From Candidatus Omnitrophota bacterium (GTDB lineage Bacteria; Omnitrophota; Gorgyraeia; Zapsychrales; Zapsychraceae), in NCBI GenBank assembly GCA_020429915.1, contig JAGQKV010000015.1, positions 129,593 through 165,284 of the forward strand: a stretch of 35,692 nucleotides of DNA, read 5' to 3'. Positions 1-35,692 of the stretch are shown here, in pieces; positions within the stretch are counted from its first letter, which is position 1; every line of letters begins with the position of its first letter. Both the position numbers and the translations under genes were made by a program. The notes below the pieces were generated by a model. The model saw nothing but the letters and a program-made list of their open reading frames with translations. It had not been told where the DNA came from and did no database searches.

Positions 1-1047
1 AAATCCGGTCAGCACCGAGTCTTCACCGAGTACGTCCCGAACACTTTCCACTTCTTCTTCAATACGTTGTTTGAGAATCATCTTCCGGCCGACGCAGCTG
101 ATAAGAATAGCAAGCTCCGGCGAGGCTGATCCGACGGCCTGATAGCTTTTTTCCGCGGCTTCATTGGCCCCGTCGATCAGGCGTTCAAAATTTGCTTTCA
201 TCAACCGGGCGGTCGCCCCTTCCGGAATATCGCCCGCGAAAACCATACTTTGATTGTCTTCGTTGACTCCGAGGATTGTCCGCACGACCCATTCGTCCGA
301 ACCGGGCACCTTGACCGTCAAGGGGAATAAAAGTCCGGAGGCGGGCAGTTTGTCGGCGTGTTCGCCCAAGTATTCCTTATATAATCCCAAAACAGGTTGT
401 CCGTCCATTTCGTAAAGGATGTTGTCCCGGGACTTGGTGATGGTACGCTCGATACCGAACGGATCCCAACCGCCCAGAGAGCCGTATCCGACTTTCAAGC
501 CGTCGCCGTACAGGCCTATCACCGTCACCTGGTGGTCCCCTACCGCGCCGGCTTCACCGAACACCACCGTCTCCCGGAAACGGTCACCGTCGCCCGCTAA
601 ACCGCCCGTCAACGCCACACCGGTCGGCAATTGGGACGATATCCCGGCCACCAGTTTGCTGCCGTTGACATTAATTCCGTCGGATAGCACAAAGACGTGA
701 ACCAACTCCTCTTTATCCAGACCTTCGATCAGTTGCTGGCCGATAACGTAGCTGTCTTTCATGTCGCTGATTTTTAGTGAATGCGCTTTCACGCGCGCCT
801 TGTCAAAGGCGACGGCAGTACTGACCACCGTGTCATCATAGACCTCGGTGCGGTAGATTTCTCCCGATGTGGAGCATCCCATCAGGACAGCTTGCGGGTA
901 CGCCGCCTTAATACGATCGGTCACGTCTTTGTTCTTGATCAAACTGGTGCTGCCGAATACAAATACCAAATCGGCATCGACCCCCAATTCTCCCGGATCC
1001 CTTGGTTTCCAGCTGTCCTGATTCCAGAGACTCTGCTCAATCTTCAT
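1..1047 (-). CDS. FIST domain sensory protein (3' end outside window)
   Basis: 349 codons are visible from an ATG preceded by a strong GAGGAGG ribosome site; the frame is open to the window edge. The translation carries FIST_N/FIST_C hallmarks: an N-terminal VFVFGS strand, the GCSTSGEI motif near residue 57, LTGGLAGDGDRF near 144, and a C-terminal section with LAILISCVGRK. The FIST family is a predicted ligand-sensing domain found in signal-transduction proteins and proposed, from genome context, to bind small ligands such as amino acids. No kinase, GGDEF or chemoreceptor domain is visible in the part shown, so this looks like a free-standing FIST protein unless something follows the cut. It lies 36 bases after the small Cys-rich gene, at the end of the arginine-catabolism operon, which would suit an amino-acid sensor; that role is inference. 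Confidence 0.9.
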   Translation of the reverse strand, partial: MKIEQSLWNQDSWKPRDPGELGVDADLVFVFGSTSLIKNKDVTDRIKAAYPQAVLMGCSTSGEIYRTEVYDDTVVSTAVAFDKARVKAHSLKISDMKDSYVIGQQLIEGLDKEELVHVFVLSDGINVNGSKLVAGISSQLPTGVALTGGLAGDGDRFRETVVFGEAGAVGDHQVTVIGLYGDGLKVGYGSLGGWDPFGIERTITKSRDNILYEMDGQPVLGLYKEYLGEHADKLPASGLLFPLTVKVPGSDEWVVRTILGVNEDNQSMVFAGDIPEGATARLMKANFERLIDGANEAAEKSYQAVGSASPELAILISCVGRKMILKQRIEEEVESVRDVLGEDSVLTGF

Positions 1048-1083
1048 GGTCGCCCCTCCTCTAAGCGTCGGCTTGCGTCCGGA

Positions 1084-1308
1084 TTACTCGGCGTCCGGAC
1101 TGAAACACTCACACTGCGGACCAGTGAAAACATCCCACCGGAACTCATGCCCGCGATAACCTTTATCGTGACATGTGGCGCGGCAATCATCCGCCCGCTT
1201 TTCGGATTCAGTACTCTTGCGGTAGCCGAAGTAAACCAGATATCCGATCACCGGCGCGGCCAGCAGAAAAAAGGCCACCGTCCGCATCGACCCTTTATTA
1301 TTTCGCAT
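1084..1308 (-). CDS. Small single-pass membrane protein with Cys-rich tail
   Basis: 74 residues. The start is supported by an AGAGGAGG ribosome site 7-8 bases upstream. Residues about 9-27 form one transmembrane helix or signal anchor; the rest is a short soluble tail with four cysteines arranged CRATC and CEC, separated by a Gly/Tyr/Arg/His-rich stretch. Four cysteines in an exported tail suggest two disulfides or a metal site. I do not recognise a named family. It sits 76 bases after the DUF1294 gene and 36 before the FIST gene, and is probably part of the same transcript. Function unknown. Confidence 0.75.
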   Translation of the reverse strand: MRNNKGSMRTVAFFLLAAPVIGYLVYFGYRKSTESEKRADDCRATCHDKGYRGHEFRWDVFTGPQCECFSPDAE

Positions 1309-1384
1309 GCAAACCTCCTCTGGTTGTTAATCTTAACATGCCTCCGTATATAAGGATACACACGATCGCGAAATTTTATCACGG

Positions 1385-1648
1385 CTACTGCCGCCAGATC
1401 CAGACCAGAATTACCGCTTGGACCGCAACAATCCCCCAAAAGGCCGCCAAAAACGGTTTCTTTCTGGTCTTATGTCGAAAAATTTGCTGTCCGCACCACG
1501 CACCGGGCGTCCCGCCGGCCGCCGCGACCGCCAGCAGGTGCCACTCGGCAATCCGCGCCCCGTGGCGGCGCGCCTGCCACTTGTCCAATCCGTACAGAAC
1601 AATCGCGATGATATTGACCGCCAATAAGTACCAGGCCAGATAACGCAT
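1385..1648 (-). CDS. DUF1294 family small membrane protein
   Basis: 87 residues. Three hydrophobic helices (about residues 2-17, 33-47 and 65-83) and the conserved DKWQAR and GGTPGAW motifs, with a QQIFRHKTRKKPF basic loop, match DUF1294. The family is widespread, membrane-bound and of unknown function. The ATG chosen overlaps the purU stop in a TAATG arrangement, which implies translational coupling; a 19-codon longer frame exists but extends into purU and begins away from any ribosome site. Presence in the operon may be incidental. Confidence 0.85.
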   Translation of the reverse strand: MRYLAWYLLAVNIIAIVLYGLDKWQARRHGARIAEWHLLAVAAAGGTPGAWCGQQIFRHKTRKKPFLAAFWGIVAVQAVILVWIWRQ

Positions 1649-2508
1649 TAATCGAAGACCACCGTCTTGTGGTTGTAGCACAAAATCTTCCGCTCCAGGT
1701 ACCAACGGACCGCGCGACTGAGCACCACCCGCTCCAGATCGCTGCCCTTTTCTTTCAGGCGCTGCAACGAGTCGCTATGGCTGACCCTCACCGTATCCTG
1801 TTCAATAATCGGTCCCTCATCCAACTCGGCCGTCACAAAGTGACTGGTGGCCCCGATGATCTTAACCCCCTTTTTATAAGCACGGGCATAAGGATTCTGT
1901 CCCGGAAAGGCCGGCAGAAAGGAATGATGAATATTGATGATCCGGTTGGGATACGCGTCCACGAATTCCGGCGACAGGATTTGGTGATAACGCGCCAGTA
2001 CCACCAGCTCAATGCCGCGTTCCGCCAGGATCTGACGCTGACGGACCTCCTGCTCGGCTTTGTTTTCCGGCGTAACGGGCGTAACGATGTATTCAATGCC
2101 GAAATCCTCGGCGATGCCCGCAGCATCGGAATGATTGCTGAGGATCACCGGAACCCGGCAGGTCAGCTCTCCCCCGCGGACTCGGTACAACAAGTCGTAC
2201 AGGCAATGCAGATGGCGGGATACGAAGATCGCCGCGTTGATTCGATCATCACGGAAATACAAATTCCATTCCATACCGAAGCGGTCCGCCAGTTCCGTGA
2301 ACTCTTCGGCGATAAGGTCTTTAGGGATGGAAAAACCGTCCAGCGACCACTCGATGCGCATGAAAAAGATGTTCGACTGGTCATCGATGTGTTGATCGGC
2401 GTGGATAATGTTGCCTTGATGGCCAGATACAAAATTTGAGATAGCCGCGGTAATCCCCCGCCGATCGGGACACGAAACCAAAAGGATGGCGTGGTCAGAC
2501 ACGGGCAA
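1648..2508 (-). CDS. purU: Formyltetrahydrofolate deformylase
   Basis: 286 residues, the usual PurU length (about 280). An N-terminal ACT domain (residues 6-85, SCPDRRGITAAISNFV) is followed by a formyltransferase-fold catalytic domain containing ARYHQILSP, the INIHHSFLPAF active-site segment (Asn and His) and the DEGPIIEQD segment with the catalytic Asp. The enzyme hydrolyses 10-formyl-THF to formate and THF in the cytosol, balancing one-carbon pools; in E. coli the ACT domain mediates control by Met and Gly. Its start lies inside the 3' end of astB (14-base overlap), so it is translationally coupled to an arginine-catabolism operon, an unusual place for purU. Folate identification is secure; the reason for the linkage is not known. 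Confidence 0.95.
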   Translation of the reverse strand: MPVSDHAILLVSCPDRRGITAAISNFVSGHQGNIIHADQHIDDQSNIFFMRIEWSLDGFSIPKDLIAEEFTELADRFGMEWNLYFRDDRINAAIFVSRHLHCLYDLLYRVRGGELTCRVPVILSNHSDAAGIAEDFGIEYIVTPVTPENKAEQEVRQRQILAERGIELVVLARYHQILSPEFVDAYPNRIINIHHSFLPAFPGQNPYARAYKKGVKIIGATSHFVTAELDEGPIIEQDTVRVSHSDSLQRLKEKGSDLERVVLSRAVRWYLERKILCYNHKTVVFD

Positions 2509-3814
2509 AGCCTCCGTTGATCATCTGCATTAATTCGTCCAGTGCCCGGCGGGATTCCTGAAACAATTCATAGGAGCGCAGTTCCTCGGCAGTGAGTTCT
2601 TCGCGGTAGTGCCGCCTGACCCAGTCTTCCAACCGGTTCAGTTTTTTGTCGTCGAGCAAATAATTCGGATTGATCATGGCGTATTCGGTTTGCGTTACCG
2701 GGACCCGCAGACGCAGGCATGCAGGTCCGCCGCCGTTAAGCATGCTTTCCCGCACCGGGACATAACGGACTTCGAAAACGGGATTGTCCTCTTGCCGGAT
2801 CTGTTCCACCACCCGGTCCGCCGCGGGCATGCGCGTCTCCTCAGGACAGATAAGAATCATCCGGCCTTCCGCATCCGTGAGCAACTGGCTGTTAAAAAAA
2901 TAACTTTCGACGGCTTGCTCAACGCTCAGACGTGAACGTGAGATCTCAGTATATTGTAACGGATTGCCGGTCAATGTATAGAATTTGTCCCGGACTTCGC
3001 TCAGGGCTTCATCCTGCCGGACATAAGCGTCCTGATGACAGATCAGCACGTTGAGATGGCTCATGGCAATCACATCATTGTGAAAAACACCGGCCCGGAT
3101 GACGTCTGGATTCTGCCTGAGGAAGACCGCACGTTCGGACGGAATACCGTGCAGACGGGCCACCGCTTGCGACGCCGCCAACGTTTGACGGGCGGGAAAT
3201 TCCGGGCTCCCCGGCTCATCTCCGGGATCACCGTAGACAAACAGGTGCAGACCCGGGCCCTCATGCGTCATGCACAAACGCATATGGTTGGCGGCCCCTT
3301 CATCACGTTGACCCGGTTCGCTCAAGGGAGTATGGACGATGAAAGGACTCCCCGGAAATATCTGTCTGAGAAATTCAAAGGTTTGCGCGGCTTCGTAGGA
3401 ACGGTGGGCGTGCGACAGCAGGTTGGCCGGGGTAAGATGCACCCGGCCGTCGGTCGTATCCGCGGAAGGCGTGGCGGTCGCGGCGTTCGCCACCCACATC
3501 GACGACGCGCTGCAGGCGGTGAGAAACAGATTGAAGTTCTCCGCTGCCGCTCGCATCAGGACGGAGCGGTCCGGACCCGTGAAGCCGAGCTTGCGCAAAA
3601 TGTCGATGTTCGGACGGGTTTGCGGCGGAATGAATCCCTGAGGTATTCCCAGCGCCATGACCAAACGCATCTTGGCAAGCCCCTGCAAGGCCGCCGCACG
3701 GGGATGGGACACCCGGTATCTGTTTTCCTCCGATCGCAGATTCCCGGCGGCCAATCCGCCGTAGTTGTGCGTCGGACCGACCAGTCCGTCGAAATTGACT
3801 TCGCCGTTACTCAT
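2495..3814 (-). CDS. astB: N-succinylarginine dihydrolase
   Basis: 439 residues from the ATG at 3814 (E. coli AstB is 447). The longer upstream open frame is rejected because it overlaps the preceding gene and codes an Arg/Trp-rich, non-homologous extension. The N-terminus EVNFDGLVGPTHNYGGLAAG is characteristic of AstB. Catalytic residues of this guanidine-modifying-fold enzyme are present: Glu172 (DEGAANH), His245 (AGVFHNDVI) and Cys366 (GGGPACLRLRVP). It converts N2-succinylarginine to N2-succinylornithine, CO2 and two NH3, step two of the AST pathway. The gap to the upstream gene is 10 bases; a weak AAGG ribosome site lies in it. Confidence 0.97.
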   Translation of the reverse strand: MSNGEVNFDGLVGPTHNYGGLAAGNLRSEENRYRVSHPRAAALQGLAKMRLVMALGIPQGFIPPQTRPNIDILRKLGFTGPDRSVLMRAAAENFNLFLTACSASSMWVANAATATPSADTTDGRVHLTPANLLSHAHRSYEAAQTFEFLRQIFPGSPFIVHTPLSEPGQRDEGAANHMRLCMTHEGPGLHLFVYGDPGDEPGSPEFPARQTLAASQAVARLHGIPSERAVFLRQNPDVIRAGVFHNDVIAMSHLNVLICHQDAYVRQDEALSEVRDKFYTLTGNPLQYTEISRSRLSVEQAVESYFFNSQLLTDAEGRMILICPEETRMPAADRVVEQIRQEDNPVFEVRYVPVRESMLNGGGPACLRLRVPVTQTEYAMINPNYLLDDKKLNRLEDWVRRHYREELTAEELRSYELFQESRRALDELMQMINGGFARV

Positions 3815-3824
3815 TCGCTGTGCC

Positions 3825-4625
3825 TTACTTGTTATCCGTGCTTTCGAAAATCTTGTCGGCCGATTGGGCCACGAATCCGCTGAAGAGTTGTCCGTCCGGC
3901 ATGGGATACCGGCGGGCAAACTCATAGTAGCAGGCCGGAACCACGGCCTTCTTGTCCGCAAACTCCACCTCCACCTGATGCGCCAGGGTCGAAGACTGCT
4001 CAAGCATTTCTTGCGGACTCCCCTTGATCTCGCCGCCGGAATCGTTCAACGGATAACCGCTGTCCTTGATAAATTGATTGAACTCGACCATATCCCGGAA
4101 ACTCTTCAGCGCGTTGAACAGGACCGTGAAATGATTGGCCCGGAATCCAAAGACCGCCATCCACGCGGCGTACTCGCTCTCTTCCTTGAGCTTGTGGTAT
4201 GTCTCATAACTGACCGGAGACCACAACGCGCCTCCGTGCAGAAAGCCGGGATGCACCACGTCTTCGGCGCGAATTGCGTCAATGAGGTGTGTAACCGCGG
4301 CCTGCAATTCGGCTGAAAATTCACCGAGTTTCAACTCGCTGATAAACACCCGGGGATACTTTCCGTCCGGATGCTCGTAGTGCCGGGCAAAGAGTTTCTT
4401 AGCCCGAAATTCATACTCGCCTTTGGCCTCGTAACCATTCTTGATAAAATGGGCCGCCAACACCGGAATTCCGACCTTGTCATGCTGGAACGTGCGAAAG
4501 GCGATATGATCGTTGACCACGACTTCACCTCTTTCCTCCAGCAACTGATGGATCGCGTGAGCCTGCGCGTTCAGCGCGGCATAGTCATCCCACAACGACT
4601 GAAGTAATCTGTCTAAATCGGACAT
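3825..4625 (-). CDS. DUF1338 protein, HglS-like 2-oxo-acid dioxygenase/decarboxylase
   Basis: 266 residues, the short form of DUF1338 (Pseudomonas putida HglS is about 460). The metal triad expected from HglS is recognisable: His40 in NDHIAFRTF (with the substrate-binding Arg44), His165 in FRANHFTVLF and Glu235 in YYEFARRY. HglS is an Fe(II) enzyme of D-lysine catabolism that turns 2-oxoadipate into D-2-hydroxyglutarate. Here the gene sits between astD (34-base gap) and astB (10-base gap) in an arginine operon, so its substrate may be another 2-oxo acid. Fold and metal site are well supported; the substrate is unknown. Confidence 0.85.
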   Translation of the reverse strand: MSDLDRLLQSLWDDYAALNAQAHAIHQLLEERGEVVVNDHIAFRTFQHDKVGIPVLAAHFIKNGYEAKGEYEFRAKKLFARHYEHPDGKYPRVFISELKLGEFSAELQAAVTHLIDAIRAEDVVHPGFLHGGALWSPVSYETYHKLKEESEYAAWMAVFGFRANHFTVLFNALKSFRDMVEFNQFIKDSGYPLNDSGGEIKGSPQEMLEQSSTLAHQVEVEFADKKAVVPACYYEFARRYPMPDGQLFSGFVAQSADKIFESTDNK

Positions 4626-4659
4626 GGTATCTCTCCTTTTGGCAATGATCTGACCATAA

Positions 4660-6132
4660 CTATTCCACCGTTATCCCCGGATACAATTTCTCCGGAAGGA
4701 CCAAAGCGGATGATTCCATCGTCGCCACCGGGTACGAACAGTAGTCGACGGCAAAGTAGGCGCTCGGGCGGTGATTTCCGCTCCTGCCGATGCCCCCGAA
4801 GGGCGCCTTGGACGACGCTCCGTTCGTCGGCCTGTTCCAGTTGACGATACCCGCCCGTGAATATTGCAAATAGCGGCGGTAGTCGTTTTGGTTGTGCGAC
4901 AGGATAGCCGCCGAAAGACCGAACGCGGTATCGTTGGCCACCTCGATCGCTTCGTCGAGACCCGGTACGCGGATCACCTGCAAGACCGGACCGAAAATCT
5001 CCTCGTCGGGAATTCCCGCCACATCGGTGACGTCGACGATAGCCGGGTAAAGCATATTGTCCGGTTTGGCCGTCTTCAACGCAAAGAGTTCCTTGCCGCC
5101 CCGGTAGAGCAGATCATGATACATGCGCCGTACTTTCTCAGCCGCCTCCAGTGTTATGACCGGTCCCATGAACGGAACTTCACTGCCGTCAAAACGCCCG
5201 ACGCGGATCGAGGCCACTACCTGCATCAGTTTTTCCAGCAAAGCGTCGGTATGATCGTCTTCAATCAGGATCAAGCGGCGGGCGCAGGTACAGCGCTGGC
5301 CCGACGTCAAGAATGCTGATTGGGCGATAATGTATGCCGCGGCTTGCAGATTGTCGGTCCTGCCGACGATCAGCGGATTGTTGCCGCCCATCTCCAGGGC
5401 AAGAATGCGTTCGGGTTGTCCGCCGAACAGCTGATGAATCGCCCGCCCGGCGGCGGCACTGCCGGTAAAGTAAAGCCCTTTTATGTCGTTGTGCATCGAC
5501 AGGGCCATACCCGTTTCCTTACCTCCCTGAAGCAGCTGAAAGACCCCCTGAGGCAATCCGGTTTCTTCCCACAACCGCGCATACAAATAACCCACCAGCG
5601 GAGTCAGCTCACTCGGCTTGAACACACAGGTATTGCCCGCCAGCAACGCGGGAACTATGTGACCGTGAGGTAAGTGTCCGGGGAGATTGAACGGTCCGAT
5701 GACGGCCACCACACCGTGGGGCTTGAACACCGTTCGTTGCGAGTCGGATTCGGCATTGATCTTCAAATCGACGCACCGGTCCTGATAAGCTTCGATGGTA
5801 ATCGGAACTTTATTCAGCATCGCTTTCACTTCGAGGTCCGCTTCCCAGCGCGGCTTGCCCGTTTCCAGGCTAATCGTCTCGGCGACCTGATCGCGCGCTT
5901 CATGTAAGGCCAGGACGAATTTATTGAGAGCGAATATACGCGCGTCCAGGGTCATGCGTGACCACATCCCGAAGGCATTCTTGGCCGAGCGAACCGCGGC
6001 CTGCACCTCTTCCCCATCCGCCTCGTGAAAATCGGCCAACTCCTCCTGGGTCGCGGGGTTCAGGGTGACAAAACGATCACCCCGCCCGCGGTGCCACAAT
6101 CCGTTGTAAAAATGGTCGCCTTTGATCTTCAT
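4660..6132 (-). CDS. astD: Succinylglutamate-semialdehyde dehydrogenase
   Basis: 490 residues, typical of AstD (E. coli 492). Aldehyde dehydrogenase superfamily motifs are complete: GPFNLPG (oxyanion Asn149), the NAD-binding Lys172, FTGS (222-225), general base Glu247 in LALEMGGNNP, and the nucleophile Cys281 in TSGQRCTCARRL, the last segment being typical of AstD. It oxidises N-succinylglutamate 5-semialdehyde to N-succinylglutamate with NAD+, step four of the AST pathway. The start overlaps the astA stop by 4 bases (ATGA), which indicates coupled translation. Confidence 0.97.
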   Translation of the reverse strand: MKIKGDHFYNGLWHRGRGDRFVTLNPATQEELADFHEADGEEVQAAVRSAKNAFGMWSRMTLDARIFALNKFVLALHEARDQVAETISLETGKPRWEADLEVKAMLNKVPITIEAYQDRCVDLKINAESDSQRTVFKPHGVVAVIGPFNLPGHLPHGHIVPALLAGNTCVFKPSELTPLVGYLYARLWEETGLPQGVFQLLQGGKETGMALSMHNDIKGLYFTGSAAAGRAIHQLFGGQPERILALEMGGNNPLIVGRTDNLQAAAYIIAQSAFLTSGQRCTCARRLILIEDDHTDALLEKLMQVVASIRVGRFDGSEVPFMGPVITLEAAEKVRRMYHDLLYRGGKELFALKTAKPDNMLYPAIVDVTDVAGIPDEEIFGPVLQVIRVPGLDEAIEVANDTAFGLSAAILSHNQNDYRRYLQYSRAGIVNWNRPTNGASSKAPFGGIGRSGNHRPSAYFAVDYCSYPVATMESSALVLPEKLYPGITVE

Positions 6133-7160
6133 GTCCGTTTCCCGTATAAGGGCGCGATCCGCACCCGGTCTCCTTTCTGAACATTCAGCACCCGCGCCGT
6201 ATCCCGGGTCAGTGTAATTCCGGCCTGCGTATGGATGACCGTCCCGCAGGTCACACGGAATTCATGAATCTGACCGACCCGCGCGATGAGATATTCCCTT
6301 TTACGCATGACGGCGGGTACGATGTCACGCACCACCGCCATCCGGCTGTCGCGGACCGTGCGAATATTCCTGAGCCGGCAACCGACGACCGGACCGGCCT
6401 CGAAGATGTCGATTTCGTCGATGAAGCGGAAGTTTTCCTGCTCCAGCAACCGGCGGGCCGGTTCGGTATTCTTGTGGACCTGCCCGATGGCTTGTTGTGC
6501 CGCCTGCGGCAGGATCGGGATGTAAATCGGATGCTGCGGGATCAATTCCGCGATAAACGTTTTATCTTCCATCGACATCAAGTCGGCCTTGCGAAATTCA
6601 ACCTCAAAGAAGTGCTTGCACACCGCGTTCCAAAACGGTGAGTGGTCGTTTTTGTCCAGAATACCGCGCAATTCCGCAATGACGAAATTCTCGAACATCT
6701 TCGGATGCTGCGCGAGAAACAAAAACCGCGACAGCGAAAGCATCCGGCCCAAGCCCTTCGTGCGTGCCTGCGGATGCAAAAACAGGGTCCCGATCTCCGT
6801 GGGACCGTTGTACTCTTTCTTGAGTTCCAGATACTGGATATCCTTCTTCACACCCAGCACACGCGAACGATTATGGGCGGTCTTGATCTGATACGTGTAG
6901 GACGGATGATAGCCGCCGATCTTGGCGATGATCGCGCACGTTCCGACAAGCTTGCCGCTGTCGATTTCCTCCATCACGAAGAAGTACGTCTCGCCGTCCG
7001 GCCGGACGGCCCCGCGTTGAAAGTCATGGACGGAATCCTCGATCCGTTTCTTCAGGATCCGCTGATTGTGCGGGAACGTCGTCAATCCGGCGCGGGCCAG
7101 TGAACTCAGGGCGAACAGCTGTTTCAAATCATCCCGGCGGACGGGCCTGACAATATGCAT
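6129..7160 (-). CDS. astA: Arginine N-succinyltransferase
   Basis: 343 residues (E. coli AstA 344). The N-terminus IVRPVRRDDLKQLFALS and the SLARAGLTTFP segment are diagnostic; the GNAT-like acyl-CoA site is seen at about 129-148 (HPQARTKGLGRM), and the NDHSPFWNAVCKHFF stretch is also conserved in the family. It transfers succinyl from succinyl-CoA to the alpha-amino group of arginine, the committed step of ammonia-releasing arginine degradation. This is a single-chain AstA; no second AruF/AruG-like chain is present. One base separates it from the aminotransferase stop, and it overlaps astD. Confidence 0.97.
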   Translation of the reverse strand: MHIVRPVRRDDLKQLFALSSLARAGLTTFPHNQRILKKRIEDSVHDFQRGAVRPDGETYFFVMEEIDSGKLVGTCAIIAKIGGYHPSYTYQIKTAHNRSRVLGVKKDIQYLELKKEYNGPTEIGTLFLHPQARTKGLGRMLSLSRFLFLAQHPKMFENFVIAELRGILDKNDHSPFWNAVCKHFFEVEFRKADLMSMEDKTFIAELIPQHPIYIPILPQAAQQAIGQVHKNTEPARRLLEQENFRFIDEIDIFEAGPVVGCRLRNIRTVRDSRMAVVRDIVPAVMRKREYLIARVGQIHEFRVTCGTVIHTQAGITLTRDTARVLNVQKGDRVRIAPLYGKRT

Positions 7161-7161
7161 G

Positions 7162-8547
7162 TTAGTCCTCCTCCCCGAGCGTTTGTTCGATGATCGCCGC
7201 TGCCGCGTCGATGTCCGCGTCGGTGATCCCCATGACCGGCGGCAAGAACCTGATGCGCACGGGAGCGCCGCCGGCCACGAATCCCATGAGTCCGTTTCGA
7301 TAGAGGCGTTTCAAGAACGCAACAGTCGCGTCTTTCTGTCCGTCCGCGAAGGTAAACGCCACCATCGCGCCCAGGCCGAAAGGACCGCCGACCTGTTCGG
7401 GATACGCGGAGGCGAGCCGCCTGAGATGATCCCGGAACCGCTCCGACATCCGCATGATGGTCCCCTCCGGACCGAGGTAACCGCCCCCGAGCAGATCCTG
7501 CAAAATACGCCGGGAAGCGTGCAATGCCGCACTGGAGGAGGTGAACGTCTGACTGAGCAGGCCTGGCCGCGGATTATATTCTTCACTATAGAGTGTCGCG
7601 CACACCTGGGACATCTTGCCCACGGTCACCACGTCGACCAGCGGTTGCAGACCAAAATATTGAAAGGCGAACGCGGATGATGTCCGCCCGAAACTTTGCA
7701 CCTCGTCAATCATGACCGCGACGTGGTGCTCCTTGAGGACTTCGATCAAAGCCGTGAAAAATTCCCGGTGTCCCGGGTAATACCCGCCCTCTCCCTGGAT
7801 TAACTCCATACACATACCCGCATATTGTCCGGGATGACGCGCGAGATGCTCACGCAATACGCTGACGGATTCGAGAATACTTTCGTCGTGACGGGTGGCA
7901 TTGTAGAACGGCACATAGTCGACATGCAGCGTCACCGGCAGCCCTTCCCGGTAAGCGGCTTTGTCGGTCATCTGCGCGGTGGCCAGACTGCGGCCGGTAA
8001 AACAGCGGCGGAATGCCAGAAAACGCGAGGCCGGCGCGTTCTTCTGAAAGATAATCTTAAAGGCGTTCTCATTCGCCATCGCCCCGGATGACGTTAAGAA
8101 ACAGTGAGCGATTCGGGAACCATCGCCTGAAGCCGCCTGCAAGAACAGTTCCATTACCGCGCACGCCACCGGTCCTTGCTGTAAATTTCCCTGCATGACG
8201 GTATCTTCCAGCGCGCCGTCAATCCCGGCGTCCAGCATCGCCGGATGGCTGTGACCGGTCCCGTGGACGCCGATCCCGGTAATAAAATCCATCTTCACGC
8301 TGCCGTCGGCGAGTTCAACCAGCGGTCCGCTGCCGAGTCCGCTGCCGAGATACGGGAAAAACAGATCCCGTCCCCGCATCCGGCCGGTATCGTGCAGCCA
8401 CTGTTCATAGCGTTCTTCCAGAGCGGGATCGCCCGGTCGCACTCCGGTGATGCGGTTGCGGTAATCGGCGAGCACCTTGGCCAGGGACTCTTTGGCCTCA
8501 CGGACCCGCGGATCATTATGAAATTGTTCCCCCAGTGATTTATTCAC
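7162..8547 (-). CDS. Class III PLP aminotransferase, probable AstC-role enzyme
   Basis: 461 residues with class III (ornithine-type) motifs: GIGVHGTGHSHP (about 91-102), LTSSGAMANENAFK (151-164), the cofactor-binding DEVQSFGRT (281-289) and the Schiff-base Lys311 in VVTVGKMSQ. It is about 55 residues longer than E. coli AstC (406) because of an N-terminal extension, and the sequence is not obviously an AstC ortholog. By context it probably takes the amino group from N-succinylornithine to 2-oxoglutarate, giving succinylglutamate semialdehyde. A 2-aminoadipate or other omega-amino-acid substrate is possible given the neighbouring DUF1338 gene. It overlaps the M20 gene by 8 bases and precedes astA by one. 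Confidence 0.88.
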   Translation of the reverse strand: MNKSLGEQFHNDPRVREAKESLAKVLADYRNRITGVRPGDPALEERYEQWLHDTGRMRGRDLFFPYLGSGLGSGPLVELADGSVKMDFITGIGVHGTGHSHPAMLDAGIDGALEDTVMQGNLQQGPVACAVMELFLQAASGDGSRIAHCFLTSSGAMANENAFKIIFQKNAPASRFLAFRRCFTGRSLATAQMTDKAAYREGLPVTLHVDYVPFYNATRHDESILESVSVLREHLARHPGQYAGMCMELIQGEGGYYPGHREFFTALIEVLKEHHVAVMIDEVQSFGRTSSAFAFQYFGLQPLVDVVTVGKMSQVCATLYSEEYNPRPGLLSQTFTSSSAALHASRRILQDLLGGGYLGPEGTIMRMSERFRDHLRRLASAYPEQVGGPFGLGAMVAFTFADGQKDATVAFLKRLYRNGLMGFVAGGAPVRIRFLPPVMGITDADIDAAAAIIEQTLGEED

Positions 8548-9748
8548 TCTGCTTCTCCCGTGCTTGATACCACATGTGAATAAAGGTTAATCCCAGTTTG
8601 GCGCGTTGAACAAAACTCTCCGGAACCACATACTCCTCGGTACTGTGAATGTTGCCGCCCTGGACACCGAACGTGTCGATGGTCGGCAAACCGCCGGCCG
8701 CCAACCGGTTGCCGTCGCACACACCGCCGCTGGCATGCCAGTTCAGATCGAGTCCTACGGCTACACCGGCTTCTTTCAAAAACCCGAACAGTTTACGGAC
8801 GTCATCCGTCAGCGGCTTGGCCGGTGCCTGAAATTCGCCGTGCAGCTCGACCTTCACCCTATGCTCGCCGGCGATCCGGTGATTGATCAACGGCAGCTGT
8901 TCCTCAAAATACGTCTGAACTTCCCGTTGGTGGAAGCGGACGTTGAACCGGATCACGGCCAAGTCGGCCACGACGTTGCGCGCCGTTCCGCCGGAAATCT
9001 GGCCCATGTTGATCGTCAACTCATCATGATCCCTGAAGAACGTTTTGACCTCCGTGATCCAGGCGGCGGCCGCGTCGATGGCGCTGCGCCCCTCCTGCGG
9101 ATTGCGGCCGGCATGGGCGGCTTTGCCGCGTACGACCAGGGTGAAGTTGCCCGACGCTTTGCGCGCACTAACAAAATCACCGTTGGGCAGCGACGGTTCA
9201 AAGACCAAACCGAGATGACATCCGGCCGCAGCCGCGGTGAGCAGCCCGCCAGATGACAATGAACCGATTTCCTCATCGGCGTTGATGATCACCCGCCAAC
9301 CGATCCGGTCTTTCCAGGGACAGCGCTCCAAGGCCTGCAAAACAAACAGCATCACCACCAGCCCCCCTTTCATGTCGGTAATCCCCGGCCCCTGAATCAT
9401 GCCATTGTCGAGCCGAACGCACTTTTGAAAGGCGCCTTGCGCGGGATGCACGGTATCCATGTGCCCCACCAGCAAGATCTGATGTTCAGCCCCGGGCCGC
9501 TGGCTCAGGCTCAGCGCCGGAGCGGCCATGCCCTGACGGAGTTCGCCGTTGGTGTCACAGTATTGATAAGGGGGTAAGGGAATCATTTCAACAGGAAGTG
9601 AGAAAACGGTAAAGGCGCGAATAAGCTCTTGCGAAAATGCATCGAGGCCCGCGTGATTCGCGGAGAAGGTGTTCATATCGGCCCAGTTTTGCGCCAGGTC
9701 CAGCATCTCGGTTTCCCGGCTTTCCAGCCAGGTCAGCATATCGTGCAT
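8540..9748 (-). CDS. M20 family metallo-hydrolase, possible desuccinylase
   Basis: 402 residues from the ATG at 9748, which has an AAAAGG site 11 bases upstream; an in-frame TTG at 9781 would overlap the previous gene and has no ribosome site. All di-zinc M20 motifs are present in order: LVGHMDTVHP, GPGITDMKGG, NADEEIGS, VFEPSLPNGDFV and the C-terminal GGNIHSTEEY; a dimerisation domain lies between. The sequence resembles carboxypeptidase G2/ArgE-like deacylases. The canonical AstE is an M14-type enzyme and is absent from this operon, so hydrolysis of N-succinylglutamate to succinate and glutamate is a natural candidate role. Specificity cannot be read from sequence. Confidence 0.88.
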   Translation of the reverse strand: MHDMLTWLESRETEMLDLAQNWADMNTFSANHAGLDAFSQELIRAFTVFSLPVEMIPLPPYQYCDTNGELRQGMAAPALSLSQRPGAEHQILLVGHMDTVHPAQGAFQKCVRLDNGMIQGPGITDMKGGLVVMLFVLQALERCPWKDRIGWRVIINADEEIGSLSSGGLLTAAAAGCHLGLVFEPSLPNGDFVSARKASGNFTLVVRGKAAHAGRNPQEGRSAIDAAAAWITEVKTFFRDHDELTINMGQISGGTARNVVADLAVIRFNVRFHQREVQTYFEEQLPLINHRIAGEHRVKVELHGEFQAPAKPLTDDVRKLFGFLKEAGVAVGLDLNWHASGGVCDGNRLAAGGLPTIDTFGVQGGNIHSTEEYVVPESFVQRAKLGLTFIHMWYQAREKQSE

Positions 9749-9774
9749 GGTGTGCGTGGCCTTTTCGTTACGGT

Positions 9775-10065
9775 TTACCAAACATCTTCGACGGGCTTGT
9801 CGAAGATTTCCTGAATCAGGACCGGATTCTTCTTGAGCGCAAAGTAGCAGCCAGCACAGATGGGTTTCAAGGTCTTGTAGGTCATGATCATGAGATCATC
9901 GATGTCGATCTCGGTGAACTCGCGGGAGGGGTTTTTCATATACTCGTAATATTGACTGCGGATCTGGTCCGGACTCTTGTTGCAGAGCCAGCAGCGATCT
10001 TCTTCCGGATCATCGATGCGGTTGATATATGCCGTGAGTCGGGCCAACAAATCGTCGTTATTCAT
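9775..10065 (-). CDS. Small protein with two CxxC motifs, first gene of the arginine operon
   Basis: 96 residues. The start is fixed by a GGGAGG ribosome site. Cysteine pairs CWLC (about 25-28) and CAGC (about 70-73) in a helical, acidic soluble protein suggest one zinc site. No helix-turn-helix is recognisable, and no family name comes to mind. It stops 26 bases before the M20 start and is the first gene after the promoter at 10090-10118, so it is co-transcribed with the catabolic genes. A structural-zinc regulatory or adaptor role is a guess. Confidence 0.75.
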   Translation of the reverse strand: MNNDDLLARLTAYINRIDDPEEDRCWLCNKSPDQIRSQYYEYMKNPSREFTEIDIDDLMIMTYKTLKPICAGCYFALKKNPVLIQEIFDKPVEDVW

Positions 10066-10075
10066 CGCCGCCTCC

Positions 10076-10150
10076 CTAGTAGTATTACTAGTATATCATC
10101 TCACAGGGCCGGACTTGTCCGGCCGGCCGCGATTGCGGAAAAGGTTTTCC
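10076..10150 (-). promoter_or_regulatory. Arginine operon promoter with three palindromes
   Basis: A -10 TATACT lies at 10095-10090 on the minus strand, 24 bases before the first start codon. CTAGTA-gtat-TACTAG (10076-10091) overlaps the -10 end and expected transcript start. An 18-base perfect palindrome (10107-10124, 8-base arms GGCCGGAC) covers the -35 position, where no good TTGACA is seen. A third, 14-base palindrome with GGAAAA arms lies at 10137-10150. None resembles an ArgR box. They are good operator candidates, and the poor -35 suggests an activated promoter. Confidence 0.5.
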
Positions 10151-10242
10151 CGGAAGGAACAGTCTCGTAACTTCTCAGAATAATTGATTTATGACAACTT
10201 CTTACGGTAGGCGGCGGAGCCGAGAGCGGATAATGAAAACGT

Positions 10243-10965
10243 TTACAGACCGCCGAACTGTTCGTTCCAGTCGTAAACATCCTGATCGGGGAGCGGGACA
10301 ACGGTCATCAGCAGCGGCTGTCCGTTGCGTTCGACATAAAACTGATATTCCTGATGGGCACGGAACCGGAACTTGGCTTCCCGGTAGTCTTCCTTGCCGG
10401 CGATATTCATCGATCCGGTGGATTCTCCGGAAATGCCTTTAATGATATCCCCGGGCCGGATGCCGGCGGTCTCGGCGGGTGATCCGCTGACCACCATCTC
10501 CACGCGGACTCCCGGTATCTCCGGTCGGTTGTTATGGTACCAAAATCCCACGTGACCGAAATCGTCTTGATCGGTGTAGACGATGAGATCGCTTTTCAGC
10601 CACATTTCGTCTCCCGGTTCGACCGGCTCGTCGACGTCGTGGCTGTATTCCATATTGATGACCGCGTCGGCGCCTTTACTCCGGCAAAACCGGGCGTAGG
10701 CATTCTCCAAATCTTCCCATTTCAAATCCGAGGCCGCAGCCGCGCGCACCGTCAGTTTCCCGATCTTGAGAATCGGACGTTTGTGCTTATCCAAATCATA
10801 GTCTTCGAAAATTTGATAATGCCGTCCCTTGGGCGGGTAAGTCACATCAACGTACGGTGTGTACTCCACGGAAACGGCCTCGTTCGGCTCATCGGCCGCC
10901 GCTGCGGACGGCCCCGCCAAAGGAACCAAAACGGCGGCCAAACACATCACGGTAATCATTCTCAT
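10243..10965 (-). CDS. Exported PDZ-domain protein
   Basis: 240 residues from the ATG at 10965. Residues 1-24 form a clean signal peptide (MRMITVMCLAAVLVP then AGPSAAAA). The chosen start gives this peptide at the exact N-terminus; an in-frame GTG at 11016 would add 17 residues. Residues about 60-135 contain an unassigned domain with GADAVINMEYSHDV, similar to heavy-metal-binding YbjQ-like or Rcs-type alpha/beta domains, but this is uncertain. Residues about 155-230 form a PDZ domain with VSGSPAETAGIRPGDIIKGI. No protease triad is visible, so it is a periplasmic binding or scaffold protein. A TATACT box 7 bases before the ATG and no Shine-Dalgarno suggest a leaderless message. Confidence 0.82.
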   Translation of the reverse strand: MRMITVMCLAAVLVPLAGPSAAAADEPNEAVSVEYTPYVDVTYPPKGRHYQIFEDYDLDKHKRPILKIGKLTVRAAAASDLKWEDLENAYARFCRSKGADAVINMEYSHDVDEPVEPGDEMWLKSDLIVYTDQDDFGHVGFWYHNNRPEIPGVRVEMVVSGSPAETAGIRPGDIIKGISGESTGSMNIAGKEDYREAKFRFRAHQEYQFYVERNGQPLLMTVVPLPDQDVYDWNEQFGGL

Positions 10966-10972
10966 GCCTATG

Positions 10973-11001
10973 AGTATACTCAAAACCATCCGGGGTGGCC
11001 A
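10973..11001 (-). promoter_or_regulatory. Promoter of the PDZ gene (leaderless type)
   Basis: On the minus strand TGGCCA (11001-10996), a 17-base spacer and TATACT (10978-10973) lie so that transcription would start at or one base before the ATG at 10965. It shares the 100-base divergent region with the promoter of the plus-strand gene. Confidence 0.5.
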
Positions 11002-11032
11002 GCGCTTTTGTGTCACGCAGCGCGGTTCGGTC

Positions 11033-11060
11033 TTGTATTTTCAATGCGCGGCACTACAAT
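11033..11060 (+). promoter_or_regulatory. Promoter of the plus-strand HEPN-like gene (leaderless type)
   Basis: TTGTAT (11033-11038), a 16-base spacer and TACAAT (11055-11060) are followed by six bases and the ATG at 11067. There is no purine-rich ribosome site between the -10 and the start, so the message is probably leaderless. Confidence 0.5.
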
Positions 11061-11066
11061 AGCGGT

Positions 11067-11582
11067 ATGGGAACATACGCCAACATAACCCCGGAACAAC
11101 TGCGCGCCTTCTCGGGCGAGCATCTTTACTACGAAATCGACATGCTCTACGGCGTGGTCGAGCGCCTCAGCGAGCAGCATGCGCCGCAGGACTCGTATCT
11201 CATCAATTCCCTGCTGGAAGCTTATGTGATCCACACGCAGGTCATCCTGGACTTCTTTTATCAGCCACAAATGAAGGCTGACGACGCCAAGGCGATCCAT
11301 TTTATCCGGGACGTCCGGCGCTGGAAACAGGCCATGCCCCCCTACGACCGCTACTTCCGCAAATTCAATCGCCGGCGTTCCCGGGAAGTGGTGCATCTCA
11401 GTTACCACCGGATGGATATCCAGCCGGAAGACAAACCCTGGTACCTGGTCCGCACGACGGAACACGTCAAGCTGGTGGTCAATGCCTTTCTGGAACACGC
11501 CGATCCGGACAAGCTGCATCCGCGCATGTATGATTTGAAGAGAAATGTGGAGGAAAAATACCGGCAGCCGGAGGACGACTAG
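11067..11582 (+). CDS. Hypothetical helical protein, possibly HEPN-like
   Basis: 171 residues and the only plus-strand gene. The ATG at 11067 begins the region with coding character; the frame is open 24 codons further upstream without a ribosome site. The protein is all-helical, with an early helix NSLLEAYVIHTQVILDFFY and a later RRRSREVVHLSYHR stretch. The Arg followed by His at 4-6 residue spacing, after a first long helix, resembles the HEPN RNase fold; similar unnamed 150-200-residue proteins are common in bacteria. No nucleotidyltransferase or antitoxin partner is adjacent. Its stop overlaps the convergent pilT stop through a shared CTAG. The HEPN call is tentative. Confidence 0.75.
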   Translation: MGTYANITPEQLRAFSGEHLYYEIDMLYGVVERLSEQHAPQDSYLINSLLEAYVIHTQVILDFFYQPQMKADDAKAIHFIRDVRRWKQAMPPYDRYFRKFNRRRSREVVHLSYHRMDIQPEDKPWYLVRTTEHVKLVVNAFLEHADPDKLHPRMYDLKRNVEEKYRQPEDD

Positions 11583-13018
11583 CCGAAGACTTTATCGATG
11601 GCGTCGGTGAGCAGGCGGTAGTCCTGTGTTTTGACAACAAAATCGTTGGCTCCGGCGTCGGCCGCCTCGGTGGCATAGCTCGCCTGGAAACTCGGGCTGA
11701 TCATGATGACTTTCAGATTGATATCCCCGCTGGTCTTCAACCGCCGGCAGAAATCGAATCCATCCATATCCTTCAGGTGGGTCCCGCAGATAACCACGTC
11801 GGGTTTTTCATTATCGATCAACGGCTGACCCTCCTTGGCCCCTTCCGCGAACAAAACTTCCCCTTGGTACAGATTCATCAAGGCCTGTCCGATGAGCTTG
11901 ATCTCGTTCTTGTTGTGATCCACGATCACAAACTTCAGTTTCTGACTCTTGGCATTCAGGGCTTCCTTCAATTTCTGACAATGCTGATAGTTCGCGCGCT
12001 CTTTGGCCGTTTCGTACGTTATCTTGCCGTCCTTGTATAGTTGCGCCAAGGTGACCTCCAATGAATGCATGCCTTCGGTTTCGCACGCATCCAGCAGTCC
12101 GCGGATTTCCTTAAAATCATTGCGCCGGATCAGATTCTTGACTGCCATGGTGCCCAGCATAATCTCGGTGGCCAGAATCCGTTCTTCCTTGTCTTTCTGC
12201 GGGATGAGGACCTGATAAATGACCGCCACGATATTAGAAGCCAGTTGGGAAAGGATCTCGTCGCGTGTCCCGGTGGGAAAAACCGATACGATGCGGTCCA
12301 GCGTTCCGATGGCATCCGAGGCGTGGACCGTGGTGATGACCAAATGACCGGTCTCCGCGGTGGTCAGCGCAATGCGGATCGATTCCAGATCCCGGATCTC
12401 CCCGAGACACACCACATCCGGATCCTGCCGCAGAGCGTACTTCAGGGCATTGGTAAAACTCTCCGTATCCTTGCCGACTTCGCGCTGAATAAAAAAACTT
12501 TGATTGGACTTGTGATGGAATTCAACCGGATCTTCGATGGTCACGATCTTGCTTTTGCGTGTGCGGTTGATCATATCGATGATACAGTTCATCGTGGTGC
12601 TCTTCCCGCTTCCCGCAGTCCCGGACAGGATGATAATCCCGCGGTGCGTTTGGGCGAGCTTTTCCACGATGGGGTTGAGATTCAATTCCTGATACGACCT
12701 GATGGTGGCCGGAGTGATGCGGATGGCAGCGGCCATGTTGCCTTCACTAAAGTGAAGATTGATCCGCAGCTGGTACTGGTCCTTGTAAGGATAGGAAAAG
12801 TCGAGTTCCTTGACTTTGAGAAACTGCTGCTTCTGATCCTCGTCGACCAAACCCAGCAATAATGTCTGCAATTGCTCCGGTGTATACGCGGCATACTGTG
12901 TGGGACGCAGATCACCGTGGATGCGGAAAATCGGCGGATGATTGGCCAGCAGGTGAATGTCCGACGCTGCCTTGCTGGCAGCCTCTTCCAGAATCGAGTT
13001 GATGTTGGTAATATCCAT
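11579..13018 (-). CDS. PilT-like twitching ATPase fused to a degenerate receiver domain
   Basis: 479 residues (plain PilT is about 345-370). Residues 1-355 are PilT/GspE-type: N-terminal ASDIHLLA domain, Walker A GTAGSGKST (133-141), Asp-box KIVTIEDPVEF, Walker B LGEIRD (205-210) and His box TTVHA. This hexameric ATPase normally powers type IV pilus retraction at the inner membrane. Residues about 362-479 have the CheY-like beta/alpha pattern, but the phosphoacceptor Asp is replaced by Gly412 (VVICGTHLKDMDG) and the acidic pair is Asp-His; the switch Ser and the conserved Lys463 remain. It should therefore not be phosphorylated in the usual way. The start is the ATG of MDITNINSI; an in-frame GTG lies 8 codons upstream. 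The CBS gene precedes it by 39 bases. No other pilus genes are in view. Confidence 0.93.
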   Translation of the reverse strand: MDITNINSILEEAASKAASDIHLLANHPPIFRIHGDLRPTQYAAYTPEQLQTLLLGLVDEDQKQQFLKVKELDFSYPYKDQYQLRINLHFSEGNMAAAIRITPATIRSYQELNLNPIVEKLAQTHRGIIILSGTAGSGKSTTMNCIIDMINRTRKSKIVTIEDPVEFHHKSNQSFFIQREVGKDTESFTNALKYALRQDPDVVCLGEIRDLESIRIALTTAETGHLVITTVHASDAIGTLDRIVSVFPTGTRDEILSQLASNIVAVIYQVLIPQKDKEERILATEIMLGTMAVKNLIRRNDFKEIRGLLDACETEGMHSLEVTLAQLYKDGKITYETAKERANYQHCQKLKEALNAKSQKLKFVIVDHNKNEIKLIGQALMNLYQGEVLFAEGAKEGQPLIDNEKPDVVICGTHLKDMDGFDFCRRLKTSGDINLKVIMISPSFQASYATEAADAGANDFVVKTQDYRLLTDAIDKVFG

Positions 13019-13057
13019 AAGCGGAACAACTAAAGGCGGCACACGCCTTGAAGCGGC

Positions 13058-13468
13058 CTACTCCGAATCCAGGTAATAATTCTCCAAGACCGTTGACAGG
13101 GCGCGGCAGGCGTCCACGGTCGTAAAAATCCCTACTAACTGGTCATTATCCACAATGATCGCACTGCCATAGTGATGCATCGCCATCTGTTTGGCCACTT
13201 CGTCCAAGGTGGTGTTTGGATCGACCGTATAGGGTTGTTCGTGCAGGATGAATTTGACCTGCAGAGTTTCGGGAGACGCCTTGATGCTACCCACCGACTT
13301 GACGTCCCGGTCGGACAATATCCCCACGACCTTGTTGTTAACCACCACCGGCAGATGACGGATGTTGTATTTGCGCATCGTGCGGTCGGCTTCCGCGATC
13401 GAAGTCTGCTCATCGATCGAGTACGGCTGGCGGGTCATATAGTCTTTTACTCGGGGCATTAAGTGCAT
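13058..13468 (-). CDS. CBS-domain pair protein
   Basis: 136 residues comprising two CBS motifs (about 10-62 and 74-130): VKDYMTRQPYSIDE with GILSDRDVK, and YTVDPNTTLDEVAKQM with GIFTTVDACRAL. Such stand-alone Bateman modules bind adenosyl nucleotides (AMP, ATP, SAM or related ligands) and regulate partners. An AGAAAG site precedes the ATG; a second ATG three codons in is equally possible. Gap to pilT is 39 bases, so it is probably co-transcribed with it and may convey energy state to the ATPase (inference). Confidence 0.93.
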   Translation of the reverse strand: MHLMPRVKDYMTRQPYSIDEQTSIAEADRTMRKYNIRHLPVVVNNKVVGILSDRDVKSVGSIKASPETLQVKFILHEQPYTVDPNTTLDEVAKQMAMHHYGSAIIVDNDQLVGIFTTVDACRALSTVLENYYLDSE

Positions 13469-13543
13469 AAGACGTTTCTTTCTATTGATCGGCTGATCGC
13501 AGCCGCCTAAAGTTTAACCTAAATCCCGTGTGCTCACAAGACA

Positions 13544-13563
13544 AAATCCCGGCGGCGGGATTT
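13544..13563 (-). terminator. Rho-independent terminator after the PP2C gene
   Basis: On the minus strand AAATCCCG, a four-base loop and CGGGATTT form a perfect 8-base stem followed by TTTTGTCTTG. It lies 13 bases after the PP2C stop and closes the mscS-to-PP2C operon. Confidence 0.75.
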
Positions 13564-13575
13564 GTCCGCCCTGCC

Positions 13576-14262
13576 TTAATCCGCCGGCTGCCGGACATGG
13601 ATCACGGTGATATTATCGTGCCCGCCCGCCGCCTTGGCCGCCTCGATGAGACGATCAGGGACTACTTCAGCCGGGCCCCCTTCATAAGCCTTCAGAATCT
13701 CGGCATCCGGCAACATGTGATTCAGTCCGTCACTGCACAACAGAAACTCCTCCTGAGGGCCGACCTCGAGAAGTTCAATATCACCTTGGACCGGTTCCTC
13801 CATACCCATGACCAGCGTCAACACATTCTCATGCGTCGTGGAAGCATGATCGCGGGTCAACAAGGTCAATTGACCGTCCCCATAGCGGTAGCACCGGCTG
13901 TCGCCCACATGGATCACCAGGGCGTGATCATCCCTGATCAGAAGCATGACAAACGTCGTTCCCATACCCGGCAGTCCACGTTGGACGCCCTCACGCACGA
14001 TCAGGTCATTGACGGCGACAATATCCTCCTGAAGCATCGTATGAAACCGCGGATCCGCAAGAGAATGACCCTTCTCGACGGTATGCCGGACAAAATTGGG
14101 CAGCTCGGCGGCCACCAGTTCGGAAGCGACCTCCCCGCCCGGATGACCGCCCATTCCGTCCGCCACCAGGAACAGGCCTGCGGCGTTATCGATCAAGAAG
14201 CTGTCTTCGTTGGTCGACCGGTCGCAACCGATATCCGACTGTCCGTTCCCGATCCAGTTCAC
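13576..14262 (-). CDS. PP2C-type Ser/Thr protein phosphatase
   Basis: 228 residues, the size of small bacterial PP2C/PstP catalytic domains. All metal-binding motifs are present: DRSTNEDSFLI (Asp20), LFLVADGMGGHPGGEVAS (Asp35), GTTFVMLL, VIHVGDSRCYR, CSDGLNHML (Asp177) and GGHDNITVI (213-221). There is no transmembrane or extra domain, so it is cytosolic. It begins directly after the kinase stop (TAA immediately followed by ATG), a coupled kinase-phosphatase pair. It probably reverses phosphorylation by that kinase. A hairpin terminator follows. Confidence 0.96.
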   Translation of the reverse strand: MNWIGNGQSDIGCDRSTNEDSFLIDNAAGLFLVADGMGGHPGGEVASELVAAELPNFVRHTVEKGHSLADPRFHTMLQEDIVAVNDLIVREGVQRGLPGMGTTFVMLLIRDDHALVIHVGDSRCYRYGDGQLTLLTRDHASTTHENVLTLVMGMEEPVQGDIELLEVGPQEEFLLCSDGLNHMLPDAEILKAYEGGPAEVVPDRLIEAAKAAGGHDNITVIHVRQPAD

Positions 14263-15006
14263 TTACACGGTCCTTTCTTTCCACGTGAATTTCTCTAGGT
14301 GGGTCCGCAGTGCGGACAGCTTGCGGAATCGTTTGACGATAAGGGATTCTTTGAGTCCGCAGCAAATGTACTTCAATTCCGGGGGAAGCTTGGCATACTG
14401 CTTCGAACCGCCGAGGCAATCGTAAATAATCCGGATCAAACTGCATAAATCATAATTACGGTTGGCGGCCGTAGGCGCGCCCCAGTGAAACATGTCCAGA
14501 AGTTTCAATTCGAATCCCAATCCGTAACGGTTGACGATGACATTGTCCAGGTGGAGATCGCCGTGATATTCATTTTGCAAATGAATCTCCTCCAGCCCCT
14601 TGGTCAGCGCGTACAGCAGATGAATGGCCTGAAACGGGGTCAGCCGCTTGCCGGGGAATTTCTTGATGAATTCCGAGAGCAACTCCCCTTGAACATACTC
14701 GGAAATCAGGACCGTGACGGGGACTCCGTCGAAATAGATCGTTTCCTCGTTATGGTACTGGATCAGAATGTGGCACCGGCGAAGCTTGTGAAGCTTGCGC
14801 GCGTAGAATCGCGAGGCCCGGTTGTTAATATTGCGATGCGGGAAAAACATCTTGGCGGCCCGCTCGATGTCGGTGTTGACTTCGTGGATCCGGTACACTT
14901 CCCCCTCCCACCCTTCGCCGAGTTTATCGACAATCCGGTACTTGCTGAGAAGCGTGTCTCCGGGCTGATAATCAAACGATGTCAGTTTTAATTTAACGTT
15001 CTTCAT
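14263..15006 (-). CDS. Hanks-type Ser/Thr protein kinase, compact
   Basis: 247 residues. Kinase motifs: glycine loop LGEGWEGEVYR (29-39), the catalytic Lys52 in RAAKMFFP, catalytic loop YHGDLHLDN (Asp150, Asn155) and metal Asp171 in LLDMFHWG, a variant of DFG. The HGD catalytic loop resembles the Rio/aminoglycoside-kinase-like or atypical bacterial kinases more than PknB, and the C-lobe is short. No PASTA, transmembrane or sensor region is present. The ATG at 15006 overlaps the upstream M14 gene by 14 bases. Targets are unknown; RimK, the channels and PilT are nearby candidates. Confidence 0.88.
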   Translation of the reverse strand: MKNVKLKLTSFDYQPGDTLLSKYRIVDKLGEGWEGEVYRIHEVNTDIERAAKMFFPHRNINNRASRFYARKLHKLRRCHILIQYHNEETIYFDGVPVTVLISEYVQGELLSEFIKKFPGKRLTPFQAIHLLYALTKGLEEIHLQNEYHGDLHLDNVIVNRYGLGFELKLLDMFHWGAPTAANRNYDLCSLIRIIYDCLGGSKQYAKLPPELKYICCGLKESLIVKRFRKLSALRTHLEKFTWKERTV

Positions 15007-16009
15007 AATCAAACTTGTCGTCGAAATCGGTCAGGCTTTTCTCAACGGAAGATTGTTTGGCAAACGTCGCGATGTGAAATATCGCGTCACCCCGATTGAC
15101 CAGCGGTAATTGGGAATATCCGATAATCAGACCGGATCTCTCCGCGCGGATCTCGATATTGTGATTTCCCAGCGGATCGGAGATGCGCCCCAGCACGTCC
15201 CCTTCGTTCACGATGGAACCCAATCGCTTCTTGATAATGAGGATCCCGCTTTGATCGGCGCGGATCCAGTAGCGGTCTTTGGCGATTATCGGGTCCACGC
15301 GTTTGGTCTTGGCCGTGACCGGGGGAATCATCTCCAACCGTCGCATCACGGCCAGGATTCCCGACAGTCCGCTGCGGATAGCCACTTCGTCGTAGCGCAG
15401 CGCTTCTCCCGCCTCAAAAACCAGCAAGGGGACATTGTGCTTCACCGAAACCTCCCGCAGAGAACCGTCGATGATATCCGCATCCAGTATCACCGGGACA
15501 TCAAATTCCTTGGCCAAGGCGGTAATGTATTTGTCCTGCAGACAGGCCCGGACCTGCGGCAAATTGGTCCGGTGGCGCGATCCGGTGTGGATATCGATGC
15601 CATGCGTGGCATTGCCCATGATTTCCTCGACGAAGATATGCGCCAGCCGGGCCGCCAGCGAACCGTTGGGCGAACCGGGAAAGGACCGGTTAAGATCACG
15701 CCGGTCGGGAAGATAACGGGTGAGGTTATTGAAACCGAACACGTTCACGATAGGCACCGCGATCAGCGTGCCTTTGAGTTTGCGCAGGTATTTGTGGCTG
15801 ATCAGGCGTCGGATGATCTCCACGCCAATTACCTCATCCCCGTGAATGGCCGCGCAGACAAACAGCCGGGGGCCGTCCTCCCGTCCGCGGATCACCCGGA
15901 CCGGCATGTCCAGGTCCGTAAAATCATATTGTTTGGCGACAAAAATGTCGATATCACGGGTTTCCCCGGGACCGATTTGCACGCCATTGATGACAAAGGG
16001 TTCGCTCAT
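14993..16009 (-). CDS. M14-type succinylglutamate desuccinylase/aspartoacylase family protein
   Basis: 338 residues. Zinc ligands and catalytic residues of the AstE/aspartoacylase family: AAIHGDEVIG (His56, Glu59), DLNRSFPG (105-112), GIDIHTGS (His141) and LLVFEAGEA (catalytic Glu199). A C-terminal barrel-like domain (about 240-325) is typical of the group found beside RimK. It overlaps rimK by 4 bases, so it is more likely the partner enzyme of the RimK/RimB modification system than a true AstE, although de-succinylation of succinylglutamate cannot be excluded. Exact substrate is unknown in the literature as I know it. Confidence 0.92.
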   Translation of the reverse strand: MSEPFVINGVQIGPGETRDIDIFVAKQYDFTDLDMPVRVIRGREDGPRLFVCAAIHGDEVIGVEIIRRLISHKYLRKLKGTLIAVPIVNVFGFNNLTRYLPDRRDLNRSFPGSPNGSLAARLAHIFVEEIMGNATHGIDIHTGSRHRTNLPQVRACLQDKYITALAKEFDVPVILDADIIDGSLREVSVKHNVPLLVFEAGEALRYDEVAIRSGLSGILAVMRRLEMIPPVTAKTKRVDPIIAKDRYWIRADQSGILIIKKRLGSIVNEGDVLGRISDPLGNHNIEIRAERSGLIIGYSQLPLVNRGDAIFHIATFAKQSSVEKSLTDFDDKFDYEER

Positions 16010-17178
16010 GTCGTTTTCTTGGCCTTTCTGCGTTTGCGAATGCGGTGTTGTGAGATAAGCGACTTCATGTTCTCGAGTTTACCGAAGCACAACAAGGTGT
16101 CCTCTTCCATTAATTCCCGCTCCGACCGGGGATTGGAAATGGTAACAGTCCCGCGTTTGATGCTCATGACGACGACATCTTTTTCCCGGAAACCCGCATC
16201 ACGCACCGGTTTTCCGATCAAATCGGAATTCTTGAGGATCTGAATCTCGGCGACACCGTAACCCCGGTCCATGGTAAGGCGCTGGCGCAAGTCGATTTCG
16301 GGAAACAGGCTTTGCTCCTCAAGGCAGTCCACCATGGCGCCGGCCACATCGATACTGGTGGCCCGTTCGATGCCTTCCAGTCCCGGCGAGGAATTCACCT
16401 CCATGATCAGGGGGCCGTTCTTGCCTTCCAGCATGTCGACCCCGGCCACGTTCAACCCCATAATCTGGGCGGCGCGGATGGCGGTCCGCTCGAAACGCTC
16501 GTCTATGTTCACCGATTCGACCCGGCCGCCGCGGTGAACGTTGCTGCGAAAATCATCGCCCTGTGCCACGCGACGCATGGCCGCCACCACCTTCCCTCCC
16601 GCGACGATGGCCCGGATATCCGTACCGCGGCTTTCACTGACGAATTTCTGGATCAGCACATTCTGCTTGCTGCTGTGCAGCGTTTCGATGATGGCCTCGG
16701 CGATTTTGTTACTGTCGGCCAGGATCACACCGACCCCCTGGGTTCCCTCGAGCAGTTTGATAACAACCGGCGCGCCGCCCAGTTCCTCGATCGCCGGCAG
16801 GATCGACTGCGGCTGCTTGACGAAGATTGTTTGCGGAAATCCGATATTGTGCCGCGCCAACAACTGCATAGACCGCAGCTTGTCCCGCGACGTGTTGATC
16901 CCGATCGATGAATTCAGGCAAAACGTGCCGATCTGTTCAAACTGCCGCAGGACTGCGGTGCCGAAAAAGGTGATCGAGGCCCCGATCCGGGGAATCACGG
17001 CATCGTAAGACGAAAGCGGTTTGTCTTTGTAAAGCAACTCCGGATTTCCCTGCTCGACGTTGATGGAGAAACTCATGGTGTCCAGGATCCGCACCTCATG
17101 ACCGCGCGCCTTGCAGGCTTCCTTGAGCCGGCGCGTGCTGTACAGGCGGGGACCGCGAGAAAGTATGGCAATCTTCAT
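16006..17178 (-). CDS. rimK: RimK-family glutamate ligase fused to an RCK_C domain
   Basis: 390 residues; E. coli RimK is 300. Residues 1-290 are the ATP-grasp ligase: preATP-grasp MKIAILSRGPRLYSTRRL, PVVIKLLEGTQGVGV (137-151), IQKFVSESRGTDIRAIV, and the Mg/ATP segment GVDMLEGKNGPLIMEVNSSP (246-265). RimK adds glutamates to the C-terminus of ribosomal protein S6. Residues about 305-374 (YGVAEIQILKNSDLIG, VVVMSIKRG, DTLLCFGK) match the RCK_C/TrkA-C fold, a small-ligand regulatory domain of K+ channels and transporters; a basic tail RIRKRRKAKK closes the protein. The fusion implies ligand control of glutamylation. rimB upstream and the M14 gene downstream both overlap by 4 bases. Confidence 0.95.
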   Translation of the reverse strand: MKIAILSRGPRLYSTRRLKEACKARGHEVRILDTMSFSINVEQGNPELLYKDKPLSSYDAVIPRIGASITFFGTAVLRQFEQIGTFCLNSSIGINTSRDKLRSMQLLARHNIGFPQTIFVKQPQSILPAIEELGGAPVVIKLLEGTQGVGVILADSNKIAEAIIETLHSSKQNVLIQKFVSESRGTDIRAIVAGGKVVAAMRRVAQGDDFRSNVHRGGRVESVNIDERFERTAIRAAQIMGLNVAGVDMLEGKNGPLIMEVNSSPGLEGIERATSIDVAGAMVDCLEEQSLFPEIDLRQRLTMDRGYGVAEIQILKNSDLIGKPVRDAGFREKDVVVMSIKRGTVTISNPRSERELMEEDTLLCFGKLENMKSLISQHRIRKRRKAKKTT

Positions 17179-17624
17179 CGTGAATCCTTTAATTTCTTTT
17201 TGGGTTGGCCTAGATAGAAGGAATGGTCGACGTCGACAAGGAAATCATCCTCGATCGCTTTGCGGCCGATGAGCATGCGAAAATTCATGCCCGGCCGTTC
17301 CACCAGATTGACGGTCACCTCTTTGATGACCTTGCCGATCTTAATCGTCGTCTGCACGTACCAGCGGTGCGTCCGGTGACCGATGCTCGACTTCACATGA
17401 CCGCGTTTGACGGATCGCGCGACCATATGGCGACGCCGTTTGGGTTTCAGGTTCAGCACCACATAAAAGCCGATCTTGCCGTGCGGAAGCTCTTCGATAT
17501 CTTCCACGTGCAATGAACAGGTGCGGGCGCCGGTATCGATCTTGGCCCGCAGATCATGAATCCCCCACTCCGGCAAATCCACGTACTCGCGCCAGCCGAT
17601 CACTGTCTTGTCGCTGTTCTTCAC
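17175..17624 (-). CDS. rimB: RimB-like retropepsin-type protease (putative ATP-dependent zinc protease family)
   Basis: 149 residues. The aspartic-protease-like motif LRAKIDTGARTCSLH (catalytic Asp30) and the closing MLIGRKAIEDDFLVDV segment identify the family formerly called DUF785. In Pseudomonas RimB works with RimK on S6 modification. GTG start at 17624, three bases after the corA stop with no independent strong ribosome site, so translation probably depends on corA. It overlaps rimK by 4 bases. Confidence 0.93.
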   Translation of the reverse strand: MKNSDKTVIGWREYVDLPEWGIHDLRAKIDTGARTCSLHVEDIEELPHGKIGFYVVLNLKPKRRRHMVARSVKRGHVKSSIGHRTHRWYVQTTIKIGKVIKEVTVNLVERPGMNFRMLIGRKAIEDDFLVDVDHSFYLGQPKKKLKDSR

Positions 17625-17627
17625 CTG

Positions 17628-18695
17628 CTAAAACCACTTTCTTTTTTTAAAGTACATCACCATACTTACGCCGATCGAAATCATGGCGGTGATGGTCACA
17701 AAATAACTGTAGCGCCACTTCAGTTCCGGCATGTACTCGAAATTCATCCCGTAGATGCCGGCGATGAAGGTCAACGGAATGAAGATCGCCGCAAAGATGG
17801 TGAGTACCTTCATGATCTCGTTCATCTTGTTGCTCATCACCGACAAATAAATATCATGCATCCCCGAGAGGACGTCACGGTAGGAATCGATGGTATCGCT
17901 GATCTGGATGATATGGTCATAGACGTCGCGGATAAAGATATCGATCTTCTTGGTGATGAGTTTGGATTCATCCCGCAACAGGGAATTGGTGACCTCACGC
18001 AACGGCCAGGTCTGCTTGCGCAGATAGATCATTTCCCGTTTCAAACGGTGAATCAAATGGACCATCTCCGGCTCCACGTCGTTCATCATGGCGTCCTCAA
18101 GAGATTCAACCTGTTCCCCGAGATGCTCAAGCACCACAAAGTAATGGTCAACAATGGCGTCCATAATCGCGTAAGCCAAATAGTCTGATCCCATCGAACG
18201 AATCCGCCCCTTGCCGTCACGGATCCGTTCGCGGACCGGATTAAGCACGTCGCCGACCTGCTCCTGATAGGAAATGACGTAGTTCTTGCCCAGGACGATG
18301 CTGATCTGCTCGGAAATGATCTCATCCGGCCGGCTGGGATCACTGTAGAGCATCTTCAATATCAAGAGCACCTGGTCTTCGAACTCCTCGAGTTTGGGAC
18401 GGTGGCCGGTATTGGCGATGTCTTCCGTAGCCAGCGGGTGGATACCGAAATGATCGTTTAGGGTCTTAAGAGTATTAACGTCATGCACTCCGTCCAGGTT
18501 GATCCACGTGACGGTGTCGGTGTCACAGTACTGAAAGCAATCCTCCACCTTCACATCGTTCTTTTCACGGAAATCCTTCAACGTATAGTCGAGCACACTC
18601 AAGGAAGCCTGCTTTTTTGAAGGGTGATCGACGTGGACAAGCGCCCCCGGAGTCATACCGGGTTTTTTAAACGTCTTTTTAATAAACTTTGTCAT
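17628..18695 (-). CDS. corA: CorA-family Mg2+/Co2+ channel
   Basis: 355 residues. The long acidic and helical cytosolic domain (1-290) is followed by two transmembrane helices (about 297-315 and 331-349) with the signature GMNFEYMPEL (316-325) between them and a basic KKRKWF tail. CorA forms a pentameric Mg2+ uptake channel gated by cytosolic Mg2+. It follows lapA by 5 bases and precedes rimB by 3, in an operon that also holds mscS. Confidence 0.97.
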   Translation of the reverse strand: MTKFIKKTFKKPGMTPGALVHVDHPSKKQASLSVLDYTLKDFREKNDVKVEDCFQYCDTDTVTWINLDGVHDVNTLKTLNDHFGIHPLATEDIANTGHRPKLEEFEDQVLLILKMLYSDPSRPDEIISEQISIVLGKNYVISYQEQVGDVLNPVRERIRDGKGRIRSMGSDYLAYAIMDAIVDHYFVVLEHLGEQVESLEDAMMNDVEPEMVHLIHRLKREMIYLRKQTWPLREVTNSLLRDESKLITKKIDIFIRDVYDHIIQISDTIDSYRDVLSGMHDIYLSVMSNKMNEIMKVLTIFAAIFIPLTFIAGIYGMNFEYMPELKWRYSYFVTITAMISIGVSMVMYFKKRKWF

Positions 18696-18700
18696 ATGGC

Positions 18701-18892
18701 TTATTCCCCATGTTTACGGCCGCATAAAAAACCGATGCCGAAACCGATGCCGATCAACAGACCGAAGAATATGATCCGTGACATACTGATTGACCAGAAG
18801 AAAATCTGGAAAGAAACCACCTGGGTATTCTGCAGCAAAATAATACCGGCCAGCGCGCACAGGCCCAGAATGAGCATCAATTTCGGTTTCAA
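18701..18892 (-). CDS. LapA-domain (DUF1049) small membrane protein
   Basis: 63 residues, two hydrophobic helices (about 4-21 and 38-56), with the family pattern LLQNTQVVSFQIFFWS and a terminal GFLCGRKHGE. In enteric bacteria LapA works with LapB in control of lipopolysaccharide synthesis; many short homologs have no assigned role. The start is TTG, overlapping the mscS stop (TTGA), so translation is coupled. Confidence 0.88.
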   Translation of the reverse strand: MKPKLMLILGLCALAGIILLQNTQVVSFQIFFWSISMSRIIFFGLLIGIGFGIGFLCGRKHGE

Positions 18893-19764
18893 TTGTCCTT
18901 CCTCTTGGCCAGCAGGTCGACGGCGTCACCCATTTTCAGGTGAAGATCGCGTTGCGGGAACGGAATGGTAACGCCGTCCCGGCGGAAGGCCGCGTCGATA
19001 TCATAATTGATTTGGCTCTGTACCAAAAACTGCTTGCGCGGCTCGTCGATCCAGTACAGCAACTCAAAGTCGAGTGACGAATCGCCGAACCCCCTGAACC
19101 GGGCCTCCGGCTCCGGATTCTTAAGAACATCCGGATGCTCTTTGGCAACGCCTTCCAAGGCATTCTTGACCGTGGCAATGTCCGAGCCGTAGGCCACCCC
19201 CACCGGATTGTGCAGACGGACCCGCTGGTCTTCGATAGACCAATTGATCACGGGATTGTCGGCGAATTTGGAATTCGGCACAATGATTACGATGTTATCC
19301 AAGGTACGGATCCGTGTGGCCCGCATCCCGATATCCGTCACCCGGCCGATTTGTCCTTCCACGTTGACGAAATCTCCGACCGAAACCGGCCGTTCAATTA
19401 GCAAAAGCAGACCGGCGGTAAAGTTGGCGGTAATATTCTGAAGACCCAAACCGATCCCGACCCCCAGAAAGCCGAAGGCCACGGCCAACGTGCCGAAGTT
19501 AAAGCCGATGGTCTGCGCGGCCAACACGATACCGAAAACGATAATCACATAATGCAGGATCCGGTTCAGGGCGTAAATCATCGACGCGGAGAACTTAGGA
19601 TTCTTGCCCAGCCGCGACGCCAAGACGCGGCGGGTGGTGGAAGATATCACCAGTGATACCACGAATATCGTCAACGCCGCACCGATCCCGCCGAGTGTCA
19701 CCGGCGTGCTGCCGATATGGACAATAGGCTGATTCATCCATGCCGTAATCGTTTCAAAATCCAT
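18889..19764 (-). CDS. mscS: MscS-family mechanosensitive channel
   Basis: 291 residues, close to E. coli MscS (286). Three transmembrane helices (about 24-41, 67-86, 91-123), the third the Gly/Ala-rich pore helix AFGFLGVGIGLGLQN, then a beta domain with RPVSVGDFVNVEGQIGRV and PNSKFADNPVINWS, and a C-terminal alpha/beta domain ending in IPFPQRDLHLKM. It opens under membrane tension to release solutes on hypo-osmotic shock. A GGAGGAG ribosome site precedes the ATG. It is the first intact gene of an eight-gene operon; upstream lies a decayed paralog and a promoter at 20194-20167. Confidence 0.97.
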   Translation of the reverse strand: MDFETITAWMNQPIVHIGSTPVTLGGIGAALTIFVVSLVISSTTRRVLASRLGKNPKFSASMIYALNRILHYVIIVFGIVLAAQTIGFNFGTLAVAFGFLGVGIGLGLQNITANFTAGLLLLIERPVSVGDFVNVEGQIGRVTDIGMRATRIRTLDNIVIIVPNSKFADNPVINWSIEDQRVRLHNPVGVAYGSDIATVKNALEGVAKEHPDVLKNPEPEARFRGFGDSSLDFELLYWIDEPRKQFLVQSQINYDIDAAFRRDGVTIPFPQRDLHLKMGDAVDLLAKRKDN

Positions 19765-19954
19765 GTATCTCCTCCATATCTCGGGCCGCTTTTGTATAGA
19801 CTACCATCCGGTACGGAAAGGGTATATCAACACCTTTACGGTCATACCGGGCTTTGATGCTCTTGTGCAAATCGCAGATTCCCGTGTCACCGGGGATCGG
19901 GGCGGATAGCACAACCGGGCGTGCGGAAAAGCAGTAAAACTGGTCAGGCCGCAT
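19754..19954 (-). pseudogene. C-terminal remnant of a second MscS-family gene
   Basis: An open frame ends with LHKSIKARYDRKGVDIPFPY followed by RMVVYTK, which is the C-terminal signature of MscS proteins (compare INYDIDAAFRRDG and IPFPQRDLHL in the intact gene). Its start is just a Met after a stop; upstream, in another frame up to about 20130, a hydrophobic stretch (MVILLPTFIVG) is followed by unmatched sequence. No complete gene can be built, so I read the 19765-20160 region as a decayed upstream copy, now a leader for mscS. The final codons overlap the mscS start. The assignment of the 19955-20130 part is uncertain. Confidence 0.5.
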
Positions 19955-20166
19955 TTACTAATGACGGTGACAATAGGTTGATTGAGAAAAATGTATCTGG
20001 CGGGCTTAACCTGCGGATCTCCGACAAAGGCCAGGAAAGGCTGCCGCAAAAAGGAACTCATCATCCGCCCGACTATGAACGTCGGGAGCAGAATGACCAT
20101 TATTTGCAAAGTAGGCATGAATTCGTGCATAGAGATTCAAGGGCCGGGTGTAAAAAATCCTCTACC

Positions 20167-20194
20167 ATTATAGGCGAAATCACGGGACGCGCAA
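20167..20194 (-). promoter_or_regulatory. Probable sigma-70 promoter of the mscS operon
   Basis: TTGCGC (20194-20189), 16-base spacer and a perfect TATAAT (20172-20167) on the minus strand. Transcription would begin about 20160, giving a leader of nearly 400 bases through the mscS remnant before the intact mscS start at 19764. Confidence 0.55.
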
Positions 20195-20223
20195 TCGGAA
20201 ATCACCCCCCTTCCCGAATGACA

Positions 20224-20261
20224 AAGCCCTGCGGCCGCACGATACGGCGGCCACAGGGCTT
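20224..20261 (-). terminator. Hairpin terminator after the 131-residue exported protein gene
   Basis: 15-base arms (20224-20238 and 20247-20261) beginning AAGCCCTG pair with one G-T wobble around an 8-base loop. On the minus strand it is followed by TTTGTCATT, a modest U-tract. It separates the small exported genes from the mscS promoter 30 bases further on. Confidence 0.65.
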
Positions 20262-20308
20262 ATCGATACGTATCTCACCGGTCCCAAGTACGGGTATGGT
20301 GAAACGAC

Positions 20309-20704
20309 TCAGATGTCTTCCGAGTTGGAATACTGAATTTCCGCGGTGTCACCCCCGTATTCCTCGTCACCCGAGAAATCCTGAAAGACCTGGACGCGGA
20401 CTATTTTCAAGGCCAGCCTTTGGCCATTTACCTCTTGATACTCGATCTCGAGATCATCGAATTCGTTCAGATCGTCCAATGATTCAAAATTGGAGAAGCG
20501 CGTCTTGTCGTTAATCGAGTAAGTGACCTCCACGACGTCCTCGCTGTCTTCGGGAAATTCTTCCATCACCAGCTGCCCGGTCATTTTCTTGATTACGTAG
20601 CCGATGCCTGTACCGGTATCTCCTTCAGCGGCTTGAACAAAAGCCGTTTGTCCGAGTCCAACGAACAGAACCGCAGCCATCATCATCATCGTCACTTGTT
20701 TCAT
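20309..20704 (-). CDS. Exported acidic protein of unknown function
   Basis: 131 residues. Strong AGGAGGAAAT ribosome site before the ATG. Residues 1-25 are a signal peptide (MKQVTMMMMAAVLFVGL ending VQAA). The mature part is acidic and beta-rich: GQLVMEEFP, VEVTYSINDKTRFSNFESL and LEIEYQEVNGQRLALKIV. This strand order resembles the DUF5666-like small OB-fold exported proteins, in which a value is followed by DDxxxxY.E.NG.. and a hydrophobic strand; the match is by eye. It follows the 75-residue gene by 30 bases and is probably co-transcribed. Confidence 0.82.
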   Translation of the reverse strand: MKQVTMMMMAAVLFVGLGQTAFVQAAEGDTGTGIGYVIKKMTGQLVMEEFPEDSEDVVEVTYSINDKTRFSNFESLDDLNEFDDLEIEYQEVNGQRLALKIVRVQVFQDFSGDEEYGGDTAEIQYSNSEDI

Positions 20705-20734
20705 ATTTCCTCCTGGTCGAATGTCGGTTTTCTT

Positions 20735-20962
20735 TTATTGCCCGATGCGCTTTTGCTGCATCGACTTGCTCATCCGGATCAGGGCCGCGAGTTTTTCACG
20801 GTCCTGAAAGAGCCCCTTGTTCCGTGACACCACCTGTGCCGCCCGGGAGACATTCTGGGGATCGAGCTTAACCCGGGCCGGGGACTGCTGCGCGGCCGAA
20901 GCCGGTCCTGACGCGACGCACATTCCCAACAGGGTTAATCCGATAATTACGCCTTTCTTCAT
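20735..20962 (-). CDS. Small exported protein of unknown function
   Basis: 75 residues. An AAGGAGT ribosome site precedes the ATG. Residues 1-23 form a signal peptide (MKKGVIIGLTLLGMCVASG then PASAA). The mature part of about 52 residues is basic and helical (VSRAAQVVSRNKGLF, REKLAALIRMSKSM). I do not recognise a family. First gene of a two-gene unit with the 131-residue exported protein. Confidence 0.75.
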   Translation of the reverse strand: MKKGVIIGLTLLGMCVASGPASAAQQSPARVKLDPQNVSRAAQVVSRNKGLFQDREKLAALIRMSKSMQQKRIGQ

Positions 20963-21275
20963 ATCATGTACTCCTTTTTACTGGGACCTGATTAAAATGG
21001 ACTGGCCTTTTGGACACCGGACACAAAAAAAACGCATTCCGGTAAAAAGCCACCAAACCCGAAACGGGTCCAACAACTTAAAACCAAAATGCGCGATACT
21101 TTCTTTCCGCGTCGCAGGGAAACCCCGGGTTTCCCCTTGAGTGCCGGACACGGTCAATCCACAGGCTTAACCGGCCGGGCGCTTACGGGAATGTCTCCTC
21201 CTTTAAACTTCCTGATTAAATACTATTCTTTTTTTGCCGAAATACAAATGAATTTTGAAAATAGTCTTGGCCGGT
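20963..21275. other. Gene-free 313-base interval with a long palindrome and an orphan ribosome site
   Basis: No supported gene. It holds a perfect palindrome of 9-base arms (GGGAAACCC) at 21117-21135, a short ACCCG-TTT-CGGGT hairpin near 21059-21071, an A8 run near 21025, and on the minus strand an AAAGGAGGAGAC ribosome-like site (21204-21193) followed by no usable start codon. A TTTAAT near 20998-20993 could be the -10 for the two small exported proteins, without a clear -35. I checked for a c-di-GMP riboswitch pattern and did not find one. Confidence 0.5.
21117..21135. repeat. 19-base perfect palindrome
   Basis: GGGAAACCC, one central base, GGGTTTCCC. The near-absence of a loop makes it a better DNA-level site than an RNA hairpin; no T-tract on either side argues against a terminator. 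Confidence 0.5.
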
Positions 21276-22178
21276 CTAGGTCAAATGCCGGCGGAAAAAG
21301 TCCGCCTGCTCCCGGGTCGACCGCTCGAAGAGTTCGCCGACGGCAAAGTCAAAATGGCCGCAGTGGTATTCGGAGGTTTCGGCGCGACTGATCTTGGCCG
21401 CGACCCAGTGGATGGGCGCTGCCGGGGTCATCTCGTCATCGGTACCGTATTGAATCAGCACCGGACATTTGATGCGGTCCGCCCGGCGGATAGGATTATA
21501 GAACAGAAATGTCAAGGCGATCCGCGCCGGGATGCGGTTGTCCCACTCTTCCCCCTTAGGGATCAAACGGGTAGTAATCATCTCATAGGAGTGCGGGTCC
21601 GGGAAGAAGGCGAACGGGCCACCGGGTTCCGGGGCCTGCGCGATCAAATGAGGTTTTTTCAGGACCGCCTGGCACACGACATCCTTCAAACCATGATAAA
21701 AGGCCCGCACCTTATGGGTCACACCTGCCTTGGGGGTTGCGCCGCGGCCTCCCACATAGGGGGCATGCGCTACCGCGCAACGCACGGCCGGATCTTCGGC
21801 GCAAAGGGTGATCACGTGACCGCCGCTGTACGACGTTCCCCACAGGCCGATTTTGCCGGTATGGACGGCGCTCAATGACCGTACATGCCGCAGGGCATGC
21901 CGCCAATCTTCGACATGATGGAATGGATTGACCATCTGGCGCGGTTCCCCGTCACTGTCCCCGAAGCACCGGTAATCGAAAAGAAATACGGCAAACCCGG
22001 CCGCGGCAAAAATCTCGGCATGCCGGGGCAACAGCCACGTCCGCCGGGCCCCGAAGCCGTGGGCCATTACGATCACCGGCGGCAGTTTGATACCGCCCGG
22101 CAGATAAAGCCAAGCGGCGCAACGCGTACCGGCACTTTCAAAATCGGAATTAACTCTGGTAAAAGAATTGGTCGCCAT
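21276..22178 (-). CDS. Alpha/beta hydrolase, dienelactone hydrolase/acyl-peptidase-like
   Basis: 300 residues from the ATG at 22178. Motifs: oxyanion HGFGARRTW (40-48), FDYRCFGDSDGEPRQ (68-82), nucleophile Ser116 in GLWGTSYSGGH, acid in QYGTDDEMTP and His in YHCGHFDF. No signal peptide, so cytosolic. The family includes esterases and X-Pro-type acyl hydrolases; the substrate is not evident and neighbours do not help. Two ATGs are possible (22184, 22178). A perfect TATAAT at 22190-22185 abuts the first and lies 6 bases before the second, so the second fits a leaderless transcript; there is no ribosome site. Confidence 0.92.
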   Translation of the reverse strand: MATNSFTRVNSDFESAGTRCAAWLYLPGGIKLPPVIVMAHGFGARRTWLLPRHAEIFAAAGFAVFLFDYRCFGDSDGEPRQMVNPFHHVEDWRHALRHVRSLSAVHTGKIGLWGTSYSGGHVITLCAEDPAVRCAVAHAPYVGGRGATPKAGVTHKVRAFYHGLKDVVCQAVLKKPHLIAQAPEPGGPFAFFPDPHSYEMITTRLIPKGEEWDNRIPARIALTFLFYNPIRRADRIKCPVLIQYGTDDEMTPAAPIHWVAAKISRAETSEYHCGHFDFAVGELFERSTREQADFFRRHLT

Positions 22179-22184
22179 AGCCAT

Positions 22185-22190
22185 ATTATA
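22185..22190 (-). promoter_or_regulatory. -10 box of the alpha/beta hydrolase gene
   Basis: Perfect TATAAT on the minus strand directly before the hydrolase start codons; the -35 region is weak (TTACGC at 18-base spacing). Expected transcript start coincides with the ATG at 22178. Confidence 0.5.
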
Positions 22191-22229
22191 GATACAAAAT
22201 TCAATTAAGCGTAAGGAAAATTAGGAAAC

Positions 22230-22252
22230 CCCATCCTGTGTCACAGGACGGG
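22230..22252. repeat. 11-base-arm hairpin upstream of the hydrolase promoter
   Basis: CCCATCCTGTG and CACAGGACGGG are inverted with one mismatch around a single base. On the minus strand it is followed by GGGGTTTCC and, later, TTTT; it could be a second, weaker terminator behind the PEP-CTERM gene or an operator for the hydrolase. Confidence 0.4.
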
Positions 22253-22301
22253 AAGATTCAGACCCGGGAGCGGTGTTGTCGCGTGAGGGGCGCGGTCCGA
22301 C

Positions 22302-22335
22302 AAAAAAGCGCCCCATGAATTCTCATGGGGCGCTT
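22302..22335 (-). terminator. Strong rho-independent terminator of the PEP-CTERM gene
   Basis: 13-base perfect arms (22306-22318 and 22323-22335, core GCGCCCCATGA) around a 4-base loop, followed on the minus strand by a T6 run (22307-22302). It lies 29 bases after the stop at 22364. Confidence 0.9.
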
Positions 22336-22363
22336 GAATTTCGGTTATCACTTCAGAGGTGAA

Positions 22364-23089
22364 CTAGGCGCGCTTGCGGCGACGGACAGCGGCACCGATC
22401 AAACCGCCACTGAACAGCAGCATGGTTGCCGGTTCCGGCACGACCGTCGTGTACTGATTGCTACGGTCATACCAGCCTTGTTTATAAATGGGCAGGCTGG
22501 TTAAATGCCAGTCGTCATCATACTGCGGTCCGTTTGCGCCGGCGACATAAGGATGAAACCAGATCCCGATCATGTCGTCGAATTGGGCGCCGTCCCAATC
22601 CGGAGTGTTCAGGAAGCTGTTGACCGACGCGACGTCGAGCGAGAAACTGAATGTCTTGATATCATTTACGATGGTGACCGTCAAGGCATTGGACCAGGCC
22701 TTAATAAACGGTGAACTTTGGTAACTGTTGGCGCTGTTCACACCGTCGTAAACATACGATGTGATCTTGTTGTTCAGGGCATCGGCGTAGAAGATAGCGT
22801 ACTCATCGACGTTGCTCTTCGGATTTTCTCCGTCGCTGACGACCAGCCAAAATCCGTCGGGATAATGCCCGTTTTGGATATTCCCGGTCTGGCCTTCGGA
22901 AAATGATGCTTTCCACGAGAAGGTCTGCGACTGATCGTTGTACGATGCCCAGATATCCTCAAAAGTCCCGGCCTGATTTTCCCCGGTCGGATTCGGATCA
23001 TGGTAGGCATAGATGGTAGCTTCCGCGGTTTGCGCCGCGCCCGCGGCCAGGCAGGCCGCCATAAGAATGGACAGAAATCTTGCGTTCAC
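22364..23089 (-). CDS. PEP-CTERM sorted extracellular protein
   Basis: 241 residues from a GTG at 23089, which is preceded by a GGGGGGAA ribosome site and puts the signal peptide (NARFLSILMAACLAAG, ending QTAEA) at the N-terminus; an in-frame TTG 11 codons upstream has no ribosome site. The mature region is Asp/Asn/Tyr/Trp-rich and beta-like (about 25-215). The C-terminus VPEPATMLLFSGGLIGAAV followed by RRRKRA is a textbook PEP-CTERM signal: PEP motif, hydrophobic helix, basic end. Such proteins are cleaved by an exosortase (EpsH family) and displayed on or released from the surface, usually with exopolysaccharide. No exosortase is in this window. Own promoter upstream and terminator downstream. 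Confidence 0.92.
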   Translation of the reverse strand: MNARFLSILMAACLAAGAAQTAEATIYAYHDPNPTGENQAGTFEDIWASYNDQSQTFSWKASFSEGQTGNIQNGHYPDGFWLVVSDGENPKSNVDEYAIFYADALNNKITSYVYDGVNSANSYQSSPFIKAWSNALTVTIVNDIKTFSFSLDVASVNSFLNTPDWDGAQFDDMIGIWFHPYVAGANGPQYDDDWHLTSLPIYKQGWYDRSNQYTTVVPEPATMLLFSGGLIGAAVRRRKRA

Positions 23090-23140
23090 GTGTTGTTCCC
23101 CCCGGTTTAGTGTGGTATGCAAGCGGTGAGTTGATGCGAT

Positions 23141-23169
23141 ATTATCTTACGGATTTCGACGCAGGTCAA
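23141..23169 (-). promoter_or_regulatory. Sigma-70 promoter of the PEP-CTERM gene
   Basis: TTGACC (23169-23164), 17-base spacer and GATAAT (23146-23141) on the minus strand; transcript start expected near 23134, giving a leader of about 45 bases. A tandem repeat lies 9 bases upstream of the -35. Confidence 0.65.
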
Positions 23170-23178
23170 GATGACGAA

Positions 23179-23198
23179 CTAGGACATACTAGGACATT
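23179..23198 (-). repeat. Tandem 10-base direct repeat, candidate activator site
   Basis: Two copies of TGTCCTAGT(A/T) in direct tandem with 10-base periodicity, one helical turn, in the 109-base gap between the giant gene stop and the PEP-CTERM start. Centred near -55 relative to the predicted transcript start, a position suited to an activator dimer. Confidence 0.55.
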
Positions 23199-26100
23199 TT
23201 AGGCGCCCCCGGGCGCCTGCCGGTCACCCTCAGTTTCATCAGGGGAACCGTTCTCCTCCCCGGTCGCGGCCTTCAGCTCGATATCTTCTTCGATGTCCGC
23301 CGGTACGGTGCGGGTCAGCAACGTCACGAAACCGAACAGCAGTAAGTACATCCAGTTGAGGATGGTCGCCAGGACCATAAGGTAAAAGAACGGATACGCC
23401 ACCAGGGACAGAACCAGGCAAGCGATGAGCGCGTAGGACAAACTGTAATGCAGGAAGGTGCCGAAGGTGTATGGCGGAGAAATTTTTCTCTTGCGGCAAC
23501 GCCAGCGCGTGACCCTGCGCAGCAGGCTGATGCTGATCAGCCCCAGCATCACCCCGGCCAACGGCAGCCCCGAAAACAACGCGGGCAGAAAGATCACGGT
23601 ACATCCGATCAGAAGCCAGTTGGAGTCGGCCAACCGGTAAAAGGCATCCAGCCAGCGAAACCGCCGCAGGCCGGTCCACACTGCCCCGAACGGCGATGAC
23701 ATTTGGCGCAGGCCGAACGCCGTCACCCCGCCGATGATCAACAGGACCAGGTATCCGGCGCGGGCAAAGATCCCGCGTTTGCGGTAAGAGAATTTGAGCT
23801 CCGGATTGCCGCCGAGTTTCTTGAAGGACAACCGCCGTCCCTGCAACGGCAGCGGGATGTCGATCGACCGATAGCCTTTCAGGAGCATACTTTGTTTGAC
23901 CGAGACCGCCTCACTCTTGCCGACGGCATCGAGCTTGGCGCTAACGACCGGCTGCGGGATATTATCCGCCTCGCCTTGCGCGCCCCAAAATTGTTGCGGC
24001 GCCGGCGGGGCTTGCAGGTCGCGGGCGACACGAGACGCGCGTTCACCGGCCCGCTGCGGGGCGCCTCCCCAGAATTCCTGGGCGACCTCCCGTCCGGCTG
24101 CTTCCGTCCGGACCGTTTCCGGCGCCTCCAAACTAGCAACAGCCGCTAACCGCTGGTCCCCCGCGTAACGTCGGCCGTCAAATGCATCCATCTGAACGGC
24201 CCGCTGCTCGCCTTCGTAAACATTGGCAAAGCCGGAAGCGGGCATGACGCTTTGAGGTTCCGCAGCCGGTCCGCCGAGACCCTCGAGCAGGCCCAACTGG
24301 GGATCATAAGAGGATTGTTGAAATCCGCCCACCGCGCGTTGTCTCTGCACCGACCGCCCTTGCTGGGCGGTCACAGAAATATCCATCTGCACGTTGGGAT
24401 CGTACTGGCTCGTCTGAAAGCCTCCGCCGACCATCTGAACCTGCGGCGCGGCGTTCATGACCTGCTGTTGCCGGGCAACCTGCTGCTTGTGATCCTCAAC
24501 GCTGAGATAATTGCTGACCTGTTCCTGCACTTCGTCCTGCGCGCCGTAGCCCGCCGTCTTAAAGCTCCACCCCTTGACATTGCGGCGCTGGGAATAGACT
24601 TTTTCCTTGGACTTACCGCGGACCCGGGTCTCACGGGGCACCGCCTGGTTGGTCTGAATGATCTGATCGGCCTCGCTCAGTATCTGGGCATTCTTCATCT
24701 GGGCGCTTTGCACGATCTTCTGATTGAATTTCTTGTTACCCACGCGTTGCTCAAGCTCTGTCTGCGCCGACGTGTAAGCGCTGTATTGATCGCCGATATC
24801 GTCGATCACCTTCTGCCGGCTGCGCATGACTTTCTGCTTAAGCTCGCCTTTGGAGGAAGAAGCCAGCCCGGTCAGATACTTCAATTCCTTGGCCAAATCA
24901 AGGTACTTGTCGGCCTCGATCATGGAAATGTCGACCTCCTCGGCATTGGACTTGAAGTCTCCCACATGATAATTCTCGGGGACGAACATGGTCATCGTGG
25001 TCTTCTCGACCGGAATGTTGTCGATCTTCAGCAGCCCCAGACCGACGCGTCCGGAAAGGCCGAGTTTCTTGATCGGAACGACATAAACGATCTTAATCTC
25101 AAAACTGCGGTCCCCGGCTCCGCTCTTGATCAGCGGGATGAGATAGCGGTCCAGCTTTTTTCCGGACGGCTGACGGGAAGCCTTGACCGACTCACCGGCG
25201 ACTTTAAGACTCCACAGGTTCGCCTCCTTGGGCAGCTCTACCGGCAAAAATTGAAGTGTGCGGTTATTGATACTCATCACCGTTTCATATTGCACGTAAC
25301 CTGAGGGGATCACCTGAATCGTGATATCCTGACGCAGGATATTGGCTTTCACCAGCTTTTCCCGGGCCAACCGTGTCAAATCGAGCCGGTAGCTCCACGG
25401 ACTCCCGCCCGCGGCCCGGTAAGCCCACAAAATATCATTGAGATCGACGCCTTCCGGCAAGGCCGGGATACTGTCAGGCTCGACATTTATCAAGGCGGTC
25501 GTTTCACTGGAGTCCACCTGGTAGGCGGTGTCGGCGGCCACCGATATGAACTCGGTGCGATTGCGCGCCTGCGGAAAGACAATCTGCGGCATCACAAAGG
25601 TCTGGCGCTGGTCGAAATATTTTTTGAAAGATACCTGCAGCAGGTACGACCTGTCGAATTTGGTCAAGAGATTGATCCGGACCGCCACCAGCTTGCCGTC
25701 CTTGACCGGCTTTTTAAGCACGGTGTTGATATTGTCCCCGTCGACGCTGATTGCGTCGCTGATATCGGCGGGAATGATCATATCGATGTGATCGACCGGT
25801 GCGGCCTTGACGGTGAACAGGCTCAACAGCTTCACGTCGACCAGACTGTCTTCGACCGTCGCGTGGTAAACCTTGACGGCATCGATGACCGGTTCCTCAC
25901 GCGCGATGTCATAGACCGCGGCGTAATGAGTCGCACGGATCTCATACCCGTAGCTGGCATCGAACTGATGAATTTCCTGCTGCGCGGAAACCGCCGGACG
26001 CACATTCGCAGACTTCAACCCCTCACTCGACCTTTCAGTCACCTCGTAACCACGCGGGAAGTAGACCGCGACGCGGCCGGTCTGTTTTTCCACTCCCTCT

Positions 26101-29100
26101 ACCACGATGCTTTCAATCGCAACTTCCGTCGCGGATGCCAATTCCCGCGACAGGGTTAGCCGGAAACTGTACTTTCCTTTAACGCCGCCGAACAACGGCA
26201 GGGTCAGTTGGTTTCCCTGACGCGTGTATCCTGATGAAAGCGGCGCGTCCAGCCTGTCAACGCGCTGCCCCTCCGGGATGATGATCGTGATGGTGGACAG
26301 TTTGTTCTTTTTAATATCCAGCTCCGTATGATACGTGGACACCAGCAAATCATCCTGGATCCGGTGCTCGGAATTCACCGTGGCGGTCATGCGTCGCTCC
26401 TCTTCGCTCACGCCGATCCGGGCCGCAAAATCCGCGTTTAAAAAGGAGTAGCTCTTCTTCAGCACCAGCCCGCGTTGTCCGGGCTGCCGCGTAGACTGCA
26501 TCGCTGCCGGCGTCAATCCCTCCAAACCGCTCAACATAAGGCGCCTGTCTTCTTCCGCGAAAAGATTGAGGTGACCGCGCACACGCTCGGCCTCCGCCGG
26601 CGCCAGAAAGACCGTCATCACTTCCGCACCCGGAGTCACCGGACGGCGGGCCTCGACGGTAACCTGGGCATGGTCCGCAATCTCCTGTTTGAACTGCACT
26701 CGCAACAGATTCTTTCCTCCCTCGGTGACCATTTGCCAGCTGCGGACGTTGCCGGACAAAACATCCGTGATCATGGTGTCGGCCGGGACCCGGAAATCAA
26801 GGGCGGCGATGGAGGACTTTTCCACGCGGATATCCACATCCTGCCGCACGCGGATTTCATCATAGGTCAGTTCGGTATCCACCTGGCAATCCGCGTAGAT
26901 CAAAGGCTTTTCGGACTTCTTGAGGTATTTGCGGGGAAACCACGACAGGCTCACCGCACCGTCGGCGGCCGGTGCGGCCTGCAGCGTCACGCTGCTACCG
27001 GTCTCATCCAAAAAGTACGCGGCCCCGGAATCGGACAAATCGACAAATATATCCCGGCTTTGAAAATCGATCGCCAGTTGACTGAACGGTGTCGGCGGGT
27101 ACCGGAACGCCACAGATTTCTTGCCCAGCTCCGACTTGACCTCGGCGTGAAAGACGACGTCGATGCGATGGTACCCGGCGCCGTAGACCGGGAGTTCATA
27201 AAGATTCTGACGGTCGGCCGCCGGAGCACCCCCTTTGACAGCGCTTGCTACGGGCGCGGTAGAGACACGGACCGGAACAGCATTGCCGTCCAGCTTCATC
27301 TGCTCCACGAACACATTCTGAAACGGCAACCGCATCAGGACCCAGTCTTTCTCCGTGTTGACAAAAGCGTCGATCCGGGCCGTCATCAACAACTGATCCT
27401 CCGCCCATTTCCCGTCGACGGTGATGGTCGCCAGATGATACTCGCTCAATCCGGTCAGACGCGGGTCAGGATCATATGGCGGGTCCGCCAGCATCTTGAG
27501 CGCGAAATAATCCGCGGTGGGAATATAGACCGGCTCGGTACCGGCGAGCGGATCCGTCGTTTCCCCGAGGGGGATATACACGGCCACATCGGGAAATGTC
27601 GCTGCTATTTCTCCGGCCTGGACCGGTTTGACAGACCACAGCGGCAGCAGCACAAAGGCGACGCAGATTCCCAATCCGAATTTTGCGGAGGCCTTCTTTA
27701 ACGAGCCGGCTAAAATATACAGCAATGCAAACAGTAAAGCACCGGCTACCGCCCCGTTAAAGAGAAAGACGTATGACTGCAGGGCGATCAGCGGCGCGAA
27801 CGTCCCGCCGATCAGCACGGCCACACAATACATAAACGGCGTCATCAGCCGGCGCGCCTGCAGGAAGAATCCCAGCGCAAGGAACAAGAGTGCGACCATC
27901 GCGCTGAGTACCCGTTCCCGTCCGCCGGCCAGAAACGTCAATGCCAGCCGGCTGTCGCCCCACAATTTCTGCGCCGACACATGAATCCCTTCCTGCGGCA
28001 TCTGAATGCTCAAAGACAATAGTCCTTTCTTGCGGCCGTAACTGACCGCCGGCGCGGACGGCTTTTTCGCGGCCGCCGCGTCCTTGTCGACGGCATAGTC
28101 CGTCCTCAAGTAGTATGGTTCGTACTGGACAGACGAGGCCATCTTTTTCTCGAGCATGACTTCGTCGGCAGTTTCCCGGTAGCGGGCCTGCGGCATCCGC
28201 TTGGCCACGGCCCCGCTGATGCCGGACACACTGGTATTCCCGGCGGTAAACTGATCACCGATATCGTCCGCCGCGCTCTTCAAACGTCCCTGGACTCGAC
28301 TCGCAAACGGATGCGTACCTCCCACCAACCGCTGCAAGTTACGCCACACCGTCTTAAAGGCATCTCCGAAGAACCGGCTCAACAGCGGTTTTTGCGGCTT
28401 GATCAACGGCAGTTTCTCGAAATTACCCTTCACGTTGAGCAACGCGTAGTCCGGCGGATAGTAAATGCGCAGCGTGGATTCCAGGACAGGCATGCCCAAT
28501 TGCGGGCTCCGCACCCGGATATGCTCAAAGACACCCAACCCGTTGCCCTTGGGAAGCTGCCCGGTGATCCTGAGATTGATGTCTCCGTCGCTGTCGACCG
28601 GAAGCGGGATATACAGCCGACGGTCCGCTCCCTTGCGCGGCTTGATGCCCTTGTCCTGAACGGTAGCACCCCATAAGACAAATCCGGCGGGCAGGTCGAT
28701 TTGCAGGTACTGCTGATTGGTATTGCGGACGATGTAGCTGCCTTCAAAGAAAATCTGCGACTCGGTGTCAAACGTGTACGACAGCGTTTCGCTGCGGATC
28801 AACGCGGCCAGAACAGGGAGTTCCTCCATCCGTTTAACAGCCATCCGGTACGTATACGGTTGCGTAAAATAACGCAGTGTCTCAATAATCCGGTTAGACG
28901 GCTCATAGGACGGCCACGCCGGCAGCTCATAGGTTTCCACTTCGCTGAGACCCTGTTTTTCCGTTGTGATCTCCGTATTCTTGCTGGCCTCCAGCACCAT
29001 GTAACCCGTGTCATTGCTGACGTCGAGCGGTATCACCAGGGGCACCGCGGCAAAGGCGTCGAACTGGGTGATCTTCTTTTGGAAGTCCACCGTCAACTGG

Positions 29101-31226
29101 TACGCAGCGGCGGTTTCCTCCTGCAAGACCACGGCCCATATAACGTGCTGCTTGAGATCAAGGCCCGCCGGGATCTTGATTTCACCGGCGACAGCTTCCA
29201 GGGGGACTTGCTTCTTCTCTTTTATTTGGCCGCCCTCGATGTTGACCTTGCTGCCGTCCCACGCCGGGATCGCGAAATAAAACCGGTCCTGGGTTCCCGC
29301 GGTGATTTGATATCGCAAATAGACATTGGCGCGCAGCAGGTCTTCATCGACCGCGACGTAGCTGACCGTCTCGGAGGTCTGCTCGGCCCGGCGCCGAGAA
29401 ACCGTGAGCTTGGCGTGCGGGGCCGGAACACGGTACAGATAGTTCATCGCCTTTGTCCCTTCACGCTGCGGCTGCACGATCAAATAATCCTCCGCCGGGC
29501 GGTAACCGTCCAGCCGGACGTCTTCAAGCAACAGCTCGTCATCGACCTCCACACGTAGTGTTCCCGCCACACGTTCGGCCGGCGCGTAGGTAAAGTTCGG
29601 CACCTCAAACGTGCGGGCACCCGCCCGTAAATCGTCCTGATCCACCGGCTGTTCAGCTTTAACCACGATCGACACGATATCCGCGGGCCGTACCGGATGC
29701 CAAATAGACACGAGCAAGGCCCCACGCTCCTTGTCGTGGTGGTGATCCTCGGCAACCGTCTGCTGATTGACAAAGACCTGCAGATCCTTGACGCGAAAAT
29801 CGGCGGACAAGGGAAACTCGTAGCGGGCCGTCCCTTCATCCAATCCGGTCAGGTTTAACGTTGACTGAAACGTCATCCGTTCCTTGCTCAATTGCAACAG
29901 GTTATACTGTGCCAGTTCGACTTCCCTCGGGACCGGCACCCGGTTCATCGTCAAGGCATACGGTAAGTTATAGAGGTGATAACGCCGGAACAGATAATAG
30001 CCCGGTTTGGCCGGCGGCTGCGCGTTGCCTGCGGACACCGGCCGCAGATGCGCCGCGTTCGCCACTTCGACACGCACGTTGGCATCATAGTAAACGGACA
30101 GTTGCCCCTGCCGGTCGACGGCGTCAAGCAGTCGGACATCGGTGAAGTCATACGGCGCCAGCGGATCATCCCGATAGCGGTAGAGATCCACGGTAAAACG
30201 GACAATGCCGGTCACGGCAATATTAAAATCCAGATGCAAGACATCGTGGTCCGGCAGCTCCCTCCGGGACCATCCCGCCACACCCTTGCCGGTGACCGCG
30301 TGGACCTGCATATCCTTGGGAACGGCGACTTGCACGCTGTCGACGGTATCGTTGCGAACGTCCACCACGAACTCGGCGCTGAGTTCGCTGAGATCCTCGC
30401 TGAGATAGACCCGGTGCTGTTCGTTGGCGTAGAGCTGAACAGTCCGTACCGAGCTGGAACGACGGTTCTCGACGCGCACGCTCAGGACATCGGACCGGCC
30501 CAGGAAGGCAATCGATTTGTTGCTTTGTTCCCCCTTGATCGTAGTGGCGAATTGGGCGCCGGGGAACGTGATGTCATAAAACGGTTCGGCGGTGATGCGG
30601 ACTTGATTGAGTAATGTCGGCGGGATTTTAAAACTGGTGGTGGAGACCTTGTCACTCAGGGTTAACGGTGACAGAAAACGGACGGTCAGACGATGACTCC
30701 CCGGTCCGGAGATTTTGACGGCCGGCTGATTGTTCTGCCAGAAAATATGCGCCTCGGCGCCGTTCCACTCCGCCGTCAGATAGCGCACGCCGTTCAGCGG
30801 CAACGGCAGTATTTGTTCTTCTTCGGTGTACTGGACAATGCGATACTCAACGGTGAAAGCGAGGACATCTTCCCGGACCGCCGCGCTGTATTCCGCCTCG
30901 ACGATCCGCGGCGCCTGCCAGCCTCCGGGCACTTCACTTTCACTCAGTTTTTGATCATAAGCCGCACGCGCCCGGCGGTAGAGGTCGTCGTATTCTTTAT
31001 GGGGAACGAATATCCCTTCAGGGGCCTGTTGCAGAACGGCCGGCCAGGCATCCTGTGGAACATGGATAATATTTTCCTGCGGCGGCCTCGCGGGGAGATT
31101 CGGCGCGATCATCTCCCGGGCGTGACCCTTTGCCGGCAGTATCCCCATGAGTACGGCCAGCGCTGCGGCAACCAGCGGCCGATGCCTCTCCCTTGCTCCC
31201 GGCATTTGGCGGACGGCAAACTTCAT
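23199..31226 (-). CDS. Giant 2675-residue envelope protein with two copies of a large beta-rich module
   Basis: Starts three bases after the previous stop; GGGGAG in the last codons of that gene serves as ribosome site. Signal peptide at 17-36 (basic N-region, then VAAALAVLMGILPAKGHA). First module (about 65-1180): entry GIFVPHKEYDDLY, then beta-rich repeats, RYFTQPYTY (785-793), ESTLRIYYPPDYALL, GLLSLSIQMPQEG (1068-1080) and three membrane helices (about 1106-1175). Residues 1178-1206 look like a second signal peptide (KKASAKFGLGICVAFVLLPL, ending VQAGE). Second module (1207 on): PVYIPTADYFALK (1232), SPWSYRLDL, a helical region (2100-2190), a Gln/Pro/Ala-rich repeat region (2240-2425), SIDIPLPLQG (2454-2463), about five membrane helices (2487-2640) and an acidic tail. 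It resembles the upstream 1096-residue protein. No enzyme motif or known family is recognised. It is probably an inner-membrane-anchored periplasmic scaffold or assembly protein; this is inference. Confidence 0.9.
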   Translation of the reverse strand: MKFAVRQMPGARERHRPLVAAALAVLMGILPAKGHAREMIAPNLPARPPQENIIHVPQDAWPAVLQQAPEGIFVPHKEYDDLYRRARAAYDQKLSESEVPGGWQAPRIVEAEYSAAVREDVLAFTVEYRIVQYTEEEQILPLPLNGVRYLTAEWNGAEAHIFWQNNQPAVKISGPGSHRLTVRFLSPLTLSDKVSTTSFKIPPTLLNQVRITAEPFYDITFPGAQFATTIKGEQSNKSIAFLGRSDVLSVRVENRRSSSVRTVQLYANEQHRVYLSEDLSELSAEFVVDVRNDTVDSVQVAVPKDMQVHAVTGKGVAGWSRRELPDHDVLHLDFNIAVTGIVRFTVDLYRYRDDPLAPYDFTDVRLLDAVDRQGQLSVYYDANVRVEVANAAHLRPVSAGNAQPPAKPGYYLFRRYHLYNLPYALTMNRVPVPREVELAQYNLLQLSKERMTFQSTLNLTGLDEGTARYEFPLSADFRVKDLQVFVNQQTVAEDHHHDKERGALLVSIWHPVRPADIVSIVVKAEQPVDQDDLRAGARTFEVPNFTYAPAERVAGTLRVEVDDELLLEDVRLDGYRPAEDYLIVQPQREGTKAMNYLYRVPAPHAKLTVSRRRAEQTSETVSYVAVDEDLLRANVYLRYQITAGTQDRFYFAIPAWDGSKVNIEGGQIKEKKQVPLEAVAGEIKIPAGLDLKQHVIWAVVLQEETAAAYQLTVDFQKKITQFDAFAAVPLVIPLDVSNDTGYMVLEASKNTEITTEKQGLSEVETYELPAWPSYEPSNRIIETLRYFTQPYTYRMAVKRMEELPVLAALIRSETLSYTFDTESQIFFEGSYIVRNTNQQYLQIDLPAGFVLWGATVQDKGIKPRKGADRRLYIPLPVDSDGDINLRITGQLPKGNGLGVFEHIRVRSPQLGMPVLESTLRIYYPPDYALLNVKGNFEKLPLIKPQKPLLSRFFGDAFKTVWRNLQRLVGGTHPFASRVQGRLKSAADDIGDQFTAGNTSVSGISGAVAKRMPQARYRETADEVMLEKKMASSVQYEPYYLRTDYAVDKDAAAAKKPSAPAVSYGRKKGLLSLSIQMPQEGIHVSAQKLWGDSRLALTFLAGGRERVLSAMVALLFLALGFFLQARRLMTPFMYCVAVLIGGTFAPLIALQSYVFLFNGAVAGALLFALLYILAGSLKKASAKFGLGICVAFVLLPLWSVKPVQAGEIAATFPDVAVYIPLGETTDPLAGTEPVYIPTADYFALKMLADPPYDPDPRLTGLSEYHLATITVDGKWAEDQLLMTARIDAFVNTEKDWVLMRLPFQNVFVEQMKLDGNAVPVRVSTAPVASAVKGGAPAADRQNLYELPVYGAGYHRIDVVFHAEVKSELGKKSVAFRYPPTPFSQLAIDFQSRDIFVDLSDSGAAYFLDETGSSVTLQAAPAADGAVSLSWFPRKYLKKSEKPLIYADCQVDTELTYDEIRVRQDVDIRVEKSSIAALDFRVPADTMITDVLSGNVRSWQMVTEGGKNLLRVQFKQEIADHAQVTVEARRPVTPGAEVMTVFLAPAEAERVRGHLNLFAEEDRRLMLSGLEGLTPAAMQSTRQPGQRGLVLKKSYSFLNADFAARIGVSEEERRMTATVNSEHRIQDDLLVSTYHTELDIKKNKLSTITIIIPEGQRVDRLDAPLSSGYTRQGNQLTLPLFGGVKGKYSFRLTLSRELASATEVAIESIVVEGVEKQTGRVAVYFPRGYEVTERSSEGLKSANVRPAVSAQQEIHQFDASYGYEIRATHYAAVYDIAREEPVIDAVKVYHATVEDSLVDVKLLSLFTVKAAPVDHIDMIIPADISDAISVDGDNINTVLKKPVKDGKLVAVRINLLTKFDRSYLLQVSFKKYFDQRQTFVMPQIVFPQARNRTEFISVAADTAYQVDSSETTALINVEPDSIPALPEGVDLNDILWAYRAAGGSPWSYRLDLTRLAREKLVKANILRQDITIQVIPSGYVQYETVMSINNRTLQFLPVELPKEANLWSLKVAGESVKASRQPSGKKLDRYLIPLIKSGAGDRSFEIKIVYVVPIKKLGLSGRVGLGLLKIDNIPVEKTTMTMFVPENYHVGDFKSNAEEVDISMIEADKYLDLAKELKYLTGLASSSKGELKQKVMRSRQKVIDDIGDQYSAYTSAQTELEQRVGNKKFNQKIVQSAQMKNAQILSEADQIIQTNQAVPRETRVRGKSKEKVYSQRRNVKGWSFKTAGYGAQDEVQEQVSNYLSVEDHKQQVARQQQVMNAAPQVQMVGGGFQTSQYDPNVQMDISVTAQQGRSVQRQRAVGGFQQSSYDPQLGLLEGLGGPAAEPQSVMPASGFANVYEGEQRAVQMDAFDGRRYAGDQRLAAVASLEAPETVRTEAAGREVAQEFWGGAPQRAGERASRVARDLQAPPAPQQFWGAQGEADNIPQPVVSAKLDAVGKSEAVSVKQSMLLKGYRSIDIPLPLQGRRLSFKKLGGNPELKFSYRKRGIFARAGYLVLLIIGGVTAFGLRQMSSPFGAVWTGLRRFRWLDAFYRLADSNWLLIGCTVIFLPALFSGLPLAGVMLGLISISLLRRVTRWRCRKRKISPPYTFGTFLHYSLSYALIACLVLSLVAYPFFYLMVLATILNWMYLLLFGFVTLLTRTVPADIEEDIELKAATGEENGSPDETEGDRQAPGGA

Positions 31227-31229
31227 GAC

Positions 31230-34200
31230 CTACTCCCCGCCGCCCTGCTTCTTCTTAAATAAATTCCCCTGCCTGAGTTTGGTGAACAGCAGATACCCCA
31301 TGCACGCCGCGACCGCGATGATCATCAAGGCGCCGAAAAGTTTGAAGCCCTGCGGCAGCAAAACGTTAAGCACCAGGATGGCGGCCAGGAAGATCGTCAT
31401 ATTCCGTTTGCGCCGCGCTTCGGGCTGAGTGTGAATCCGCATAAACAGCCAACCGGTTAAAGCCAGCACCACCAGACAAATCGGCCACACCGCGTCGCGT
31501 TTCACGTAACCGACTTTCAGATAGGCATTCTTGTCGAGCTTTGAGAAACGGAACATCTGCCCTTCGCGCACGATGTCGATGTCCAGACCGTACAACGTAG
31601 GTTCATCGTTCTGCCGGGGGATCTTCTGGCCCTCGAGGCGCACGCGCTGCTGACCGCGCACGACCTGCGAACGGACAGCTGATTCCAGCAACGGCTGGGG
31701 CCCTTCGTAGCGGTCCGGATTCATCGAACCGTGCATCCGCGGATAACTGTAGTCGCGCGGTAAGAACAACCGCCAGGTGATCTTGGAGGTCGGAATATCA
31801 CCGAACTCCGCGTTTTCCACGCGCAGACCGCCCAGGAAGCCGAACTTCTTCTTGACCTTGGTCTGATAAATAATCCGCAGTGTAAACTCCTGACCGGGGT
31901 TGATGTCCTTCGGCAGCATCACGATCTTCTCCCGATCGTTCTTACCGATGGAAATGCTGGCCTTTTTACCCGAAATAAACACGGCATAGATCTTGTCGGT
32001 GCCTTCGGGCATGGTCAGCGCCAGGCTCTGGCGGTTGGTGTTCATGATCCGGAACACCCCTTCGGTCTTGGCCACACCTTCCTTGGACAGGACGATGTCG
32101 AAGTGGGCCTGGTTAACCACCGCATCCAAGACCTTTTCATACTCGTGCTTGGTGGTGATGAGCGCCAGCCGGTAGGGGTGGCTGAGATAACGGAACGCCA
32201 GGACGCTTTGCGCACGGTTGACGTTTCCGGGTAATTCCTTGGTATCGATCGGCTCCAGGTTACTTTCTTCGGACTCGACCTGTAAAGTCGGACTCTTGCC
32301 GACAGCGATGACACCCGATTCATTGAAGACGTTCTTAACAACGACCGGAGGCAGTTCAATACCGCGCTGTTCCCCGATCTTGATGGACGGCAGTTTCTGT
32401 TCCAGGGTCACGTTGAGAACAAAGTTATTCAGGACCGGCGAATGCAGCGCCACCGTCCAAGTGCCGACACCGGTCTTGGGATCAACGGACAAACGCTTCT
32501 CTTTGATATTGTTGCCCGTAATCACTGCGTCCTTGGCCACTGCGGCCGGGTACTGGACCTGAAACTGACTCACCGGCGCGTACAGGACCTGATAGTTAAT
32601 GGTGTCGTTGACTTTCATCGCCGTCTCTTGAATATCGACGACGCGCACCACCTGGGCAATGATTTTAGTCTCGCGTTTGTTGACGTTCAGCCGCGAGGCA
32701 TAGTCCGTAGTCGAATAACGGTAACCGGCCGCCATTTCATTCTTGGGATCGCGCACGCGAATGCCGATCGCCTGCAGTTCCTCCAGACTCATCGGTCGCA
32801 GCGAACGCATATCCTCGGTGGTGAGCTTGAGATTCTTGCGCAATGCCAGGGCGATCACCCCTTCGTCTTTTTCCGCCTCCAGATTGATGAGCTTCGGCAG
32901 ATCGATGGCGAGGTCTTTGTCTTCCTTGTCCGCCTCGAGGTGCACCGGCAGTGCGAATTCGCCCATGGCCTTGTTCTTCAGGACGACCGTCAACACGGGT
33001 TGTCCCTCTTCGTCCGCGACATCATAGCTGTCGACCGTGGCTTCATTGCCGACCTCCACAACCCGGAAACCGTCGGGCATGGCAAAACGGAATTTGAACA
33101 CACCGGCGTCTTTCACGGTAAACTTGGCATAGGCGTAGTAGTCGATGATGGTCTCGGAAAACGCCACAAGGACCTGCTGGTCGACAGTAATCTTCGGCTC
33201 GATCTTGGATATGGCCAGCGCGATCGTGTACGGCCGGCGGAAGTATTTAAAAGCGGATACAAAATTGGCGAAGTTGATCCGCCCGTGCAACTCACGCGGA
33301 TCGATCTGGGTCACCCGCTCTTTCTTGTCGACCTGCACGCGCAGCGTGGGCTCGGCCTTGATGATGATCTCGCCGTCCTCCCGTTTGGCATCGATCACCT
33401 CAAATTGCGGAACGGTAAATGCGGCTTCATCCATATCCCGGTAACGCTCGGTGCTGATCGCGAAGGCGAAGTTATCTTCCACTTCCTCATACAAGTTGAC
33501 GGTCAGCACTCTGTCGTCCGCGAGGTCCCAGTCCTTGATATTCTTTCCGTCCACACTTACCAGGCTGATCCCCTCCGGAATGCGGACCCGAAACGACTCG
33601 GCCTTGTTCTGCACCACCGAAATATTGATCCCCGTATCGATCTGGTAAACGGACTCCTTAACGAAGATTTCGCTGGTGACCTTGGCAAAGAACACGCTCT
33701 GCTGGTCTTCATCATCCACGCTTTTCGCCAGCCAGCGGACATTGACCTTGCCTTCCGGGGAGAGAAAGGCGGAAAACTGCGTGCTGTCACCGGAGACCGT
33801 GCTCTTTTGCGACAGCATAGGCTCAATCTTGACATCGAGATCCGTTCCGGGGATGCGCATGTCGAGTTTGGTCAACGGCGAAGACGGGATCTGAAAAGCG
33901 ACAAATTTCTCGCCCGGCGCCGTGCTGACCTTGGTGGAAAAACTCATCTTAAGGTCGTACTCGCCTTTTTTCGGCAGCACCAGCTCCAGACCGCCCGGAG
34001 CGGCGTTGATCAGCGGTGTCTTGCCGTCAATGGACAGGGCCGTGACCGCAATGTCATTCACGTTCAGGATCAGCTTCGCCCATTCTTCCTTGAGGGCCGA
34101 TACGCGAAGTGTCGCCTCGAATTCCGCCAATTCTTCGGAGACAGTCCCGGTGTATTCCGCGCGGATAATGGCCGCCTCTACCGGCGGCGGCGGGACTTCG

Positions 34201-34520
34201 TCCTCCGGTTCGGTCTGGGTGGCGGCCTCCCACAGCTTCAGGAAATCCGAATACGGGATGTAAACGCCTTTATCTGCGCCAGTAAAAATCGTGTCGAGCT
34301 TTTCATAGGGGACGTACACCTTGCTTTGCGTCACGTGCGGCGCCTTGGTCTTGGCGATCCGGCGTTGTATCAGCTTCTGTCCGGCGGCACGGTCGGCCTC
34401 CTGAGCGGCTTGGGCCGCTTCTACGACCCCAGCCGGTTGGTCGGCACGCGTAGCCGCCCGGGCCGACGGCACCGGCAGCAGCAGGCATACGGTCAAATAT
34501 AAAAGGAATAACTTTTTCAT
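31230..34520 (-). CDS. 1096-residue membrane-anchored periplasmic protein, single-module relative of the giant protein
   Basis: GGGGGGAGATT ribosome site before the ATG. Signal peptide 1-22 (MKKLFLLYLTVCLLLPVPSA). After an Ala/Gln-rich linker come two copies of a short motif, KVYVPYEKLDTIF (67-79) and GVYIPYSDFLKLW (85-97), then a long beta-sandwich-like region with internal repeats: AFKYFRRPYTIALAISK (423-439) and AFRYLSHPYRLALITTK (775-791). LYGLDIDIVREGQMFRFSKL (976-995) precedes three membrane helices (about 1011-1027, 1041-1056, 1061-1079) and a basic C-terminus. No catalytic motif is seen. Most of the chain should be periplasmic, tethered by its C-terminus. It is co-transcribed with the giant gene (3-base gap). 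I do not recognise a characterised family. Confidence 0.92.
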   Translation of the reverse strand: MKKLFLLYLTVCLLLPVPSARAATRADQPAGVVEAAQAAQEADRAAGQKLIQRRIAKTKAPHVTQSKVYVPYEKLDTIFTGADKGVYIPYSDFLKLWEAATQTEPEDEVPPPPVEAAIIRAEYTGTVSEELAEFEATLRVSALKEEWAKLILNVNDIAVTALSIDGKTPLINAAPGGLELVLPKKGEYDLKMSFSTKVSTAPGEKFVAFQIPSSPLTKLDMRIPGTDLDVKIEPMLSQKSTVSGDSTQFSAFLSPEGKVNVRWLAKSVDDEDQQSVFFAKVTSEIFVKESVYQIDTGINISVVQNKAESFRVRIPEGISLVSVDGKNIKDWDLADDRVLTVNLYEEVEDNFAFAISTERYRDMDEAAFTVPQFEVIDAKREDGEIIIKAEPTLRVQVDKKERVTQIDPRELHGRINFANFVSAFKYFRRPYTIALAISKIEPKITVDQQVLVAFSETIIDYYAYAKFTVKDAGVFKFRFAMPDGFRVVEVGNEATVDSYDVADEEGQPVLTVVLKNKAMGEFALPVHLEADKEDKDLAIDLPKLINLEAEKDEGVIALALRKNLKLTTEDMRSLRPMSLEELQAIGIRVRDPKNEMAAGYRYSTTDYASRLNVNKRETKIIAQVVRVVDIQETAMKVNDTINYQVLYAPVSQFQVQYPAAVAKDAVITGNNIKEKRLSVDPKTGVGTWTVALHSPVLNNFVLNVTLEQKLPSIKIGEQRGIELPPVVVKNVFNESGVIAVGKSPTLQVESEESNLEPIDTKELPGNVNRAQSVLAFRYLSHPYRLALITTKHEYEKVLDAVVNQAHFDIVLSKEGVAKTEGVFRIMNTNRQSLALTMPEGTDKIYAVFISGKKASISIGKNDREKIVMLPKDINPGQEFTLRIIYQTKVKKKFGFLGGLRVENAEFGDIPTSKITWRLFLPRDYSYPRMHGSMNPDRYEGPQPLLESAVRSQVVRGQQRVRLEGQKIPRQNDEPTLYGLDIDIVREGQMFRFSKLDKNAYLKVGYVKRDAVWPICLVVLALTGWLFMRIHTQPEARRKRNMTIFLAAILVLNVLLPQGFKLFGALMIIAVAACMGYLLFTKLRQGNLFKKKQGGGE

Positions 34521-34949
34521 AATCTCCCCCCGGGATTAAAGTTAGGAATAGACAATAATATGTGTGATTCGATAATAGGCTTGGGGCGGGACCACGCGCC
34601 CGGCACACGTCCGGCGGCGGTAATCGAGGGCTTTGAGTTCTGCTTCAAAATGATCATTAATTGTTCTTGTTGATAGGCTTAACAAGAGCTCAACAGAAAC
34701 TTGCTAGTATTCAACCACGAACACGTGGACATGGCAAGCGTTTATTCGGTCCTCCGCTTGAGTTGCGCGAGGACTGGGGGATTAAACGGTGGATTGGGAA
34801 AAAAGTTACAAATTGGATAAGGGCGAGTTGGGATTTGTGATTGGGGATTAGGGATTTGAACAGTTTGCTTTCGGGACAATCAATAATTGCTCAAGAAATT
34901 CTCCGTTATAACACATCGGGCAATCTCCCAAATCCCGAATCACCAATCA
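34521..34949. other. Gene-free 429-base region between hemA and the envelope-protein operon
   Basis: No supported gene on either strand. It contains the 5' leader of the 1096-residue gene (TATTAT boxes near 34579 and 34560 on the minus strand could be -10 elements, but no convincing -35 is seen), the inverted repeats at 34665-34687 and 34715-34728, and most of the inverted-repeat element at 34837-34950. It is more AT-rich than its surroundings. Confidence 0.5.
34665..34687. repeat. Inverted repeat with 7-base arms, candidate operator
   Basis: TCTTGTT, nine bases, AACAAGA, about 145 bases upstream of the envelope operon. A second short one (CCACG-aaca-CGTGG variant, 34715-34728) lies just beyond. 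Could be regulatory sites for the operon. Confidence 0.35.
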
Positions 34950-34950
34950 C
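34837..34950. repeat. 114-base MITE-like element with 21-base terminal inverted repeats
   Basis: Left arm 34837-34857 (GTGATTGGGGATTAG...) and right arm 34930-34950 are inverted copies with two mismatches. The right end touches the last base of the hemA stop codon. No clear target-site duplication is visible; the arms are built of GGGATT-like units, so a simple-repeat origin is an alternative to a mobile element. Confidence 0.5.
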
Positions 34951-35692
34951 TATATGGAGTACGAAAATACAAAATACGGAAGCACCCGCTCGTCGTAACC
35001 GGTTTCATTGCGCAGCTTGCGTTTGAGTTCGTGCATCTTGGAATCGATCAGCTTATTAACCGCCGCTACCGCTGAGCGGCGTTTATTCAAATTTTCCCGA
35101 ACGATCGCACTCAGGTCATCGATCTTGAACAACTTCACACCGGGCAGATCGCCGACGGCCGGTTCAATATTACGGGGCGTGGAGATATCAATACAAATCA
35201 ATTCCCGATGGCGCCGCTGCCGCATCACCGGGGCCATATAGTCACGACTGAGCAGATAGGAACCCGCGCTGGCCGAGACAATGCACAAGTCGACCCGGCC
35301 CATTATTTTGTAGAGGTCCAAATAAGAGTAGGCGCGCCCGCCAATCCTGGCCGCCAGGGTCTCGGCCTTTTCCCGGGTCCGGTTGACCACATAGGTGTCG
35401 CCCGCGCCTTTCCGCTGCAGCTGCGATGCGGTCAGCTCACTCATTTTACCTGCTCCGATAATGAGGATCGATCGGTGCCCCAATTCGCCCAGTGCCCGCT
35501 CCGCCATCTGGACCGCGGCCCAACTGACCGACGCTCCGCCGCAGCTAATGGATGTCTCGACCTGGGCCTTCTTTCCGGCCCGGATCACGGTCTGCGTCAG
35601 CAAATTGAAGTCGCGGGCAAGCAGCCCTTCTTCCCGTGACATCTCCACCGCCGCCTTGACCTGTCCGAGGATCTGTTTCTCCCCGATCACCA
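34950..35692 (-). CDS. hemA: Glutamyl-tRNA reductase, 3' part (5' end outside window)
   Basis: 247 codons are visible, beginning within the catalytic domain at VIGEKQILGQVK. The NADPH-binding domain is clear: ILIIGAGKMSELTASQLQRK and VVNRTREKAE, followed by CIDISTPRNIEPAVGDLPG. The enzyme reduces glutamyl-tRNA to glutamate-1-semialdehyde, the first step of C5 tetrapyrrole synthesis. After the linker helix (LNKRRSAVAAVNKLIDSKMH) only about 20 residues remain, ending YFVFSYSI; the usual C-terminal dimerisation domain of roughly 70-100 residues is missing. The stop abuts an inverted-repeat element. Short HemA forms exist, so loss may be natural or due to element insertion. Confidence 0.93.
   Translation of the reverse strand, partial: VIGEKQILGQVKAAVEMSREEGLLARDFNLLTQTVIRAGKKAQVETSISCGGASVSWAAVQMAERALGELGHRSILIIGAGKMSELTASQLQRKGAGDTYVVNRTREKAETLAARIGGRAYSYLDLYKIMGRVDLCIVSASAGSYLLSRDYMAPVMRQRRHRELICIDISTPRNIEPAVGDLPGVKLFKIDDLSAIVRENLNKRRSAVAAVNKLIDSKMHELKRKLRNETGYDERVLPYFVFSYSI

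Follow-up and report, generated by a model that had tools for sequence, protein, structure and literature searches.

The gene pair and its parts

The window, i.e. the whole stretch of 35,692 nt that was analysed (Candidatus Omnitrophota bacterium, GCA_020429915.1, contig JAGQKV010000015.1), contains two large adjacent genes, here termed A and B. Both are open reading frames on the reverse strand and they are separated by 3 nt (Table 1). Gene B encodes a single chain with two modules, B1 and B2, and is intact in three other genomes, with products of 2626, 2691 and 2641 aa.

Table 1. Genes A and B and their parts; coordinates are positions in the whole window.
Feature	Residues	Coordinates	Strand	Description or basis
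Gene A	1096 aa	31230..34520	-	signal-like helix, N-R-R-R-C ectodomain, pre-membrane segment, three C-terminal membrane helices
A entry motif GVYIPYSDFLKLW	85-97	34230..34268	-	alignment register with B1 and B2
A N domain	113-276	33693..34184	-	hhalign
A repeat R1	277-442	33195..33692	-	self-comparison, E 1.2e-12
A repeat R2	443-612	32685..33194	-	
A repeat R3	613-755	32256..32684	-	probe extended to 785, overlapping C
A C domain	756-935	31716..32255	-	carries PY and N.(Q/R).L...P landmarks
A pre-membrane segment and three membrane helices	977-1096	31233..31592	-	hydropathy, tail comparison
Gene B	2675 aa	23199..31226	-	single chain, modules B1 and B2
B1 N domain	108-251	30474..30905	-	
B1 three R repeats	264-389, 441-559, 619-760	28947..30437	-	second: one probe, E 8.5e-4
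B1 C domain	761-938	28413..28946	-	
B1 linker	960-1060	28047..28349	-	motif RVQGRLKSAADDIGDQF, common to four short relatives
B1 four membrane helices	1106-1199	27630..27911	-	hydropathy
B2 N domain	1270-1442	26901..27419	-	
B2 three R repeats	1443-1573, 1610-1761, 1804-1915	25482..26900	-	
B2 C domain	1916-2095	24942..25481	-	
B2 linker	2110-2445	23892..24899	-	long, Q/A-rich
B2 pre-membrane segment and C-terminal membrane helices	2446-2640	23307..23891	-	hydropathy, tail comparison

Homology of the three copies

The original prediction held that A and the two halves of B are three copies of one module, and it proposed a profile-profile comparison of the three pieces. The ectodomains are homologous. 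A search of the same genome with A matched both B halves (E 9.8e-41 and 2.7e-28, 22% identity), and hhalign comparison of orthologue profiles gave mutual matches, all with E ≤ 1.8e-23: 7.9e-42 for A/B1 (1006 columns), 2.7e-33 for A/B2 (855 columns) and 1.8e-23 for B1/B2 (861 columns), where each pairwise E-value refers to a database of one. The profile scores of the three pairs (345, 280 and 203) are far above those of reversed targets (21.2, 23.5 and 20.6) and of column shuffles, the best of 10 per pair reaching 22.6, 27.6 and 27.2.

Each copy has the plan N-R-R-R-C followed by membrane helices. The R unit is approximately 167 aa in length and is itself repeated, as detected by hhalign self-comparison. 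Six ordered landmarks had been listed for the copies. The first four (the entry motif, a segment ending in a hydrophobic residue and Gly, a proline-to-tryptophan segment and the PY/PW motif) fall in a common register in a multiple alignment of the three copies, as judged by eye; the third is part of the repeated unit, a point that had been overlooked. The last two, the pre-membrane segment and the membrane helices, line up between A and B1, and the alignment rows of B2 end before both. The B2 counterparts were recovered when the tails were compared on their own (E 2.5e-5 for A/B2, 1.4e-5 for B1/B2 and 6.1e-4 for A/B1).

Topology, fold and conserved residues

By hydropathy, a signal-like N-terminus and C-terminal membrane helices are present in A, in B and in the short form analysed, and the proteins are therefore predicted to be extracytoplasmic and membrane-anchored. 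This part of the expected "secreted or periplasmic surface machine" stood; the words surface and machine were not directly supported. The four predicted membrane helices of B1 would bring the chain back to the outside.

The ectodomains appear to be predominantly beta, as suggested by the periodicity of hydrophobic residues alone. Strand periodicity is favoured (z +4.0 for A, +4.6 for B1, +3.0 for B2 and +4.1 for the short form) and helix periodicity is disfavoured (-2.6, -4.0, -2.5 and -1.6, respectively). Controls were three window proteins, with no known all-beta protein among them; strand/helix z values were -1.5/+2.8 for a CorA-like protein, 0.0/+0.8 for an ATPase and +0.1/+0.7 for an aminotransferase. 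Within A, single domains are weak on strand periodicity (R2 1.1, R3 0.2, C 0.7), and Chou-Fasman averages did not discriminate. Invariant residues are few, which fits a role other than that of an enzyme: in the C domain, 34 sequences have three invariant columns, all Pro. One Asn and one Gln are nearly invariant as well, and because of this they may have a catalytic or ligand role.

Database comparisons

A and B gave nothing above the curated cut-offs in Pfam, NCBIfam, PHROGs and PADLOC, in agreement with the view that no characterised family is recognisable here. Short forms likewise had no match above cut-off in Pfam, nor did the two of them that were compared with PADLOC and PHROGs. Profile searches of the PDB with the family profiles produced no convincing match. 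By the libraries searched, A and B are members of an undescribed family of this phylum.

A different reading is that these proteins belong, as distant relatives, to an already known beta-sandwich family, for example VIT of the inter-alpha-trypsin inhibitor heavy chain, and therefore that only the arrangement is new. The likeness consists of one weak match of the whole-module profile to ITIH4 (E 0.11), in a search whose best match was an acyl carrier protein (0.064). Pfam likewise gives some scattered, weak matches to families with a beta-sandwich fold, e.g. to CarboxypepD_reg in two of 16 members (best E 0.043). However, the C-domain profile built from the 34 sequences had no PDB match with E ≤ 5, Pfam VIT matched neither A, B nor the short forms scanned, and the lowest Pfam E-values of the short forms belong to unrelated families and are below cut-off (V_ATPase_I 0.0033, DUF5385 0.0034). 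VIT homology was accordingly set aside, and remote membership of such a family is considered unlikely.

Distribution and descent

Of the 384 genomes sampled from the phylum, 40 carry the family. Gene pairing recurs, as had been anticipated: an intact A-B pair is present in four of the 82 genomes of the order. The longest frames of the two genes overlap at L006 and L007 and are 13 nt apart at L031 and L005, with frame starts chosen mechanically. The system is not limited to the pair and is wider than the original prediction had noticed, since a short form occurs in 28 of the 40 family-bearing genomes. A match in G184 was dropped as chance (a 25-aa frame, ten internal stops). A plasmid search for the family gave no match, and the scan of genome contigs is sensitive to close relatives only.

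Origin by duplication, also part of the original prediction, is supported because A, B1 and B2 each form a clade of their own across genomes (support 100/99, 100/100 and 100/100, respectively). The three are separate old clades. Their union as a single clade is neither supported nor rejected (p-AU 0.439), and the tree program flagged adjoining long branches. The members of the family can be placed in an evolutionary series that runs from a single R unit through three R units to a tandem pair with 15 domains.

Two genomes of the same genus lack the family, and it is therefore probably dispensable. At the pair site, the downstream flank has no counterpart in either genome and the upstream flank has a 37-base match in one, and nothing more.

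Genes adjoining the short forms

In families f31, f20 and f70, 11 of 12 loci have genes for an ECF sigma factor and a zf-HC2 anti-sigma factor upstream of the short gene and on its strand. This linkage of short forms to a sigma/anti-sigma pair is new here. An M48 protease gene is upstream of the sigma gene in nine of the ten sigma-linked loci (of 11) whose stretch could show one; Pfam names were assigned for part of these neighbours. The anti-sigma frame is within ∼0.6 kb of the family frame, or overlaps it, in nine of the 11; L051 has an intervening open reading frame and L114 a gap of ∼3 kb. In G146 and G266 the neighbouring zf-HC2 gene is the sole zf-HC2 match of the genome. By eye, the anti-sigma proteins have a hydrophobic stretch followed by a long tail, and the part beyond the helix is poorly conserved.

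Among 43 stretches that carry family matches, 30 have none of these three neighbours, although some stretches are short or are halves of one locus; the survey excluded G259, G398 and G456. The pair in the window and the other pair loci have no adjoining sigma, anti-sigma or M48 gene. The strongest functional context found is with some short forms, away from the pair. Sensor-kinase/response-regulator-like genes, a single-linkage cluster named by eye, were present in nine of 30 clustered stretches. A grouping of f20 with f31 (95/91 in the first tree) was lost in the larger tree, where they occupy two places, and a single clade of sigma-linked short forms was not retained.

Possible role

It is tentatively proposed, as a possibility somewhat short of probable, that this is an envelope-homeostasis family of periplasmic beta rods which are held at the inner membrane, which bind or brace envelope components, and of which A and B form one complex. 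Each copy would be a rod made of an N domain, one or three R units and a C domain, followed by a linker, a conserved pre-membrane segment and between one and four membrane helices. The rods would sit behind the signal-like N-terminus, or, for B2, behind the B1 helices, and would presumably not act as enzymes. The gene order suggests that A and B are expressed from one transcript and co-assemble into a complex of 15 domains. Such a membrane-tethered scaffold or binding rod could have its dose or occupancy coupled to the state of the envelope; where the switch is present, the rod gene is accompanied by genes for the sigma factor, its anti-sigma factor and, in most cases, a membrane M48 protease. 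An unnamed family of a large uncultured phylum gains a defined domain plan and, from the sigma/anti-sigma genes next to some of its members, a testable functional lead.

The sigma-linked loci raise the question of whether the short forms are sensors and regulators like RseB/MucB, which would bind the periplasmic part of the anti-sigma factor and control its cleavage, with M48 as a possible processor and A/B as an expanded version with another target. The arrangement in f31, f20 and f70 resembles the RpoE-RseA-RseB and AlgU-MucA-MucB envelope stress operons: genes for an ECF sigma factor, for an anti-sigma factor that has a hydrophobic stretch and for an extracytoplasmic protein stand in a row. 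The close spacing of the anti-sigma frame, its long tail and the two-component-like neighbours fit this reading, and MucB is reported to bind the periplasmic part of MucA, a binding that lipids reverse (PMC7400510). The short proteins differ from RseB/MucB in being membrane-anchored, with a length of ∼640-800 aa; no RseB/MucB chain is among the PDB profile matches. M48 is usually upstream here, unlike in the RpoE/AlgU operons, and the pair in the window does not follow sigma and anti-sigma genes. Moreover, the same gene order is expected of a sigma-regulated output, the anti-sigma part beyond the helix is poorly conserved and the cluster is missing from most stretches. An RseB/MucB-like role is therefore regarded as doubtful. 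An Omnitrophota sensing system as yet unnamed, in which a membrane-anchored beta protein reads the state of the envelope and passes it on to an ECF sigma/anti-sigma switch that M48 processes, and A-B is a triplicated rod uncoupled from a local switch, is similarly improbable; if true, it would provide a new input protein for ECF envelope signalling.

The envelope-homeostasis reading also has to be set against a role in attachment or predation, with the proteins acting as adhesins or contact proteins at the cell surface, which has been proposed for Omnitrophota giant proteins. The giant ORFs described in PMC10066038 are from the same phylum and are similarly large, with few annotated domains and with membrane helices; one class mostly has membrane helices and large extracellular parts, and some have adhesion domains. 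Patchy distribution and the long Q/A-rich linker would suit an adhesin. However, the ORFs counted in that work exceed 20 kb and B is 8 kb, and one class described there is poorly conserved, whereas the present family has a fixed repeated plan and identifiable orthologues. A, B and 16 short forms have no adhesion-domain match, the short form is found by eye amid housekeeping-looking genes in several genomes, and the C-terminal multi-helix anchors predicted by hydropathy suggest a place in the inner membrane and not at the cell surface. An adhesin is thus quite unlikely.

It is very unlikely that the proteins assist an export or wall-building complex, their beta rods spanning the periplasm from the inner membrane: the multi-helix anchors, long linkers and close gene spacing would agree with this, as would the G220 pair, which is divergent from a MoxR, DUF58 and transglutaminase cluster, but the MoxR cluster is present at one of the five pair loci for which the flank beside A was inspected (the window, L005, L027/L007, L029/L006 and L031), and neighbourhoods inspected by eye had no recurring exporter or wall enzyme.

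Other neighbours

No recurrent neighbours of the pair were found by eye. The gene downstream of the pair in the window (22364-23122) encodes a PEP-CTERM protein (PF07589 match). A, B and the short forms scanned gave no PF07589 match, and no pattern was found that links PEP-CTERM proteins to the family. At the short-form locus L042, a protein with a C-terminus similar by eye is encoded two genes away.

Three copies of one module in two adjacent genes

The two adjacent giant genes described in the original prediction were confirmed on the minus strand of the window, at the positions tabulated. They encode a 1096-aa protein (A) and a 2675-aa protein (B), are separated by 3 nt, and a G-rich stretch lies 5′ of both starts. 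The window is at a contig end; the genome is 3.35 Mb.

Positions of the gene pair in the window
Gene	Coordinates	Strand
A	31230-34520	minus
B	23199-31226	minus

When A is used as a query in its own genome, both halves of B (modules B1 and B2) are matched, with E-values of 9.8e-41 and 2.7e-28. Orthologue-profile alignments among A, B1 and B2 span 1006, 855 and 861 columns and score 345, 280 and 203; reversed targets score 21.2, 23.5 and 20.6, and with ten column shuffles for each pair the highest scores are 22.6, 27.6 and 27.2. Given these controls, the similarity among the copies is not due to chance, and the proposal of one module present in three copies is upheld. The landmarks said to be shared in order (an entry motif, a beta segment ending in a hydrophobic residue and Gly, a (V/I)P...W segment and a PY/PW motif) are in register across the copies in a multiple alignment inspected by eye. 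In B2, a Gln/Ala-rich linker of ∼330 residues separates the ectodomain (extracytoplasmic part) from the pre-membrane and membrane part, which is recognized by a tail-only comparison (E 2.5e-5 vs A, 1.4e-5 vs B1).

No characterized family had been recognized in the initial reading, and databases gave the same picture. There were no matches at a curated cut-off or with a convincing E-value in Pfam (A, B and short forms, the smaller single-gene relatives), NCBIfam (A and B) or PADLOC and PHROGs (A, B and two short forms), nor with a convincing E-value in PDB. The best lead, ITIH4 (E 0.11 with a whole-module profile), was lost with a C-domain profile. Literature searches did not find the A/B family described, which is not proof of absence. 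Giant open reading frames of Omnitrophota are described in PMC10066038.

Domain plan and history of the copies

Comparison of the A profile with itself reveals a unit (R) of ∼167 residues in three copies (best off-diagonal E 1.2e-12). Single-domain probes yield the plan N-R-R-R-C in all three copies, A, B1 and B2; in B1 the second repeat is supported by one probe (E 8.5e-4). The pair therefore has 15 domains. The short-form profile, built from 16 relatives, displays the plan N-R-C.

A tree built from 34 C-domain sequences resolves each of A, B1 and B2 as one clade (100/99, 100/100 and 100/100). Because of this, the three copies seem to have separated before the genomes that bear them and to have been retained together since. 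The four long single-gene forms fall on one side of a branch (94/75). For A, B1 and B2 as a single clade, p-AU is 0.439; their branches are long, of which the tree program warned. A linker motif of the type RGVQGRLKSAxDDIGDQF occurs in all four B1 modules from intact pairs and in four of the 16 short forms (L037, L048, L049 and L050, all of families f1/f4 of the window's order); the pattern was not found in A, in the long single forms or in a truncated B (locus L005). This shared motif suggests that B1 was derived from a short form of the same type.

Predicted topology and fold

By hydropathy, A has a signal-like N-terminal helix and three C-terminal helices, B has four helices behind each module, and the one short form tested has a single C-terminal helix. 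With four helices after its first module, B would have both modules on the same, outer side. Helix counts are approximate, as calls at this threshold vary between orthologues: A of L007 is without a called N-terminal helix and A of L031 has two C-terminal helices; B of L031 has three internal helices and B of L007 two extra calls.

Strand-like periodicity is elevated in the ectodomains of A, B1 and B2 (z +4.0, +4.6, +3.0) and in the short form (+4.1), and helix-like periodicity is depleted (-2.6, -4.0, -2.5; short form -1.6). Among control proteins from the window, a set without a known all-beta protein, a CorA-like protein is opposite (strand -1.5, helix +2.8) and two mixed proteins show neither signal. 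Strand periodicity is not significant for R2, R3 and C of A taken singly.

Distribution

All genome counts include the window's own genome. Across the phylum, A as a query finds a match at E ≤1e-5 in 25 of 286 sampled genomes; the short-form profile likewise gives 25 of 286. The C-domain profile matches 41 of 384 'relatives' at E ≤0.001, or 40 after removal of G184, whose frame has ten stops; a short frame, of 536-824 aa and in some cases truncated at a contig end, is present in 28 of these 40. Full-length A is found in 4 of the order's 82 genomes (G000, the window's own; G188; G220; G136), always next to an intact B. G159 is a fifth: the start of one contig carries a 998-aa frame that clusters with G220 B2 (100/99). 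L005 is a sixth, where A is present and B is interrupted by a contig end. L006 and L007 match the G136 and G188 contigs in length, are apparently identical to them and were counted once. A short form is present as well in G220 and G159. Neither of the two congeneric genomes covered by the searches of the 82 genomes and the 384 'relatives' has the family. The three named relatives found are filed under Candidatus Omnitrophota and Candidatus Auribacterota. Similar sequences may occur in other phyla.

Linkage of some short forms to sigma and anti-sigma genes

At 11 of the 12 loci of families f31, f20 and f70, L044 being the exception, ECF sigma and zf-HC2 anti-sigma factors are encoded upstream of the family gene and on its strand. 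An M48 peptidase gene precedes the sigma gene at nine of these 11 (L051 has none; the L114 stretch ends too early), and HExxH is present in all six sequences behind the M48 profile. Pfam names four sigma factors, three anti-sigma factors, two M48 peptidases and a fourth anti-sigma factor (L043); the remaining assignments are by profiles built in this analysis. At nine of the 11 loci the anti-sigma and family frames overlap or are separated by no more than ∼0.6 kb; an open reading frame intervenes in L051 and about 3 kb in L114. The linked anti-sigma gene is the sole zf-HC2 match (E ≤0.001) in G146 and G266 and one of two in G059; the four intact-pair genomes have 4, 4, 2 and 2 matches, none adjoining the pair. 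The linkage takes two changes on a 51-sequence tree, in which f20 is separate from f31 and f70, and thus it is either old or of two origins.

The sigma-linked arrangement of f31, f20 and f70 resembles that of RpoE-RseA-RseB, whereas the window's pair is without it. A family protein that served simply as an output of sigma control would be expected to show the same order. In envelope stress signalling, MucB binds MucA on its periplasmic side and lipids reverse this binding (PMC7400510). The findings are consistent with a periplasmic beta protein, membrane-anchored and non-enzymatic, that serves envelope homeostasis and in a few genomes has been amplified to two genes and 15 domains. Its role may be sensing, bracing or binding.

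M48 genes are also seen elsewhere: one adjoins the long form of L033 without a sigma factor, and L049 has a gene of weak M48 similarity (E 1.9e-6) near its short form.

Genomic neighbourhood

No recurrent neighbour of the pair was seen in the stretches inspected (26, 17 more, and L005 to L007; L052, among the 26, is a window flank without the family). Upstream of the pair are hemA in the window, a MoxR-DUF58-transglutaminase cluster in G220 and other genes elsewhere. A cluster resembling sensor kinases and response regulators, named by eye, is found in 9 of 30 clustered stretches and belongs to a large and common superfamily.

Several neighbours were noted. In L031 (3556-7812), genes for a MoxR-type AAA ATPase, a DUF58 protein and a transglutaminase-domain protein lie in series, divergent from the pair. 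Related large proteins (cluster 30) are encoded near the pair of G188 (L028 9999-13550; no Pfam match) and directly 3′ of the short form of G159 (L048 11921-14653). A DUF4139 frame (L046 7700-9115) overlaps the start of a short family gene, and an ARPP-1 (PF20208) gene (L033 13531-14589) is immediately 3′ of a long form.

In the window, a PEP-CTERM protein (PF07589) is encoded immediately downstream of B (22364-23122). Between hemA and A (34821-34952) there is a dispersed intergenic repeat, matched at nine short sites (80-94% identity) that are spread over six other contigs of the genome; an inverted repeat was not found in it. By eye, 1648-9781 carries arginine succinyltransferase pathway-like genes and a formyltetrahydrofolate deformylase-like gene, and at 14993-17624 a RimK-like ATP-grasp gene adjoins RimB-like and aspartoacylase-like genes.
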